DNA from: Roseiarcus fermentans
GTDB lineage: Bacteria > Pseudomonadota > Alphaproteobacteria > Rhizobiales > Beijerinckiaceae
Direction: 5' to 3'
Length of the DNA stretch: 64,000 nt
NCBI RefSeq assembly: GCF_003315135.1
Contig: NZ_QNRK01000001.1
Location: 69,458-133,457, forward strand
In this document: piece after piece, positions 1 through 64,000 of the stretch
How positions within the stretch are numbered: the first letter of the stretch is position 1
How the letters are laid out: each line of letters begins with the position of its first letter
The notes under the pieces: model-generated
What the model was told of the DNA's origin: nothing
Database searches by the model: none
What the model saw: only the letters and a program-made list of their open reading frames with translations
Position numbers and translations under genes: made by a program

Positions 1-66
1 TCAAGAGAGAGAGAATTGATTTTTATTGGAGCGCTCCGGGCCTGGACCCGTGCGGGAGGATGAGAC

Positions 67-855
67 ATGGATCTCGAGTTGAACGGAAAGCGCGCCCTGG
101 TCAGCGCGTCGTCGGGCGGAATCGGCGAGGCGATCGCGGCCTCCCTGGCCCGGGAAGGCGCCGTGGCGATCGTCAACGGCAGAAATGCGCAAGGCGTCGA
201 CCAGGCGATCGCGCGAATTCGGACGCGCGTTCCGGCTGCGCGCCTCGAGCCGCTCGTCGCCGATCTTTCAGAAGAGTCCGGCTGCGACGCCGCCATCCGG
301 GCGTTTCCGGCGGTCGACGTTCTGGTCAACAACCTCGGAATCTACGAGCCGAGCGATTTCTTCGCCACGACCGACGCCCAGTGGCGCCGGCTGTTCGAGG
401 TCAACGTGATGAGCGGCGTTCGTCTGTCGCGGCGCCATCTCAAAGGCATGATCGACCGCAACGACGGACGCGTGGTGTTCGTGGCGAGCGAGTCCGGCGT
501 CAACCCGGCGCCGGAAATGGCGCACTATTCGGCGACCAAGACGATGCAGATGAGCGTGTCGCGCAATCTGGCCGAGCTGACCCGGGGCACGAACGTCACC
601 GTCAACGTCGTCCTGCCGGGACCGACCAACACCGAAGGCGTGGGCGCTTTCATCGCCAATCTCTATCCCGACCTGCCGCGCGCCGAGGCGCACCGCAAGT
701 TCATGCGCGAGAACCGTCCGACCTCGCTGATCCAGCGCCTGTCCGAACCCGACGAGATCGCTGATTTCGTCGCCTTTCTGGCGAGCCGCCGCGCCGGCGC
801 AATCAACGGCGCGGCGTTGAGGGTCGACGGCGGGATGATTCGCTCCGTCTTCTGA
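67..855 (+). CDS. SDR-family NAD(P)-dependent oxidoreductase
   Basis: A 262-residue short-chain dehydrogenase, full length for the classical family. The N-terminal Rossmann glycine motif reads SASSGGIG, the NNLG motif follows, and the catalytic YSATK (Tyr-x-x-x-Lys) is preceded by the serine in ASES. The C-terminus ends in the usual VDGG segment. The ATG is placed by a GGGAGGA ribosome site seven bases upstream. It converges on the epimerase-like gene at 886-1764 and resembles the second dehydrogenase at 1791-2573 over most of its length, including a shared NVM(S/T)GVR(L/M)SR stretch and an IRS(V/A)F tail. The substrate is probably a sugar, polyol or hydroxy acid, inferred only from the neighbours (epimerase, RpiR, FGGY kinase). 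Confidence 0.88.
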
Positions 856-885
856 CCCCGGCGGCCGGCGCCTCGGGGCCCGCAG

Positions 886-1764
886 CTACCAGGGGCGAGC
901 GGCATGGGCCGCCGCGGCGAGTTCCGCCCGCATGAAGGCGAGCGCTTCGCGCGCGGTCGCCTCCGCATCGCTCCACTGACAACGCCACAGCGCGATCGCG
1001 CCGGCGAGGCCGGGGCCCAGTCGCGCGTTCGAGAAACTCTCCACCGTGACGCCGCCCGTGTAGCCGGCGCGCGCGAGGGCGCCGAAAAAGGCCTTGAAGT
1101 CGAACCCACCGGCCCCCAGCGTCCCGCGCGTATTGTCGGCGACGTGCGCATAGCCGAGGAGATCCGCGTTCCGGGCGATCGCGCCCGCGATGTCGGTTTC
1201 CTCGATGTTCATATGGAAGGTGTCCATGTGAACAAAGAGGTTCCTGGCGCCGATCGAGCGAATGAGCGCCCCCGCTTCGTCGAGCGTGTTGACGAGATAC
1301 GATTCGTAGCGGTTGACGGCTTCGAGGCCGAGTTTCAGACCCTTGCCGCCGGCATAGCCGTCGAGTCGGGCGAGGGCGGATCGGACCTGGTTCTTCTGCG
1401 CCTCGCTCGGCGGCGCCGAATAGCGATTGAACGCGGCGTAGGCGATTCCGCTGACGCACGGCGCGCCGATCTCCTCGGCGATGTCGAGACACCGCCGGAC
1501 CGTCGCCTCGCCTCGCCTCGCGACCGCCGGATCCAGGCTCGAAATGTCGGAATCGACCCCGAGCGCCATTCCGAGCGCGATGGCGATCCCCGCGTCCCTT
1601 GCGAGCCGCCTGGTCATGGCGACGTCGATCGTCGCCGGATCGAAGATCAGGACTTCGATCGCGTCGAAGCCGACCCGCGCCGCGCAGTCGATCGCCGCCT
1701 TGGCCGACGCGGCCGTCCAGGCGTCGGTGAAGAGGAGGCTGTGAACGCCGAGCGTGTTGGTCAT
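886..1764 (-). CDS. Sugar phosphate isomerase/epimerase (ketose 3-epimerase-like TIM barrel)
   Basis: A 292-residue xylose-isomerase-like TIM barrel. Segments typical of the D-tagatose/D-psicose 3-epimerase group are visible: GLEAVNRYESYLVNT (metal-binding Glu), HMDTFHMNIEE (metal Asp and His), HVADNTRG, and TVESF near the end (second metal Glu). Members bind Mn or Mg and isomerise free or phosphorylated ketoses. It is read in the same direction as the dehydrogenase at 1791-2573, which ends upstream with a 26-bp gap, so the two are probably co-transcribed. The exact sugar cannot be told from sequence. Confidence 0.82.
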   Translation of the reverse strand: MTNTLGVHSLLFTDAWTAASAKAAIDCAARVGFDAIEVLIFDPATIDVAMTRRLARDAGIAIALGMALGVDSDISSLDPAVARRGEATVRRCLDIAEEIGAPCVSGIAYAAFNRYSAPPSEAQKNQVRSALARLDGYAGGKGLKLGLEAVNRYESYLVNTLDEAGALIRSIGARNLFVHMDTFHMNIEETDIAGAIARNADLLGYAHVADNTRGTLGAGGFDFKAFFGALARAGYTGGVTVESFSNARLGPGLAGAIALWRCQWSDAEATAREALAFMRAELAAAAHAARPW

Positions 1765-1790
1765 GGCGCGAATCCTCTCCCATCAGGGCC

Positions 1791-2573
1791 CTAGAAGGCG
1801 GAGCGAATGACGCCGCCCTCGCAGCGCTGGGCGGCGCCGTTCATCGCCGGATTGGCGGCGAGCGCGACGACGGCGCGGCCGTGGACGGCTGGATCGATGA
1901 GACATTGAATCAGCGACGACGGTTCGTTGTCGCGGAAGTAGCCGGCGACGACCTGTTCGGTCGTCCTTCCCGACTGCGCGGCCATCCCGGCCATGTAGTT
2001 GAGCACGGACTGCGTCGCGGTCGGACCGGGAAGGAAGGCGTTGACTCGGACCTTCGTCCCTTTCGTGCATTCGGCGAGGGCGCGCGCCAGACCCTGTTGG
2101 GCCGACTTGGTCATGGAATAGTGAGCCATCCAGGGAATGCTCTTGATCGCGGCGTCGGAAGAAATGAAGACGATCGATCCCGAGTTGCGCGCGAGCATGG
2201 TCTTCAGGACGGCGCGGCTCATGCGGACGCCGGTCATGACGTTGACGTCGAAAAACTCCAGCCAGCGCTCGTCGGTGATCTCGAAGAAATCCATCGATTC
2301 GAAGATCCCGATGTTGTTGATGAGGAACTCGATCGGGCCGAAGGTTTCGGCGAACGCCGTCAGACGATCGACGTCCGCCGGGCGGGTCAGGTCGGCCACG
2401 ATCCCGTGGGCCCTGGGTCCGAGTTCGCGCGTCGCCGCCTCGAGCTTTTCGCGATCCCGGCCGTTGATCACGACCACGGCGCCTTCATCGTGGAAGGCCT
2501 GGGCGATCGCCTTGCCGATGCCGGAAGCGCCGCCGGTCACCGCGACGACCTTGCCCTCCAAGCCGTAATCCAT
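1791..2573 (-). CDS. SDR-family oxidoreductase, paralogue of the 67-855 gene
   Basis: A 260-residue classical short-chain dehydrogenase with TGGASGIG cofactor motif, NNIG, a serine-containing FISSD strand and catalytic YSMTK. The start is set at MDYGLEGK because the frame upstream is arginine-rich and lacks family similarity. CAGGAGAT lies just upstream as a ribosome site. The C-terminal CEGGVIRSAF tail matches the [10 protein letters not shown] tail of the first dehydrogenase, so the pair probably arose by duplication and now flanks the epimerase gene on opposite strands. It is divergent from the RpiR regulator, with an AT-rich shared promoter region. Confidence 0.87.
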   Translation of the reverse strand: MDYGLEGKVVAVTGGASGIGKAIAQAFHDEGAVVVINGRDREKLEAATRELGPRAHGIVADLTRPADVDRLTAFAETFGPIEFLINNIGIFESMDFFEITDERWLEFFDVNVMTGVRMSRAVLKTMLARNSGSIVFISSDAAIKSIPWMAHYSMTKSAQQGLARALAECTKGTKVRVNAFLPGPTATQSVLNYMAGMAAQSGRTTEQVVAGYFRDNEPSSLIQCLIDPAVHGRAVVALAANPAMNGAAQRCEGGVIRSAF

Positions 2574-2762
2574 TGTGCGATCTCCTGAACTTCGCGCCTG
2601 CGGGCGGCGCCGGCGGGCAATCACGGCAAATTATATTTTCTGACATTTCTTTTGCAACGAATTTTTTTCTGCCTATGGTCGATCTTGCGCCGAGCTCCGG
2701 GCCGTCGAGCCCCGTCGCTGGGCGCCGGGGTCCGTGAGCCATCCTGTTTCGGGGTATTTCGC
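2574..2762. promoter_or_regulatory. AT-rich divergent promoter region, candidate RpiR control site
   Basis: About 190 bp separate the divergent dehydrogenase and RpiR genes. The stretch 2625-2672 is strikingly AT-rich against the local background and contains GAATTTTTTTCTG (2659-2671) and a similar TATATTTTCTGAC. A 12-of-13 match to the first motif, GAATATTTTTCTG, occurs at 5982-5994 before the sulfur operon. RpiR-type proteins often bind near their own genes, so an operator here is a reasonable inference, not shown directly. Confidence 0.4.
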
Positions 2763-3749
2763 ATGACCGAGCCGCTCGACCCCAAGGCGTCCGCGTCCCC
2801 TGAGCCGGGCGCCTCGGCGCTGGCGAAGAAGAAACGCGCGCCGCGTTCGCACAAGGCCGACGAACAGCCCGAAAGCGTGATTGCACGCATTCGCTGGTCG
2901 CGCCCCTACCTCAATCCGGCGTTGCGCCGGATCGCCGAATACATCCTCAAGAACCCCGAGCAGGTGAAGTCGATCTCGATCAAGGACCTCGCGCTGTTGT
3001 GCCAGGTTTCGGAATCGACGATCACGCGCTTCGTCCGCGACGTAAACGTTGTCAATTTCCAACAGCTCAAGATCCGCATTGCGGAGGAATTGTCCAAGAG
3101 CTCCACGACCCCGGTCGCTGACATGGAGCGGCGCCATGTTTATGAAGACATATCGCCCACGGACGACACGTCGCTCGTCGTCGACAAGATTTCGGGTCGC
3201 TATATCAAGACGATATCCGACACGATGAACGGCCTCAACACGAGGGAGGTCGAGCGCGCGGTCGATGCGATCAACGCTTGCGATTTCATCGTCTTTTTCG
3301 CGCTGGGCTCATCGAATCTCGCCGCCGAGAACGCCATCATGCGGTTCATGCGGGTGGGAAAGACCTGCCAGTTCTTCCATGATTTCACCTTGCGACAGAT
3401 CTCCGCGACGACGCTCAACGAGCGTTCGCTCGCGATCGGGATCAGCAACTCGGGGCGAACCATCACCACGACCAATGCGCTCAAGGAAGCCAAGGCGCGC
3501 GGCGCGACCACGATCTGCATCACGTCGTTTCCCGAATCGCCGATCGTGTCCTATGCGGACATCAAACTGTTCACGCCGACGGTGAACGCGGCGCTCGGAT
3601 CGGCGGACTACCACGAGTCCATGGTTTCGAAGATCGCCCAGTTGCACGTGATCGACGTTCTGTATTCATGCTTCGCGGTGCGCAATTACGATAAGTCCAT
3701 CGACGCGCTCGAGAGGTCCGAGGTCTACGCCACCAGTACGCGCGAATAG
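2763..3749 (+). CDS. MurR/RpiR-family transcriptional regulator
   Basis: A 328-residue regulator. After a lysine-rich lead (about residues 1-40) comes the RpiR helix-turn-helix domain, with VKSISIKDLALLCQVSEST and TRFVRDVNVVNFQQLKIRIAEEL visible at about 75-120. The C-terminal SIS sugar-binding domain contains FFALGSSNLAAENA and AIGISNSGRT followed by TTTNALKEAKARGATTICIT. Family members sense phosphorylated sugars through the SIS fold and control catabolic genes. The ATG at 2763 is chosen because the upstream extension of the frame is low-complexity. Likely targets are the divergent dehydrogenase/epimerase pair and perhaps the kinase downstream. Confidence 0.9.
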   Translation: MTEPLDPKASASPEPGASALAKKKRAPRSHKADEQPESVIARIRWSRPYLNPALRRIAEYILKNPEQVKSISIKDLALLCQVSESTITRFVRDVNVVNFQQLKIRIAEELSKSSTTPVADMERRHVYEDISPTDDTSLVVDKISGRYIKTISDTMNGLNTREVERAVDAINACDFIVFFALGSSNLAAENAIMRFMRVGKTCQFFHDFTLRQISATTLNERSLAIGISNSGRTITTTNALKEAKARGATTICITSFPESPIVSYADIKLFTPTVNAALGSADYHESMVSKIAQLHVIDVLYSCFAVRNYDKSIDALERSEVYATSTRE

Positions 3750-4059
3750 CGCACGGCGCGCGAGCGCGGACGAAAGCCTCACGCGGCGCGGAGCGCTCGG
3801 AGGCTGGCGTTGCGGTCCCGTGTCGGAACGCGCTTGGCGGGCGAACGGCGAGGCGCCGCTCGCGTTCGTCTTCGGCGCGCAGGCGATGCGGTCGCGGCCC
3901 AGCCGGACGGGGCGCCCGGACGAAGGAGCGAACAGCCCGCGAGCGGCGGGGACGGGGAATGAAATTTCATACGATTATGGTTGCCAATGGGAAAACTTTT
4001 TGTTCTATTCTCGAGCCGGCGAAAAAAGCCGGAACGCCCGGGGCTTGGGGAGGTCGGCG
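3750..4059. promoter_or_regulatory. 310-bp intergenic region before the FGGY kinase
   Basis: No gene is seen. The first 200 bp are GC-rich and unremarkable. The last 100 bp turn AT-rich (GAAATTTCATACGATT at about 3960 and GGAAAACTTTTTGTTC at about 3990), which marks a probable promoter for the kinase. It ends in a strong GGGGAGG ribosome site. Confidence 0.4.
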
Positions 4060-5553
4060 ATGACGAAGCGGTTCGTGATGGCGTTCGACGAGGGAACGAC
4101 CAGCGCACGCGCGGTCATTTTCGATCGACAGGGTCAGGTCGTTTCCGTCGGCCAGCAGGAGATCCGGCAGATTTACCCGCAGCCGGGGTGGGTCGAACAC
4201 GACCCGGTCGAGATCTGGACGAAACAGCTCGCCGTCGCCAGGGAAGCGATTCGCAAGGCCGGAATTTCGCCGTCGGATCTGGCCGCCATCGGCATCACCT
4301 GCCAAAGGGAGACGACCGTCATCTGGGATCGCGCGACGGGCGAGCCGATCTACAACGCGGTGGTTTGGCAAGACCGCCGCACCGCCGGACTCTGCGATTC
4401 GCTCACTGCGCGCGGCTTGGCGCCATACGTGGCCGAGAACACCGGTCTGGTGATCGACGCGTATTTCTCCGGGTCGAAGGTCCAGTGGCTGCTCGGAAAC
4501 ATCCCCGGCGCGCGCGAGCGCGCCGAACGGGGCGAACTGGCGTTCGGCACCATCGACACCTGGTTGATCTGGAACCTGACGGGCGGCCGCGCGCACGTGA
4601 CCGATTACACCAACGCATCCCGAACGATGCTCTTCAACATCCGGACCCTGACATGGGACGAGCGCATGCTCGAGGCGTTGAGCGTTCCAACCGCTCTGCT
4701 TCCCGAGGTCCGCAATTCATCGGAAGTCTACGGCGTCACCGACCGCGCCTTGTTCGACGTCGAGATCCCCGTCGCCGCAGCCGTCGGCGATCAGCAGGGC
4801 GCCCTGTTCGGGCAGGCCTGCTTTTCCAAGGGCATGGCGAAGTGCACGTTCGGAACGGCGGCCGCGTTGATGATGAACACAGGCGATCAGCCGATCGTTC
4901 CGGACCGAGGCCTGATCTCGACCATCGCCGTCGGGGTCGACAACAAGGTCCAGTATGCGATCGAGGGCGTCTTGTTCATCACCGGCGCAGCCGTGCAATG
5001 GCTGCGAGACGAGCTGCAGATCATCAAATCGAGTTCGGAGGCGGCGGTCACCACGCCAGACACGAACGGCGTCTATTTCGTCCCGGCGTTCATTGGTCTG
5101 TCGGCTCCGCTCTGGGATCCGTATGCGCGGGGCGCGATCGTCGGACTCACCCGCGGCGCGAACCGGAGCCACATCATCCGAGCGACGCTGGAGGCGACCT
5201 CCTACCAGATCCGCGACGTGGTCGAAGCCATGCAGGCTGTCGCGGGAATCGACGTCGAAGGCCTCAAAGTCGACGGCGGCGCTTGCGTGAACGACTTTCT
5301 GATGCAGTTCACTTCGGACATTCTCGGCGCGCCCGTGCTGCGCCCGCGGGTGGTCGAGTCGACGGCGCGCGGCGCGGCCTTTCTGGCCGGCATCGCGACG
5401 GGCGTGTGGTCCGGACGAGAAGAGCTGGCCGACGCCTTCGAGCTCGAACGCAGGTTCGAGCCGGCGATGGACCGCGGCAAGGCGGATACGCTTTACCGGG
5501 GATGGAGCCGTGCGGTCGAAAGGTCGCGGGACTGGGTCGAGCGCTGTTCTTGA
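4060..5553 (+). CDS. glpK: Glycerol kinase-type FGGY kinase
   Basis: A 497-residue kinase, the normal length of GlpK, which phosphorylates glycerol to sn-glycerol 3-phosphate with ATP in the cytoplasm. FDEGTTSARAVIFD opens the first FGGY domain, WVEHDP and CQRETTVIWD follow, and the second domain shows GDQQGALFGQ, GAAVQWLRD, GVYFVPAF and WDPYARGAIVGLTRG. The start has a GGGGAGG site seven bases upstream; the longer upstream frame does not align with the family. One deviation is CTFGTAAALMMNTG where glycerol kinases usually have a TYGTGCF-type loop, so another polyol could be the substrate. Its neighbours (RpiR, epimerase, dehydrogenases) fit polyol use. Confidence 0.82.
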   Translation: MTKRFVMAFDEGTTSARAVIFDRQGQVVSVGQQEIRQIYPQPGWVEHDPVEIWTKQLAVAREAIRKAGISPSDLAAIGITCQRETTVIWDRATGEPIYNAVVWQDRRTAGLCDSLTARGLAPYVAENTGLVIDAYFSGSKVQWLLGNIPGARERAERGELAFGTIDTWLIWNLTGGRAHVTDYTNASRTMLFNIRTLTWDERMLEALSVPTALLPEVRNSSEVYGVTDRALFDVEIPVAAAVGDQQGALFGQACFSKGMAKCTFGTAAALMMNTGDQPIVPDRGLISTIAVGVDNKVQYAIEGVLFITGAAVQWLRDELQIIKSSSEAAVTTPDTNGVYFVPAFIGLSAPLWDPYARGAIVGLTRGANRSHIIRATLEATSYQIRDVVEAMQAVAGIDVEGLKVDGGACVNDFLMQFTSDILGAPVLRPRVVESTARGAAFLAGIATGVWSGREELADAFELERRFEPAMDRGKADTLYRGWSRAVERSRDWVERCS

Positions 5554-6121
5554 AGGCCGATACGCCGCAAGGGCGGGGCCAGGGTGTTTTCGGACATGCG
5601 CCGTGCGACGGATCGCACCGAAAGAGGAACCGGCCTTGTCCGGTCAGTTTCCAAAGTTCCTTGAGCGCCGATCCCGCAGGCTTTCGGCGCTACGATGGCT
5701 GCGCGCGGCGTGACCGTCGGCGTCGCAAGCGCGCCCCGCAGGGCGACAGTCGGGTCGTTCTCGGCGCGCGCCTTGGCGATGCCGAAGCGGAATCCGCGCG
5801 GCGTCGCCGGCGTCGCGCGCGTCTTTCAATCCGGTTTCGGGTCCGCCACCGGCGCGCCGACGTGCAGGCGCTCGACGCAAGACCGAGGACCCGCTTGCGG
5901 AGCGCGGTTGGAACGCGCGCGGTGACGCTGACGGAGCAGCGCACGGCAATAGGATAAATCGTCTGCGACGCGCCGCTGAGAGAATATTTTTCTGTCCTTG
6001 CCCTCAATCAGAGAAGGAATTCATTTTCTTCTTTCGATGCCCCGAATGGAGACAAAAGAAGTTGCTCGAGCAGCAGGAGAAAATTAGACTACTAAAACGA
6101 TCGAGTTTATGGATTATCTCA
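5554..6121. promoter_or_regulatory. 568-bp gene-free leader of the sulfur operon
   Basis: No convincing gene is present; the short frames here are arginine-rich shadows. From about 5980 to 6120 the composition shifts to AT-rich, with GAATATTTTTCTG at 5982-5994 and several A/T runs, so the promoter and any sulfur-starvation control site for the flavin reductase-sfnG operon should lie here. No riboswitch fold could be recognised by eye. Confidence 0.4.
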
Positions 6122-6649
6122 ATGGCACACGTTTCCCCTGAACCAGGCAGCCTCGCGCGCCTCACCGAGGCCATGCGCCACCTCGCCGGCGGCGTCGCGG
6201 TCATCACCGTCGGAAAGCCTCCGGAGCGCTCCGGTTACACCGGCACGGCAGTCTTCTCGCTGTCGATCAATCCCGAGCGAATCGTCATCAGCATCGGACG
6301 CCAGTCGTCCTCCTATTCCGTCATCCGCCAGCATGGCCTGTTCGGGGTCAACATCCTGAGCGCCGGACAACAGCACGTCGCCGACCTTTTCGCAGGACGC
6401 GGCGGCGTGAAGGGCGAAGCGCGATACCAAGGGGCCGAATGGATCGTGACCCCGCGCGGCGTGAGCCTGCTCGTCGGCGCTCTCGCCACTGCGGAATTTC
6501 GGGTCGAGGAGATCATCGAGCGCCACTCGCACGCTATCGTGATCGGTGAGCCGCTGGCGATCTCGGCGACCTCTGACAGCGATGCGCTGATCTACTGGCG
6601 CTCCGCCTATCGAGCCGTCGGGTCGGGCGTGCGCCTGGCCGCGGAATGA
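6122..6649 (+). CDS. Flavin reductase-like protein, partner of SfnG
   Basis: A 175-residue flavin reductase (FMN-binding split barrel) family protein. Residues such as GTAVFSLSINPERIVISIGRQSS and HGLFGVNILSAGQQHVADLFAG are typical; GVKGEARY and a late HSHAIVIGEP complete the pattern. These enzymes use NAD(P)H to give reduced FMN to two-component monooxygenases. It stands 65 bp before sfnG, so it very probably feeds SfnG. The ATG at 6122 is preferred since the family begins near this point; a TTG at 6062 is a longer alternative, and neither has a strong ribosome site. Confidence 0.85.
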   Translation: MAHVSPEPGSLARLTEAMRHLAGGVAVITVGKPPERSGYTGTAVFSLSINPERIVISIGRQSSSYSVIRQHGLFGVNILSAGQQHVADLFAGRGGVKGEARYQGAEWIVTPRGVSLLVGALATAEFRVEEIIERHSHAIVIGEPLAISATSDSDALIYWRSAYRAVGSGVRLAAE

Positions 6650-6714
6650 CGGCCGCCACGGGCCGACGCCATCCTCAAACAACCAGACGCCATCTCTCAA
6701 GGGAGCGAACCTTC

Positions 6715-7821
6715 ATGTCGCAGCAGCAGAGTCGTGAACCGATCAAATTCGCTTACTGGGTCCCCAATGTGTCGGGCGGCCTCGTCATTTCCAACATCGA
6801 GCAGCGCACCAACTGGACCATCGAGTACAACCAGAAGCTCGCGCAGATCGCCGAAAAGGCGGGCTTCGACTACGCCTTGACGCAGATCCGCTTCACCGCC
6901 GGTTATGGCGCGGAATTCCAGCACGAATCCGTCTCCTTCAGCCATGCGCTGCTCCATGCGACCGAGCGGCTCAAGGTCATCGCCGCGGTTTTGCCCGGTC
7001 CGTGGACGCCGGCGGTGCTCGCCAAGCAGATCACCACGATCAACCACCTCACGCAGGGGCGCGTTGCGGTCAACATCGTCTCCGGCTGGTTCCGTGGCGA
7101 GTTCCAGGCGATCGGCGAACCCTGGCTCGACCACGACGAGCGCTATCGTCGCTCGGAGGAGTTCATCCGCTGCCTGCGCGGCGTCTGGACGGAAGACAAG
7201 TTCACCTTCGCCGGCGATTTCTATCGCTTCCGCGATTTCTCGCTGAAGCCGAAACCGATCGAGCCGCTTCCCGAGATTTTCCAGGGCGGCTCGTCGCGGG
7301 CGGCTCGCGACATGGCCGCGCGCGTGTCGGATTGGTACTTCACCAACGGCAACACGCCCGACGAGATCGCCAAGCAGGTCAATGACATTCGGCAGAAGGG
7401 CGCCGCCAGCGGCCATCAGCCGAAGATCGGCGTCAACGCCTTTGCGGTCGCCCGCTCAACCGAGGCCGAGGCCCGCGCGGTCGTGCAGGAGATCATCGCC
7501 AAGGCGCTGCCCGAGGCGGTGAACGCCTTCGGCGCCGAGGTCAAGAACGCCGGCCTCGCCTCTCCGGAACGGGAAGGCAACTGGGCCAAGTCGGGCTTCG
7601 AGGACCTCGTCCAGTACAACGACGGCTTCCGCTCCAATCTCATCGGCACGCCCCAACAGATCGCCGAACGCATCCTGAGCCTCAAGGACGCCGGCGCCGA
7701 CCTGATCCTGCTCGGCTTCCTGCACTTCCAGGAGGAGGTCGCCTTCTTCGGCGACCAGGTCATCCCGCTCGTGCGCGAGCTGGAAGCGCGCCGCGAAGGC
7801 GCCAGGGCCGCCGCTGAATAA
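6715..7821 (+). CDS. sfnG: Dimethylsulfone monooxygenase, FMNH2-dependent
   Basis: A 368-residue luciferase-like monooxygenase that closely follows the known SfnG pattern: KFAYWVPNVSGGLVIS, YALTQIRFTAGYGAEFQHES, NIVSGWFRGEFQAIGE, EIFQGGSSRAARDMAARVSD and NWAKSGFEDLVQYNDGF. SfnG oxidises dimethylsulfone with reduced FMN to methanesulfinate and formaldehyde as part of sulfur scavenging. The start ATG has a GGGAGCG site upstream. It lies between its likely flavin reductase and an ABC importer in a single operon running to 14159. Confidence 0.95.
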   Translation: MSQQQSREPIKFAYWVPNVSGGLVISNIEQRTNWTIEYNQKLAQIAEKAGFDYALTQIRFTAGYGAEFQHESVSFSHALLHATERLKVIAAVLPGPWTPAVLAKQITTINHLTQGRVAVNIVSGWFRGEFQAIGEPWLDHDERYRRSEEFIRCLRGVWTEDKFTFAGDFYRFRDFSLKPKPIEPLPEIFQGGSSRAARDMAARVSDWYFTNGNTPDEIAKQVNDIRQKGAASGHQPKIGVNAFAVARSTEAEARAVVQEIIAKALPEAVNAFGAEVKNAGLASPEREGNWAKSGFEDLVQYNDGFRSNLIGTPQQIAERILSLKDAGADLILLGFLHFQEEVAFFGDQVIPLVRELEARREGARAAAE

Positions 7822-7861
7822 GCCGCGCTTCGCGGTTCATTCCCAGACCCGAGAGGCCGAA

Positions 7862-8758
7862 ATGTCGACGCTGGCCAGGACGGCCGTCTCCTATCGGGGC
7901 GCGGCCGAGGGAGACTCTTTGTCTCCTGCACGACCCGGATCGCGCGCCTCGTCCGGCGCGCAAGGGGATGGCGCGAAGTCGGCGTCGCTCGCCCTCGAAG
8001 GCGTGAGCCTCAGTTTCGGCGGCGTCGCCGCGCTCCGCGACGTCGACCTCGCCTTCGCCGACGGCTCGATCACCGCAGTCATCGGGCCGAACGGCGCCGG
8101 GAAGACGTCGCTGATCAACGTCATCACCGGCGTATACACACCCGACCGAGGACGCGTCGTCATCAAGGGGCGGTCTTATTCGCGCTCGCCGACCTCGCGG
8201 CTCGCCTCGCTCGGCGTCGCGCGAACCTTCCAGAACCTCGGCCTCTTCAAGGGCCTCTCGACCTTCGACAATATCGCCCTGGGCCTGTCGTTCGCGGCGC
8301 GTTCGACCATCGTCGAGCAGGCGCTCGGCGTCGGGCGCGCCCGCGCCGAGGTCGCCCGGACGCGGCGGAAAACCGACGAGGCGCTCGAGCATCTGCACCT
8401 CGAATCCTACCGCGACCGCCTCGTGGGTTCGCTCCCCTACGGCGTGCAGAAGCGCATCGAACTCGCCCGGGCGTCCGTCGCCGAGCCGCATTTCCTTCTG
8501 CTCGACGAGCCGCTCGCCGGCATGACGATGGACGACAAGGTCGAAATGACCGCGTTCATCCGTTCGGTTCGCAGCCGTCTCGGGGCGACGATCGTTCTCA
8601 TCGAGCACGACATCGGCCTGGTGATGAGTCTCTCCGACCGTGTCGCGGTGTTCGACTACGGGCGCAAGATCGCCGAGGGGACGCCCGCCGAGGTGCAGGC
8701 CGACCAGGCCGTCATCGACGCGTATCTCGGCGTTCCTCACGCGGACGAGGAGGCCTGA
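7862..8758 (+). CDS. ABC transporter ATP-binding protein, LivG type
   Basis: A 298-residue ATPase of the hydrophobic amino acid uptake type. Walker A GPNGAGKTS is at about residue 76, followed by GVARTFQNLGLF, the signature region SLPYGVQKRIELARA and Walker B FLLLDEPLAGM. About 40 extra residues precede the domain, giving an unusually long N-terminus. It is the first of five importer genes and is 3 bp from the next. Being inside the sfn operon, it probably powers uptake of an organosulfur compound and not of leucine; that is inference. Confidence 0.9.
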   Translation: MSTLARTAVSYRGAAEGDSLSPARPGSRASSGAQGDGAKSASLALEGVSLSFGGVAALRDVDLAFADGSITAVIGPNGAGKTSLINVITGVYTPDRGRVVIKGRSYSRSPTSRLASLGVARTFQNLGLFKGLSTFDNIALGLSFAARSTIVEQALGVGRARAEVARTRRKTDEALEHLHLESYRDRLVGSLPYGVQKRIELARASVAEPHFLLLDEPLAGMTMDDKVEMTAFIRSVRSRLGATIVLIEHDIGLVMSLSDRVAVFDYGRKIAEGTPAEVQADQAVIDAYLGVPHADEEA

Positions 8759-8761
8759 CCC

Positions 8762-9658
8762 ATGGGGGATTTCGACCTCTCCTTCTTCATCGAGGTCCTG
8801 GTCGGCGGCCTGCTCTCCGGCGTCATGTACGCGCTCGTCGCGATCGGCTTCGTGCTCATCTACAAGACGTCCGGCGTGCTCAATTTCGCGCAGGGGCCGC
8901 TGCTGCTCTTCGCCGCGTTGACCTATGTGTCGCTGATCGAACGCGGGATCGCGGCGCCGCTCGCGCTCGTCCTCGTCTTCGCCGCCATGGCCCTGATCGG
9001 CATTGCGATCGAGCGCACCGTTCTGACGCCGCTCGCCAACCGGCCGCCAATCACGCTGTTCATGGCGACGCTCGGGCTCGCTTACGTCGTGGAGGGCTCC
9101 GCGCAGCTTCTGTGGGGCGGACAGGTCCACGCGCTCGACCTCGGCGTGAGCGACACCCCGTTCGACGTCTACGGCGTTTTCGTCTCCCGGTTCGATCTCT
9201 TCGCCGCCGGCGTCGCCGGGTTGATGGTCGCGGCGCTGATCGCCTTCTTCCAGTTCACCCGCGTCGGCCTCTCGTTCCGCGCGGCCGCCGCCGATCCCTA
9301 CGCCGCCGGCGCGATCGGTCTCCGCCTGCATGCGATTCTTGCGACCGCCTGGATCGCGGCCGGCTTCGTCGCGCTGGTTGCGGGGCTCCTGTGGGGCGCC
9401 CGGCTCGGCGTCCAGTTCTCGTTGTCGCTGGTCGTGCTGAAGGCGCTGCCGGTGCTCGTGCTCGGCGGGTTCGACTCCATTCTGGGCGCGATCGTCGGCG
9501 GCCTCATCGTCGGCGCGTCGGAGAAGCTGGCCGAAGTCTACATCGGCCCGTTCTTCGGCGGCGGCATCGAGATCTGGTTCGCCTACGTGGTCGCGCTCGT
9601 CTTCCTGCTCGTCCGGCCAGCGGGTCTGTTTGGCCGGGTCCAGGTGGAGAGAGTCTGA
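8762..9658 (+). CDS. ABC transporter permease, LivH type
   Basis: A 298-residue inner-membrane permease with about eight hydrophobic segments. The LivH-family pattern LLSGVMYALVAIGFVLIYKTSGVLNFAQGPLLLF opens the protein as two adjoining pieces, and VLVLGGFDSILGAIVGGLIVG, the conserved loop facing the ATPase, is near the end. It starts 3 bp after the ATPase and ends one base before the next permease, so the genes are translationally coupled. Confidence 0.92.
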   Translation: MGDFDLSFFIEVLVGGLLSGVMYALVAIGFVLIYKTSGVLNFAQGPLLLFAALTYVSLIERGIAAPLALVLVFAAMALIGIAIERTVLTPLANRPPITLFMATLGLAYVVEGSAQLLWGGQVHALDLGVSDTPFDVYGVFVSRFDLFAAGVAGLMVAALIAFFQFTRVGLSFRAAAADPYAAGAIGLRLHAILATAWIAAGFVALVAGLLWGARLGVQFSLSLVVLKALPVLVLGGFDSILGAIVGGLIVGASEKLAEVYIGPFFGGGIEIWFAYVVALVFLLVRPAGLFGRVQVERV

Positions 9659-9659
9659 C

Positions 9660-10703
9660 ATGAGCAGCCCTGCTTCCCTTCCCGCCGCCGCCCGCTGGCT
9701 GTTTCCCGTTCTCGCGATCGCAGTGGCCGTCGTCGCGCCGCCGCTCATGAACTCGGACTACCTCTACGAGGCGATCCTGCTGCCGTTTCTCGCCCTCTCC
9801 CTCGCCGGCGTCGGACTGAACGTTCTGATGGGCTATACCGGCCAGCTGTCGCTCGGCTCCGCCGCATTTCTCGCAATCGGGGCCTACGCGGCCTTCAATA
9901 TCAACCTGCGCGTCGGGCTGCCGCTGCCCGTCACGATCGTCGCGGCCGGGATCATCGCGGCGCTGGTGGGCGTCGTGTTCGGGCTGCCGAGCCTGCGGCT
10001 GCGTGGCTACTATCTCGCCGTCTCGACGCTCGCGGCGCAGTTCTTCGTGCAGTGGGCGCTGACCAGGTTCCCCTGGTTCTCGAACGATTCGAATTCCGGC
10101 GTCATCGACGCGCCGACGCTTTCGGTCGCGGGGATCCATTTCGTCACCCCGCTCGGACGCTACTATTTCACGCTGACGATCGTCGCGCTGCTGACCGCGC
10201 TGTCGGCGCGGCTCGTGACCGTCAAGACCGGCCGCGATCTCATGGCCGTGCGCGACCACGAGACGGCGGCGAAGATCATCGGCGTTCCGGTGCTCAAGGC
10301 CAAGCTCGTCGCCTTCGCCTATTCTTCGTTTGTGATCGGCGTCGCCGGCGTCCTCTGGGCGTTCGCCTATCTCAGGACCGTCGAGCCGGACGGATTCAAT
10401 CTCGACCGCTCCTTCCAGATCCTCTTCATCACGATCATCGGCGGCCTGTCGACCATTCGCGGCGCCTTCTTCGGCGCGGCGATCATCGTGGCCCTGCCGC
10501 TCCTGCTCGCCCGCGCTTCGAGCGGGCTCGCCGGCGGCGCGCTCGATTCCGGATCGCTCGACATGATCCAGCGCATCGTCATCGGCGTGCTGATCATCGG
10601 CTTCCTCATCGCCGAGCCCGATGGACTCGCCGCTCTCATCCAGCGCGCCCCCAACGGTCTCGCCGGTCGCGTGCGTCCGCGATCCTCGCCGGCGACGCGC
10701 TAG
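9660..10703 (+). CDS. ABC transporter permease, LivM type
   Basis: A 347-residue second permease. LGLN-type motifs of the family appear: LAGVGLNVLMGYTGQLSLG near residue 50, GLPSLRLRGYYLAVSTLA in the middle, and TIIGGLSTIRGAFFGA close to the end. The ATG is directly after the upstream stop (one base between them). It should form the heterodimeric channel with the LivH-type subunit. Confidence 0.92.
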   Translation: MSSPASLPAAARWLFPVLAIAVAVVAPPLMNSDYLYEAILLPFLALSLAGVGLNVLMGYTGQLSLGSAAFLAIGAYAAFNINLRVGLPLPVTIVAAGIIAALVGVVFGLPSLRLRGYYLAVSTLAAQFFVQWALTRFPWFSNDSNSGVIDAPTLSVAGIHFVTPLGRYYFTLTIVALLTALSARLVTVKTGRDLMAVRDHETAAKIIGVPVLKAKLVAFAYSSFVIGVAGVLWAFAYLRTVEPDGFNLDRSFQILFITIIGGLSTIRGAFFGAAIIVALPLLLARASSGLAGGALDSGSLDMIQRIVIGVLIIGFLIAEPDGLAALIQRAPNGLAGRVRPRSSPATR

Positions 10704-10738
10704 CGCCCATCCTCTCGCCCATGTTCGGAGCACAACCC

Positions 10739-12079
10739 ATGACATTCGGATTTCGCTGGAAACACCTGGTGGTCGCCTCGACCATCGCGCTCGGGGCGCT
10801 GACGGCGGCGCCGGTCGCCTCCCTCGCCGACGAGCAGTTCTTCCCGCTTCAAAGCTATCGCGTCGGCCCCTACGCCGCCGGCGGATCCGGCTTCTTCGGC
10901 GGATTCATCGACTATCTCAACCTGATCAACATCCGGGACGGCGGCGTCAACGGCGTCAAGCTCACCTGGGACGAAGGCGAGACGCAATACGAGGTCGAGC
11001 GCGGCGTCGAGGTCTACGAGCGCCTGAAGAGCCATCCGGGGGTCGCAGCGTGGAATCCGCTCTCGGTCGGCATCGCCTACGCGATGATCGACCGCATCAC
11101 GCAGGACAAGACGCCGCTGATCACCATCAATCACGGCCGAACCGACTCCACCGACGGCCGCGTGTTTCCCTATGTGTTCCCGCTTCTCCTGAACCCGTAC
11201 AGCGAGACGTCCGGCATCGTGAACTACATCGCCGGTCAGGTCGGCGGGCTCGACAAGCTCAAGGGCAAGAAGATCGTCGTGCTCTATCACGGATCGCCCT
11301 ACGGCAAGGAGACGATCCCGATCTACGAGCTCCTCGCCCAGAAATACGGCTTCGAGGTGCAGCAGATCGAGGTGCCGCATCCGGGCGTCGAGCAGCAGTC
11401 GCAGTGGCTGACGATCCGGCGCGCCAAGCCCGACTATGTCGTGCTGCGCGGATGGGGCGTGATGAACCCGGTCGCTCTCAAGACCGCCGCGAAGGTCGGC
11501 TTCCCCGTCGATCACATCGTGGGCAACGTCTGGTCGAACTCGGAAGAGGACGTTCTGCCCGCGGGCGATGCGGCGATCGGCTACACCGCGATCACCACCC
11601 AGGCCTCCGGCCAGAACTATCCGATCGTGCAGGAGATCGTGAAGACGGTCTACGGCGCCGGCAAGGGCAACCTCGAGGACAAGAACCGCATCGGCTCCGT
11701 CTATCACAACCTCGGCATCGTCAACGGCATCCTGAACGTCGAGGCGGTCCGCATCGCGCAGGAGAAGTTCGGCCACCGCACGCTGACGGGCGACGAGGTC
11801 CGCTGGGGCTTCGAGCACCTGCAGCTCGATCCCGCCCACGTCGAAAAGCTCGGCGCCAAGGACCTGTTCCACTCGATCAACGTCACCTGGGACAACCATG
11901 AGGGCGATGGCTACGTCACCTTCCAGCGCTGGGACGGCAAGAAGTGGAACGTCGTCTCCGACTGGATCGCCCCGGACTGGGCGCTGCTGCGTCCGATCAT
12001 CGAGAAATCGTCCGAGGCGTACGCCAAGGAGAAGGGCGTCACGATCCGCACGAGCGAAGCGACGCCCGTCGTGAACTGA
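10739..12079 (+). CDS. Periplasmic substrate-binding protein of the ABC importer
   Basis: A 446-residue secreted binding protein. The first 30 residues form a Sec signal peptide with basic start (RWKH), hydrophobic core and a likely cleavage after ASLA. The body follows the type I periplasmic binding fold of the leucine-binding family: GVKLTWDEGETQYEVERGVE, TPLITINHGRTDSTDGRVF, KIVVLYHGSPYGKETIP. It is larger than classic LivJ/LivK proteins, and the ligand cannot be assigned from sequence. Its place between sfn genes suggests a sulfone, sulfonate or related ligand. An ATG six codons upstream (10721) is an alternative start. Confidence 0.87.
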   Translation: MTFGFRWKHLVVASTIALGALTAAPVASLADEQFFPLQSYRVGPYAAGGSGFFGGFIDYLNLINIRDGGVNGVKLTWDEGETQYEVERGVEVYERLKSHPGVAAWNPLSVGIAYAMIDRITQDKTPLITINHGRTDSTDGRVFPYVFPLLLNPYSETSGIVNYIAGQVGGLDKLKGKKIVVLYHGSPYGKETIPIYELLAQKYGFEVQQIEVPHPGVEQQSQWLTIRRAKPDYVVLRGWGVMNPVALKTAAKVGFPVDHIVGNVWSNSEEDVLPAGDAAIGYTAITTQASGQNYPIVQEIVKTVYGAGKGNLEDKNRIGSVYHNLGIVNGILNVEAVRIAQEKFGHRTLTGDEVRWGFEHLQLDPAHVEKLGAKDLFHSINVTWDNHEGDGYVTFQRWDGKKWNVVSDWIAPDWALLRPIIEKSSEAYAKEKGVTIRTSEATPVVN

Positions 12080-12110
12080 CCGGCGCGGCGGCCGGCGGCC
12101 GACGCCGGTC
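12078..12110 (+). terminator. Intercistronic hairpin after the binding-protein gene
   Basis: GACCGGCG at 12078-12085 pairs perfectly with CGCCGGTC at 12103-12110, starting inside the stop codon of the binding-protein gene, with a short GTTTTC tract beyond. Such hairpins often slow RNA decay or weaken read-through so that the binding protein is made in excess over the transporter ATPase that follows. Role inferred from position. Confidence 0.5.
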
Positions 12111-12135
12111 GCCTGTTTTCCCAACGGGACCCCTC

Positions 12136-12903
12136 ATGACCCCGACCAGCCCTCGCCCGCTCCTCGAAGTGCAAAAATTGAGCGTCGTCTACAATGGCGC
12201 CGTCGTCGCGCTGACCCATGTCGACCTCGACGTCCGGCCGCGGGAGATCGTCGCGCTGCTCGGCGCGAACGGCGCGGGAAAAACGACCGTCCTGCGCTCG
12301 GTCTCCAACCTGCTTCAGGCCGTTCGCGGTCAGGCCCGCGCGGACCGCGCCCGTTTCGACGGCGCGGATTTCCTGCATCTCGGGCCGGGCGACCTCGTGC
12401 GTCGCGGCCTCGTGCCGGTGCTGGAAGGCCGGCGCGTGTTCGGGCCGCTGACGGTCGAGGAGAACCTGATCTCCGGCGCGATCGGCGCGGCGAAGTCGCG
12501 GGCGCAGACGGCGCGCAACCTCGAGCGCGTCTACACGCTCTTTCCGAAACTCGTCGAGCGCCGGCGCTCGCCCGCGGGCCTCACCTCGGGCGGCGAGCAG
12601 CAGATGCTCGCCATCGGTCGCGCGCTCATGGCCGAGCCGCGCCTGCTCACCCTGGACGAGCCGTCGATGGGCCTCGCGCCCCTCGTCATCCAGGACATTT
12701 TTCGCACGCTCAAGCGCCTCAACCAGGACGAAGGCCTCGCCATCCTGGTCGCCGAACAGAATTCGGCGGTGGCGCTCGCCTACGCGCATCGCGCCGTGGT
12801 GCTCGAGAACGGCGTGTCCGCGCACGAGGAGGATGCGACGACGCTGCGCGCGCGCGACGGCATGAAGGACTTCTACCTCGGCCGCACCAGTCATGCGGCC
12901 TAG
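12136..12903 (+). CDS. ABC transporter ATP-binding protein, LivF type
   Basis: A 255-residue second ATPase of the importer. Walker A GANGAGKTT is at about residues 44-52, the signature is TSGGEQQMLAIGRAL, and Walker B is LLTLDEPSMGLAP, which is the LivF-type wording. It completes the five-part importer LivG-LivH-LivM-binding protein-LivF type. It ends 20 bp before sfnB. Confidence 0.91.
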   Translation: MTPTSPRPLLEVQKLSVVYNGAVVALTHVDLDVRPREIVALLGANGAGKTTVLRSVSNLLQAVRGQARADRARFDGADFLHLGPGDLVRRGLVPVLEGRRVFGPLTVEENLISGAIGAAKSRAQTARNLERVYTLFPKLVERRRSPAGLTSGGEQQMLAIGRALMAEPRLLTLDEPSMGLAPLVIQDIFRTLKRLNQDEGLAILVAEQNSAVALAYAHRAVVLENGVSAHEEDATTLRARDGMKDFYLGRTSHAA

Positions 12904-12923
12904 ACCCGGGAAGGGGAAAACCG

Positions 12924-14159
12924 ATGAATGAGCATGTCCAGACGATAAAGCCCGTGCCGCCGATCCCGCGGCCGTCCGGCCCCGCCCATGTCGTCCGCAG
13001 CGACCAGGAGGCGATCGAAGTCGCCAAGCGACTCGCCGCGGATTTCGTCAAGAATGCGTCCGTCCGCGACCGCGACCGGGTGTGGCCCGTGCAGGAGCTC
13101 GACGCCTTCTCGCAGAGCGGCCTCTGGTCGCTGAACGTGCCCAAGGCGTTCGGCGGACCCGAGCTCTCCTATGCGACGATCTCGCAGGTGGTCGAGATCA
13201 TCTCGGCCGCAGATTCCTCGATCGGGCAGATTGTGCAGAACCACATCGGCGTCGTGGCCGCGATCCGCACGGTCTCGGACGAAGGGCAACAGAAGCTGTT
13301 GTTCGGCGAGGCGCTGAAGGGCGTCCGGTTCGGCAACGCCTTTTCCGAGTTCGGCTCCAAGCGCGCCGCCGATTTCGAGACGCGCTTCGAGGACAAGGGC
13401 GACCACGTCGTCGTGACCGGCCGCAAGTTCTATGCGACCGGCGCGCTGCTCGCTCACCTCGTGCCGATCGTGGCGACCGACGGCGAGGGCCGCGCCTGGT
13501 ACGCCATTGCAGACCGCGGGGCGGAAGGCCTGGCGGTGATCGACGACTGGTCGTCGTTCGGCCAGCGCACGACGCTGTCGGGGACCGTCATCCTCGATCA
13601 CGTGAAGGTGCCCAAGACCCATCTCGTGCCCGGCTACAAGGGCTACGACAAGCCGACCGCAGACGGCGCCATCTTCCAGATCATCCAGGTCGCGGTGGAC
13701 ACCGGCATCGCCAAGGCGGCGATCGAAGAGACGATCGGCTTCGTGCGCACGAAGAGCCGGGCGTGGGTCGATTCCGGCAAGGAGCACGCATTCGAGGACC
13801 CCTACACGATCCAGGCGATCGGCGGGCTGACGCTTCGCCTGCACGCAGCTCAGGCGCTTCTCGAAAAGGCGGGACGGGCCATCGACGAGGCGGTGCGGGC
13901 CCCGACCGCGGAGAGCGTCGCCTGGGCGCAGATCGTGACGGCGGAGGCCAAGGTTCTCTCCACCGAGATTGCGATCGACGCCGCCAACCGACTGTTCGAA
14001 CTCGCCGGCACGCGCTCGACGCTCGCGGAGCACAATCTCGACCGCTATTGGCGCAATGCGCGCACGCACACGCTCCACGATCCGGTCCGCTGGAAATATG
14101 CGATTCTGGGCGACTACTTCCTGAACGGCAAGAATCCGCCATTGCACGCCTGGAGCTGA
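12924..14159 (+). CDS. sfnB: SfnB-family sulfur acquisition oxidoreductase (acyl-CoA dehydrogenase fold)
   Basis: A 411-residue acyl-CoA dehydrogenase-like flavoprotein. Family-typical text includes WPVQELDAFSQSGLWSLNVP, FGNAFSEFGSKRAADF, FYATGALLAHLVPIVA and HDPVRWKYAILGDYFLNG at the C-terminus. SfnB proteins occur with SfnG and other sulfur-starvation genes and are thought to help oxidise reduced organosulfur compounds with FMNH2 or FAD; the reaction is not settled. Start ATG follows a GGGAAGGGG site. It is the last gene of the operon that starts at 6122. Confidence 0.92.
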   Translation: MNEHVQTIKPVPPIPRPSGPAHVVRSDQEAIEVAKRLAADFVKNASVRDRDRVWPVQELDAFSQSGLWSLNVPKAFGGPELSYATISQVVEIISAADSSIGQIVQNHIGVVAAIRTVSDEGQQKLLFGEALKGVRFGNAFSEFGSKRAADFETRFEDKGDHVVVTGRKFYATGALLAHLVPIVATDGEGRAWYAIADRGAEGLAVIDDWSSFGQRTTLSGTVILDHVKVPKTHLVPGYKGYDKPTADGAIFQIIQVAVDTGIAKAAIEETIGFVRTKSRAWVDSGKEHAFEDPYTIQAIGGLTLRLHAAQALLEKAGRAIDEAVRAPTAESVAWAQIVTAEAKVLSTEIAIDAANRLFELAGTRSTLAEHNLDRYWRNARTHTLHDPVRWKYAILGDYFLNGKNPPLHAWS

Positions 14160-14230
14160 GCAGGGGGTCGGCGCGCGCGGCAGGAGCCGCGGCGCCAATT
14201 CCTTGAAGTACAATAATCTATAAAAGAGAT

Positions 14231-14251
14231 AGACAAAAGGGTCTTTTGTCT
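14231..14251. promoter_or_regulatory. Perfect 9-bp inverted repeat upstream of the Lrp-type gene
   Basis: AGACAAAAG and CTTTTGTCT form a perfect dyad with a 3-base spacer, 50 bp before the TTG start of the Lrp-type regulator and just after a TATAAA sequence at about 14219. Lrp/AsnC proteins often repress their own gene from such sites, so this is a candidate autoregulatory operator. It has no U-tract of the usual terminator kind, though it might still end the sfnB message. Confidence 0.5.
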
Positions 14252-14300
14252 GGCAAAGAGGTGTGCGCGCTCCGCCGCGCTACCGACCAGGCTTGGGACT

Positions 14301-14807
14301 TTGGACGCAGTCGACCGCAAGATCCTGAGGATTCTTCAGCAGGACGCCTCGCTGACCGTCGCCGAGATCGGGCGCGCCGTCGGTCTGTCGACGACGCCGT
14401 GCTGGAAGCGGATCCAGAAGCTCGAAGCCTCGGGCGTGATCCGAAAGCGCGTGGCGATCCTCGCGCCCGACAAGGTCGGCTTCGGCGTGACTGCGCAAGT
14501 CAGCGTCCAGGCCGGCGATCACGGGCGCGAAACCGTCGAGGCGTTCATCGTCGCCGTGCAGGCGATGCCGGAAGTGCTGGAGTTTCAGCGCGTGGCCGGC
14601 GACGTCGATTTCTGCCTGCGGGTCGTGACGGTGGACATCCCGCATTTCGAGGACTTCTATCGGCGCCTGACGTCCCTGATGCCGCTCAGGCGCGTCTCGT
14701 CCTATTTCGAGCTTCAGCAGTTGAAGTCGGAGACCGCCTTGCCGCTCGCGCTTGCGCCGGGCGCGAGACTGCAAGCGCCGATCGCGGATCCAGCCCCGGG
14801 TGGATAG
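14301..14807 (+). CDS. Lrp/AsnC-family transcriptional regulator
   Basis: A 168-residue Lrp-type regulator. The N-terminal helix-turn-helix is clear (DRKILRILQQDASLTVAEIG, VGLSTTPCWKRIQKLEASGV) and is followed by the RAM ligand domain (VQAMPEVLEFQRVAGDVDFCLRV in pieces, then FEDFYRRLTSL). The start is a TTG, since no ATG gives the whole first helix. The dyad at 14231-14251 lies directly upstream. Its place between sfnB and the ssuD group suggests control of sulfur genes in response to an amino acid such as cysteine or methionine; this is inference. Confidence 0.88.
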   Translation: MDAVDRKILRILQQDASLTVAEIGRAVGLSTTPCWKRIQKLEASGVIRKRVAILAPDKVGFGVTAQVSVQAGDHGRETVEAFIVAVQAMPEVLEFQRVAGDVDFCLRVVTVDIPHFEDFYRRLTSLMPLRRVSSYFELQQLKSETALPLALAPGARLQAPIADPAPGG

Positions 14808-14830
14808 CGCCGGGAGGCCTTCGCGCCATT

Positions 14831-15679
14831 TCAGGCCAGATTCAGGACTCGTGCGGCGTTCGCCGAAAGGACCTTGTCGATCACGTCGTCCCGGAAGCCG
14901 AGCCGCTCATAGTCGTCCGCCGACTGGCGCATCGCGCGGAAGGGATAGGACGACCCGAACGCGATCTGGTCGGCGAGCGCGCCGTTGGCGGCCTCGACGT
15001 AGAGCTGGCCGCCCGGCTGGAAGATGTACATGTCCGGAACCAGGATGACGTTCTCGTAGCGGAACGCGACGCCGACCATCTCGGCGACACGCGGCCAGGC
15101 GCCGTGATGCACGACGATGGCGAGGCGCGGGAAGCGCCGCGCTACGCGTCCGATCGCCGACGGATCGTTGAGCGCGAGGTTCGGCGTCGTCGGGCCCGAC
15201 ATCAGGAACACCGGGGCTCCGAGGTCCTGAAGCGCCTCGTAGACCGGCCAGTAGATCGCGTCGTCGAAGGCGCGAGCGGGCTCGCAGAATGCGGGCTCGA
15301 GGTTGATCGCCTTGAGCCCGAGGTCGCGGATCGCGCGCTCGGCTTCGTCGGGCGCGCCTCGCCCGAGCCGTTCGGGATCGACCGAGCCGACGCCGACGAG
15401 CTCGGGATGGCGCGAGACCAGCGCATGAATCGCGTCGTTGTCGTTGCGGATCGCAGGCGTGTCCCGGCCGATCACGACGGCGACGGCGAAGCCCGCCTCG
15501 CGAATCTCTCCGATGTACCCCGCCTCGGTCTGCGAGCGCACGAAATGCTCGGGGTCGGTCGAGCCGGTGCGACGGTTCAGCCATTTGGCCGTCTCGAATT
15601 CCGGCGCGCCGCGGCGCGCGCCGTAGAAGTCGTGCAGGAAGGCCGGACGATTGCGGATGTCGATGATTGTCTTGCTCAA
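14831..15679 (-). CDS. Amidohydrolase-family protein (TIM-barrel, ACMSD-like)
   Basis: A 282-residue amidohydrolase_2-type protein. It starts TIIDIRNRPAFLHDFYG, where the usual first HxH metal site of the family is not evident (DIRNRP). Later come LVGVGSVDPERLG, VHHGAWPRVAEMVGVA and IAFGSSYPFRA near the end (an FGSDYP-like motif with Ser for Asp). The TTG start is preferred because a GGAG lies six bases upstream; a longer frame to 15853 would overlap the divergent ssuD leader. The altered metal residues leave activity open. Substrate unknown; context is sulfur metabolism. Confidence 0.75.
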   Translation of the reverse strand: MSKTIIDIRNRPAFLHDFYGARRGAPEFETAKWLNRRTGSTDPEHFVRSQTEAGYIGEIREAGFAVAVVIGRDTPAIRNDNDAIHALVSRHPELVGVGSVDPERLGRGAPDEAERAIRDLGLKAINLEPAFCEPARAFDDAIYWPVYEALQDLGAPVFLMSGPTTPNLALNDPSAIGRVARRFPRLAIVVHHGAWPRVAEMVGVAFRYENVILVPDMYIFQPGGQLYVEAANGALADQIAFGSSYPFRAMRQSADDYERLGFRDDVIDKVLSANAARVLNLA

Positions 15680-15855
15680 GTCCGTCTCCGGATCGCCTGC
15701 GGCGAAAGGGGTCGCCGGACGAGCCGGCGGTCCCTTCAAACATGCGGCTTGATAATTGACAAGTACTATAGACTTAATGAAGTATGTCGGCGAAGTTTTC
15801 CTCCCGGTCGGCGAAGCGGCCGACTTCGCGCCCCTTCCGAAGGATTGTTCCATTC
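15680..15855. promoter_or_regulatory. Divergent promoter region between amidohydrolase and ssuD
   Basis: A 176-bp spacer between divergent starts. Its middle (15745-15785) is AT-rich, with a TTGACA hexamer at 15756-15761 and a TATAGA nearby, so both transcripts probably begin around here. No operator symmetry stood out. Confidence 0.4.
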
Positions 15856-17022
15856 ATGACGACTCCGACCACGATCAGCGCGCTCTGGTTCCTGCCCACG
15901 TTCGGCGACGGACGCTATCTGGGCTCGCCGGAATCGGCCCGCGCCGGCGACTTTCCCTATCTCAAGCAGATCGCGCTCGCCGCCGATTCGCTCGGTTTCG
16001 AGGGCGTGCTGATTCCGACTGGCCGGTCCTGCGAAGACAGTTGGCTCCTGGCCTCGGCGCTCGCCCCGTTCACCGAGCGGCTTCGCTTTCTCGTTGCGGT
16101 CCGACCGGGCGTCCTGTCGCCAACGCAGGCGGCCCGAATGACCGCGACCCTCGATCGACTGTCGAACGGGCGCGTCCTCATCAACGTCGTGTCCGGCGGC
16201 GATCCGCAGGAGAACCGAGGCGACGGCCTGTTCTGGTCGCACGCCGAACGCTATCGCGCGGCCGAGGAATTCCTGAACGTCTACACGCGCATCCTTGCGG
16301 GCGAATCGGTGACGTTCTCCGGAGAATTCATCCGCGTCGAGGACGCGCGGGTGTCGTTTCCGCCCGTCCAGCAGCCGCGGCCGCCGCTCTATTTCGGCGG
16401 CTCGTCCGAGGCGGCGCACGACGTCGCCTCGCGCACGATCGACAAGTATCTGAGCTGGGGCGAGCCGCCCAAGGACGTCGCGGCGAAATTCGACGACGTG
16501 CGGCGCCGGGCGGAGACGTCGGGACGCGAGGTGACGCTCGGCGTCCGCCTGCATCTCATCGTCCGCGAAACGACCGAGGCCGCCTGGGCCGCCGCCAACC
16601 GTTTGATCGAGAAGCTCGACGACGCTACGATCGCCAACGCTCAGAGCGTATTCGCCCGCATGGACTCGGTCGGTCAGCAGCGCATGAGCCAACTTCACGG
16701 CGGCCGGCGCGACCGGCTCGAAGTTGCGCCGAACCTGTGGGCTGGCGTTGGCCTGATCCGCGGCGGCGCCGGCACGGCGCTGGTCGGCGATCCCGACACG
16801 GTCGCCGAGCGGATCGACGAATATCGGCGGATCGGCGCCGACACCTTCATCTTCTCCGGCTACCCGCATCTCGAGGAGGCGTATCGGGTCGCCGAGCTCT
16901 TGCTGCCGCGCCTGCCGCTGAGCAGGCCCGTCGGCGCGAGAGACAGGCTGGTCAACATGGGCCCGTTCGGCGAGATCCTGTCGGGCGGACGAGCCTCGCC
17001 GGAGAAGGCGGCGGTCGCGTGA
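15856..17022 (+). CDS. ssuD: Alkanesulfonate monooxygenase, FMNH2-dependent
   Basis: A 388-residue luciferase-like monooxygenase with SsuD wording: [81 protein letters not shown], and [20 protein letters not shown] at the C-terminus. SsuD splits the C-S bond of alkanesulfonates with reduced flavin and oxygen to release sulfite, giving the last step after SfnG products are oxidised to methanesulfonate. The ATG fits the family start. The stop overlaps the GTG of the next gene. Confidence 0.93.
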
Positions 17023-18455
17023 GCGCCGACCGGCCCACGATCGCCATCGTCGGCGGCGGCTTCTCCGGCGCCGCGGTCGCCTATCATCTGGCGCAGGCCG
17101 GGGCGCCGGCGAATCTCGTGGTCTTCGAGCCGCGCGCACGCCTCGGCGCCGGCCTCGCCTATGGCGGCGACGACCCCTCCCATCGCATCAACGTGCCGGC
17201 GACCCGCATGTCGCTGCTGCCGGACGACAGAACGCATTTCGCCCGCTGGCTCGAAACCTCGGGCACCCTCGCTCACGATCCCGGCGCCCGGAGCGGCGCG
17301 GACGCGTTTGCGCGCCGGCAGGACTTCGGACGCTACATGGACGAGGCGCTGCGTCCGCTGGCTTCCGGCGCGCGCGTGCGCCATGTCCGCGCCGCGGTTG
17401 TTTCCGTGCGTCGGAGCGCCGGCGCCTGGGCCGTGCGCGACGCCGTCGGCGACGGGATCGACGCCGACCTCGTCATCGTCGCCACAACCCATCCCAGTCC
17501 GACCGTTCCGGCCGAACTCGATTCCTTGCGCGGCGATCCGCGCCTGATCCCGGACGCGCTGGCCGGCGGCGCGCTCAGTCGCCTGACAGGCGAGGAGCGC
17601 GTGCTTCTCGTCGGCTCCGGGCTGACGGCGGCCGATGTGGTCGCGACGCTCGACGCGTGCGGACATCGCGGCCAGGTCGTCATGGTCTCGCGCCGCGGCC
17701 TGCGGTCGCTCGGCCATGCGCCGCGCCCGTTCGCCGCCGAGGGCGACTTCGTCTCGGACCCGGTCCGGACTGCGTCAGCGCTCGTTCGCAACGTGCGCCG
17801 CGCCGTTCAGCAGGCCGAAGCGGAAGGGCGGACCTGGCATTCGGTCCTCGACGCCGTCCGGACGCAGGGCCCATCGATCTGGCGGACTCTCACGCCGGAG
17901 GCGCGCAAGCGCGTCGCTCGGCGGCTGCGCCCGTACTGGGATGTGCATCGGTTTCGCGCCGCGCCGCAGATCGATACGACGCTCGCCCGCAAGCTCGAGG
18001 ATCGTTCGCTCGAACTGCGCAGGGCGCGGCTCGGAACGGCCGCGGCCGGCCCCGAGGGATTGACGGTCGAACTCTTCGACTCGAGGCGGGGGTCGGCGAC
18101 ATGCGAGACCTTCGATGCGATCATCGTCGCAACCGGGCCCTCGCATCGCGAGATCCTGCAGGCTCAGCCGTATCTCCGCGCCCTCGCCGAACAGGGCCAT
18201 GTGGCGCTCGACGAGATCGGCCTTGGCCTCGAAGTCTCGCGCAAGGGCCGCGCCGTCGGCGCGTCGGGTCGCGCTGAGCCGACGCTTCTGGTCGCGGGAC
18301 CCCTCGCTCGCGGGACGTTCGGCGAGCTCATGGGATTGCCTGAAGTATCGGACTACGCGCGCTTCATCGCTGAGCAAGCCTTCGAAGAACTGTCGCTTTC
18401 TCTTCCTCGAGCGGGTCGTCGATCGGTCGTGTCTGTCGGGCAAGACGGACCTTGA
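17019..18455 (+). CDS. FAD/NAD(P)-binding protein (COG4529/NAD_binding_9 type)
   Basis: A 478-residue flavoprotein. [19 protein letters not shown] is the FAD-binding glycine motif, [20 protein letters not shown] follows, and [19 protein letters not shown] forms the NAD(P) site; ATGPSHR comes near the end. It begins with GTG overlapping the ssuD stop (GTGA), so the two are translationally coupled. Family function is poorly known. In this setting it may act in redox supply or sulfur oxidation, which is inference. Confidence 0.83.
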
Positions 18456-18759
18456 CGGCTCGCGTCTCGACACGAACGGTTCGGATGTCGGCTCTTGCGC
18501 TTCTGTGACCTCCCAGGACCGGCAGGAAACGAATTGGTCGCTGTCGAGTACGGGCTCGACCCTTGGACGCGGCGCCCCACGCGGCAAGTCGCGGCGCTTC
18601 GGCGGTCGCGCTGGCGGGACCCGGTCGACCCTTCACGGGACCCGAAGCCGGCGCTCGCTCGCGTCCCGCGCCCAAGCGGCCGGCGAGCGTCGCGTGGACG
18701 GTCGACGCCGAGAGAGACCTGCCGGTTCGCGCGTCGGCGGCGGCCATCGGATGACGCTT
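18456..18759. other. Gene-free stretch downstream of the FAD-binding protein gene
   Basis: About 300 bp without a credible gene. All open frames are arginine/serine-rich and share no recognisable motif. It may hold the decayed remainder of the integrase relic, but nothing supports this at the protein level. Confidence 0.4.
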
Positions 18760-19122
18760 GAAACGCCGGGTCGCGGAGTTTCTTTTCCGCCAATTCGCCC
18801 GCGATGGCGGCGACGGCGTTCGCGCCCTCTTCCGCTTTCGCGATCTTCGCGGCCTTCTTGGCCTCCAAGGAGTCTTCTCCTGGCGCCAACGTCCTTCGGG
18901 CGGCTTCCCGCGCATCGCGGGCGGCCTTTCAGTTCGATTTCGGGATAGACGCCGACCGCGAGGGTCTTTTTTCGCGCCGCCGCAAGCCGCTCGCTCGCCA
19001 CAGCGCCATGGGAGAGCGCGCTTCGCGAGCGGCTTGCTTCCGTCGAGCGACGCCACGGCATGGGACACGATCATTATTGCGCCGGGGAGCGCGCGCCCGA
19101 TAGCGAGGTCGGTAACGGCCAT
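18760..19122 (-). pseudogene. Relic of a tyrosine-recombinase (phage integrase) N-terminus
   Basis: Read on the minus strand, pieces of an integrase N-terminal arm-binding domain appear in three frames: MAVTDLAIGRALPG at 19122, then KKTLAVGVYPEIELKG in another frame at about 18980-18930, and ARDAREAARRTLAPGED plus LEAKKAAKIAKAEEGANA and ELAEKKLRD in the third down to about 18765. The VGVYPE-x-LKGARDAR-x-AR order is diagnostic for P4-type integrases. The break after ELKG is explained by one extra C. No catalytic domain is recognisable beyond 18760. It is a dead remnant beside the SIR2 gene. Confidence 0.72.
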
Positions 19123-19312
19123 GTTGCCGCCACCGCACCGCTGGAACGCCGCGTCGCGCGGAACCGCTATCACGTCGGCGGTAAGTACCCTGTTTTGAAC
19201 AAGGCATGACGGACACGAACATGTTCCCAGCACTCAAACCCCACGGATAGGCCGCGCATCAACTCTGCGCGGAGGTCTCGCTCGTTGTCCATTTTCTATC
19301 GCCGTTAGAGTG

Positions 19313-19594
19313 TTACCATGAGAGAGTTTTATTCAAATTTGCTGCAACAGACCGCATCGATATGCTTTGAAAGAAGGGATGCCACGGTCTTGGCGCGATA
19401 AAGTGCATTCGGCCTAAGCTTTCCCAAACAGGGACCACCGTTCCCTTCAAGCCCGCAGCGTGGGAGTGCCTTTGGAGATCTTCAACAACATCTCGTTGTG
19501 ATTCCGACGATTGCGAGCCAAATGATGAAGACACAGGGACGATCACCATATCCTGCCCCTGCTCGTGCAAGTGTGCGACCTTGAACTGCGGCAT
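19313..19594 (-). CDS. Conserved-looking hypothetical protein, 93 residues
   Basis: A small cytoplasmic protein with balanced composition: MPQFKVAHLHEQGQDMVIVP, then GTVVPVWESLGRMHFIAP, and RPWHPFFQSISMRSVAANLN at the end. AAAGGA sits eight bases before the ATG. It resembles small uncharacterised proteins I associate with Hyphomicrobiales mobile regions, but I cannot name a family or function. It diverges from the small frame at 19630 and lies between the integrase relic and the SIR2 gene. Confidence 0.6.
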   Translation of the reverse strand: MPQFKVAHLHEQGQDMVIVPVSSSFGSQSSESQRDVVEDLQRHSHAAGLKGTVVPVWESLGRMHFIAPRPWHPFFQSISMRSVAANLNKTLSW

Positions 19595-19629
19595 TGCGGC
19601 GTCCTTTCGGAGTGGAACAGATAAAGTAC

Positions 19630-19800
19630 ATGATTCGGATAGCCGAGGAAATGGGCGAGGGCCCGCTCCGACTGGGCACCCTGGTTCGCCCGCGAGGCCT
19701 GAACTTCCCGCTGTCGCGCCTCATGTGTTCGGCTTGCGGTAGTCGCAGCGTGACCGTCGTGTTTGAGCTGCCGACTAACCGTGAGACCCGCAGCGGATGA
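19630..19800 (+). CDS. Small zinc-ribbon-like hypothetical protein
   Basis: A 56-residue frame with RLMCSACGSRSVTVVF in its second half. The Cys-x-x-Cys-Gly-Ser-Arg followed by a beta strand is like half-zinc-ribbon proteins found in many Rhizobiales genomes. Only one CxxC pair is visible, so it would need a partner or dimer to bind zinc. Start is uncertain. The opposite strand carries a longer arginine-rich frame with no motif, so this reading is preferred. Confidence 0.45.
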   Translation: MIRIAEEMGEGPLRLGTLVRPRGLNFPLSRLMCSACGSRSVTVVFELPTNRETRSG

Positions 19801-19958
19801 GATAGAAGCTTGAGCCGTTTTGGGCCAGCATCCAAAGTCTAGGTCACGGGCTTATCCCTAAATCTGTGGAGGCCCACAATTTGGGCTGCCCGTCCACAGG
19901 GATGCGCGTAAACTCCTGCTGTTCAACCCGAGAATCGCGCTGAAGGGGGCGGCCGGAG
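19801..19958. promoter_or_regulatory. Upstream region of the SIR2-STAND gene
   Basis: A 158-bp spacer with mixed composition. No clear -35/-10 pair or dyad could be picked by eye. The ATG of the SIR2 gene has a GGAGAT site at short spacing. Confidence 0.3.
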
Positions 19959-22900
19959 ATGGCTGGGTCTGAGTTAGTAGTGGACATTCCGGTCGCACTT
20001 AAACAGGAGGTTGGCAGCGGCAACGTCGCATTATTCCTTGGTGCCGGTGCAAGCAAAGGAGCGGCATATAGCCCCCCAACACCAGAAATGCCGCTCGGCG
20101 GAGAGCTACGGAATCTTATTTGTGACCGCTTTCTAAACGGGGAGAGCAAGGACCGAACGCTTTCGACGGTTGCTTCTTACGTTAATAATGAGTACGGTCC
20201 GGGTCAATTAGAAACCTGGCTAGGAGCATTGCTTGCTCAGTATCGACCGTCGACGGGCCATCTCCTTCTGCCAAAATTTCGCTGGCAGGCAATCTATACA
20301 TTGAACTACGACTTGCTAATTGAGGACGCCTATAAAGACGATAAGTTGTCAATGCAGCAGTTATCAAAGTGGTATAAGAACGATAATTCAATGGACCGCT
20401 CAATGCGAGCCATGGAGTCGCCCGTTCCTCTGTATAAATTGCATGGTACCATTGACCAATTTTCCGACCTGACAGCGCCGATTGTCCTGTCGCAGGAGGG
20501 ATTTCTTCTTTGGAGAGAGGGACGGGAACGTTTATACAATCGTCTTCGGGAGTCAATCGCCGAATATCCTATTGTGTTCGCAGGTACGGCATTGGGCGAC
20601 CCGCACATACAGGAGTTACTAAATGTGGAGACTGGCCGCAGGCCGATGCAATACATGGTAGATCCGTATCTAAATCGCCACGACGAGCAACTGTTTTCAT
20701 CGAAGAGAATTACCCCAATCAAAGCAAGCTTCGACGAATTCATGGCGGCCCTTGATGCCGCAATTCCCACAATAAATCGCCGCCTTACAGCTATCCATGC
20801 GGGCGCTATTCAGCATTCTATACAAAGATTCTTTCGGTCTAATAACATGCCGACGCCACAAATTATGTCATTTCTTACAAATAATGTTGAGCATGTCTTT
20901 GCTGGGATAGCTAGTACTCCATTGAGTCCAGAGTTATTTTATAAAGGAGAGTCACAATCTTGGAGTCCGATCGAGCAACAGCTTGATTTTTCGCGGACTA
21001 ATTATGAGTCCGTCATGCTTAAGGTATTGGCTATCGGAAGCAAATCCGATGCGTCAGTTGACATATTAGCAATCAAAGGTGTTGCTGGCTCTGGCAAAAG
21101 TGTATTTCTCCGTAGAGTAGCGTACGATCTTGCTACTACGCATGGGCTATTGGTGTTATTTTGCCCGCCAAGGGCATTTCTTGAAGCTGATCGTATACGA
21201 GAGATATATGAGGTGACTCGATTACGACTGGTGGTCGTAATCGATCACGCCGCGGATCAAATGAAAGTAATAACAGATATCGCAGATCAACTCAATCAAG
21301 CAGGGATCCCAATTACTATGATCGTTGCGGACAGCGAAGCCGCCTGGGGATCTTACATCCAGGATTTTGGTGAGAGGCTCGCGTTTACTTTCACCCTTCG
21401 GCTTCTTGAGCCGAGAGAAATTGTCGACTTGATAAGTCGATTGGAGCGGCATCACTGCCTAGGCATTCTAACGGATGTCACTCCAGAACAAAGGCTCAGA
21501 GCGTTTAAGGAGGTTGCTGATCGTCAATTACTAGTTGCTCTCTATCAGGCTACGCAAGGCAAAGATCTGGAGAAAATCATTCTGGAGGAGTACGAACGGA
21601 TAGCTCAACCGGATGCACAGGAACTTTATCTCCTAGTTGCAACGCTCAATCAGTTCCGGACGCCAGTGCGAGCTGGGCTTATTCGACGACTCACCGGCGT
21701 TCGGTTCCAAGACTTCGAGCGAGATTTCCTTGGGCCTTTGACGGGAATTGTTCATGCGGAGCGCGATCCAATTCTCAAGGACATGGTTTACCGCACTCGT
21801 CATCCATACATTGCTGAAATTCTTTTCCGCAATGTCCTAGACACGACTTCGAAGCAGGTTAATCAGTATCTGCGGATTCTTGACGGAATGGACCCCTCAT
21901 ACTCTTCAGATTACGAAGCGCTTAGAAAGATGGTGAGCTACCGAAATGTTCGCTCCCTGACTGCATCTCTAGCCGAGCGCCGTCAGATACTTGACGCAGC
22001 TGAGAAGGCCACTCAGGCGGATCCTTTTATTTTGCAGCAAAGAGCTCTCCTCGAAATGAATGACCCGAAGGGCAACCTCTCGTCTGCGGGCCGTTATCTT
22101 GAAAGGGCGCTTGCCGTTCGGCCAAGGGATGCCTCGCTGCGACATACCAAAGCGACGCTTTTGCAGCGGGAGGCAGAGGTGCACCCAAACCAGCTGGAGC
22201 GAAGGGCAATCCGAAGCGATGCAAGAGCAATTCTTCGATCGCTCAGGGGAGATCATGTGGATGGATATGTTGCTAGCTCCACCGCCGCGCTTGCTATCGA
22301 TGAAATAGAGGATCTCACAAAAAATCCTCCCTCTGACGCTATAGACGTCCAAATCGTTCGCTTGGTTGAGGATGCCGAGAGAGCGATTAGACAAGGCCTG
22401 GCAGCTGCCCCAGATTTCGACACGGTGCATCTGCAGGCTAGTCGTCTACAAAAGCATTTCGGTGACAATGAAGCAGCGGCCGCCGTGCTCAAGCGAGCTA
22501 TCACCGCGCGTCCGGAGCTGGAATTTGTCGCTGTCGCCTACGCAAGGGCGATCCGAGATACCAATCTCAGCGAGGCATTGAGCGTCGTAAAGGGAAGCTT
22601 GGCTCATAAACCAAACAGTCGTGCATTAAACGAGGCCCTCTTTGAGTTACTTCTGATGGAATCCGATGAGGTCCGTCCCGAGTTGTGGGCCCCTCTCCGC
22701 AAGTCCTTTACCAATGAAGACGGCAATGTTTTTATGCACGTCCACGCACTTAGGCATCAATTTGTCATTGGCGACGACAATGCGTACCGGAAATTAATTG
22801 AAGCCGCGGAGAAGATGAAGGTAGCAAGGAGGGAGCGAGAAAAGCCTCGCGTGCGTTACCGAAATCCATCGTCGGGGGACGGCCGTTTCACAGGCCGCAT

Positions 22901-23087
22901 AGCCTATATCGGCGAGACACACGGCTACGCAACGGTGTTCGGTATCACCAGAAACGTCTATATTCGGCCAGATATTAGCATGGACGTCGATCTGTGGGAC
23001 TCACTCAAGCGAGACGACCCGATCACGCTGAACGTAGAATTTTCGTTAAAAGGGGCGATAGGGACCGGCGTAACTAAGAACCTTTAA
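19959..23087 (+). CDS. SIR2-STAND-TPR protein with OB-fold-like C-terminus, candidate anti-phage NADase
   Basis: A 1042-residue multidomain protein. Residues 1-270 are a SIR2-like domain: FLGAGASKG at 26-34 (NAD-binding), TLNYD at about 114 (catalytic Asn) and KLHGTID at about 160 (catalytic His). A STAND-type P-loop ATPase follows: GVAGSGKS at about 374, and LVVVIDHAAD near 425 as Walker B. About 650-930 is helical repeat, TPR-like (LERALAVRPRDASLRHTKA; AAAVLKRAITARPELEFVAV). The last 70 residues (GRIAYIGETHGYATVFG and DLWDSLKRDDPITLNVEF) look like an OB or cold-shock fold. Known SIR2-STAND defence proteins deplete NAD upon sensing phage. The gene is clearly AT-richer than its neighbours and stands next to an integrase relic and a tRNA-Leu, which suggests transfer. 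Confidence 0.82.
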   Translation: MAGSELVVDIPVALKQEVGSGNVALFLGAGASKGAAYSPPTPEMPLGGELRNLICDRFLNGESKDRTLSTVASYVNNEYGPGQLETWLGALLAQYRPSTGHLLLPKFRWQAIYTLNYDLLIEDAYKDDKLSMQQLSKWYKNDNSMDRSMRAMESPVPLYKLHGTIDQFSDLTAPIVLSQEGFLLWREGRERLYNRLRESIAEYPIVFAGTALGDPHIQELLNVETGRRPMQYMVDPYLNRHDEQLFSSKRITPIKASFDEFMAALDAAIPTINRRLTAIHAGAIQHSIQRFFRSNNMPTPQIMSFLTNNVEHVFAGIASTPLSPELFYKGESQSWSPIEQQLDFSRTNYESVMLKVLAIGSKSDASVDILAIKGVAGSGKSVFLRRVAYDLATTHGLLVLFCPPRAFLEADRIREIYEVTRLRLVVVIDHAADQMKVITDIADQLNQAGIPITMIVADSEAAWGSYIQDFGERLAFTFTLRLLEPREIVDLISRLERHHCLGILTDVTPEQRLRAFKEVADRQLLVALYQATQGKDLEKIILEEYERIAQPDAQELYLLVATLNQFRTPVRAGLIRRLTGVRFQDFERDFLGPLTGIVHAERDPILKDMVYRTRHPYIAEILFRNVLDTTSKQVNQYLRILDGMDPSYSSDYEALRKMVSYRNVRSLTASLAERRQILDAAEKATQADPFILQQRALLEMNDPKGNLSSAGRYLERALAVRPRDASLRHTKATLLQREAEVHPNQLERRAIRSDARAILRSLRGDHVDGYVASSTAALAIDEIEDLTKNPPSDAIDVQIVRLVEDAERAIRQGLAAAPDFDTVHLQASRLQKHFGDNEAAAAVLKRAITARPELEFVAVAYARAIRDTNLSEALSVVKGSLAHKPNSRALNEALFELLLMESDEVRPELWAPLRKSFTNEDGNVFMHVHALRHQFVIGDDNAYRKLIEAAEKMKVARREREKPRVRYRNPSSGDGRFTGRIAYIGETHGYATVFGITRNVYIRPDISMDVDLWDSLKRDDPITLNVEFSLKGAIGTGVTKNL

Positions 23088-23260
23088 AGCTGGCATTGCT
23101 CACAAACAGTTCATTTGCTGCACTCGGGCTCCCTCCCGCTCACGGCGCATCGGGCGGACAACTCGATAGAGCACCGTACCTCACCGTTGTACCCCACTTA
23201 GCGCGGCGCAAACGGCTACAATCGCTTATCTTTTTGGCATCACTCATAAAATTTGGGGAA

Positions 23261-23345
23261 TGGTGCCCAGGAAAGGACTCGAACCTTCACGGCTTGCACC
23301 GCTGGTACCTGAAACCAGTGCGTCTACCAATTCCGCCACCTGGGC
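23261..23345 (-). tRNA. tRNA-Leu (anticodon CAG)
   Basis: Read on the minus strand it begins GCCCAGGTGGCGGAATTGG and ends CCTGGGCACCA with the CCA encoded. The acceptor arm GCCCAGG/CCTGGGC pairs fully, the anticodon loop is TTCAGGT (anticodon CAG), there is a long variable arm as expected for leucine, and the T-loop is GTTCGAGTCC. Its 3' end points to the SIR2 patch, the usual side for integration. No second copy of its 3' end was found at the other edge. Confidence 0.95.
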
Positions 23346-23346
23346 A

Positions 23347-23664
23347 CGGCGCGCTTCATAGTTGCGCGGCCATGCCGATGTCAATGGCGGGAAGGCGAGC
23401 AGGGCGCCCTCTTTTGCGGCCCGGCGTCGCAGCGACGATTCGGAGTCTTGCCGACCCGGCCGGGGCCACGGGTCGGGTCCGCGCGCCAACGTTTGCGAAT
23501 GTCCGCCCCGCGCCGCCGCGCCGGCCCTGCGGTTGATCACGGACCGGCCTTTCGTTATGGCCTCGGATCGCCGGCGACGCTGGCGCCGCGCTTGCTTGGG
23601 CTGCGGCGTGGTCAGGGCCGGCGGCGCCAGACCTTCCCCGGCCGCCCGATGGAGTCGCTCAACG
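23347..23664. other. 318-bp region between tRNA-Leu and ppc
   Basis: GC-rich with no credible gene. It must carry promoters for tRNA-Leu (minus) and ppc (plus), but no clear boxes are visible. Confidence 0.35.
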
Positions 23665-26436
23665 ATGGCCCTCGATTCGATCCTCGACGACGACGCCGAA
23701 AAGGATCGGCCGCTGCGCGACGACATTCGCCTGCTCGGCCGCATCCTCGGCGACACGGTGCGCGAGCAGGAGGGCCATGAGACCTACGCGCTCGTCGAGC
23801 AGATCCGGCAGGCCTCGATCCGCTTTCATCGCAACAACGAGGCCGGCGCGCTGCGCGAGCTCGAAGCGACGCTCGACAGCCTCTCCTCCGACCAGACGCT
23901 CGCGATCGTGCGCGCCTACAGCTACTTCTCCCATCTCGCCAACATCGCCGAGGATCAGCACCACATCCGGCGCAACCGCGCGCATGTGAAGGCCGGCTCC
24001 GCGCCGCGGCCGGGTTCGCTCGCCCACGCCTTCGAGCACACGCGCCATTCGGGCGTCGGACCGAAGGCGCTCAGCGCCGTTTTCGACCGCGCGCTGGTGA
24101 GCCCGGTGCTGACCGCTCACCCGACCGAAGTGCGGCGGAAGAGCACCCTGACCCGCGAGCTCGAGATCGCGGACCTCCTCGACGAGCGCGACCACGCCCA
24201 TGGAGACCCCACCGAGCTCGCCGAGATCGAGGACAGGTTGCGCCGCGCCGTGCTCATTCTCTGGCGGACCAACATGCTGCGCCAGACCCGGCTTCTGGTG
24301 ATCGACGAGGTCGCCAACGGCCTCGCCTATTACGACTATACGTTCTTCCGCGAAGTGCCGCGGCTCTACGGCGCGATCGAGGACGCGCTGGAAAAGCTCG
24401 ACCCGGCGCGGCGCGGCGCCCGCCTGCCGTCGTTCCTGCGCGTCGGCTCGTGGATCGGCGGCGATCGCGACGGCAATCCCTTCGTCACCGCCGACGTGCT
24501 CGACGAGGCGCTGCGGCTCCAGAGCGCGCGGGCGCTGGGCTTCTATCTCGACGAGCTGCATCAGCTCGGCGGCGAGCTGTCGCTGGCCGCGGGGCTGGTT
24601 CCGGTGACGCCGGAGCTCGCCGCCCTCGCCGCCCGCGCCGGCGACGACGCGCCGACCCGCAGCGACGAGCCCTACCGCCGCGCGATCGGCGGCATGTATT
24701 CGCGCCTGGCGAAGACCGCGCGCGAACTCGACCACGTCGTCGCGCTGCGCCAGCCGATCGTTTCCGACGCGCCGGCCTATGAAAGCGTCGAGGCGTTCGC
24801 CGCCGACCTCGGAGCGATCGCCGATTCGCTCGCCGCCAACGGCGGGGCGCTGATCGCCCGCGGCCGCCTCAGGGGTCTCAGGCGCGCCGTCGACGTGTTC
24901 GGCTTCCATCTCGCGCCCGTCGATCTTCGCCAGAATTCCGACGTGCACGAGCGCACGGTGGCGGAGATCCTCGCCGCCGTCTCGCCCGGCCTCGACTATC
25001 GCAGCCTCGGCGAGGACGAGCGCGTGGCGCTGCTGCGGCGCGAGCTCGTTTCGCCGCGTCCGCTGGTTTCGCCTTTCCTCGCTTACGGCGAGGAGACGGC
25101 GGGCGAACTCGCCGTCTTTCGCGCCGCCGCCGCCATCCGGGCGCGATACGGCGAGGGCGCGATCAGGACCGCGATCATCTCGAAGACCGACAGCGTTTCC
25201 GACCTCCTGGAGCTCGCGCTGCTGCTCAAGGAAGTGGGGCTCGTCAGCGCCAGGGGCTCGTCCGCGCTCGCGCTCGTGCCGCTGTTCGAGACCATCGCCG
25301 ACCTCAGGAATTGCGTCGGCGTGATGGACCGGCTGCTCGCGATCCCCGAATACCGGAAGCTCGTCGAATCGCAGGGCGGCGAGCAGGAGGTGATGCTCGG
25401 CTACTCCGATTCCAACAAGGACGGCGGCTTCGTCACTTCCGGCTGGGAGCTGTACAAGGCCGAGATCGGGCTGGTCGAGGTGTTCCGCCGGCACGGCGTG
25501 CGCATCCGCCTGTTCCACGGCCGCGGCGGCTCGGTCGGCCGCGGCGGCGGCCCGAGCTACGACGCCATCCTCGCCCAGCCGGGCGGCGCGGTGCAGGGGC
25601 AGATCCGCATCACCGAGCAGGGCGAGATCATTTCGAGCAAATACTCGAACCCCGATGTCGGCCGGCGCAACCTGGAGACGCTCGTCTCGGCGACGCTCGA
25701 GGCGACGCTGCTGCAGGACGAGAGCCCCGCGCCCGACCCCGCCTTCCTGGAAACGATGGAGGACCTGTCGAAGGCCGCCTACGCCGCCTATCGCGGCCTC
25801 GTCTACGAGACCGACGGATTCGTCAGATACTTCTGGTCGTCGACGGTGATCACCGAGATCGCGACGCTGAACATCGGCTCGCGGCCCGCCTCGCGCAAGA
25901 AGACGCAGGCGATCGAGGACCTGCGCGCCATTCCCTGGGTGTTCTCCTGGGCGCAGTGCCGGCTGATGCTGCCCGGCTGGTTCGGCTTCGGCTCGGCGGT
26001 CAAGAGCTATGTCGACGCCCATCCGGAGACGGGGATGGAGGCGCTCAGGGAGATGTACCGGCGCTGGCCCTTCTTCCGCACCCTGCTCTCCAACATGGAC
26101 ATGGTGCTGTCGAAGTCGAGCCTCGCCATCGCCTCGCGCTACGCCCGCCTGTGCGAGGACGTGGCCCTGCGGGAGAAGATCTTCGGCCGCATCGCGCAGG
26201 AGTGGCGTCTCTCGGTCGAGGCCCTCAACGCGATCATGGAGCAGCAAAAACTTCTGGCGAGCAACCCGCTGCTCGACCGCTCGATCCGCAATCGCTTCCC
26301 CTATCTCGACCCGCTGAACCACGTGCAGGTCGAGTTGCTCAAGCTGCACCGGGCGCGGGCGTCGAGCGAGAAGGTGCTGACGGGCATTCAGCTGACGATC
26401 AACGGGATTTCGGCGGGCCTGCGCAACAGCGGGTAG
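23665..26436 (+). CDS. ppc: Phosphoenolpyruvate carboxylase
   Basis: A 923-residue enzyme of normal length that carboxylates phosphoenolpyruvate to oxaloacetate, refilling the citric acid cycle. Signature motifs are intact: [13 protein letters not shown] (catalytic His), [26 protein letters not shown], and [16 protein letters not shown] (catalytic glycine-rich loop). The C-terminus ends [14 protein letters not shown], matching the conserved NG(I/V)(S/A)AGLRNTG tail. The start at [10 protein letters not shown] was chosen because the 101 codons upstream look like GC-rich noise. Confidence 0.96.
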
Positions 26437-26490
26437 CGGCTGCGCGGGCCAGGCCTTGCGACGCTCGGCCGAAGCGGCAATCCTGCGCAC

Positions 26491-27288
26491 ATGGCGCACG
26501 GCATCTGGCTCCTCCTCATCGTCTTCGTCCTCCTGCTCGCAGCGGCCGGGATCGGGACGACGCTTCAGGGCCGGCTGCGGGACCATCACCGGACGAGCCA
26601 GACGACCGACCATGTCCGGCTGGTCGTCTCGATCCTCGTCACCCTCACCGCGCTGGTCCTCAGCCTTCTCCTGTCCGAGGTGAAGGGTTCATTCGACACG
26701 TTCGACAGCCGGCTGCGCGCCTTCGCCGGCGACCTCGCGAACCTCGACGTCCATCTGCGCGAATATGGCGACGAGGCGCAGCCGATCCGGGCCATGCTGC
26801 GCGCCTATGTCGCCGCCGTCGTCGCCGATAGCTGGCGCGAGGAATCCGCGCCCGCCGGCGCCTACCCGAGGTTCGCCGGCGAGGGCCGCGGCGTCGACCG
26901 CCAGCAGCTCGGCGCCATGCTGGTGCGCATGGATGTGGCGATCCATCGGCTCGATCCGCCGGACGGAATCCATCAACGGCTCGCCCAGGCGCTCGCGGGG
27001 CAGGTCGACGCGGCGCTCGACTCGCGCAGAAGCCTCATCGGAACGGCGCAAGCTACGGTCTCCTGGCCGCTCATGGTCGCCATGTGCGCGTGGCTCATGG
27101 TCGTCTTCGCGGTGTTCGGCCTGCTCGCGCCGCGCAACGCGGTCGTTCACCTGACGATCGTCATTTGCGCCGTCTGCGTCGCCTCGGCGATCTTCCTGAT
27201 CGACGAGTACGATTCTCCGCTGCACGGGTTGATGCACGTATCCAGCGACGCCCTGCGCGACGCGCTGCGCCAGATCGACGAGCCGTGA
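26491..27288 (+). CDS. DUF4239-like (bestrophin-like) inner-membrane protein
   Basis: A 265-residue membrane protein. Hydrophobic segments lie at about residues 5-22 (LLLIVFVLLLAAAGIG), 42-61, 190-212 (PLMVAMCAWLMVVFAVFGLL) and 218-237. Between them is a 130-residue soluble part with FDTFDSRLRAFAGDLANLD and a late IDEYDSPLHGLM. That layout is typical of DUF4239 proteins, whose function is unknown. It sits 54 bp after ppc and could share its message. Confidence 0.7.
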   Translation: MAHGIWLLLIVFVLLLAAAGIGTTLQGRLRDHHRTSQTTDHVRLVVSILVTLTALVLSLLLSEVKGSFDTFDSRLRAFAGDLANLDVHLREYGDEAQPIRAMLRAYVAAVVADSWREESAPAGAYPRFAGEGRGVDRQQLGAMLVRMDVAIHRLDPPDGIHQRLAQALAGQVDAALDSRRSLIGTAQATVSWPLMVAMCAWLMVVFAVFGLLAPRNAVVHLTIVICAVCVASAIFLIDEYDSPLHGLMHVSSDALRDALRQIDEP

Positions 27289-27392
27289 GATCGGCGGCTG
27301 ACTTTCTCTCGCGCGGGCGGCGCGACAAGCCCGACGCGGGTCTTGCAAGCGCCGACCTTTGCGACTAGTTTCCGCGCCGCCCGAAGGCCCGT

Positions 27393-27469
27393 GCCGCCAT
27401 AGCTCAGTTGGTTAGAGCGCTAGATTGTGGATCTAGAGGTCCCCCGTTCGAGCCGGGGTGGCGGTACCA
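27393..27469 (+). tRNA. tRNA-His (anticodon GTG), island attachment site
   Basis: The cloverleaf folds well: acceptor GCCGCCA/TGGCGGT (one G-T pair at the end), D arm GCTC-GAGC, anticodon stem CTAGA/TCTAG around loop TTGTGGA (anticodon GTG), T-loop GTTCGAG, discriminator A and encoded CCA. Canonical bacterial tRNA-His has an extra G opposite C73; A73 without that pair is known from many alpha-proteobacteria. The last 40 bases are repeated exactly at 51437-51476. Confidence 0.95.
27430..27469 (+). repeat. attL-type 40-bp repeat of the tRNA-His 3' end
   Basis: Bases 27430-27469 equal 51437-51476 exactly, and the match extends to 27422/51429 with one G-to-A difference at 27429/51436, the third anticodon base. 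The pair brackets 24 kb of accessory genes including a tyrosine integrase, which is the expected product of site-specific integration into a tRNA 3' end. Confidence 0.9.
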
Positions 27470-27705
27470 TTTGAAATGATGAGAGAATTTGTAAGAGGGA
27501 CGGACTGCTTTTCTCTCCTAACTTCTCACCGGGGGTCCACTGGGGGTCCGGCTGAAGTCCGCTGTCGCCTACGACGATTTGCTGCAGACGAACGCGCGTG
27601 CTTTTCGACCGTCCGTTGCTCTGCTCCGAGGCCATCAAGTATTCGACAGTCTGACCGGTGTCCGCCTCGGCGAGCTGATTCGCGTCCGTAGTTCGTCCGT
27701 GACCC
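27470..27705. other. Left end of the island, no gene
   Basis: About 236 bp between the tRNA and the stop of the first island gene. It holds the tandem GGGGGTCC motif and nothing else recognisable. Confidence 0.4.
27531..27549 (+). repeat. Left-end tandem GGGGGTCC motif, candidate integrase arm site
   Basis: GGGGGTCCACTGGGGGTCC lies 62 bp inside the left boundary. A copy with one mismatch lies inside the right boundary at 51293-51311, in the same orientation. Paired short repeats near both ends are typical of integrase or excisionase arm sites; binding is inferred. Confidence 0.5.
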
Positions 27706-28443
27706 CTACCAACGTGGCTCCGGTTCGTAGGCCAACTTGGCCAGCGCCTTGTTGGCGTCTCCCCGGCGGCCATATACGCCAATCTCCTTGCCGGAGTCGT
27801 CGACATCCTGAATCCGGAAAAGCTCCCACCGTTTGTCCTTTGTCGGCACCAGACGGTAAGCGCGGCCGTTCTTGCGGATGTAGAGCGCCTTGGATCCCCC
27901 GATGGGCGTCCACTTGCAGTCGGCTCCGGCGAGAAACCGGCGCTCCAATGTCTCCCGCTCCTCCTTCTGCTGCTCGCGATAAGTCGCCTCCGCCTCGCGT
28001 CGCCGGCGCGCGCCTTCTTCCTCCACGAACTCCTGTAGCGCGCCGATGATGGCAGGAAGTTCTGTCCCCTCGGAAACCTCCCGTCTGTAGACCCCCAGGC
28101 AAGCTTCCTGCAGGCCCTCGTTCGGGTAGTGATTGTAGGGCTCCTCGTGCACCGCGCGCAGGCGCTGCGCGACGTCGGTGGTCGTCAGCTTTGGCCCCGG
28201 CAGATTGTTCAGGAACTGGCGCATATCCTCGATCGGAATCCAGCACTCGGCGGCTGCGCGCAGCAGGGCCTCGCGTTCGCCCTCCCACTTGCTCCATACT
28301 GACCGCTGACGGTCGATCGCTATGATGATGCTCTGCGCGAGCTTGTCGATCGATCGAGAATCTCGGAGATGCCGAAGCGAAGGACTCTCCACGTACTCGA
28401 ACAGCAGACGCCGGACCGCCTGAATGCGCTCGTTGTCATACAT
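27706..28443 (-). CDS. Hypothetical coiled-coil protein, last gene downstream of BREX
   Basis: A 245-residue protein that I cannot assign. Residues 1-135 are mostly helical (NERIQAVRRLLFEYVESPSL; LAQSIIIAIDRQRSVW). About 150-180 is a charged coiled coil (EEEGARRRREAEATYREQQK). The last 65 residues look like a small beta-rich domain with KALYIRKNGRAYRLVPTKDK and WELFRIQDVDDSG. GGGAAG lies before the ATG; a TTG nine codons upstream is possible. It is co-directional with the BREX operon, 88 bp after the GIY-YIG-like gene, so it may be an accessory factor or just island cargo. Confidence 0.65.
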   Translation of the reverse strand: MYDNERIQAVRRLLFEYVESPSLRHLRDSRSIDKLAQSIIIAIDRQRSVWSKWEGEREALLRAAAECWIPIEDMRQFLNNLPGPKLTTTDVAQRLRAVHEEPYNHYPNEGLQEACLGVYRREVSEGTELPAIIGALQEFVEEEGARRRREAEATYREQQKEERETLERRFLAGADCKWTPIGGSKALYIRKNGRAYRLVPTKDKRWELFRIQDVDDSGKEIGVYGRRGDANKALAKLAYEPEPRW

Positions 28444-28531
28444 GGTCGTCTTCCCAGCGGGAACCACCAAGTTCGGCGAGTCATTTTGGCACGGTTTTGC
28501 GCTTGTTCACAGCGCCGGCCGAGGGATAGCG

Positions 28532-29056
28532 TCAACGCCAGATGGCTTTCCTCAACGCCGTTGAACCGGCGTGCGCCTCCCCCTGCGTCGCATTGAAAAT
28601 GCCCGTAACGTGAATGCTCCTCAAGAATTTCGTCTCCTTGTTGTTAACGAGGTCGGGGTTTTTCTCGATGCACTGCGCGATCAGCCATTTCTCCAAAAAC
28701 CGCAAGGATCCGAGTTCGCCTGTAGCGAGTTTCCTGTATCTGCCTTGCGGCGTAAGCATCGGAAGAACGAACATCGTGGGCGTTCCTTTAATATTACTAA
28801 TAACGTTATTGTATTTGATGATATTCGATGGATTTAGGGACTCATTTAGGATCGATCGCTTTTCAGCTCGACCGACGTAATATGGAGTGAAGCCCCGCCC
28901 AGCACGAACCGCGAAGACGTAACAACCACACGCTTCCGAAAGTCCAAGGTCGAACTTTTCAAGAGCGGCACGCAAGAAACTTATCGTATCGTTGTTAATC
29001 AAACTCTTGAGGCCATACCTCCTGAGCTCAAAAGGTCCCTCGGCACCGAAGTTCAT
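28532..29056 (-). CDS. GIY-YIG nuclease-like protein, BREX-adjacent
   Basis: A 174-residue protein with a degenerate GIY-YIG signature: GCYVFAVRAGRGFTPYYVGR near residue 43, where CYVF and YYVG stand for the two tripeptide motifs, followed by an arginine in the position normally catalytic. LEKWLIAQCIEKNPDLVNN at about 125 resembles the later glutamate-bearing helix of the fold. GGGGGG is five bases before the ATG. The gene is AT-richer than the BREX genes and begins 78 bp after brxL on the same strand. A DNA-cleaving accessory to BREX is plausible but unproven. Confidence 0.62.
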   Translation of the reverse strand: MNFGAEGPFELRRYGLKSLINNDTISFLRAALEKFDLGLSEACGCYVFAVRAGRGFTPYYVGRAEKRSILNESLNPSNIIKYNNVISNIKGTPTMFVLPMLTPQGRYRKLATGELGSLRFLEKWLIAQCIEKNPDLVNNKETKFLRSIHVTGIFNATQGEAHAGSTALRKAIWR

Positions 29057-29134
29057 ATCAGCCCCCCAAAATTCCTACGTATCTCAGCGCCGATCCGGAT
29101 CGATTGCACGCCGAGGTATCGACAGGCCCTTTAG

Positions 29135-31171
29135 TCAGTTCAACCCCAGCGCCTTGAACGCCGCTGTCTTCGGGTCGCTGAAGAAGATCGGGTCGACGTG
29201 CTCCATGATGTCGCCCGTCACTTCCAGGAAGCTTCGCTTGTTCTCCAGTGGGATCAGCGCCCGCTTGGCACCGTTGTCCATGGCGACCTGAAGAGGCTCG
29301 ACCAGGGACCGCAGTCCCTTGATGTTTCCCTGGACACTCAGGTCGCCCATGATCAAGAGACCCGCTATCGGGGGCGCCTTCTTCAGCGCGGAGAATGCCG
29401 CCACGAAGAAGCCGAGGCCGATCTCGCCCTCGACGCGATTGTTGAGCAGGTCGATGACCTCGACGTGCAGATCGCTCGCATCCATCTCCCGAGCGATCGC
29501 CAGGTCGCTCTTCTTCGCCAACATGTAGCTGAACGCCCGCCCGATGGACTCTTTGGTCGCGCCCGAGATCCCGCCGGCCGTCCGCAGCTTGCCGTTCCCT
29601 GCGGCCACGGAAACCTCGATGCGGTACATGCCGACGGTCCCGTCAGCCGCCACGGTTCCCGCGTAGACGCTCCCCGGCGCCAGGGGGTCGGATGAGATCA
29701 GGTTCCGGCCGCCCTGCTCGGGAACGCCGACGAAATGCTCCTCGCCGGATTCGATGTCGGAATAGCTGAACGAGGTCTGGTAGTATTCGAACGAGCCCAT
29801 TTTCTTGAGCTGCTCCTTCACTCTGCGCCGGCCTTCCATCGCAAACTCGAGGAGTTCGGCGATCTCTTCGCGGGTTGCCTGTCCGTCGGGATGGATGATC
29901 TTCATCAGTCCGGAGACGGTTTTCTTCACGGCCTTGCGGTCGCGCGTGACGAGGTGGGAGCCCATCGAGAAGTGCCGGTCGGTGATCTCCGTGAAATTGT
30001 GGCGTCGGAGTTCACGCAACGCCTCCGCGAGGTAGTCGACCACGAAGCCGTAGTGGTCGGTGAAAAGGTCGTTGCGCATTTTCGGGATTTCCCATCCCGG
30101 CAGATAGAAATGCAGGCGGTCGATGAACGCCATGTCGTCGCGGATAACGGTCGGCATCGGCTCGAACAGGTGTCCGGACTGCACCATGATGTCGATCGGC
30201 TGGTTCGTGTTGCCGAACATGGCGATGCTGGCTTCGCCGGTCGCTGCCTCCTGGCCGCGCTGGTACTGCCCGGACTCGCAGTAGGTCTTCATCGTCGTGA
30301 TGACCTCCTTGGGCATCTTCTCCAGGTCCGCGACCTCGTCGAAGCCGACGACGTCCCAGATCTGAACGAGGCCCTTGGAGCGGCCACCCATGTGGCCGAA
30401 CAGGTTGGCGACGGTCGTGGGTCCAGTCATCAGCGCCGAGTAGGGGGAGACCTCCTGCGTGACGTAGCTCTTGCCGGTTCCGCGGGGCCCGAGTTCGACC
30501 AGATTGTAGTTCCGCTCACAAAGCGGGATCATCCGGGACAGGAACAGGAACTTGAGCCGCCGGGTCATCTCGGCCGGCTCATACCCCATGCTCCTCAGAA
30601 TGAGGTCGATCCATTCGTCCGTCGTGAATTCGGCGCGCTGCCGCTGGAACTCCTCCAGGTCGAAGGCGGCGATCTGGATCGGGGTCAGCTTGTCGATCCA
30701 GAACGGGTTTTTGCCCTTGCCCTCCTCGTCGTAGGCGAAGCGCATCTCGATTTGCGCCCAGATGCCGCCGGTCAGCAGGCGCTCGTAGTTGCGGACGTAG
30801 TCGGTTGGAATGTGGACGAACTTGTTGCCGAAATTGCTCACCTCGGCCCAATAGTCGGAATCGACGAGGCGCACTTTCACCTTGTCGATGAACGTGTAGC
30901 GGCCGTTTTCTTTCACCTTGCTCTGCGCCTTCATGGACTCGTCGGCACGGATGTAATTGTCGGCCAGCGTCTCGTTGACGACCTGCAGGCCCATCTGGAT
31001 GGCCATCTCGTCGGACGAGGCGCAGTATTTTCCCAGAAGGAACTCGAGAACGAAGACCGGCACGTTGGCGCCGGTCTTGACCTTGCGGACGAGGTCCTTG
31101 CGGACGACCTTGCCGGCGAACAGGCGGTTCGCCTTGTCGTCCAGGGCGTCGCGGGCAGGGGCGTTGCTCAT
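29135..31171 (-). CDS. brxL: BREX system Lon-like AAA+ protein BrxL
   Basis: A 678-residue BrxL, the usual length. The N-terminal part (LDDKANRLFAGKVVRKDLVR, FVLEFLLGKYC) is family-typical. The AAA+ domain has ELGPRGTGKSYV at about 226 and IWDVVGFDEVADL as Walker B; FGNTNQPID and DRLHFYLPGWE follow. The last 180 residues are Lon protease-like, but the GPSAG-type serine motif reads EGEIGLG and the later lysine position reads GLR, so the protease dyad seems absent. BrxL is required for phage restriction in type 1 BREX and forms DNA-binding rings. A GGAGGAG site stands before the ATG, 13 bp after pglZ. Confidence 0.93.
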   Translation of the reverse strand: MSNAPARDALDDKANRLFAGKVVRKDLVRKVKTGANVPVFVLEFLLGKYCASSDEMAIQMGLQVVNETLADNYIRADESMKAQSKVKENGRYTFIDKVKVRLVDSDYWAEVSNFGNKFVHIPTDYVRNYERLLTGGIWAQIEMRFAYDEEGKGKNPFWIDKLTPIQIAAFDLEEFQRQRAEFTTDEWIDLILRSMGYEPAEMTRRLKFLFLSRMIPLCERNYNLVELGPRGTGKSYVTQEVSPYSALMTGPTTVANLFGHMGGRSKGLVQIWDVVGFDEVADLEKMPKEVITTMKTYCESGQYQRGQEAATGEASIAMFGNTNQPIDIMVQSGHLFEPMPTVIRDDMAFIDRLHFYLPGWEIPKMRNDLFTDHYGFVVDYLAEALRELRRHNFTEITDRHFSMGSHLVTRDRKAVKKTVSGLMKIIHPDGQATREEIAELLEFAMEGRRRVKEQLKKMGSFEYYQTSFSYSDIESGEEHFVGVPEQGGRNLISSDPLAPGSVYAGTVAADGTVGMYRIEVSVAAGNGKLRTAGGISGATKESIGRAFSYMLAKKSDLAIAREMDASDLHVEVIDLLNNRVEGEIGLGFFVAAFSALKKAPPIAGLLIMGDLSVQGNIKGLRSLVEPLQVAMDNGAKRALIPLENKRSFLEVTGDIMEHVDPIFFSDPKTAAFKALGLN

Positions 31172-31184
31172 CGGTCTCCTCCCC

Positions 31185-33734
31185 CTACTTGATCACGCGG
31201 ACCGGAACGTCCTGCGGCGACTCGTACAGCACCGCGTCGGTCTCGGCGTCGAAGACCTGAATGCGTAGCGCGGGAATCGTGTCGTCAGTGAGGATCAACC
31301 CGACCGCGACGGGGTCCTTGGGTCCGATCAGGACCTCGCCGTCCTCGACCGGCCCGGCCATCGTCATCTTCGCAACCGCGACCTGCCGGTTTCCGACCGT
31401 CGCGACCGGGCGCACCCGCCGCGGCTGGGCGAAAAGGTCCGCTGCGGAGCCGAGCGCGATCTCGATCGAGAAAATCCGGTTCGTGACGGCCTCGCCGGCG
31501 AACTTCACGACTAGCCCCTTCTTCTCCTTCGACGCGGCCGTGAGCTTCATCCGGACGGTGATGACGGGAATGACGAGCTCCTGGAGCGAGGCGCCTCCGT
31601 GATGGTAGGCGAGATCGCCGCCGGCCTTGAAGACCGCAACGCTCTTCGGGACCACGACGTCCAGATCGGTCACGTATCCGAGCTTCGCCCCCGGAACCCT
31701 CACGGTCCCCGGAGGCGTCGCGCCGCCTCGGCCGATCCAGCACCGCCGGTGAAGCTCGATCTGGTCGCCGCCCGGGCTCGAAATCCGCATGGCCTCCTCG
31801 CGCTCGGCCGCAAAATAGAGGTGGCCGTGGTCCGCCGTGACGACCGCGTTCTCGATCCCCGCGCCGGCAAGTTTCGAGAGGCAGCGCGCGACATCGCCGA
31901 CCGTGCCCTCCATGATCCGGCGGGCGTAGCGATTCTCGGTGTTCTCGCCCGCGGCGTCGATTTCGGTCGATCGGACGAACACGATCTGCGCGCCCGCGAG
32001 CCTCTTCTGCGTCGCCTTCGTCCATGTCAGGACGTCGTCGAGGGTGAGGTCGACGATGCCAGGAACCTGCGCCTGGAGGTATTTCTGGCGGGAGGCGAGG
32101 TCGGGCAGGAAGGCGTCGCCGATCAGGGCGCCGAGCTTGCCGTTCTTGTCGGCGATCGAGAAGCTCGCGGCGGCGCCCGGCAGGATCGCCGCCATGCCGA
32201 TTGGCGTGATCGACGGCAGCGCGGCGATGGCCGCCCGCAGCCTCACTTCGCCCATGCGGGCGAGCCGGTCGGCGAGCTCCACGCCAATCTCGTAGCGCAT
32301 GGCGTCGACGGCGACGAGGGCGAACGGCTTCGGCAGCGCCGCGACGATCTCCGCCCAGATTCGATGCTGCGGCAGGGCGCCGGCGATGCTCCATCCGGCG
32401 TTCTCGTAGACCTTGGCGAAGCCCTCGGCCTGGCGCCGGGCGACCTCGTCGTATTTTGACCGGCAGCGCGCGACCGCGGCCTCGCTGACCTCCTCGTCCT
32501 CGATGGCCGCGAGCAGGGTTTCGAGCCGCCGCTGAGCGTGGTCGAAGCGATGCCACCCCTCCGCGCCGGTGGCAACGTAGCGCTCGACCCATTGCTCGGG
32601 TTTGCCGTTGGCCTTTGCGACGGTGGCGAGCACGGCGTCGGCCTGCCGGCCCATGGCGACCATCAGGCGGCAGGCCTCCCAAACCGCTTTGCGCTGCGTC
32701 AGGCGGTCGGCCCAGAAACTCTGGCTCCTCACTTCGAGGAGGGCGGCGGCCTCGTCCGTCCGGTCCGCCGCGATCAGGTCGAAGATCTTCGCGGCCGCCG
32801 CCCGCTCCTCGAACCGGAAGATGTCGATGGGGCCGAGGGCGCCGCCGGAGACGGAAGATTCGGACAGCCCGAGTTCCGACTGCGCCTGTTCGGCGAGGAT
32901 TTCGTAGGCCGCGGCGCGCGAGGGTTCCCGCATCTTCGCGGCGATGTGGTGGATAGCGGCCTCCTGCTCCTTCGAGGCCGGGGCCGCCAGCGTTGAGATT
33001 GAAGCGGGCGCGGGGCATTTCAGCCCGAGGCGAAAGGCGTTTCCGAGGACGAAGCGGGCCGTCACCGCGCGCATCTTGGCGAGCGGCATCCCTTCGGCGA
33101 TGTCAAGCCCGAGTCGGGCTTGCAGCGCGCGCCGCAACTCGCCGCCGGCGCCCTTCTGGTCGATGTCGCCGTCGTTGGCCTCGTCGCCGAGCCATCCGGC
33201 GATGATGGCGCGGGTGTCGGCGTCGCGGAAAATGCTCTTGAGCAGCGAGGCGCCGTCCGGTCCGCCGGTGTCCTCGGTCATCCGGGCGAGGTCGGCGTAG
33301 GTGAGCTTGTCGCTGCCCAGCATCTCGTCGATGGCGACGTCGGTGAAGCGCTTGCGCAGCACGTTGCGCGCGATCTGCCTCAGCGCGGGAGGCAGGTAGC
33401 AGTCGCCGGCCTTCTCAATTTCGAGCAGGAGCGACGTCTTCTCGTCTCGCGTCACGCCGGGCATGTAGATGACCACGTCGGCGACCTCCTCGCCGCCCGT
33501 CAGCGGCTCGACCGCGGTGCGGACTTCGAGGAACGAGCCCTGGAACGAGCAGACCGCGGCCCTTCGGGCGCCGAACATTCCCGTCCGCATCAGGACGACG
33601 CCGCCATCGCCGCCGCACGCCTCGTCGAAGAAGGCCGGCAGCTCCCGGCGCGGGTCGTACATCACGACCATGCGGCGGTCCTTGAGCCGGTCGGAAATCT
33701 GGCGCGCGATGGTGTCGTGAAGGGGGTGCATCAT
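31185..33734 (-). CDS. pglZ: BREX system alkaline phosphatase-superfamily protein PglZ
   Basis: An 849-residue PglZ. The N-terminus (DTIARQISDRLKDRRMVVMY, DPRRELPAFFDEA) is that of the type 1/6 group. The phosphatase-like core has FALVAVDAMRYEIGVELADR at about 465, ALPSITPIGMAAILPG, and VTADHGHLYF at about 630, which carry the metal-binding Asp/His residues of the superfamily. PglZ is the defining BREX component and is needed with PglX for host methylation. It lies 4 bp after pglX in the operon. Confidence 0.94.
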   Translation of the reverse strand: MMHPLHDTIARQISDRLKDRRMVVMYDPRRELPAFFDEACGGDGGVVLMRTGMFGARRAAVCSFQGSFLEVRTAVEPLTGGEEVADVVIYMPGVTRDEKTSLLLEIEKAGDCYLPPALRQIARNVLRKRFTDVAIDEMLGSDKLTYADLARMTEDTGGPDGASLLKSIFRDADTRAIIAGWLGDEANDGDIDQKGAGGELRRALQARLGLDIAEGMPLAKMRAVTARFVLGNAFRLGLKCPAPASISTLAAPASKEQEAAIHHIAAKMREPSRAAAYEILAEQAQSELGLSESSVSGGALGPIDIFRFEERAAAAKIFDLIAADRTDEAAALLEVRSQSFWADRLTQRKAVWEACRLMVAMGRQADAVLATVAKANGKPEQWVERYVATGAEGWHRFDHAQRRLETLLAAIEDEEVSEAAVARCRSKYDEVARRQAEGFAKVYENAGWSIAGALPQHRIWAEIVAALPKPFALVAVDAMRYEIGVELADRLARMGEVRLRAAIAALPSITPIGMAAILPGAAASFSIADKNGKLGALIGDAFLPDLASRQKYLQAQVPGIVDLTLDDVLTWTKATQKRLAGAQIVFVRSTEIDAAGENTENRYARRIMEGTVGDVARCLSKLAGAGIENAVVTADHGHLYFAAEREEAMRISSPGGDQIELHRRCWIGRGGATPPGTVRVPGAKLGYVTDLDVVVPKSVAVFKAGGDLAYHHGGASLQELVIPVITVRMKLTAASKEKKGLVVKFAGEAVTNRIFSIEIALGSAADLFAQPRRVRPVATVGNRQVAVAKMTMAGPVEDGEVLIGPKDPVAVGLILTDDTIPALRIQVFDAETDAVLYESPQDVPVRVIK

Positions 33735-33738
33735 GTCC

Positions 33739-36700
33739 TCAGGCGGCCTTGGACTTCCGACAGCGTTTCGCCGGCCCGGTTTGGTCGGGCGCCTCCATCA
33801 GGCTCTTCAGCGCGGCCTTGACCGCCGCCGACGAACGCTCGGCGACGAGTTCGTCGACGGGCCGCGACGGCGTCGAGCGCGACTTCCACTTGCCGCCCTC
33901 ACCCTCAACCCAGAAGACATCTTCGAGGCCGTGGGCTATGGCGAGGCTGCGGTCGTCCGCGCATTTTGGAACGACCCGCTCGGGCCAGAGATGCATGGCG
34001 AGATGGGCCCAGTCGTACTTGCCTTCGCTGAGCGCGTCCCACGTCGCCTTCAGCTCCTTCTGCCAAGGCTTGTGCTGCGGGACAAGGCGCCAGAGGGGGG
34101 CGAAGTTGATGATGACGCCGTCGTCGAGGTCAAAATTCCAGAGCGGTGCGACGCGCGCGACCTCCTCAAGGAAGGCGCGAAGCTCGTCGACGAAGGCCTC
34201 ATGCGCCGCCATGGTCTTGCGCTGCGCGGCCGTGCCGCCGTCGCCGAGTTCGCTCTTCATCGATCCGAGGCGGCGGGCCTCCTGGGCGAGCTTCGGCGCG
34301 AGGTAATCGTTTTGGACGCGGAAGAGCGTGTCCCGGGTAAACGCATGAATATAGAGCCAGACCGAGTAGCCCGCCGACCGAGTCGCGAGTTGCCAGTAGA
34401 TTGGCGCCTTGCGGCGACAAGCCGTGTATTGTCTAATGTGAACGTTGAAAAATTCGTGTGAAAGGTAATTGCGAATTTCTTGGTTCGTCGCTTTTGTGCA
34501 CGAAAAGCGACCAACCTTGCGGTTAGCAAGTTCTATCCATATTCGCGCCACGGTTTGCACAATATCTTGAATATCTCCGTTATCATCATGCAACATACCT
34601 GCGACGGATATTTCAGGCACCAATTCATTTAGTGGAGAATTTATTGCATAGGCTGGAGGTCGTGTCTGAAACACGAATATATCTGCGTCCAGAGATTTTC
34701 GTTTGACATCAGCTATTTTATAATCCCAGCGACCGAAAAGCACGCCAAGCGCGTATGAAAGATGCTGGTGAAAGCTCGTCACTGACGATAATTGTATCTC
34801 GCCATCATCCCCATCAGATTCTTCAATCAATTTATTCTCGGTTCGATAGTCAATAGCCTCCTTTAACTCATTTATTACATCATTTGCTTCATTCACGCTT
34901 AATCCATATGCTTCATGAATTACGCTCTCGACCGACCCAAGCGCACCCAGTGAGAGTGTATTGGGGCGCTCAACTCGCCCCTCTTCCAAGCCGCAAAACA
35001 AGCTAGAGGTCTCGTCTCCTTCAAGTCGCTTTCGTACTTCTTTTACGTGCTCTTGGACAATTTCCTCGATTGCAGCTGCGGCGCTCCCTTCTATTTCTGG
35101 TACCCACAAATTCTTTAGGAGCCGTGTACCCCAAATAGGCCATACAAATTTCTCTGCGTTCCAACGTAAGACCGCAGATACTATGTCCGATGCCAATAGT
35201 CCGAGTAGCATCCCTTCTCGTCCAGAACGAGGATATGCAACATAACGACTTACGGTTGGAATAACTCCGGATGGAACAAGAGTAGGTATACAACGAGTCG
35301 ATCTCTTCACCCAACTTACGCCTGGCTTAAAATAGTATGACTCATTGGGAACATGGCGAGTAATGCTATTCCCCTTATGCTCCACAAGCGCCTTCAGTTC
35401 GCGCCCGCATTGGTGCCACTTCAGCACCGTGCTAATGTCTGAGAACCACGCCGCAGCTTCGTCTGATTTCAGGATGGCCACCCACGCCCGCTCACGCCCA
35501 GCCTTGAGCATGATGTCTTGTGACGCAATTTCCCATCGAAGGCGCACAAATCTGTTGTCATCGTTTGTCTGTAGACCTGATCGAACGTCCGCCCAATCGG
35601 GCTCCAAAGTCGTCCCGCTCGCCGCCATGGCAAGGATCCGCGGATGAACCCAATAGGCAAAAGGATTCATACGAAGTCTCATAAATTCTTCGCAGTCAAC
35701 GACAAAGACATTTCTATTATTACACTGCATTGACGCAATTTGAATAATTATTGCCTTATCTCTCTCTGTTACAGCCCGAATAAAGTTCGTTGGGCCGTCT
35801 TGAGCGCTGCGACTGGCCGTGTATGCGGCAACTTCAACCATCGCATCATCAAGAACGTTTTCTCCAAGGTCGGCAAAAATACGGAGACGACGTCCTTCAA
35901 ACGCGAAGCGACGCCACTCAGAAAGAGATTCATTGAAGAAACCCGTTCGGCTGGTTATCGCTCCGAAATAGCCACAACTCGTGAGCATCTCCAACGCGCG
36001 CAAGACGAACGCGGCGAGAATGTCAGTTGACGCTGTGGGATACCCGTCACGAGCATGAGAGCGTGATGACGTCGAAAAGGATCCGAATGGCGGATTCATC
36101 ACCACCGCCTCAAATTTTTTCGAGACCAAATCAACTAATCCAAATCCCTGCGCCGCGTCCTCCGCAAATAGCCTTCGCCTCACATTCCCCGAAGCACCCG
36201 CCTCCTCAGCGTAGTCCGCGAGCGCGCAGAACACGAGCCGCTCCGCCTTCGCCCAGAAATCCTCCCCCTCGCCGGGAACCAGCTTCACGAGTTGCTCGCC
36301 CGTCGGCGCCCCAGCGCCGAAGTAAGTCACGTTGAACAGCGGCAGCCGCTCTTCCCATTCAGCGCGCCCCTTCGCGACCGCGTCGGCGATTTCGCGCTCA
36401 ATCCTGAGCAGCGTCCCCATCTCCCCAGCCAACTTCATCCCGTCCCAGACCGTCTCGACAAGTTCGCCGAGGCTCTTGGCCATCTCCTTCGTCGCTTTGA
36501 CCTTGCGACTTGACGGGATGTCCAGCGCGCGACGCATCAGGTCTTCCAGCCGGTCTTCCTTCAGCCCGGCCAAAAAATCCTGAAGCAGATCCTTCTCCCC
36601 CGGCATCGGCTCAGCGATAACGATATTCGCCCGTCGAATGGGCGGCCGGTCGGCGAGATCGACGCCGAAATCTCGGAACGCTCGCTGCGCCCGCATCCAG

Positions 36701-37797
36701 AGCGCCAATTGCGCAATCTGCGCGCAGCGCGGGTCGATGTCGACGCCATGCAGATTATTGGCGAGGACGAGGCCGGGGACGGCCTTTCGCAGAGTGTTGA
36801 GGCTCTCGTAATCTTCGCGGAGCCTGCGCCCGGTCGCCTCGCTCTTCGGGCTCTCCAGGTCGGCATACGCCTCCTCGTAGATCGTGAGCAACAGATCGAA
36901 CGCGTAGAGAAGGAAGTGGCCGCTGCCGCAGGCGGGATCGAGCACGCGCAGGTCGCGCGGGTCTTTCTTCGCCCGCATTGCGAATGTCTCGCCCGGCTTG
37001 CGGACCATGTATTCGCAGCGCTCGGCGAGCGCCGTGTCCGAGTCGCGCATCTCGTACCAGATGCGGCCGAGCGTATTGTCGGTGAGGAACTGGACGACGT
37101 AGCGGGGCGTGAAAAACTGGTTGCGCACCGCCAGTTCGCGGCTGTTGCGCGGCGCCTGACTCTCCTCGCGCATTCTGCGCCGCTCGTCCTGGCCATTGAA
37201 ATACTGGTAGACCCAGCCGATCGTCTCGTCCTCGCCCCACACGCCCTTCAATTCGTCGGCGTTGAGGGCGGCCAGCATCTCGTCGAACGCCGCCCGGCGC
37301 GGCCACAAAGCCGAGGCCGGATCGCGCCGGTCGAACAGGACCTTCACTTCGGTCGAAAGCTCGTCGAAGACGCTCTCGATGTAGAGCCGATAGCCGCTGC
37401 CGTCCGCAAACTTCAGGCCGGGCGCGAGGCCGCAAAATTCGTTGGCGAAGCCGGAAGACGCCTCGCCCTTGCTGACGCATTCCTGAACCAGCCCGCGCGC
37501 CTCCAGCATCTTCAGGGCGACGAAGCGGTTCATGGTAGTGAAGGCGGCGTCGCGAAGAAAGTCGGCGACCGCCTCGTCCGCCTTCATGCCCTGCGCGCGC
37601 TTGTGCTCGGTCGCGGCGACAATGCGCGAGCGGAGCGCCCGCTGCGAGCCGGTCAAATGCGCGCCCGGACGCTCGCCGGCGCGGCCGTCCGGCATGACGT
37701 CGTAGTCGCCCTGCAATTGCTCGGAAAAGTCCCTCTCCAGGATGCCGCGGACTTTTTGGGTCGCTCGTTCGATCGCGCTGCGCGTCTCCTTCTCCAC
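33739..37797 (-). CDS. pglX: BREX adenine-specific DNA methyltransferase PglX
   Basis: A 1352-residue class I methyltransferase. The AdoMet motif PACGSGHFLLYAFDLLL is at about residue 290 and the catalytic motif IV VVMNPPFGSFS at about 565; QFFTPRYVVQFL precedes them. PglX methylates the fifth adenine of a 6-7 bp site and sets the specificity of BREX. The region coding for about residues 560-1115 (roughly 34450-36130), which includes the target-recognition part, is much AT-richer than both ends, suggesting a swapped specificity block. The frame is intact throughout. It starts 5 bp after brxC. Confidence 0.94.
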   Translation of the reverse strand: MEKETRSAIERATQKVRGILERDFSEQLQGDYDVMPDGRAGERPGAHLTGSQRALRSRIVAATEHKRAQGMKADEAVADFLRDAAFTTMNRFVALKMLEARGLVQECVSKGEASSGFANEFCGLAPGLKFADGSGYRLYIESVFDELSTEVKVLFDRRDPASALWPRRAAFDEMLAALNADELKGVWGEDETIGWVYQYFNGQDERRRMREESQAPRNSRELAVRNQFFTPRYVVQFLTDNTLGRIWYEMRDSDTALAERCEYMVRKPGETFAMRAKKDPRDLRVLDPACGSGHFLLYAFDLLLTIYEEAYADLESPKSEATGRRLREDYESLNTLRKAVPGLVLANNLHGVDIDPRCAQIAQLALWMRAQRAFRDFGVDLADRPPIRRANIVIAEPMPGEKDLLQDFLAGLKEDRLEDLMRRALDIPSSRKVKATKEMAKSLGELVETVWDGMKLAGEMGTLLRIEREIADAVAKGRAEWEERLPLFNVTYFGAGAPTGEQLVKLVPGEGEDFWAKAERLVFCALADYAEEAGASGNVRRRLFAEDAAQGFGLVDLVSKKFEAVVMNPPFGSFSTSSRSHARDGYPTASTDILAAFVLRALEMLTSCGYFGAITSRTGFFNESLSEWRRFAFEGRRLRIFADLGENVLDDAMVEVAAYTASRSAQDGPTNFIRAVTERDKAIIIQIASMQCNNRNVFVVDCEEFMRLRMNPFAYWVHPRILAMAASGTTLEPDWADVRSGLQTNDDNRFVRLRWEIASQDIMLKAGRERAWVAILKSDEAAAWFSDISTVLKWHQCGRELKALVEHKGNSITRHVPNESYYFKPGVSWVKRSTRCIPTLVPSGVIPTVSRYVAYPRSGREGMLLGLLASDIVSAVLRWNAEKFVWPIWGTRLLKNLWVPEIEGSAAAAIEEIVQEHVKEVRKRLEGDETSSLFCGLEEGRVERPNTLSLGALGSVESVIHEAYGLSVNEANDVINELKEAIDYRTENKLIEESDGDDGEIQLSSVTSFHQHLSYALGVLFGRWDYKIADVKRKSLDADIFVFQTRPPAYAINSPLNELVPEISVAGMLHDDNGDIQDIVQTVARIWIELANRKVGRFSCTKATNQEIRNYLSHEFFNVHIRQYTACRRKAPIYWQLATRSAGYSVWLYIHAFTRDTLFRVQNDYLAPKLAQEARRLGSMKSELGDGGTAAQRKTMAAHEAFVDELRAFLEEVARVAPLWNFDLDDGVIINFAPLWRLVPQHKPWQKELKATWDALSEGKYDWAHLAMHLWPERVVPKCADDRSLAIAHGLEDVFWVEGEGGKWKSRSTPSRPVDELVAERSSAAVKAALKSLMEAPDQTGPAKRCRKSKAA

Positions 37798-37802
37798 GGT
37801 CG

Positions 37803-40800
37803 CTACCTCACGATCACGATCTTGCCGGCGCCGAGCAGGCGCGAGAATTCGTCGCGGATGCCCGACAGCGCCTGTTCGAGCTGCTCATCGTTCTCTATGC
37901 CGCCGGCGAAGAATTTTCCGACCGAGACGGTGGCGACCCGCTCGCCTTCGAGGATGGTGTGGATCTTCTCGACCGCGGCCGCGAGGCGTCCGTCGCAGGC
38001 TTCGGTGACGGAGCGTATGTGGGCGATCGTCTGGTTGTTCCAGTTCCTGTCGGCGCATTGGCGAAGCGCCCGGGCGACCTCTTCCTGCTGCTCGCCGTCG
38101 AGGCGCTCCCACCCCGGCGTCTGTTCGAGTGTGGCGACGGCTGCGGCGTAGGCCGCGACGCGGGCGTCGAGCGCCTCGTCGTAGCGGCGCCGGTACTCGC
38201 CGGAGACGGCGGTCGCCGCCTGCTCGATCTCGGCGATGTCGCGGAAGAACGTCTCCTTCGATAGCCGGTCGCCGAGGACGACGACCTTTTCCCTGAAGGC
38301 CGGATCGAGGTCCGGCTCTTCGAGAAGCGCCGGCGCCTCCCGGGCGAGCGTCGTCTTGGCGCGGTCGAGGTCGAGCAGCGCCGGCTCAGAGAGCACCGAG
38401 GACAGGTCCGTCGCCCGCTTGATTGCCTCCCTTATCGAGCGATGAGAAGCGTTGAAGGTGGTGATCGCGTTCTCTTCAAAGCCGCGCCGGATGCCCTTGA
38501 TCTGGTCGATCGCGTTGTCGAGCACTTCGGCGCCGGGAAAGCGCCCTATCCGAAGCGCCGTGGACGCCTTCTGGAGATCGTCTTCGGGTTCCTCGACCGC
38601 TTTGCGAATGGCTTCGGCGATCGCCCCGGTGGTCAGTTCCCGAACATCCTCTCCGAAAGTCTCCTTGAAATTGTCGGCCGCCTCGATCCGGACCTTCATG
38701 TCCACGCCCTTCTTCGGGCGGAAGCTGGTCGACCGGAAGAGGTTGTTGTTGGAGAAGGCGTCCTTCGCCTGGGTCGAGGTCACGCTGTCGATCGTCACGC
38801 CCTTGGAGACGGCTTCGACGGCGCCGGCGCGCAGGAGCGACAGGGCGAGCAGGCGCACGGCCTCGAAGTCCCAGCCGAACGGCGGCTTCGAAAACTCATC
38901 CTCGAGGAACTTGCCGGTCGCCTGCTCGCCGTAGTTCGCTTTGGCCGTGATCTGCGCCATGATCTCGGCGAGCGGCGTCACGTCGATCTTGAACACCGGC
39001 TTGCCGTGTTCGTCGCGCAGCAGACCGAGCTGGCCGAAGACCGGCGGCAGTCCGTTCAGGTTCTCGACCGTGAACAGCGCGTCGACGCCCTTCTTGAGGT
39101 CGGCGGCCTTCGCCGAGGCTTCGCCGAACCGGTCGTAGACGAGGGGCAGCACGACGCCGACGATGGCGATGGCGGCCTTGCCGACATCCGCGCCGCCGTC
39201 CGGGCTGCGGTCGTTGCCACGGAACCAGACCTGACCCGAGAGCGCCGCGGCCTTGAGCCGCCGCCTGAGTTCGTCCATGTGCCGTCGCAACCGGCCCTTC
39301 TCGTCCGCAACGAGCGCCGTGCCGTCCTGCGTCGCCGCGTCCCGGCTCCTCCGCTCGATCATCTGCTGCGAACGGTAGGCTTCCCGGACCTCGCTGCGGA
39401 TGTCCTCGTCGAGGGTCACGACCCAGAAAATGCTCTTCGGGTCGGTCTGGCTGCGGACGCGCAGCTGCTCGGACAGCGCCGCGGCGCCGGCCGGGCCGTC
39501 GGCGAACTGCACGTTGAAAGTGATGTCGCCGGACACCTCCTCCTTGCCGTTGAACATCAGGCCGGCCCGGAAGGACTTGGTGTCGCCGAGGCTGAAGGTC
39601 GGAGTCGGCGACCAGAAGCCGGACAGGACCTCGGCATAGAGCTTGTTCTCGTCCGCGGGGTGCGCGCTGATCGAGAAACGGTTCTGGCTCCAGTCGTCTT
39701 CGGCCGGAGTCGGGATGCGGTAGCCGTCGTCCGCCTCGCGGACGAGCGACGTCTTCGTCAGTTCGGCGAGCGCGGCCTTGACCTCGGCGAGGCAGGAATC
39801 CGCGGACACGGTCTCCTGCAGGCAGGCTGCGACGTTCTCGGCCGAGCGCCTGACGCTCTTCACGAACTGGAGCAGGCAGACGGTCTTCGCCACCGCCTGC
39901 GCCTTCGGGTGATCGACCTTGGACGGAATTGAAGCGATCTTGGCGCGAATGTCCGACGCGATGTTGCCGTCGACAAGGTCGTAGACGTGGTCGAGCCGGA
40001 CGAGCGCGCCGACCTCTTTGGCCGCGAGCTGCGTTTGCGGGTTGATCAGGAGCTGCTGCGCGAGCTTGATGATGGTGCGGTTGGCGCCGCCGACGTGCCT
40101 GCTGCCGCCGCTCTGGGTCCGCAGGCCCGACACGATCTGAATGATCAGTTCGATCTGGTACGGGAGGAGCGGATAGAGGTCGACGAAGGACTGCCGGTCG
40201 ATCTCGGGAAGCCGGATGTCGGACTGGATGCGGGTGCTCTGGACGAGCCGGCCGCGGTTCGCCTCGAACAGGGCGCCGAGGGATTGTTCGGCGCCGGCGT
40301 TCTTGGAGAGCACGCGGCGGCTCGTCACCTCGGAGATGTCCGAGGGCTCCAGATGCACCTGGAGCGGGAATCGGTCCATGAGGCGGGCAAGCTCGATGTT
40401 CCGATCGTCGAGGCCGCTGACGAGTTCGTTGAGCTTCTCCTGCGAGGTGACGACGATCCAGTGCTTGCCGCGCCCCTTGACGCCAAGTTGCTGGACGACC
40501 GCCTGGAGGTCGAGCATCTTCTGGACGTCACGCGCGACGAACTGCCCGACCTCGTCGACCACGAACATCAGCGACTTGCCGGGCTTCCGCCGCTGCATCA
40601 ACTGAACAATCCGGTCGGCAAGCTTGCCGGGGCTGATGTCGGCGCGGTTGACGTTCGCCTTCACCCAGGAATCGGCCAGCGGGAACGTCTCAGGGCGCAT
40701 CGTGTGGAGCGTGCGGCTCGCCTCATTGAGGGCGAACATCGTCCGGTTCTTGCCGACGTCCCACTCCCGCTGCGTCTCCTTCCGGTAGACCTCCTTGAAC

Positions 40801-41336
40801 GTCTCCAGTTCGCCCTGCTGCTCCAAGTTGATTTCGAGTTCGGAGAGGTCGAGGTCGTCGGAATAGCCGAGGCTCGCCAAAAAGAGCCGGTACATGATCT
40901 GGCTGAGCATCTGGTTGCCCGACCGGATGCCGCGGTCGGTCGAGACGTCGAAGATGACCGTGTGGGTCGGAATTTTCTCGTTGATGGTCTTCAGGACGAC
41001 GGAAAGCTTCGCATCGTGCGTCCGCTTCAGGAACCGGTCGGAGACCGGCTCGCCAAGAACGGTCCGGTTCTCGATCGTGAGGCCGAGCAGCTTCGCGAAC
41101 GACGACTTGCCGGACCCGAAGAAGCCGGAGACCCAGATCGCGATGCCTTCATGCGGCTTCTGCGGCGTCTCCTGATAGCGCTCGAACACTTCGACGAAAT
41201 GCCGCTTGATGGCGTCGGTGACGACGTATTCCTCGACCTCGCTCGCGACCACAGCCTCGGCGGTCTGGTCGACCTTGATGACCTCTTCGATTTGCCGGTT
41301 GATGTCGTTGGCGAACAGCGTGGCGATCTGCGGCAT
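37803..41336 (-). CDS. brxC: BREX system P-loop ATPase BrxC
   Basis: An 1177-residue BrxC from the ATG at 41336; a TTG at 41348 closer to GAGGG would add four residues. FANDINRQIEEVIKVDQ opens the protein, Walker A GFFGSGKSS is at 71-79, and LMFVVDEVGQFVARD is Walker B. IVVTSQEKLNELVSGLDDRN follows as a sensor-like element. BrxC is an essential ATPase of BREX, distantly ORC/Cdc6-like. It is nested between brxB and pglX with gaps of 15 bp or less. Confidence 0.93.
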   Translation of the reverse strand: MPQIATLFANDINRQIEEVIKVDQTAEAVVASEVEEYVVTDAIKRHFVEVFERYQETPQKPHEGIAIWVSGFFGSGKSSFAKLLGLTIENRTVLGEPVSDRFLKRTHDAKLSVVLKTINEKIPTHTVIFDVSTDRGIRSGNQMLSQIMYRLFLASLGYSDDLDLSELEINLEQQGELETFKEVYRKETQREWDVGKNRTMFALNEASRTLHTMRPETFPLADSWVKANVNRADISPGKLADRIVQLMQRRKPGKSLMFVVDEVGQFVARDVQKMLDLQAVVQQLGVKGRGKHWIVVTSQEKLNELVSGLDDRNIELARLMDRFPLQVHLEPSDISEVTSRRVLSKNAGAEQSLGALFEANRGRLVQSTRIQSDIRLPEIDRQSFVDLYPLLPYQIELIIQIVSGLRTQSGGSRHVGGANRTIIKLAQQLLINPQTQLAAKEVGALVRLDHVYDLVDGNIASDIRAKIASIPSKVDHPKAQAVAKTVCLLQFVKSVRRSAENVAACLQETVSADSCLAEVKAALAELTKTSLVREADDGYRIPTPAEDDWSQNRFSISAHPADENKLYAEVLSGFWSPTPTFSLGDTKSFRAGLMFNGKEEVSGDITFNVQFADGPAGAAALSEQLRVRSQTDPKSIFWVVTLDEDIRSEVREAYRSQQMIERRSRDAATQDGTALVADEKGRLRRHMDELRRRLKAAALSGQVWFRGNDRSPDGGADVGKAAIAIVGVVLPLVYDRFGEASAKAADLKKGVDALFTVENLNGLPPVFGQLGLLRDEHGKPVFKIDVTPLAEIMAQITAKANYGEQATGKFLEDEFSKPPFGWDFEAVRLLALSLLRAGAVEAVSKGVTIDSVTSTQAKDAFSNNNLFRSTSFRPKKGVDMKVRIEAADNFKETFGEDVRELTTGAIAEAIRKAVEEPEDDLQKASTALRIGRFPGAEVLDNAIDQIKGIRRGFEENAITTFNASHRSIREAIKRATDLSSVLSEPALLDLDRAKTTLAREAPALLEEPDLDPAFREKVVVLGDRLSKETFFRDIAEIEQAATAVSGEYRRRYDEALDARVAAYAAAVATLEQTPGWERLDGEQQEEVARALRQCADRNWNNQTIAHIRSVTEACDGRLAAAVEKIHTILEGERVATVSVGKFFAGGIENDEQLEQALSGIRDEFSRLLGAGKIVIVR

Positions 41337-41351
41337 GAAAGAACCCAACCC

Positions 41352-41927
41352 TCAAAAAATCTTCGGCCGATAATTGTGCTCGGCTTGAAGGACGCCCATG
41401 AAACGAAGGCCCGCGGCGCCGTCGAGATCGCCCGGATAGAAGAGAACCGTGGGCACGACGACGCGCCCCTTGAGCTGCTCCAGCAGCGAGAAAGTGCGGT
41501 AGACCGGGAAGAGCGCGCCCGTCCGGACGATGAAGACCACGTCTTTTCGCGGGTCAGGCTCCGAGGGCATCCGGTCCGCAACCAGATCGACGAGCGGGAC
41601 GCGGTCGGCGAGCAGCTTGTGGATGTCCTCGATCGCCTTTTCCGCACCCAACGCGCGCTCGTTCTCGAACCATTCATCGAGACTCGCCTCCGCCTTGAGT
41701 GCCGCGTCGAGGCACTCGGCGAGCGATATGGACGTGATGCGCTTGCCCTTGTTCTCCAGCCTCGTGCGCAACGAGGAGACCTCGCGACGTAGGGCGAGTT
41801 CCTGCCTCGGGTCATAGTGGAAGATCGCGTACGGCATATCGTGGTACGCGCTGATCTTCTCGCTCGGGTCCGGCGCGGCCAGGACAGGCTCCAGGACATT
41901 CCGCAGGCGGGCGCCGAATTCGCTCAT
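41352..41927 (-). CDS. brxB: BREX system protein BrxB (DUF1788)
   Basis: A 191-residue DUF1788 protein: YAIFHYDPRQELALRREVSS, VFIVRTGALFPVYRTFSLLE, VPTVLFYPGDLDGAAGLRFM and a terminal NYRPKIF, all typical of BrxB, which is required for defence and of unknown mechanism. The start overlaps the brxA stop (ATGA), showing translational coupling. Confidence 0.93.
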   Translation of the reverse strand: MSEFGARLRNVLEPVLAAPDPSEKISAYHDMPYAIFHYDPRQELALRREVSSLRTRLENKGKRITSISLAECLDAALKAEASLDEWFENERALGAEKAIEDIHKLLADRVPLVDLVADRMPSEPDPRKDVVFIVRTGALFPVYRTFSLLEQLKGRVVVPTVLFYPGDLDGAAGLRFMGVLQAEHNYRPKIF

Positions 41928-42691
41928 CGGGTGAGGCTTTCTGCGAAGGCGAGCGCCGACGAATACGGAAGCGTCAGCTGAACGAGGCTCCCGGCGACCT
42001 GATAGTCGAGACGGCGGAATTGGTGCAGGCGCAGGAGCATGACGTGCACCTCCGACGCCGAAACCATCATCATCCGCCAGAGATCGCTCGCCGGGACCTT
42101 GGCGGACGAGCCTTCGAGGTCGGCAATCATCTGCGCATAGAACAGCAGGACCTCGTCGCTGCTCGAAACGGCGGCAAAGGACTTCGCGGGGCCGTCGCCG
42201 GCCAGCAGCCCGAGTTGGGCGGCCGTATGGACGAGGTCACGAGCCGCGCGCACGACGCCGTGGTCCGAGAGGGGCCGCTTCGGTGAATGGCGGCGCCAGG
42301 CATCGACGGCGAACACGCGGGCGTCTTCGGCGCGGAGTTGGTGGCGGCCGGACTGCATCTGTGCAAAAAGCCAGTTGCGGACGAAACTCCCGAAGGGCTC
42401 CTCGGTCGCGCCGATCCAGAGGCGCCAACAGTCGCGCCAGTCGTCCAGCTTCATGCCGTGGCGAGCCAGAATGATCAGCGGCCGTAGGGCGTCGAGATGT
42501 CTGAGGCGCGCTGACGTCGTCAGGCGAACCTCCTTCGCCCACGAGATCGTCGAGAACTGGCCCCCCAACCCGCCGTCGAGATTCGCTTCCGCTGAAGCTT
42601 CATCGCTCCAACCGGAGAACAGCCGATAAGTCTCCTCGACGAGCGGGCCCTTGCGCAGATACCGCTGGGAGAAGACCGGCGCGGGCTTCAC
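41924..42691 (-). CDS. brxA: BREX system protein BrxA (DUF1819)
   Basis: A 255-residue DUF1819 protein, somewhat longer than the roughly 200 residues common in type 1. SQRYLRKGPLVEETYRLFSG and LIILARHGMKLDDWRDCWRL are in the N-terminal half, and SASEVHVMLLRLHQFRRLDY close to the end is the family's helix. BrxA is a small DNA-binding helical protein in characterised systems. It overlaps brxE upstream and brxB downstream by ATGA. Confidence 0.88.
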   Translation of the reverse strand: MKPAPVFSQRYLRKGPLVEETYRLFSGWSDEASAEANLDGGLGGQFSTISWAKEVRLTTSARLRHLDALRPLIILARHGMKLDDWRDCWRLWIGATEEPFGSFVRNWLFAQMQSGRHQLRAEDARVFAVDAWRRHSPKRPLSDHGVVRAARDLVHTAAQLGLLAGDGPAKSFAAVSSSDEVLLFYAQMIADLEGSSAKVPASDLWRMMMVSASEVHVMLLRLHQFRRLDYQVAGSLVQLTLPYSSALAFAESLTR

Positions 42692-43248
42692 GCGGTCCTC
42701 GACGGTGCGTACGGGACGAGGAGGTCGCCTTTCGCAGCTTTGCTGAAGCCGAGCGCCAGCAGGGAAATCGATTTGCGTCCGAGGTCGAAAGTACCGGGGA
42801 TCAAGACGCCCTTTGCCCCGTCCGCGACCTTGAGCCTGCCAGCCGCCTCGACGTCGGCTTCGTCGACGAGCGAAAGGCTCCTCAGGGCGGCGGCGACGTC
42901 GAAGTCCTTGAGCGCCTCAACCGATTCGAAGAACGTTCTCCAGTTCTCCGCTTCGTCCAACCACCCTTCCCACCGGGCGTCGAAAGCCTCCTCGACTTCA
43001 TGCGGAAGGCGCCAGAGTGTCAGGGCGTCCGGCGAGTCGAAGATCTCGGCGCATCTGTGGGCCGCGACCGCGAACACCGACCGCGCTTGCGCGAAAAAGT
43101 GGGTTCGGGGAAAGCCGCGCTTCAGAACTTTCGCGCCGTATGGGCCGAGTTGTCCTTCCGTGTTCCACCACCGTTGAGCATCCATCTCGCCGCATCGGGC
43201 GACCACCGTCCGGACGCGCATAAGCCAATCGAGACCAAAGGAAATCAC
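42688..43248 (-). CDS. brxE: BrxE-like protein, first gene of the BREX operon
   Basis: A 186-residue protein that matches my memory of BrxE from type 6 BREX: RVRTVVARCGEMDAQRWWNT, GQLGPYGAKVLKRGFPRTHF, FAQARSVFAVAAHRC, LTLWRLPHEVEEAFDARWE. BrxE function is unknown. It starts with GTG and has no strong ribosome site. It heads the operon and is translationally coupled to brxA. Its presence together with brxL and without brxD/brxHI is a mixed type 1/type 6 layout. Confidence 0.82.
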   Translation of the reverse strand: MISFGLDWLMRVRTVVARCGEMDAQRWWNTEGQLGPYGAKVLKRGFPRTHFFAQARSVFAVAAHRCAEIFDSPDALTLWRLPHEVEEAFDARWEGWLDEAENWRTFFESVEALKDFDVAAALRSLSLVDEADVEAAGRLKVADGAKGVLIPGTFDLGRKSISLLALGFSKAAKGDLLVPYAPSRTA

Positions 43249-43471
43249 TTGTGAAGGGCTCCCAGCCCACTCGAAATATCTCGTTTGCGACCCTAGCTAA
43301 CGATGTGAACGCCGAATGGGCAAGCGGATTAAAGCTGCAACATCTCCGAACTGGACATTCACCGACCTATGGGCGCGCAGCTCCCCGATTGAAATCGAAC
43401 GGGCATCATGTTACCTTTTCTCAAGAAAAAGGAACGAAGTTCAGAGGCAAGTGGATGTTCGGAAATCAGAA
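43249..43471. promoter_or_regulatory. Divergent promoter region of BREX and the serine recombinase
   Basis: A 223-bp spacer between the GTG of brxE (minus) and the ATG of the recombinase (plus). CCTTTTCT and AGAAAAAGG at 43414-43432 form a near-perfect inverted repeat 40 bp before the recombinase start, which could be an operator or resolvase site. No WYL-type BrxR regulator gene is seen nearby. Confidence 0.45.
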
Positions 43472-44149
43472 ATGAGCGGGCAATGCCAGAAGGCAGTCGC
43501 CTACTTGAGGACGTCCAGCAAGGCGAACGTCGGCGCCGACAAGGACTCCGACAAGCGCCAGCGCGCCGCGATCGACGCCTACTCCAAGGCCGCTGGCTTC
43601 GCGATCGTGGCGGAGTTCTACGACGCGGCGGTCTCTGGCGCGGACCCGGTCGGCGACCGCCCCGGTTTCGCCGACATGCTTGAGCGGCTTCTCTCGAACG
43701 GCGCGCGGACAATCATCGTGGAATCGCCGGACAGATTCGCCCGCGATCTCATGGTGCAATTGGCCGGCCACGACCTGCTCAAGGCGCAGGGGATCGCACT
43801 GATCGCCGCGAGCGCCCCAACGTTCTTCATCGAGGAGACACCGACTGCCGTGCTCGTCCGTCAGGTCCTCGGCGCCGTCGCAGAATTCGAAAAGACGACA
43901 ACCGTCGCGAAGCTCGCGGCCGCAAGGAAGCGGAAACGCCTGGCGAACGGCAAGTGCGAGGGCCGCAAGAGCCTGGCCGAGACGCGGCCTGAGGTGGTGG
44001 CCCTGGCAAAGAGGCTCGCTCGCAAGAAACCGAAAGGCGGAAGGATGAGCCTGCGAGCCGTCGCCGCCGAAATGGCGGCGCAGGGAGTCATGAATGAGCG
44101 CGGAAAACCGTTCAATCCGAAGTCGGTTGCGGTCATGATCTCCGCTTGA
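43472..44149 (+). CDS. Serine recombinase (resolvase family)
   Basis: A 225-residue recombinase. AVAYLRTSS at 8-16 holds the nucleophile (Ser15), followed by RQRAAIDAYSKAAGF, SGADPVGDRPGF and VESPDRFARDLMVQ with the catalytic arginines. The C-terminal region SLRAVAAEMAAQGVMNERGK is a short DNA-binding helix-turn-helix. The start is placed at MSGQCQK where the catalytic domain begins. Such small proteins invert or resolve nearby DNA. It diverges from BREX and is 14 bp from the end of the convergent DUF5681 gene. Confidence 0.85.
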   Translation: MSGQCQKAVAYLRTSSKANVGADKDSDKRQRAAIDAYSKAAGFAIVAEFYDAAVSGADPVGDRPGFADMLERLLSNGARTIIVESPDRFARDLMVQLAGHDLLKAQGIALIAASAPTFFIEETPTAVLVRQVLGAVAEFEKTTTVAKLAAARKRKRLANGKCEGRKSLAETRPEVVALAKRLARKKPKGGRMSLRAVAAEMAAQGVMNERGKPFNPKSVAVMISA

Positions 44150-44163
44150 CCGCACCCATCGCT

Positions 44164-44541
44164 TCAGTCGGCCGTCTGCCCTTCGAGAAGAAGAGTTGGT
44201 GGGGTCGCCCGCGCCAGAATTCGATCGAGCGTCTCCAATTCCGCATCCGACAGTCGTGTCAAATCGTACAGCGCGATCGGGCCTTCAACGGGCGGCGAGG
44301 GTCGGCCATGGCCGCGATCAAGTAGCGCCTGCGCTGCGGCTATTCGAGCCTGCTTGGAGGCGTTGGAGTCGTTCATAATCGTCGCGAGTGTGTGGATCGC
44401 ATTCAGCGTGTGCTCCTGCGCTGAGATCCGCACATCAACGAAGGTCTTTCGCGCCTCGACGGTTGCTGCATTTCTTGGACGGCCGCTCGGATTGCCCGAG
44501 GTGCCGGCCTTGAAACTGGTCGAGCGAACACCGCCGCGCAT
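44164..44541 (-). CDS. DUF5681-like small protein
   Basis: A 125-residue protein with the KAGTSGNPSGRPRNA motif near its N-terminus, matching the FKPGxSGNPxGRP signature of DUF5681 proteins found in phages and islands, followed by helices (ARIAAAQALLDRGHGRP). The start MRGGVRSTSF is chosen as the family begins there. Function unknown; in phage settings such proteins can be terminase-small-subunit-like. Confidence 0.7.
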   Translation of the reverse strand: MRGGVRSTSFKAGTSGNPSGRPRNAATVEARKTFVDVRISAQEHTLNAIHTLATIMNDSNASKQARIAAAQALLDRGHGRPSPPVEGPIALYDLTRLSDAELETLDRILARATPPTLLLEGQTAD

Positions 44542-44686
44542 GGTCTGCTTTCGCCTGTTCGGTTGCCTGTTCTTAACGGCCCTTTGTTTCGTTGGAAATA
44601 GCGACCGTCGTGGGCAAGAGTTCAAACCGTTGACCGCAATAACAAGAAGTGGCCCCTTTTCTCCAGGCATCTTAAGTGGAAACAGA

Positions 44687-44806
44687 GCAACATTTGGTAA
44701 CAAAGCAACATTGTTGCTCTTTGTTGCTGCGGCCCGTCTTGGTGGCAACAGGGCAACATAGGCAACACACCCTTTAAAAGGGTGTTGCCTGTGTTGCCTG
44801 TGTTGC
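44687..44806. repeat. Cluster of ten GCAACA/TGTTGC hexamers with a central hairpin
   Basis: Five GCAACA copies (44687, 44705, 44745, 44753, 44762) and five TGTTGC copies (44712, 44722, 44783, 44792, 44801) fall in 120 bp. The centre, 44761-44789, folds as a long hairpin around CCTTTAAAAGG. The right part overlaps the 3' end of the helicase gene, where 9-bp tandem units encode the repeated ATQ tripeptide. It could be an iteron-like replication or regulatory site, or a terminator. Confidence 0.6.
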
Positions 44807-45952
44807 CTCTCGGGTGACCTCGGACCGGCTGTTGCCGAGCTTCCAGAAATAAGGCGTCCCCTCGGGCGCGATGTCTCGCGAGACCATGAGCCTGCGCGCG
44901 ACGGCCTCCTTGGCGCATCTGCCGAACGCCACTCCCTTCGCCTTCGGGCTGTCGGCCGGATAGGTCTTCAAGAACTCGTGCCGGACGAATTCGCGTTTGA
45001 CACCTCGAACGGCGGGTCCGTTCGGATACGGATAGATGGTCTCGGGGGTGCTGCAGAGGGCGAAATCGAGAGCGCGCTCGAAGATCGCGAGCGACTTCGG
45101 CCAGGCTCTCGTCTGCGGTCGCTGCTCGTCGCCGGCGGTCGCTTCCTCGACCGGCTCGACGACGCATGAGGTGATTGGCTCGCCGTCGTCCTCGTCGGTC
45201 CCGACCACGACCGGCTTGAGGCGCGAGACGATCACGAGGCCGGTCTCGCCATCCTTGGCGTATTCGACCGTGGCGACGATGTTCCCGGCGGCGTCGCGCT
45301 TGACGGAAATCTGGACGTCGGCCGCGCCCATCAGCGACGAGTGGCCGCGGGGCCGGTTCTTGTCGTGGCCGCAGTGGTGGATGACGACGACGAGGCAACC
45401 GAAGGCCGCGCGGATCGCGTCGGACGCCCTGATGTAGGCCGCCATGTCCTCGTCGCTGCTCTCCGATCCGGACATGCTGCGGTTCAAGGTGTCGATGATG
45501 ACGATGGCGGGACGCTGTCCGCCGAGTTGGCGGCGGATGTCGTCGACGAGCGCCTTGGCGTCCTTCACGAGGTCGAGCGGCGTGGTCATCAGCCAAGCGT
45601 TCGGCGTCTCGCCGTTCACCTTCTCCTTGCGGAAGGCCGCGACGCGCCGCGCAAACCCCCGCGCCCCTTCGAGGGCGCAATAGATGACCGCCCCTTTCTT
45701 GACTCGCAGGCCGCGATAGGGGCGGCCCAGCGCGACGTGCATCACCGCGTCGAAGGTCCAGAACGACTTTCCGCATTTCGGCTCGCCCCAAATGACGGCG
45801 AGGCCCTCGGAGGGAAAAAGGCTCTTGATGAGGTATTGCTCCTTGAGGTCGAGCTTCACCTTTTCGAAGGGCGTGAGCTCGAAACGCGGCGCGGTCGCAC
45901 CCCCGGCCCGAGGCACGAAAGGCAGTATCGTCACCGCGTCTCGCCTCTTCAT
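44774..45952 (-). CDS. RepA/RecA-like AAA ATPase (replicative helicase type)
   Basis: A 392-residue hexameric-type ATPase. GLAVIWGEPKCGKSFW at 50-65 is Walker A, YCALEGARGFARRVAAFR follows, and PAIVIIDTLNRSMSGSESSD at about 148 is Walker B with the next motif. VVVIHHCGHDKNRPRGHSSL completes the RepA-helicase pattern. Its C-terminus carries ATQATQAT from DNA repeats. It overlaps the primase-like gene by ATGA, so both act together, probably in replication of the island or a phage/plasmid ancestor. Confidence 0.85.
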   Translation of the reverse strand: MKRRDAVTILPFVPRAGGATAPRFELTPFEKVKLDLKEQYLIKSLFPSEGLAVIWGEPKCGKSFWTFDAVMHVALGRPYRGLRVKKGAVIYCALEGARGFARRVAAFRKEKVNGETPNAWLMTTPLDLVKDAKALVDDIRRQLGGQRPAIVIIDTLNRSMSGSESSDEDMAAYIRASDAIRAAFGCLVVVIHHCGHDKNRPRGHSSLMGAADVQISVKRDAAGNIVATVEYAKDGETGLVIVSRLKPVVVGTDEDDGEPITSCVVEPVEEATAGDEQRPQTRAWPKSLAIFERALDFALCSTPETIYPYPNGPAVRGVKREFVRHEFLKTYPADSPKAKGVAFGRCAKEAVARRLMVSRDIAPEGTPYFWKLGNSRSEVTREATQATQATPF

Positions 45953-46920
45953 GCGGCGTCCTCCCGGATCGCGTCGTTGACGTCATTTCCGCGGTTCGGC
46001 CAGACGTCGAAGACCTCGCGGCCGGCCGCGAGCCAGCGTGAGCCGCAGACTTCGGCGGCGGCACGGTTCGCCTCGTCGCGCTCGCGGATGATCGAAAGCA
46101 CCTCGACGCCGGGCAGCACCGGGAGCCTCGCGATTGCGCCGTTCGACCCGAGCGCCCAGGTCGGCTTGAGGGGCGGGTCGAGCACCCTCGCGGTCATGGA
46201 CGTTTCAATGCCCTCGCCGACGAAGAGGCCGCCGAGCACGTCTGCGTTGGGGTCGAGCTTGATCGCCGCGCCGCCAACCGGGCCGAGAAACCGCCGGTCC
46301 TTGGTCTCCTTGCCGGTGTCGGGGTCGATGATGACGAATGGACGGCCCTGCGCGTCGAAGAACAGGCGCATGATCGCCTGCGGCTCGTCTGTCGCGATCG
46401 AGCGGAAGAGCGCCATGAGCGCGCGGCGCTCGGGATGCCACCTGAGGACTTCGCCGGCGAGATCAATGCCAAGATTGAGTTCGCGGGAAGCGAGATAGCG
46501 TTCGGCCGGCGTCCCACGCGGGTCAGCGCCCTCATCCCACATGGCGAGGGCCTTGGCGGTCGAGCGCGCCTTCTGCTCGCTCTCCTCGGCCTCGCGCCGG
46601 GCCTCTTCGGCAATCCGTTCTTCGCTTGTCGGCACGGCGTCGTGGGGACAGAGCCGACCGCCAGTAATGCGCTCGACCGCCTCGACGAAATCGAGGCCGG
46701 CGACATGGCGCACGAGCCGGATGGCGTCGCCGCCGACGCCGCAGCCGCGGCAGTTGAAGACGCCCTTTGGGACGTTGACCGAGAAGCGATCCCGGCCGCC
46801 GCAAGTTGGGCAAGGCCCGGCGAACTCGCCGGCACCGATCCTCTTGAGCCGCGCACCGAGCGCCTCGGCGACGCGGAGCAGATTGGCCGAGCGCGCCTCG
46901 GCGACGAGGTCGGCCGTCAT
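45949..46920 (-). CDS. CHC2 zinc-finger/Toprim primase-like protein
   Basis: A 323-residue protein. CPTCGGRDRFSVN and FNCRGCG place zinc ligands at Cys37, Cys40, Cys57 and Cys60, as in DnaG/P4-type primases. The Toprim-like domain shows GGLFVGEGIETSMTARVL at about 225 and SIIRERDEANRAAAE at about 275. The ATG at 46920 overlaps the stop of the upstream gene. It is a typical mobile-element primase that makes primers with the neighbouring helicase. Confidence 0.85.
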   Translation of the reverse strand: MTADLVAEARSANLLRVAEALGARLKRIGAGEFAGPCPTCGGRDRFSVNVPKGVFNCRGCGVGGDAIRLVRHVAGLDFVEAVERITGGRLCPHDAVPTSEERIAEEARREAEESEQKARSTAKALAMWDEGADPRGTPAERYLASRELNLGIDLAGEVLRWHPERRALMALFRSIATDEPQAIMRLFFDAQGRPFVIIDPDTGKETKDRRFLGPVGGAAIKLDPNADVLGGLFVGEGIETSMTARVLDPPLKPTWALGSNGAIARLPVLPGVEVLSIIRERDEANRAAAEVCGSRWLAAGREVFDVWPNRGNDVNDAIREDAA

Positions 46921-48398
46921 GGCGAGTCCCCGGTGCGCGACCGCCGTCTCCGCGCCGTCGGCCGGCCGAAATGGGCGTTGTAGTGGTCGACCTGCTCGAG
47001 GTAGCCGCGGGTCGAGTCGAACAGCGGCTCGCCGTCGTCGGCTGGCTGCGCGGCGGCCCACTCGAAGTCTTCGGCGCTCGGGAGGCGGTCCCGCATCCGG
47101 GCCTCCATCCGCATCCAGACGCGATTTGCGCGGTCGTAAAATGCGCCCATTCGGGCGTCGATCTCGGCAACGTGCGCCCGGCTTTGCTCCGCTGCCTGTT
47201 CGGCAATCTCGGCCAGCGCCTCCTGCTCGGCCCCGACCGCTGCTCGCGCCGCCTCGAAGTCCTCGCGCAGCGCGGCCATCTCCGACCCGAACTCGGCCAG
47301 GACGGCGTCCCGCGCCTCGACGACCGCGGTTCGCGCCGCGAGTTCGGCGGCGGCGTTGGCGCGCGTCGCTTCCCGGGTCGGCTCGCGATAGCGCTCTATC
47401 GCCGCCTCGACGATGCGCGCGAGCTCTCCTGGATGCAGCGCCTCGAGCGCGTCGAGTTCGACCGCGCCCTCGCCGTGGCGTTTTTCAAAATCGCGCTTGC
47501 GCGCGTCCGTGTCCTTGATCGGAATCCGGGGCAGGCGATACCGATCGACCTGCTCGCGTGTGAGCACGAGCGGAATGAGCCGGATGTCGAGGTCGTGACC
47601 GTCGCGCCGCAGGAGAAATTCGATCTTGCGCGCGACGCCGACCGGCATCAGTTCGCCGCCTGGGTCGAAGTCGCTGATGTAGAGAATCCGGGTCGGCTTC
47701 CGGTGCGCGAGCACCCGCTTCACGTGCCACAGGCAGTGCGTGAACGAGAGATCGCCCACACCGGTGACGAGGGTGACGTTGTTCTGTCGGGCGAGCGGAT
47801 AGAGCACGTCGTTCATGGTGCTCTTTTCGGCCCATGTCTCGATGGCGTACCGCTTGGAGAAGGTTGGGCAGATTACGTAAGGCATGGGCGGGTCGGGGAA
47901 GGAAAATTCCCGCGGCGCACACTCGAAGACGAACGAGGTCTCGGCCGGCGGGACGGTGAGCCAGGCGCGGAAGCAGCCGATGAAAGCTTCCCTGTCCCGG
48001 CCGCTGTCGTCGGCGATGAAGACCGGCTCGCCGGCGCGGCGATCGGTGAAGCGGTTTGGATCGACGAGTTCGAGGATCCGCGCGTCGACCGAGGCATCGC
48101 AGAAATCCTTCCAGTCGGCCTCCGTGTTCTCGTAGGGCTTGCCGTCGCGTTTCGGGGGGCGATCGGCCTCCGGCAGGCTGATGTAGCGATAGTGCATCCG
48201 CCGGACGTGGAGGTCGTCTTTAGAGGGGTCGAGGACCGGCCACGCCTGCGCGAACCAATGCGCCGCGTCCCGGCGAGCCGGCGTGACGTAGAAGGGATCA
48301 CGCGCGACGGACTGCGCGATCAGCGTCTTCGCCGGCCGTTTCATCTCGACGGCCATCGCCTTGATGGCGGCGTAGTCCGGGCAGTGCGGGGGACTCAC
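46917..48398 (-). CDS. Topoisomerase VI A/Spo11-like Toprim protein with coiled coil
   Basis: A 493-residue protein of uncertain class. PTRILYISDFDPGGELMPVG at about 235 looks like the Toprim strand of topoisomerase VI subunit A proteins, followed by TREQVDRYRLPRIPIKDTDA and LDALEALHPGELARIVEAAI, which also occur in that group. About residues 330-430 are a long alanine/glutamate-rich coiled coil (EARDAVLAEFGSEMAALRED). GTG start overlaps the small gene upstream (GTGA). No tyrosine nucleophile domain was securely found. It probably serves DNA processing in the replication module. Confidence 0.6.
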   Translation of the reverse strand: MSPPHCPDYAAIKAMAVEMKRPAKTLIAQSVARDPFYVTPARRDAAHWFAQAWPVLDPSKDDLHVRRMHYRYISLPEADRPPKRDGKPYENTEADWKDFCDASVDARILELVDPNRFTDRRAGEPVFIADDSGRDREAFIGCFRAWLTVPPAETSFVFECAPREFSFPDPPMPYVICPTFSKRYAIETWAEKSTMNDVLYPLARQNNVTLVTGVGDLSFTHCLWHVKRVLAHRKPTRILYISDFDPGGELMPVGVARKIEFLLRRDGHDLDIRLIPLVLTREQVDRYRLPRIPIKDTDARKRDFEKRHGEGAVELDALEALHPGELARIVEAAIERYREPTREATRANAAAELAARTAVVEARDAVLAEFGSEMAALREDFEAARAAVGAEQEALAEIAEQAAEQSRAHVAEIDARMGAFYDRANRVWMRMEARMRDRLPSAEDFEWAAAQPADDGEPLFDSTRGYLEQVDHYNAHFGRPTARRRRSRTGDSP

Positions 48399-48622
48399 AG
48401 CGCCGACTCCGGCTCGACTCGCCGGACCTGTCGGCCAAACACCTCGCCGCCGTCGAGCGCGTTGTCGGCGAACTCCTTCGGGATGACGAGCCGCCAGTCG
48501 GACACCGCGTCGCCGGTCTGGTTTACGAACTCCTTCTGGGACGCGAGGTCGGCAAGGCGCGATGTCTGGAAGATGATGCGCGAGCGGGCCGGGGTGCTCC
48601 TCCTGTCCCTCCGCCTCTTCAC
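48395..48622 (-). CDS. Small hypothetical protein coupled to the Toprim gene
   Basis: About 75 residues from a GTG at 48622; the open frame reaches 48769, so the start is unsure. SRIIFQTSRLADLASQKEFV and DWRLVIPKEFADNALDGGE are seen, with no known motif. Its stop overlaps the GTG of the next gene, which supports it being translated. Confidence 0.5.
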   Translation of the reverse strand: MKRRRDRRSTPARSRIIFQTSRLADLASQKEFVNQTGDAVSDWRLVIPKEFADNALDGGEVFGRQVRRVEPESAL

Positions 48623-48772
48623 GCGGCCGTCGGTAACCGGACCGGCGCCGTTCGGTTGAAATGGTGCCTCCACGAGGCTGTGTCTCGAATCGGTTTCAGC
48701 CGCCAAGCAAAACCGATCCGAAGCCCGGGCCGCCCGCTGCGGCGCCGGATTTCTTTTTGAGGGGCGCATCGA

Positions 48773-49000
48773 TTACCGGGCCCCTTCAGATGCCAGCCGG
48801 TCGATTTCCGATTCAGGAACGACGGTCCGGCCGCCGATGCGAACGAGGCGAATCTTCCCCCTCGCGGCGAGCTTGTAGAGCATTGCCTTCGAGATCCCGA
48901 GCGCCTTACACGCTTCGGGGACGCGACGAGCCTTCGGCGGATGAGCCGCCGGGGTGTCAATCGGACGCCGTCCAGTGGCGTTTGCTTCGATGGTATCCAT
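48773..49000 (-). CDS. AlpA/excisionase-type helix-turn-helix protein
   Basis: A 75-residue DNA-binding protein: RRVPEACKALGISKAMLYKL then ARGKIRLVRIGGRTVVPESE, a MerR-like winged helix of the excisionase family. GAGG precedes the ATG at a suitable distance. In islands such proteins direct excision or activate the integrase and replication genes. Confidence 0.85.
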   Translation of the reverse strand: MDTIEANATGRRPIDTPAAHPPKARRVPEACKALGISKAMLYKLAARGKIRLVRIGGRTVVPESEIDRLASEGAR

Positions 49001-49096
49001 GAGGCCACCTCTGATTGAGATGGCCTCCCATCAATCACATCGATCCATTGGCTGCAAAATGTGCAATCGCGCCGATCGTGCAGGCGGAGGGCACGA

Positions 49097-49912
49097 TTAA
49101 CTGGGAGCCTTCCTTCGGCCTGATTTTCTTATTCCCCCCAGATATTTAACAGTATCACGTATCTTATCGCGCTTATCCTTGAGCCCGCGCGCCCGCACGA
49201 TTCTGAAAGCCTCTGCGAAAGTCAAGTTGGGGCTATCTGCCAGCGCCTCGCGCAGCACGGATTGCAAGTCGCGGCCCTCAACAATCTCATCCGCGGGGAA
49301 GGCCCGCACAAGCTCATCTACGGAGACCAAAACCCTTCGAAACCCTCTTCCCCATTCGTTCGAGCAGAGATCATCGTAAAGGTATACTACCTCGGGAGGA
49401 TAACCATCGCAGCTCTTGAGATCACACCATTCCTCTTGCCGAATGACGCGCCGAATTCGAGTTTCGTCGTTGATCCCAGTCGACACGATCTTGCCGGTAA
49501 TATGCGCCGCCCAGAGCTGCTTGCACGCCGATCGAGGATCCAAAGGGAATCTTTCAAACGTCGTGTGATCCGTTGGACGCTTGAGTGGACCCAGTGTCCA
49601 TCCTTGCGGATGGTTTTCGCGCCAACCTTTGTGCACCTCCCACCATTCCGACCACGCTTCTCGAACGTTGTTGATGTCGCGCGACGCGACCCAGATCAGC
49701 GCCATTGAGAGCGTACAATACAATTCCTGCAGCGGATCGAATTTTGCTGGGTCTGGTACTTCAGCGAATGGCGGAAGGCGGCGACTCTGCGCCCATTCTT
49801 CGGCCTGCTGGGGCGTCCAGGTGCCGTACATCACCAAGGTCAGGACATCGCCTGGGGTTTGGGGGTCATCGGTCACGCGCGCACCCGCGCGCACCTTTGA
49901 GTGAGAGGGCAA
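49097..49912 (-). CDS. Hypothetical island protein, 271 residues
   Basis: No assigned family. TLVMYGTWTPQQAEEWAQSR and LYCTLSMALIWVASRDINNV are notable; the latter resembles a W-x-L-x-MALAWIA-x-R pattern I associate with uncharacterised Rhizobiales island proteins. The C-terminus is basic (KDKRDKIRDTVKYLGGIRKS and RRKAPS), compatible with DNA binding. It is moderately AT-richer than its neighbours. The start is uncertain. Confidence 0.6.
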   Translation of the reverse strand: MPSHSKVRAGARVTDDPQTPGDVLTLVMYGTWTPQQAEEWAQSRRLPPFAEVPDPAKFDPLQELYCTLSMALIWVASRDINNVREAWSEWWEVHKGWRENHPQGWTLGPLKRPTDHTTFERFPLDPRSACKQLWAAHITGKIVSTGINDETRIRRVIRQEEWCDLKSCDGYPPEVVYLYDDLCSNEWGRGFRRVLVSVDELVRAFPADEIVEGRDLQSVLREALADSPNLTFAEAFRIVRARGLKDKRDKIRDTVKYLGGIRKSGRRKAPS

Positions 49913-50057
49913 CGGGGAGGTGCGGCCCCGCTTTCGGCCGGCCAGCCTAAGCCCCCGTGAAGAATTTCGGAGATCAATGCGCCTTTATCGTGGAGCAGTA
50001 CGTGCCGCGGCCTCGGGCCGGATTGGTCGCAAGACCCACGTAGACCAGCATTGAACC

Positions 50058-51266
50058 TCAGGGCCTCTTGAACTCAACAACATTGGGCTTGTCGCTCGTC
50101 AGCCGGTCGTAATAGTCCGCCAGCCTCTGTAGAGCCTCGCCAACCTCGTCCGCGTAGCGGGCTGCGTTGTACCCCGCGTGCAGGGCGCCGCCGATGGAAC
50201 GATGGCCCAAAACAGCCTCGACGACGTGCGGAAACTCTCTGAGGTCGCCGAGTCTTGTGGAAGCGGTGCGCCTCAAACAATGGGGCGACGGGACGGTTTC
50301 GATGCATGCGCGCTTCGAGATTCGCGCCGCCCATCGGGGCCAGTTCTGTAGCGGCGCCCCATCTGTCGAAAAGACGAGGTCGTCCGCTTTGGCCGCCAGT
50401 GGACGAAGCATTTCCACCATCTGCTTCGGCAACTGGATGACATGATCCGCCGGCGCGTTTTTCGAGCGACGCCCCCGAGTGTTTTTTCTCCTGGCGCCGG
50501 GGATGGTCCAAGTGCCGGTGTTGAGTTCGAACTCACGCCAGGTCGCGCCGGCGATCTCTTCGCGTCGCGCCGCCGTCCAGAGCATCGCCTGGGCAGCGAT
50601 GTCGTGCGGACGGTCGGACAGAGCCCGCAGGAACTTCTCGGTCTCCTCGACACTGAGCCGGCGCTGCTCTATGTCCTTGTCACGCTCAGGCGCTTCGATC
50701 CCGCTGAACCCGTCCCCGATCAGTTCCCGTTTCCGCGCCCATCGGAACAACTTGCGAGCATAGGCGACGGCATGCCTTGCGGACGACCGCGACGGCCAAG
50801 CGTCGATGGCGAGTTGCAAGTCGCGAACCTTGAGGTCCAGCGCCGGATGGGTCAGACAGGGCTTAAAGACGCGTTGCAAATGCTCTTTCTGGGACGTTCC
50901 GGACTTGAGCCCGCGGCCGTCGCCGATACTGAAATAGAGCTCGATTACCGAGTCCAGCGTTCCGACGCCGTCCAGCGCGTCCTGTTTCCTGATGCGCCGT
51001 GCGCGTCGTTCTGCGGTGGGGTCGTGACCCTCACCAACCGACTTCGCCGTTGTCTTTGCCTTTGCTCGCGCCTGAGCGAGCGTCAGGTCGTCCCCGAGCG
51101 TGAATCGTCTTTTCACGCCATCGACACGCGTTTGCATTGACCACGATCTGACGCCGGAACTTGACAATCGGACCTTTAATCCAGGGGTCAGGCCGTCGGA
51201 CTTTTCCTGTCGCGAGTTCGTCGGCTTCCAGTTGCGGAGTTCAAGGTCGGTCAGCGGCTTTGGCAT
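50058..51266 (-). CDS. int: Tyrosine recombinase/integrase of the tRNA-His island
   Basis: A 402-residue P4/XerC-type integrase. The N-terminal arm-binding domain has MQTRVDGVKRRFTLGDDLTL and the core-binding domain spans about 100-200. Catalytic residues are in place: Arg in WTAARREEIAGATW, His and Arg in PHCLRRT, His in VLGHRS, and the nucleophile Tyr in AGYNAARY near residue 365. The ATG at 51266 is chosen as the conserved start. It lies 170 bp from the right copy of the tRNA-His repeat and transcribes into the island. Confidence 0.93.
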   Translation of the reverse strand: MPKPLTDLELRNWKPTNSRQEKSDGLTPGLKVRLSSSGVRSWSMQTRVDGVKRRFTLGDDLTLAQARAKAKTTAKSVGEGHDPTAERRARRIRKQDALDGVGTLDSVIELYFSIGDGRGLKSGTSQKEHLQRVFKPCLTHPALDLKVRDLQLAIDAWPSRSSARHAVAYARKLFRWARKRELIGDGFSGIEAPERDKDIEQRRLSVEETEKFLRALSDRPHDIAAQAMLWTAARREEIAGATWREFELNTGTWTIPGARRKNTRGRRSKNAPADHVIQLPKQMVEMLRPLAAKADDLVFSTDGAPLQNWPRWAARISKRACIETVPSPHCLRRTASTRLGDLREFPHVVEAVLGHRSIGGALHAGYNAARYADEVGEALQRLADYYDRLTSDKPNVVEFKRP

Positions 51267-51292
51267 TTTAGAGGTCCGTTCAAGACCCCTCC

Positions 51293-51311
51293 GGGGGTCC
51301 GCTGGGGGTCC
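51293..51311 (+). repeat. Right-end tandem GGGGGTCC motif, candidate integrase arm site
   Basis: GGGGGTCCGCTGGGGGTCC, one mismatch from the left-end copy at 27531-27549. Further GTGGACC heptamers at 51340 and 51392 (reverse complement of GGTCCAC at 51307) add to the site-rich stretch between int and the attachment core. Confidence 0.5.
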
Positions 51312-51436
51312 ACGTCTCGTTCGCTTGAGATAGACCCTCGTGGACCGTGATGGAAGCAATTTATTGAAAATGCTCGCTTAATATGGAGACTGTGGACCGG
51401 CGTGGCCCACCGTAGACAGGCTTATTTCAGATTGTA

Positions 51437-51476
51437 GATCTAGAGGTCCCCCGTTCGAGCCGGGGTGGCGGTACCA
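51437..51476 (+). repeat. attR-type 40-bp repeat of the tRNA-His 3' end
   Basis: An exact copy of 27430-27469 including the T arm, 3' acceptor strand and CCA. It lacks the 5' half, so it is not a second tRNA gene. It marks the right end of the 24-kb island. Confidence 0.9.
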
Positions 51477-51856
51477 ATCGAAACAATCCTCGACCGGCGA
51501 CGCCGCTCGGTTAGCCGCGCCAGCGCCGGCCGCGAGCGCGACGCGCATCCCCCGACCTCGCCCGAGCCTGTTCCCGCAGGCGGCGACACGCGCCCGAGCC
51601 TCGTTCGACAGGCTCGGGACGAGCTCGGGGAAGCCGGACCGGCTCCGGCGGTCGGCGAAAGGCCGACGCCGGCCGGCGTCCCGCAGAATCCCGAAGGCTT
51701 CTGATCTTCGGCCGGCGTCGCAACCGGATCATTCGCCGCCGTCGCACGATCGGCAAGAGGCGGACTCCGCCCACGCGGCGGTTCGCCGCAGCGCTCGGGT
51801 CGCGTCTTTTTCGTCTGAAGCGCCGTCCGGACGCTGCGTCCGGCGGTTCTGCGCGC
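51477..51856. other. 380-bp gene-free region with GC-rich palindromes
   Basis: Between the island end and the CoA-ligase stop. It carries CCCGAGCCT/AGGCTCGGG (51593-51618), a perfect 9-bp inverted repeat, plus further GC-rich dyads such as GACGCCGGCCGGCGTC at about 51665. These look like intergenic palindromic repeats or a terminator for the leftward ligase gene. No gene is seen. Confidence 0.5.
51593..51618. repeat. REP-like perfect inverted repeat
   Basis: CCCGAGCCT pairs with AGGCTCGGG over an 8-base loop. A partial CCCGAGCCTG also occurs at about 51561, hinting at a repeated unit. It is downstream of the minus-strand ligase gene and could end its transcript. Confidence 0.5.
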
Positions 51857-53218
51857 TCAGTGCCCCCCCGGCCGGTACTTCGGCCTGCGGTCGTCGACGC
51901 GCTTGGCCTTCGACAGCGCGCGTTCGAGCGTGTTCGGCGGCAAAATGTCCACCTCGAAATTCACCGCCGTGTCGTTCTTGAGCTTGTGGCGGACGCGCTC
52001 TCTCAAGTCGGCGGCGAAGTGATCGATGTCGGCCGGGGTCGCGGCGGGGTCGCGCTCCACGAGCACGGTCGCGTGGTCGAGCGCGCCTTTCTTCTCCAGC
52101 ACGATCTTGAACTCGACGCCCGTGCCGGGGACCTCGAGCAGGGACCGCTGCACCTGGCTCGGATAGACGTTCGCCCCGCGGATCAGCAGCATGTCGTCGA
52201 GCCGGCCGTAGACGCCGGCCGGAAGGCGAGGGTAGGTGCGGCCGCAGGAACAGGGTTCGTAGACCATGTGCGACTCGTCGCCGGCGTAGAAGCGGATCAT
52301 CGGCTGCGACCGGCGCTTGAGATGGGTGTAGACGATCGCGCCGCTCTCGCCATCCGGCAGGAGGCGGCTCGAATCGTCCTTGGCGACGATCTCGGTCCAG
52401 ACTTCGTCCTGCATCACGTGCGGCCCCGCGGCCGCCTCGCATTCGGCGTTGGTGGACCACGGCGTCATTTCCGAGGTGGTGGCCATGTCGCGCACCTTGA
52501 TGCCCCAGCCCTGCTCGAGCGCCTGGCGCGTGCCGGGGATCGAGGAGCCGGGCTCGCCGATGAAGATGCCGAGTCTGAGCGGCGACTTCGCGGCGTCGTA
52601 GCCGAGGGCGCGCGCCGTCTCCAGCATGTGCAGCGCGTAGGTCGGCGTGGTGATCAGCACCGTCGCGCCGATGCGGTACATCAGGTCGAGCTGACGCTCG
52701 GTCTCCCCCGCGCCGAGCGGAAAGGCGGTCGCGCCGAGGCGTTCGACGCCGAGCAGCGAGCCCCAGCCCCCCATGAACAGGCTGAACACGGTCGCGAGTT
52801 GCACGATGTCGCCGGGACGGACGCCGCAGGTGTAGAGCCCCTGCGCCATGACGTCGGCGATGTAGTCCCAGTCGCCGCGCGAGAAGGCGTAGAGGGTCGG
52901 CTTGCCGCTGGTGCCCGACGACCCGTGCACGCGGATGATGTCGGCCGCCTCGCAGCCGAGATAGCGGCCGAACGGCGGCGCCGCAGCCTGATCGTCGCGC
53001 AGCATCGGCTTGGTGACGATCGGAACGCGTTTCGAGAAATCGTCGAGCGATTTCACCTGATCCGGGTGAAATCCATGGGCGTCGTAGTGGCTCCGATAAA
53101 AGGGCAGCGCGTCGTAGACGAAGCGGAGCTGGCTTTGCAGATTGGCCAGCACCTCCGCTTCGCGCGCCTCGCGCGAGCGCGTTTCCTTCTCGCGATCCCA
53201 GTAGACGCCGTCGGCCAT
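51857..53218 (-). CDS. Phenylacetate-CoA ligase family protein (PaaK-like)
   Basis: A 453-residue adenylate-forming ligase of PaaK size. VHGSSGTSGKPTLYAFSRGD is the ATP-binding loop, MATTSEMTPWSTNAECEA follows, YGRLDDMLLIRGANVYPSQV is the hinge region, and LSKAKRVDDRRP near the end carries the lysine. It turns an aryl or short-chain acid plus CoA and ATP into the acyl-CoA. The start MADGVYWDRE fits the family. It lies 26 bp after the thioesterase gene on the same strand. The acid may feed the mutase encoded divergently; inference. Confidence 0.88.
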   Translation of the reverse strand: MADGVYWDREKETRSREAREAEVLANLQSQLRFVYDALPFYRSHYDAHGFHPDQVKSLDDFSKRVPIVTKPMLRDDQAAAPPFGRYLGCEAADIIRVHGSSGTSGKPTLYAFSRGDWDYIADVMAQGLYTCGVRPGDIVQLATVFSLFMGGWGSLLGVERLGATAFPLGAGETERQLDLMYRIGATVLITTPTYALHMLETARALGYDAAKSPLRLGIFIGEPGSSIPGTRQALEQGWGIKVRDMATTSEMTPWSTNAECEAAAGPHVMQDEVWTEIVAKDDSSRLLPDGESGAIVYTHLKRRSQPMIRFYAGDESHMVYEPCSCGRTYPRLPAGVYGRLDDMLLIRGANVYPSQVQRSLLEVPGTGVEFKIVLEKKGALDHATVLVERDPAATPADIDHFAADLRERVRHKLKNDTAVNFEVDILPPNTLERALSKAKRVDDRRPKYRPGGH

Positions 53219-53244
53219 TATGCTCCTCCCGCTTGTCGGCTGGA

Positions 53245-53727
53245 TCATGCACGGAAGGGCGCTTGGGCGCCATCATCCCGTCCGATCCCCCCTTCGATCA
53301 CCGCGCCGCCGATGCGGCGGGCGTGCCCGAGAAATTCGGCGACGACCGCGCCCGAGGAATCGGTCACCGTCACGTCGTAGAGCCCGACCCGCCCGGCCCG
53401 CGACCGTTCGACGGCGCGCGCGGTCAGCCGCGCGCCGGGCTCGCCGGGCCTGAGGTAGATCATCGAGCAGTGGTGGGCGACGAAGCGCTCGTTGCGGCTG
53501 TTGCAGGCGCAGGACAGCGCGGTGTCGGCGAGCGTGTACAGGACCCCGCCGTGGCATGTGCCGAAACCGTTGAGCATGTCGTCGCGGACCGTCATCGAAA
53601 GCGCCGCGTGTCCCTCGCCGGCGGAAACGAGCGCGATCCCGAGACTGCGGCTCACGCGGTCGCCCGCCAGCATGCGCCGGGCGCAGGCGGCGGCGGTCGC
53701 GGCGGCCTGTTCGCCCTCGTCAGGCAT
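53245..53727 (-). CDS. PaaI-type hotdog thioesterase
   Basis: A 160-residue hotdog-fold thioesterase with GFGTCHGGVLYTLADTALSC (the HGG-x-x-x-x-x-AD motif), HHCSMIYLRPGEPGARLTAR and GHARRIGG. PaaI enzymes hydrolyse hydroxyphenylacetyl-CoA and related thioesters to free CoA from dead-end products. It is transcribed with the ligase gene and divergently from the TetR regulator. Confidence 0.88.
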   Translation of the reverse strand: MPDEGEQAAATAAACARRMLAGDRVSRSLGIALVSAGEGHAALSMTVRDDMLNGFGTCHGGVLYTLADTALSCACNSRNERFVAHHCSMIYLRPGEPGARLTARAVERSRAGRVGLYDVTVTDSSGAVVAEFLGHARRIGGAVIEGGIGRDDGAQAPFRA

Positions 53728-53802
53728 TCGAACTCTCCCCTGAAGGCGCCGGGCCGCTGTAGGGCCGCTGTCGATCCGCTTGATTATGCACAAGTCAGCG
53801 TG

Positions 53803-53822
53803 CTAAACAATCGCTTGGTTAG
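53803..53822. promoter_or_regulatory. Candidate TetR-family operator
   Basis: CTAAACAATCGCTTGGTTAG is a 20-bp imperfect palindrome (9 of 11 positions match on folding around the centre), in the form TetR-family regulators prefer. It lies between the divergent thioesterase and tetR starts and so could control both. Confidence 0.55.
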
Positions 53823-53841
53823 CTCATGCGAGGTTGAAGTC

Positions 53842-54420
53842 TTGGCGGCGACCGAAGCAAAACGGCAGGCCAACCGCTGGCCGGCCCTGCTCGATGCGGC
53901 GGCGGCGAAATTCGCCGGGCAGGGCTACCACGCCACCACCATTCGCGAGCTCGCCGCCGCGAGCGCGATGACGCCCGGCGCGGTCTATTTCCACGTTCCC
54001 AACAAGCAGGCGCTGCTGCTCGCGGTCTACGAGGAGGGGGTGCAGCGCATCCTCGACCGGGTCGAGACCGCCGCCGCGGGGGCCGAGACGGCGTGGGACC
54101 GGCTGACCGCCGCGGTCGAAGCGCACCTCGAGGCGATCCTCGACGCCAGCGCCTATGCCCGGGTGGTCATCCGCATCGTTCCCGACGACGCGCCCGACAT
54201 CGCCGCCGATCTCATCCGCCTGCGCGACCGCTACGAAGAGCGGTTCCGCGCCCTGTTCGCGCAGGTCGAGCTGCCCGAAGGCATGTCGCCCGGCCTCGCC
54301 CGGCTGTTCCTGCTCGGCGCGCTCAACTGGACGCCGGTGTGGCGCCGGCCGGGCGGCGCGCCGATCGCCGAGATCGCGCGCCAGATGCTCGCGCCGCTGC
54401 GCGCGGCGGGCGCGCGCTGA
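53842..54420 (+). CDS. TetR/AcrR-family transcriptional regulator
   Basis: A 192-residue regulator with a clear N-terminal helix-turn-helix ([40 protein letters not shown]) and a helical ligand domain. The TTG at 53842 is taken as the start since it precedes the domain by the usual 15-20 residues; an upstream TTG or GTG is possible. It overlaps the next gene by ATGA, so it is co-expressed with the mutase and likely senses its acyl-CoA. Confidence 0.87.
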
Positions 54421-54872
54421 TGACGACGGCGCCCCGCCTCGATCCGCCCGCCCGCGTCCTCGTCACCAAGATCGGGCTCGACGGCCACGACCGCGGCAGC
54501 CGCATCGTGGCGGCCTTCCTGCGCGACGCCGGCATGGACGTGATCTACACGCCGCCGTGGCAGTCGATCGCCGCCGTGGTCAAGCTCGCCACCGAAGAGG
54601 ACGTGGATGCGATCGGCGTCAGTTCGCTCGCGACCGACCACCTGATCGTGCCGCAACTCGTGGCGGCGTTGCGGGAAGCGGGCCTCGCTCATGTCGGCGT
54701 CGTCGTTGGCGGCATCGTGCCCGCCGACGAACAGCCGGCGCTGGTCGCCGCCGGGGTCGGCGCGATCTTCGGCCCCGGCGCTTCGCGCGACGCCATCGTC
54801 GCGGGCGTCGCGGCGCTGGCCGCGGACGCGCGCGCGGCGCGCGACGCCGAATTGCGGGAGCAAACGCCATGA
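54420..54872 (+). CDS. Cobalamin-binding subunit of an acyl-CoA mutase
   Basis: A 150-residue B12-binding domain protein. [20 protein letters not shown] contains the DxHxxG motif whose His ligates cobalt; SSLATDH and [13 protein letters not shown] follow. Stand-alone B12 subunits are known for isobutyryl-CoA and 2-hydroxyisobutyryl-CoA mutases. It is coupled by ATGA overlaps to both neighbours. Confidence 0.92.
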
Positions 54873-56551
54873 GCCGCGAAGCCGTCCAACTCTCCCTGCC
54901 CGGCTTCGATCGCGATTTCGCCGAGTGGCGCGCGGCTTATGCAGGGCAGATCGGCGCCGAGCGGCCGGTCGTCAACCGGTCGGGCGTCGAGATCAAGCCG
55001 CTCTACACGCCGCGCGACTGGGACGGCTCGGCCTACGACGCGGATCTCGGCTTTCCCGGCCAGTATCCCTTCACCCGGGGAATCTACCCGACCATGCACC
55101 GCGGCCGCACCTGGTCGCAGCGCCAGTTGGTCGGGCTCGGAACGCCCGCCGACTACAACGCCCGGGTGCGCAAGCTGCTGGCGGCGGGCGCGACCGCGAT
55201 CAGCTTTCTGCCGTGCAATTCCGGTTTCCGCGGGCTCGATTGCGACGAGGTCGATCCGCTGCTGCTCGGCACCTGCGGCACCGTTTCCAACACGGTCGAC
55301 GACATGGACGCCGCGCTCGACGGCGTGCCCTTGGGCCGCATCTCGACCGCGATGAACGATCCCTCGCCGTTCACGCTGCTCGCCTTCACGCTCGGCGTCG
55401 CCCGACGCCGTGGAATCCCCTGGGAGCGGGTGTCCGGCACGTCCAACCAGAGCGACTACCTCTCCCATTTCGTCGCCAACCACATGTTCTATCGATTGTC
55501 GCTGCCGGGCTCGCGCCGCGTCCTGACCGATCATGTCGCTTTCTGCCTGGAGCGCCTGCCGAACTGGAATCCGGTCTCGGTCGTCGGGCAGCACATGCAG
55601 CAGGCGGGCGCGACGCCGGCCGAGACGGTCGGCCTCACCTTCTCGACCGCCCTGCAATATGCGCAGGATTGCGTCGCGCGTGGAATCGACATCGACGTCC
55701 TGCTCCGCCGCTTCACCTTCTTCTTCGACATCTCGATCAGCTTCTTCGAGGAGATCGCAAAGTTCCGCGCGGCGCGGCGCGTCTGGGCGCGGCTGGCGCG
55801 CGAGCGTCTCGGGGCGAAGAACCCGAATTCCTGGCGCTTCAAGTTCCACGGCCAGACGTCCGGCGTCGATCTCACCCGCCAGCAGCCGCTCAACAACATC
55901 GCGCGGGTGGCGACGCAGGCGATCGCCGGAATTTTCAGCGGCCTGCAGTCGATGCACACCGACGCCTATGACGAGGCCGCCGCGACGCCGACGGAGGAGA
56001 GCGCGCGCATCGCGGTCGCGACCCAGACCATCTTGCGCGAAGAGGCGCACCTTTGCGACGTGATCGATCCGCTCGCCGGGTCCTGGTACGTCGAGACGCT
56101 CACCGACCAGATGGAGGCCGAGATCCTTTCGGTCATTGCGCGCATCGACGCCGCCGGCGGCATGTACAAGGCGGCCGAAAGCGGCCTCGTGCAGGGCATG
56201 ATCGGCGAGTCCGCGCTGCGTTGGCAGGAGCGGATCGAGCGCGGCGAGGAGAAGGTGGTCGGCGTCAATTGCCACCAGGCCGAGGACGAGGAAGGGCAGG
56301 GCAAATCGACCGAACGGCCCGACCTCGACCGCATGAGGGCGCATGTCGCGCGCTTCCGGGCGTTCAAGGAGAGCCGCAGCCGCACGGCGGTCGAGGGCGC
56401 GCTCGCGGCGCTCGCCCGCGCGGCCGACGACGAGGACGACAACGTGTTCGCGCGGGTGGTCGAGGCGGCGGAGGCCGGCGTCACCCACGGCGAGATCGTG
56501 ACCTGCCTGCGGAAAGAGCTGGGATTTGGACGCCCGCTGGTCGTCGCCTGA
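54869..56551 (+). CDS. Acyl-CoA mutase large subunit, methylmalonyl-CoA mutase family, substrate unknown
   Basis: A 560-residue catalytic subunit without its own B12 domain. [19 protein letters not shown], the conserved His in [30 protein letters not shown] and [20 protein letters not shown] show the family. Two departures are clear: VAN at residues 202-204 where methylmalonyl-CoA mutase has VRN, removing the Arg207 that binds the substrate carboxylate, and [15 protein letters not shown] at about 113-127 in place of the usual AFDLATHRGYDSD-type loop. It should isomerise a carbon skeleton on CoA by adenosylcobalamin radicals, but on another substrate. Confidence 0.88.
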
Positions 56552-57605
56552 CATTCCGCCCGCCCTCGTCGCGCTCGTCGACCGGCTGCGGCGGGGCGAG
56601 GCGGCGGCGCTCGCCCGCTGCCTGTCGCTGGTCGAGCAAGGCGGCGCGCATGCCGACGCGATCGGGCGGCTCATCGGCGCAGCGAGCGGCCGCGCGATCG
56701 TCGTCGGCTTCACCGGCCCCCCCGGGGCGGGGAAGTCGACGCTGATCGACGCCTTTGTCGGGCATGTGCGCGCCGGCGGCCGGACGGTCGCCGTCGCGGC
56801 GGTCGATCCGTCGAGCCCGATCTCCGGCGGCTCCGTGCTCGGCGATCGAATCCGCATGCAGCGCCACACCGAGGATCCCGGCGTGTTCATTCGCTCGATC
56901 GCCTCGCGCGGGCACGTGGGCGGGCTGACCGAGACCATTCACCGGGTCCTCGACCTGATGGGGGCCTCGGGCCGCGACCTGATCGTCCTCGAAACGGTCG
57001 GCGCTGGCCAATCGGAAGTCGAGATCGCCGAGGCGGCGGACGTCTGTGTCGTCGTCAACGCGCCCGGCCTCGGCGACGAGGTTCAGGCGCTCAAGGCCGG
57101 CATCCTCGAGATCGCCGACATCCTCGTGGTCAACAAGGCCGATCTGCCGTCGGCGCGCCGCACGGCGGACCAGCTGCGCGCCATGCTGACGCTGCGCGCG
57201 GACGCGCGCGACACGCCCGTGATCGAGACGATCGCGACCTCGGGGGCCGGCGTCGCCGCCCTCGCCGCCGCGGTCGAGGCGCGAGCCGAACTGCCGGCGG
57301 AGCAGAAGCGGGCGCGCCGCCTGCGTCGCGTCCGCCGCCTGATCGCGCAGGCGGCCGGCCGCGCGATCCGCGACCGGATCCTGGGGCTCGACGATCCGCG
57401 CAGCGACGCGGCGCTCGAGGCCGCCCTCGAAGGGCGTTGCGGCGTCGCCGAGGCGGCCGAGCGCGTCCTGCGTCTGCTCGCCTACCCGGCGCCGCCCGCC
57501 CCGGCCGGCGCCCCGTCGCCCGTGACGGGGCGCCCGGATGCGCCGCCGGGCGAGCGTTCGCCGCCTCCGTCATGCCCGTCGGTTATCCCGCCATACGGAA
57601 AATAA
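56526..57605 (+). CDS. meaB: MeaB-type GTPase chaperone of the mutase
   Basis: A 359-residue G3E-family GTPase. [20 protein letters not shown] is the P-loop, [20 protein letters not shown] and [20 protein letters not shown] follow, [20 protein letters not shown] is the Walker B region and VVNKADLP the base-recognition motif. MeaB loads cobalamin and protects the mutase from inactivation. The TTG start overlaps the mutase gene by 26 bp. The C-terminal 30 residues are proline-rich and not conserved. Confidence 0.92.
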
Positions 57606-57665
57606 GGTTTCCTTCGGGTCGGGCCCATGGTCCGGTCGCCGACCGTTTTCCGAACCGAGGCGCCG

Positions 57666-59168
57666 ATGCTCGACCGACCCCCGACCCGCGAAGGCTGGAT
57701 CGCCCGCGCCGCCGCGCTGACGATCGAGGGCCGCGCCTTCATCGGCGGCGCCTACGTCGACGCGCTCGACGGCGCCACGTTTGCGCGGGTGTCGCCGATC
57801 GACGGCAAGGTCTTCGCTCATGTCGCCGACTGCGGCGAGGCCGACGTCGACCGGGCGGTGAGGGCGGCGCGGGCGGCGTTCGACAGCGGCGTCTGGCGCG
57901 ACGCCGATCCGCAACGCAAGAAGGCTGTCCTCCTGCGCTTCGCCAGTCTCATTCGCGAGAACGCGGAAGAGCTCGCGCTGCTGGAAACGCTCGACGTCGG
58001 CAAAGTGATCGCCAACACGCTCGATGTCGACGTTCCCTTCTGCGCCAACTGCATCCAGTACTACGGCGAACTCGCCGACAAGCTCACCGACGAGATCGCC
58101 CCGCTGGGGCGCGAGGACGTCGCCATGGTGCGCCGGGAGCCGCTCGGCGTCGTCGGCGCGATCGTGCCGTGGAATTACCCGCTGATCATCGCCGCGTGGA
58201 AGATCGGGCCGGCGCTGGTCGCGGGCAACTCGGTGGTGCTGAAGCCGGCCGAGCAGTCGCCGCTCGCCTCGCTCGTGCTCGGCCGGCTGGCCAGGCAGGC
58301 GGGCCTGCCCGACGGCGTGCTGAACATCGTCCCGGGCTTCGGCGAGAAGGCGGGAAAACCGCTCGCCCTGCACCCCGACGTCGACATGATCGCCTTCACC
58401 GGCTCAACCGAGGTCGGCAAGCTGATGATGGTCTACGCCGGCTCGAGCAACATGAAGCGCGTGGCGCTCGAGTGCGGCGGCAAGTCGCCGCACGTGGTGA
58501 TGGCGGACGCCGACCTCGACGCCGCTGCAGAAGCGATCGCCTGGGGCATCTACTACAATCAGGGCGAGACCTGTCACGCGGGCTCGCGCGTCCTGGCGCA
58601 CGCTTCGATCCGGGCGGCGCTGGTCGAGAAGATCGCCGCCGCGCAGCGGGCGCAAATCCCGCTCGGCCATCCTTTCGATCGGGAAGCGCAACTCGGCGCG
58701 ATGGTCGACGAGCGGCAGATGCAGCGCGTGCTCGGCTATATCGAGCTCGGCGTGAAGGAGGGCGCCCGAATCGCGCACGGCGGCGCCCGCGCGCTCGCGG
58801 AGACCGGCGGCTTCTATATCGAGCCGACGATTCTCGACGGCGCCGTGAACAGCATGCGGATCGCCCAGGAGGAGATCTTCGGACCGGTCGTCGTGATCGT
58901 TCCGTTCGAGACGGAGGCCGAGGCGGTCGGGCTCGCCAACGATACGATCTACGGCCTCGCCGCCGCGGTCTGGACGCGCGACATGAACGCAGCGCACAGG
59001 CTCACGCGCGCGATCCGGGCCGGCACCGTCTGGGTCAACACCTACGACCGCTCCTCGCTCGCGACGCCGTTCGGCGGCTTCAAGCAATCGGGCTTCGGCC
59101 GTGACCGCTCGCCCCACGCGATCGACAAGTACATGGACTTCAAGACGATCTGGACGAGTTATCGCTGA
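57666..59168 (+). CDS. Aldehyde dehydrogenase (PuuC-like)
   Basis: A 500-residue NAD(P)-dependent aldehyde dehydrogenase with VPWNYPLIIAAWKIGPALVA, FTGSTEVGK, the general base in LECGGKSP, the nucleophile in NQGETCHAGSR and EIFGPVVVIVPF. It most resembles the gamma-glutamyl-gamma-aminobutyraldehyde/PuuC group in the KYMDFKTIW tail. It stands 60 bp after meaB and may belong to the same operon, giving an acid that the ligase could activate; that link is inference. Confidence 0.9.
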   Translation: MLDRPPTREGWIARAAALTIEGRAFIGGAYVDALDGATFARVSPIDGKVFAHVADCGEADVDRAVRAARAAFDSGVWRDADPQRKKAVLLRFASLIRENAEELALLETLDVGKVIANTLDVDVPFCANCIQYYGELADKLTDEIAPLGREDVAMVRREPLGVVGAIVPWNYPLIIAAWKIGPALVAGNSVVLKPAEQSPLASLVLGRLARQAGLPDGVLNIVPGFGEKAGKPLALHPDVDMIAFTGSTEVGKLMMVYAGSSNMKRVALECGGKSPHVVMADADLDAAAEAIAWGIYYNQGETCHAGSRVLAHASIRAALVEKIAAAQRAQIPLGHPFDREAQLGAMVDERQMQRVLGYIELGVKEGARIAHGGARALAETGGFYIEPTILDGAVNSMRIAQEEIFGPVVVIVPFETEAEAVGLANDTIYGLAAAVWTRDMNAAHRLTRAIRAGTVWVNTYDRSSLATPFGGFKQSGFGRDRSPHAIDKYMDFKTIWTSYR

Positions 59169-59330
59169 GCTTCGGCTGCGGCGGAACGGTCGACATTCTC
59201 ATCCGGAGGCTGGTCGCGGGCGCTCGCGTCTTGTGAAAACGCGGCGTCATGGGTTATGACGAGGCCTTCATCGCGCTCGCAGGGCGATCCATCCGGCGAC
59301 GCCGGGACGATCCAGGCGCGGGGAGGACGG

Positions 59331-60320
59331 ATGGATCGCAAATGGTTGCCGCTCAACGCGCTGAGAGCGTTCGAAGCGGCCGGGCAGCATCTGAGCTTCA
59401 CGGCTGCGGCCAATAGCCTGACAGTTGCGCAAAGCGCAGTGAGCCGGCACGTGATCGTCCTCGAGAGTTTCCTCGGCGTGACCCTGTTCGAGCGGCGGCC
59501 GCAGCAGCTCGTGCTGACCGAAGCGGGACGGCACATCCTGCCTGTGGTGACGAAGTCGTTCGACCGGATCGACCAGGCGCTCGGCGAGGTCATCAACGAG
59601 AAGGGAAGGCCGAAGCGGGTTCTGAAGGTCGCGCTGCCGACGTCGTTCGCGCACCGGCTGGCGATCCCGATTCTGCGCGACTTCCGCGCCGAGAACGCCG
59701 GCATCACGCTCGAGATCGTGTCGAAGCCGAGCACCGGCCCAGACGTCGACGGCGACGTCGACATCGCGATCGTCTATTCCGAGCCGAGCGTGACCGACGC
59801 GATTCACGACCTGCTCTGGATGGTGCGCGCGACCCCGATGTGCAGCCCGAAACTGCTCGAATCGATCGACGCGAGCGACCCGGCGCGGTTCATCGCCGCC
59901 AACGACCTGCTCCACACCAGAATCGACGGCCGCCCGCGCCATTTCTTCTGGGAGATGTTCGTGCGCTCGATCGGGCGGCCCGACATCGCCGTCGACCGCG
60001 GCCTCGTGTTCGACGCCCAGCAGCTCGCGGCGCAATACGCCATGAGCGGCGACGGAATCGCCCTCATCGACCCGCGGCTGTTCCACGAGGAGATCAAGGC
60101 GGGACGGCTGGCGCAACCGTTCGACGACCTCTGGCTCGAGGAGGGCTACGGCTACTACCTGACGACTCATCCGGAGGATCTCAGCAACGAAGCGGTCGCG
60201 TTGTTCCGCACCTGGCTGATCGCGCGCTTCGCGGCGCGCAGGATCGCCGAATCCGAGCCGGCCCAGGGAGAGGCGCCCGCGGCCCAGGCGGAGGCGCCGA
60301 AGCTGCGCGCTGCGAAATAG
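59331..60320 (+). CDS. LysR-family transcriptional regulator (GcvA-like)
   Basis: A 329-residue LysR regulator. The helix-turn-helix (LNALRAFEAAGQHLSFTAAA, NSLTVAQSAVSRHVIVLESF, LGVTLFERR) resembles the GcvA group. The effector domain follows; the last 35 residues are alanine/glutamate-rich. GGGAGGA precedes the ATG. It probably controls the MttB-like gene that follows 108 bp downstream. Confidence 0.9.
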   Translation: MDRKWLPLNALRAFEAAGQHLSFTAAANSLTVAQSAVSRHVIVLESFLGVTLFERRPQQLVLTEAGRHILPVVTKSFDRIDQALGEVINEKGRPKRVLKVALPTSFAHRLAIPILRDFRAENAGITLEIVSKPSTGPDVDGDVDIAIVYSEPSVTDAIHDLLWMVRATPMCSPKLLESIDASDPARFIAANDLLHTRIDGRPRHFFWEMFVRSIGRPDIAVDRGLVFDAQQLAAQYAMSGDGIALIDPRLFHEEIKAGRLAQPFDDLWLEEGYGYYLTTHPEDLSNEAVALFRTWLIARFAARRIAESEPAQGEAPAAQAEAPKLRAAK

Positions 60321-60428
60321 CCCGTTCAAATCGGCATGTCGCGATGCCATTTTGGCGCGAGGCCGAGGCCTGGTCAGCCGCTAGCGTGACCTCGAACGCC
60401 GCTACGACGAGAGCTCCGGGAATGGCCG

Positions 60429-61976
60429 ATGTCCGCTGAAGACCAGCCTCAGGATTCCGGGCGCCGGCGCCGCCGCGAGCGCGCCGCCGCGCCTGCGGCG
60501 CCGTCGCCGCTGGCGCAGCCCGTGTCGCCGTTTCCGCCGCTCGAGCTCGTGTCGAGGGACGAACTCGAATCCATCCATCGGACCGCCCTGACCGTGCTGG
60601 AGGAGATCGGGATCGACTTCCTCCACGACGGCGCGCGCGCGCTCCTGAAAGCGGCCGGGGCGGATGTCGATCCGGCCTCGACGCGCGTTCGTTTCGACCC
60701 TGCGCTGGTCGAGGCCCAGATCGGGCTCGCGCCGCGCGAGTTCATCCTGCACGCGCGCAACCCCGCGCGCCATCTCGCGATCGGCGGACGGCGGATCGCC
60801 TTCGGCTCGGTCGCCAGCGCGCCGAACGCTTTCGATCGCGCCGGGGGGCGCAGGTCGGGAACGATCGCCGACTACCGCAACTTTCTCCGCCTCGGCCAGA
60901 CGCTCGACTCGATCCACTTCTGGGGCGGCTACCCGGTCGAGCCGGTCGACGTGCATCCGTCCGTGCGCCACCTCGATGCGCTGTCCGACATGCTCACGCT
61001 TTCGGACAAGCCGATCCACGCCTACAGCCTCGGCCGCGAGCGCAATCTCGACGCGATCGAAATGGTCAAAATCGCGCGTGGAATCGACGACGACACGCTC
61101 GAGCGCGAGCCCTCGCTGTTCACGGTGATCAATTCGTCTTCGCCGCTCAGGCTCGATACGCCGATGCTGGAAGGGATCATCCAGATGGCGCGGCGCAATC
61201 AGGTCGTGGTGCTGACGCCCTTCACCCTCGCCGGCGCAATGGCGCCGGTGACGCTCGCCGGCGCGCTGGCCGAGCAGCATGCCGAAGCGCTCGCCGGGCT
61301 CGTCCTTGCGCAGGTCGTGCGTCCCGGCTCGCCCTTCGTGTATGGCGGCTTCACCTCAAACGTGGACATGAAGTCGGGCGCGCCGGCGTTCGGCACCCCG
61401 GAATACATGAAGACCGCGATCGTCGGCGGGCAGCTCGCGCGTCGGCTCTCGCTGCCCTACCGCTCTTCCAACGCCAACGCCGCCAATTCGCTCGACGCTC
61501 AGGCGGCGTACGAGAGCGTGTTCTCGCTGTGGGGCGCGATCATGGGCGGCGTCAATTTCCTGATGCACGGGGCGGGCTGGATGGAGGGCGGCCTGCACGC
61601 CTCGTTCGAGAAGATGGCGCTCGATGCGGACCTGCTCGCCATGGTGGCGGACTTCCTCAAGCCCCTGCGCGTCGATGACGCCGAGCTCGCGCTCGAGGCG
61701 ATGCGCGAAGTGGGCCCCGGCGGGCATTTCTTCGGCGCCGAGCATACCCAGTCGCGCTACCGGACCGCCTTTTTCGCGCCCATGATTTCCGACTGGCGCA
61801 ACTACGAGACTTGGCGCGAGGCCGGATCGCCGACCGCCGCCGACGCCGCCGGGCGCGTTGTCGCCGAACGGCTCGCGGCTTACGCGCCGCCCGCCTTCGA
61901 GCCCGAACGGCGCGAGGCGCTCGAAGCGTTCGTCGCGCGCCGGAAGGCCGAGGGCGGCGCGCCGACGGACTACTGA
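60429..61976 (+). CDS. Trimethylamine methyltransferase (MttB)-family protein, non-pyrrolysine
   Basis: A 515-residue MttB-superfamily protein: ELESIHRTALTVLEEIGIDF, GRRIAFGSVASAPNAFD, FTLAGAMAPVTLAGALAEQH, GSPFVYGGFTSNVDMKSGAP, and MREVGPGGHFFGAEHTQSRY. Archaeal TMA enzymes have an amber-coded pyrrolysine; here the frame has no internal stop, so it belongs to the non-Pyl class that demethylates quaternary amines such as betaines, passing methyl groups to a corrinoid protein or to folate. No corrinoid protein gene is next to it. Residues 10-35 are a basic, proline/alanine-rich lead. Confidence 0.88.
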   Translation: MSAEDQPQDSGRRRRRERAAAPAAPSPLAQPVSPFPPLELVSRDELESIHRTALTVLEEIGIDFLHDGARALLKAAGADVDPASTRVRFDPALVEAQIGLAPREFILHARNPARHLAIGGRRIAFGSVASAPNAFDRAGGRRSGTIADYRNFLRLGQTLDSIHFWGGYPVEPVDVHPSVRHLDALSDMLTLSDKPIHAYSLGRERNLDAIEMVKIARGIDDDTLEREPSLFTVINSSSPLRLDTPMLEGIIQMARRNQVVVLTPFTLAGAMAPVTLAGALAEQHAEALAGLVLAQVVRPGSPFVYGGFTSNVDMKSGAPAFGTPEYMKTAIVGGQLARRLSLPYRSSNANAANSLDAQAAYESVFSLWGAIMGGVNFLMHGAGWMEGGLHASFEKMALDADLLAMVADFLKPLRVDDAELALEAMREVGPGGHFFGAEHTQSRYRTAFFAPMISDWRNYETWREAGSPTAADAAGRVVAERLAAYAPPAFEPERREALEAFVARRKAEGGAPTDY

Positions 61977-61987
61977 GCGCTCGCCGC

Positions 61988-63154
61988 ATGCTGCAACGAG
62001 ACAAGGTCCACGCCGCCGTCGGCGGCGTATTTTTCGCTTTCGGCCTCGGGGTCGGGCTGTGGAGCGGAGCGTCCGGCGCCATTTTGACCCGTGCCGGCGT
62101 CGACTCGGCGTCGCTCGGGATCATTCTGACCGCCTATACCGGCGTCTATCTCGTCGCGATGACGGCCGGCGGAAGTCTCGCCCATCGGTTCGGAATCCGG
62201 CCGACGCTCGTCGGCGCCGCCGTCCTGTTCGCCGCCGCGCTGTTGGGGCTGCTGAACGCGCAGAGCGTGGCGAGCGTCGCGTCGCTCCTCGTCGTGTCGG
62301 GCTTCCTCGGCGGCCTCCTCGACGTGGCCATGAATTCGGAAGGCGCGCGCATCGAGCGCAGCCGGGGGAAGCCGATTCTGGCGCGCCTGCACGCGGCCGC
62401 CTCGGCGGGGGTTGCGGCGGGGGCCATTCTCGGAAGCCTGATCGCGGCGAGCGCGGCCCCGGGGGCCGCCGGTTTCATCGCGGCGGGCGGACTGGCGGCG
62501 GCCGCCGCCGTCTATGAGCGGACGGCTCGCAGCGAGGCCCCTCGAACTCCGCCGAGATCGCCGACCGCGCGCGGCCTCTCCTTCTCCCCTGCGCTGATCG
62601 TGCTCGGCCTGGTCCTCGGGGCGTCGATCGCGGCGGAAACGGCGGCGCTGTTGTGGTCGGCGCTGCTGCTGCGCGCGGAAGCGCCCGGTTACGCCGCGTT
62701 CGCCGGACTGGGCGCGGCCTTTTTCGCCCTCTGTCAGGCGACGTTGCGTTTCAACGCCGACGGCGTCCGGCTCATGACGAGCGACCGAAAAATCATCGTC
62801 GCGTCGTTCGCAGTGACGGCGGCAGGGTTCGCGGTGACCGCCTTCGACGCCGGCTTCGCCGCGAGCGTCGCCGGTTTTGCCCTCATCGGCTTGGGCACCG
62901 GCGCGATCGTGCCGTGCGGTTTCGCCCTCGCGGCCCGGCAGACGCCGGGACGCCCCGCCGTCGGCCTCTCCTCGGCTTCCCTGTTCAGCGCGCTGACCCG
63001 GCTGCCGGCGCCGCTGGCGACAGGAGCGATCGCCCAGGCATTCTCCCTTCCGATGGCGTTCGGCGCGATCGCGGCCGCCGCAGTGGCGGCGGGCGTCGGA
63101 ATGGCGCTGTTCGGGCCCGCCGGAGGGAACGACTCGATCGCCGGGAAGGACTAA
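61988..63154 (+). CDS. MFS transporter
   Basis: A 388-residue membrane protein with about twelve hydrophobic segments. GVFFAFGLGVGLWSGASGAI, the loop LAHRFGIRPT between helices 2 and 3, and FLGGLLDVAMNSEGARIERS are typical of the YbjJ-like MFS group. It starts 11 bp after the methyltransferase, so it may carry a methylated amine or exported product of that pathway; ligand unknown. Confidence 0.85.
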   Translation: MLQRDKVHAAVGGVFFAFGLGVGLWSGASGAILTRAGVDSASLGIILTAYTGVYLVAMTAGGSLAHRFGIRPTLVGAAVLFAAALLGLLNAQSVASVASLLVVSGFLGGLLDVAMNSEGARIERSRGKPILARLHAAASAGVAAGAILGSLIAASAAPGAAGFIAAGGLAAAAAVYERTARSEAPRTPPRSPTARGLSFSPALIVLGLVLGASIAAETAALLWSALLLRAEAPGYAAFAGLGAAFFALCQATLRFNADGVRLMTSDRKIIVASFAVTAAGFAVTAFDAGFAASVAGFALIGLGTGAIVPCGFALAARQTPGRPAVGLSSASLFSALTRLPAPLATGAIAQAFSLPMAFGAIAAAAVAAGVGMALFGPAGGNDSIAGKD

Positions 63155-63236
63155 GAAACAGATTGTCTTGCACGCGACCTTGTCGCAAGAACGCTCTCGG
63201 TCGGCGCTGCGGCGCACCATACGCGCAGAGGATGTG

Positions 63237-64000
63237 ATGGCCAAGATTCTGCCGGTGATCATGTGCGGCGGCTCGGGCACGCGGGTCTGGCCCGAATCCC
63301 GTGAGAGCCTGCCAAAGCAGTTCATTCCGCTGATCGGCGATCGGTCGACCTTCCAGTCGATCGTGGGCGTGGTGAGCGACGAGGCCGTGTTCGAGAGGCC
63401 GGTCGTCATCACCAACTTCGACTACCGGTTTCGGGTCGCCGAGCAGCTCGAGGACATTGGCGCGAAGGCGACCATTCTGCTCGAGCCCGAGCGGCGCGAC
63501 AGCGCGGCTGCGGTCGGCGCGGCGGCGGCCTGGGCGGCCGCTCGCGACCCGAAGACGATCGTCGCAATCCTCGCCGCCGACCACGTGTTCAAGAACGAGA
63601 AGGAGTTCGTTCGTCTGTGCGGCGAGGCGGCCGCGGCCGCGGAGGCGGGCGCAATCGTGACCTTCGGCGTGAAGCCGGACCATCCCGCGACCGGCTACGG
63701 GTATATTCATCCCGCCGAGGCGCTCTCCGTCGACCCGAAGGTCCGTCGCGTCGAACGCTTTGTCGAGAAGCCGAACGAGGATCTGGCAAAAACCTTTATC
63801 GAGAACGGTTATCTGTGGAATTCCGGGAACTTTATCTTCCGGGCCGACGTCATGATCGAGGAGCTCGCGCAGTTCGAGCCGAAGATCGCCTCCGCGGCCG
63901 CCGCCGCGGTCGCCCTCGCCAAGGAGGATCTCGGCTTCCTCGTCCTCGATCGCGACGCTTTCGTCCAGGCGCCGCGCATCTCGATCGACTATGCGGTGAT
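63237..64000 (+). CDS. Mannose-1-phosphate guanylyltransferase, 5' part (runs off window)
   Basis: The first 254 residues are visible with no stop before the window ends. MCGGSGTRVWPESRESLPKQ is the nucleotidyltransferase signature, LLEPERRDSAAAVGAAA, ILAADHVF, GVKPDHPATGYGYI and VERFVEKPNED follow as in ManC/XanB. It makes GDP-mannose for polysaccharide or fucose/rhamnose synthesis. A GTG one codon before the ATG is an alternative start. Confidence 0.92.
   Translation, partial: MAKILPVIMCGGSGTRVWPESRESLPKQFIPLIGDRSTFQSIVGVVSDEAVFERPVVITNFDYRFRVAEQLEDIGAKATILLEPERRDSAAAVGAAAAWAAARDPKTIVAILAADHVFKNEKEFVRLCGEAAAAAEAGAIVTFGVKPDHPATGYGYIHPAEALSVDPKVRRVERFVEKPNEDLAKTFIENGYLWNSGNFIFRADVMIEELAQFEPKIASAAAAAVALAKEDLGFLVLDRDAFVQAPRISIDYAV

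Follow-up and report, generated by a model that had tools for sequence, protein, structure and literature searches.

Which kind of BREX system is encoded by an operon that opens with brxE and closes with brxL? The 64,000-nt stretch of Roseiarcus fermentans DNA analyzed here (the window) carries such an operon on its minus strand, where seven open reading frames run from position 43248 to 29135 in the order brxE-brxA-brxB-brxC-pglX-pglZ-brxL, exactly as the first-pass annotation had placed them. We think it likely, together with the mechanism outlined below, that the operon, which looks complete, belongs to a widespread BREX lineage with BrxE and BrxL, distinct from both classical type 1 and canonical type 6. 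Adjacent genes either overlap by 4 nt or are separated by at most 13 nt; the start of brxA overlaps the stop of brxE by 4 nt (GTGA), and the start of brxB overlaps the stop of brxA by the same length.

The first gene, brxE (42688-43248, GTG start), encodes a protein of 186 residues. When compared to BrxE models, it passed the NCBIfam BrxE-family model NF033447 (144.8 bits, cut-off 40), stayed below the type-6 BrxE model NF033448 (28.1 bits, cut-off 80) and matched the PADLOC BrxE model weakly (17.7 bits, E 0.0006), and hence it is a member of the BrxE family and not the type-6 equivalog. A chance match was rejected given this score and the fact that all 54 BrxE proteins of a set comprising the window and 53 relatives (leaving out the near-copy L086 and the loci L050 and L080) match NF033447 at E 1e-5; the PADLOC model detects 3 of the same 54 at this threshold. 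No Pfam family, helix-turn-helix or other, matches the window's BrxE at E 0.01, and structure prediction yields a single well-folded domain (pLDDT 96.1).

The remaining six proteins were also assigned to BREX families. The product of brxA (41924-42691) is a long form of 255 aa that matches PADLOC model PDLC02454 (257.9 bits) and no model in the Pfam and NCBIfam searches, and that of brxB (41352-41927; 191 aa) matches Pfam PF08747 (67 bits, cut-off 26.8) and no model in the NCBIfam search. BrxC (37803-41348; 1181 aa) is an AAA+ ATPase with a Walker A motif (NF033441, 846.9 bits, cut-off 400). PglX (33739-37797; 1352 aa) is an adenine methyltransferase with a SAM motif and NPPF, which passes the BREX-1 model NF033452 (634.1 bits, cut-off 500). 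PglZ (31185-33734; 849 aa) bears DAMR and ADHG and matches PF08665 (61.8 bits) and PADLOC PDLC02559 (1043.7), while remaining below every NCBIfam type cut-off: it reaches 217.8 of the 400 bits set for BREX-6, 151.9 of 270.35 for type A and 88 of 400 for type B, and so has its highest score with the type-6 model, ahead of both type-1 models. BrxL (29135-31171; 678 aa) is of the Lon-domain form with a Walker A motif (TIGR02653, 983.7 bits, cut-off 628.25), and its residues 9-677 align with the BrxL structures 8emc and 8emh. The family search proposed in the first-pass annotation thus placed all seven proteins, with the type-6 BrxE model and all PglZ type models left below their cut-offs. With a PglZ-domain protein and a BrxC-type ATPase in one operon, the locus qualifies as BREX of some type, and it contains the full type 1 gene set (brxA, brxB, brxC, pglX, pglZ and brxL).

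The operon shares this brxA-brxB-brxC-pglX-pglZ-brxL core, its order and a PglX of the BREX-1 kind with classical type 1 systems such as the E. coli plasmid operon. It differs from them in having BrxE, in a longer BrxA (255 aa versus a median of 209 in 12 classical loci, where lengths were counted from the first possible start codon and single values for BrxA and BrxE may be too long), in a PglZ below both type-1 cut-offs and in the position of BrxC and PglZ outside the classical group in trees. Compared with the type 6 records of Pseudanabaena galeata pPg_02, Aulosira laxa and Azospirillum sp. TSH58, the window likewise has BrxE ahead of a long BrxA and a PglZ that favors the type-6 over the type-1 models. 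However, its BrxE and PglZ lie below the type-6 cut-offs, and BrxL stands in place of BrxD and BrxHI. Profiles made from two type-6 records each found neither BrxD nor BrxHI in the window, in agreement with the first reading of the locus. A search of the whole genome with a type-6 BrxD protein, run without a positive control, gave no match, and the only matches to a type-6 BrxHI protein were helicases encoded on other contigs, with identities of 31% or less. The same gene set as in the window occurs in operons of Thioflavicoccus, Hymenobacter and haloarchaeal plasmids, which are annotated with a 'BrxE family protein' and brxL; those included in the trees fall into other subclades than that of the window, and some operons annotated in this way have, unlike the window, extra genes between pglX and pglZ.

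How widespread is the co-occurrence of brxE and brxL? A scan with a BrxC alignment of BrxE+BrxL operons confirmed at least 275 loci, and among the best 80 of these 275, a sample that is enriched, BrxE was present in 56, the complete brxE-to-brxL order in 32 and BrxD in none. A tail gene was visible in just 33 of these 56 BrxE loci, with brxL present in 32. In locus L050, brxC is followed by a large helicase and the gene order is disturbed, three loci (L033, L046 and L073) extend more than 7 kb beyond pglX without a pglZ match, and the remaining 20 end ahead of any visible tail gene. brxL also stood at the end of the operon in all three other BrxE-bearing genomes of our genome samples and was present in 8/8 BrxE-family plasmid records found, whereas the type-6 records ended with BrxD and a helicase (3/3 found). 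The BrxE+BrxL arrangement recurs across many phyla and in haloarchaea.

Within the window's own phylum, BrxE was found near BrxC in none of the 16 other BREX genomes sampled, including some with stretches ended by contig ends (e.g. L129, L134, L137 and L142). In a whole-genome BrxE search of 398 genomes of the phylum, apparently the same draw, only the window's genome exceeded the cut-off; one genome (G196) gave a weak match (21.5 bits) on a contig where no BREX gene was found. BrxE is therefore not routine in classical type 1 operons. The combination with BrxL is not new to databases, since brxL operons with an annotated 'BrxE family protein' are already public; it is named there and hardly described. 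Section 14 of a 2026 survey, citing the founding study, still calls BrxE exclusive to type 6 (PMC12839542; the survey counts 506 type-6 taxa), so that 'under-described', the term used in the first-pass annotation, is fair for this combination, which is real and fits the textbook picture of neither type 1 nor type 6.

The two leading genes of the operon are closely coupled. Both lie on the same strand in all 70 loci having both, and among 64 plus-strand loci, the brxA start lies no more than 200 nt from the end of brxE in 62 and a 4-nt overlap is possible in 36. This adjacency holds across strongly diverged branches. In the most probable reading, BrxE serves as a small accessory subunit whose production is matched to that of BrxA. 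It is unlikely that BrxE instead regulates the transcription of the operon, as the WYL protein BrxR does in some type 1 operons: brxE does precede brxA, the position taken by the WYL protein in the E. coli plasmid type 1 operon, but it often overlaps brxA, and its product matches no Pfam family, helix-turn-helix or other, at E 0.01. The idea that loci without BrxE hide a similar gene coupled to brxA was also considered and rejected, as BrxE profiles matched none of 16 such loci up to E 10. In three of these 16 (L054, L060 and L067), a long open frame ends at most 60 nt from the brxA start.

We regard it as improbable that the operon is a plain type 1 system in which BrxE is an incidental extra gene with no role in BREX. 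Types 5 and 6 are treated as subtypes of type 1 in a passage of the 2026 survey (PMC12839542), and a subclade nested inside the group lacks BrxE and retains the remaining genes, among them a long BrxA and BrxL, which indicates that BrxE is dispensable there. However, an incidental gene would hardly keep the strand and proximity of brxA across such diverged branches, and BrxE is not scattered over BREX systems, as its absence near BrxC in the 16 other sampled BREX genomes of the phylum illustrates.

To place the window, trees were built for BrxC, PglZ and BrxL; these came from quick searches, had no bootstrap, contained long branches and included just three type-6 operons. The window falls into a 17-row clade for BrxC (15 rows carry brxL, and in 2 the tail was not visible), a 16-row clade for PglZ (15 rows carry brxL, and in 1 the tail was not visible) and a 13-row clade of BrxE+BrxL operons for BrxL, each with an SH-aLRT of 100. 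A single branch splits the classical type-1 rows from the window, both for BrxC (11 rows, support 99) and PglZ (9 rows, support 100). To the question of whether these proteins group with type 1 or type 6, the trees respond by placing them among other BrxE+BrxL operons. A recent recombinant in which a type-6 front from brxE onward was joined to a type-1 brxL, as the hybrid layout named in the first-pass annotation might be read, would fit the gene content at face value and the best scores of PglZ on the BREX-6 and of PglX on the BREX-1 model, but is very improbable and was rejected, because BrxC, PglZ and BrxL congruently group with BrxE+BrxL relatives, the same arrangement occurs in many phyla and haloarchaea, and the BrxE of the window does not belong to the type-6 kind.

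The suggested evolutionary link between the types fared better. In the PglZ tree, type 6 is placed among BrxE-bearing operons; forcing it together with classical type 1 was rejected (p-AU 0.012), as was a single BrxE+BrxL clade excluding type 6 and the BrxE-less rows (p-AU 0.00018). This tree implies three changes in BrxE presence and one change between BrxL and BrxD-BrxHI. In the BrxC tree, type 6 attaches at an open fork below a node with a value of 84, and the haloarchaeal BrxE+BrxL operons are set apart. Ten other PglZ proteins were scanned, nine of them from loci with BrxE; the best score came from the type-6 model for eight and from type 1A for two, both haloarchaeal, with none over any type-model cut-off. 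It is an evenly balanced proposal that BrxE has long been a subunit in a large branch of BREX and that canonical type 6 emerged within this branch when BrxL was replaced once by BrxD-BrxHI; both tails would then be interchangeable DNA-motor modules on a shared brxE-to-pglZ chassis, and the six-type scheme would split one lineage by its tail gene.

The operon is presumably active. By analogy with papers on classical type 1, PglX would recognize a short DNA sequence by means of an exchangeable domain and, together with BrxB, BrxC and PglZ, methylate host DNA. On meeting unmethylated phage DNA, the complex may switch to restriction, in which PglZ would be the nuclease and BrxL would act as an effector or DNA motor in the shape of a ring, again as proposed for classical type 1. 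BrxE may work with BrxA in the part of the complex concerned with sensing or regulation. The genes from brxE to pglZ would form the kept chassis of the lineage, to which canonical type 6 adds BrxD-BrxHI in place of BrxL.

Given the different sensitivity of the two BrxE models and the survey section cited above (PMC12839542), a BREX branch spanning bacteria and haloarchaea may be miscounted as plain type 1 or type 6 and its make-up missed. Naming it would provide a tractable setting for BrxE in a BrxL-type operon and would open to experiment the question of whether BrxL and BrxD-BrxHI fulfil one function.

Within pglX, the stretch at 34498-36000 (minus strand; residues ~600-1100, by position the recognition-domain region) has a GC content of 0.44-0.55 in 300-base steps, compared with 0.59-0.71 in the flanks. 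Its identity to seven relatives is 15-39%, as against 56-92% for residues 1-400 and 66-85% for residues 1201-1300, and judged by its sequence it appears to be an exchanged specificity cassette. Divergent from brxE lies a resolvase-type recombinase gene (43316-44149, plus strand; PF00239, 86 bits), followed on the minus strand by genes for an AAA_25 ATPase (44774-45952; PF13481, 108.5 bits), a primase-like protein (45949-47061; Pfam DnaG zinc ribbon, Toprim_3 and DUF7146) and a tyrosine integrase (50058-51359; PF13356 and PF00589). A 40-bp attachment-like direct repeat covers the 3' end of a tRNA-His gene (27430-27469 within 27393-27469, plus strand) and recurs as an exact copy beside the integrase (51437-51476, plus strand); the operon probably sits in a 24-kb element at tRNA-His, to which the ATPase, primase-like and integrase genes are assigned.

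The operon at 29135-43248 is one member of a broad BREX branch that combines BrxE with BrxL. In profile searches, seven packed open genes on the minus strand, running from 43248 down to 29135, matched BrxE, BrxA, BrxB, BrxC, PglX, PglZ and BrxL, which is exactly the extent and gene order reported by the first-pass annotation. The first gene product passed the NCBIfam BrxE-family model (144.8 bits; cut-off 40) and failed the type-6 BrxE model (28.1 bits; cut-off 80). PglX exceeded the BREX-1 model cut-off (634.1 bits; cut-off 500), and PglZ stayed below the cut-off of every NCBIfam type, scoring highest for type 6 (217.8), followed by type 1A (151.9) and type 1B (88). BrxL, of the Lon-domain form, scored 983.7 bits, and its residues 9-677 align with two solved structures of BrxL, 8emc and 8emh. 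Walker A motifs are present in BrxC and BrxL, a SAM motif and NPPF in PglX, and DAMR and ADHG in PglZ. Neither brxD nor brxHI had been seen at first, and the profile search of the window likewise gave no BrxD or BrxHI match. Across the organism's whole genome, BrxC matched once, BrxD gave no match in a search run without a positive control, and the hits of a type-6 helicase query, all of them helicases encoded on other contigs, reached no more than 31% identity.

The frequency of this combination was assessed in three samples: genome sets, a BrxC scan of GTDB genomes, and plasmid records. With the window's genome counted in each set, the BrxE family exceeded its cut-off in 2 of 100 relatives, 1 of 398 phylum genomes and 3 of 397 order genomes. 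The other BrxE-bearing sampled genomes (G055, G641 and G712) each carry brxE, brxA, brxB, brxC, pglX, pglZ and brxL, with an additional gene ahead of pglZ in G055 and, in G712, a 630-residue PglX match followed by a separate 632-residue gene. At the G712 locus (L011, 12507-16297) these two directly abut, and pglX may be split; the PglX of the window is matched by two PADLOC models, one for each half. Among the best 80 of 275 loci of the BrxC scan, BrxE occurred in 56, and 32 of these 56 showed the complete E-A-B-C-X-Z-L set, in a sample that is enriched because the query alignment was built from BrxE+BrxL operons. BrxD was found in none of the 80, the tail gene being out of sight in 23 of the 56 BrxE-bearing loci. 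Phyla with BrxE-bearing loci include Pseudomonadota, Myxococcota, Planctomycetota, Actinomycetota, Chloroflexota, Acidobacteriota and Bacillota; haloarchaea carry them as well. In L050, a locus with a BrxE profile match, pglX precedes brxC and the gene for a helicase-like protein of 1464 aa follows brxC, which may represent a further arrangement.

Five BrxE queries yielded 11 plasmid records with BrxE. All eight that are annotated 'BrxE family protein' carry brxL, one of them (Hymenobacter BRD67) being fragmented, and three are type 6. The Pseudanabaena galeata record bears BREX-6 labels, and its proteins pass the type-6 BrxE (198.1) and PglZ (780.2) models as well as the BrxD model (510.5); the other two type-6 records, from Aulosira laxa and Azospirillum TSH58, were recognised by matches to its BrxE and PglZ. 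BrxD and BrxHI profiles built from the Pseudanabaena and Aulosira records matched the unannotated Azospirillum record at 719 and 1016 bits, respectively. In the phylum sample, BrxC matched in 34 of 398 genomes, in 17 of them over the cut-off. No BrxE was found near BrxC in the 16 other than the window's, where some stretches end at contig ends, and a whole-genome BrxE search of the phylum agreed with this absence, which argues against BrxE being routine in type 1 operons.

Trees were built by quick searches without bootstrap for BrxC (73 rows), PglZ (59 rows) and BrxL (47 rows), with support given as SH-aLRT. The BrxC tree places the window inside a 17-row clade (100) in which every row is BrxE-bearing. 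The 11 classical type 1 rows group apart from it (99), and haloarchaeal rows are also set apart. When the PglZ tree is rooted on its nine rows of classical type 1 (branch at 100), type 6 falls inside a 46-row clade (98), amid BrxE+BrxL groups. Topology tests on this tree rejected 37 BrxE+BrxL rows (one of which, L039, has its tail out of sight) as a unit without type 6 and BrxE-less rows (p-AU 0.00018), and also type 6 joined to classical type 1 (p-AU 0.012). The evolutionary link between types suggested by the first-pass annotation is a fair description. In the BrxC tree, type 6 stands at an open fork. Type 6 is represented by just three rows, which form long branches in the BrxE tree, as does the type-5 outgroup in the BrxC tree. 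A further ten PglZ proteins, of which nine come from BrxE-bearing loci, passed no NCBIfam type; the best match was type 6 in eight and type 1A in two haloarchaeal ones.

The operon had been called a hybrid, with type 6 BrxE joined to type 1 BrxL. As a mechanism of origin this is rejected, as the BrxC, PglZ and BrxL trees all put the window among BrxE+BrxL relatives. Its BrxL clade (13 rows, 100) is BrxE+BrxL, indicating that the tail gene travelled with the rest of the operon. The PglZ tree needs three changes in BrxE presence and one in the tail (BrxL or BrxD-HI); the BrxC tree needs four in BrxE presence. The BrxE-less loci among L043-L060 make up a subclade in which BrxA is long, visible tails carry BrxL, and no BrxE was detected ahead of brxA. 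BrxE was probably lost in this subclade.

brxE and brxA lie on the same strand in all 70 loci with both. Of the 64 plus-strand loci scored, 62 have a brxA start no more than 200 nt from the brxE stop, and 36 allow a 4-nt overlap; the window's minus-strand pair, outside these 64, has the same overlap. Median BrxA length was 268.5 aa in the 70 BrxE loci and 209 aa in 12 classical loci. As it was also 268 aa in 17 further BrxE-less loci (one cut at the contig start), long BrxA marks the wider lineage and not BrxE. A high-confidence structure prediction (pLDDT 96.1, pTM 0.92) gives BrxE a single, mostly helical domain, and the adjacent tryptophans W27 and W28 as well as P179 are invariant across 54 BrxE sequences (the window's and 53 relatives). 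A sequence search found no solved relatives, and a fold search gave weak matches only. In type 1, a BrxB-BrxC-PglX-PglZ complex is reported to be required for methylation and defence (PMC11842806), BrxA to bind BrxC and impede its DNA binding (PMC13326643), PglZ to be a nuclease (PMC12205998) and BrxL an ATP-dependent DNA-binding protein (PMC10164562). From these roles and the brxE-brxA linkage, we infer that BrxE would partner BrxA on the regulatory side of the complex.

The window's pglX is a mosaic. Identity with seven relatives, 56-92% over residues 1-400 and 66-85% over 1201-1300, is mixed over 401-600 and falls to 15-39% at about 600-1100 (34498-36000), with GC down to 0.44-0.55 in the central part. 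In Salmonella PglX, the recognition domain is described as residues 662-849 and the spacer helices as 850-960 (PMC11341690). Set against the position of this domain, the low-identity part fits an exchanged DNA-recognition cassette, which the pglX centre apparently is. Some relatives (L009, L025 and L018) likewise drop in GC there.

At E 1e-5, the PADLOC BrxE model matched 3 of the 54 BrxE proteins and the NCBIfam family model all 54; with such poor PADLOC recall the branch may be overlooked. When the BrxE proteins of ten relatives were scanned singly, each exceeded the family cut-off, and their best type-6 score, 64.7, fell short of the cut-off of 80. A 2026 comparative survey (PMC12839542), whose main text names BrxE once, cites the founding study in assigning BrxE to type 6 alone; of the 506 type-6 taxa that it counts, some may be BrxE+BrxL operons. 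BrxE passages from a full-text literature search held no account of BrxE alongside BrxL, and for BREX subtypes with BrxL the combination was absent from the titles and abstract starts among the matches listed. The branch is thus undescribed in the papers searched, yet its genes are already named in public annotation. 'Under-described', as first proposed, is fair.

The BREX operon probably sits in an integrative element of about 24 kb, to judge from an exact 40-bp direct repeat with copies at the 3' end of tRNA-His (27430-27469, attachment-like) and at 51437-51476, the latter adjoining a tyrosine integrase (50058-51359). The element also contains a primase-like gene, an AAA_25 ATPase and a resolvase. 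A 1042-aa gene nearby (19959-23087) lies in AT-rich sequence beside tRNA-Leu (23261-23345); it encodes SIR2-like and STAND NTPase domains and may be a second anti-phage gene in the vicinity of the BREX element.
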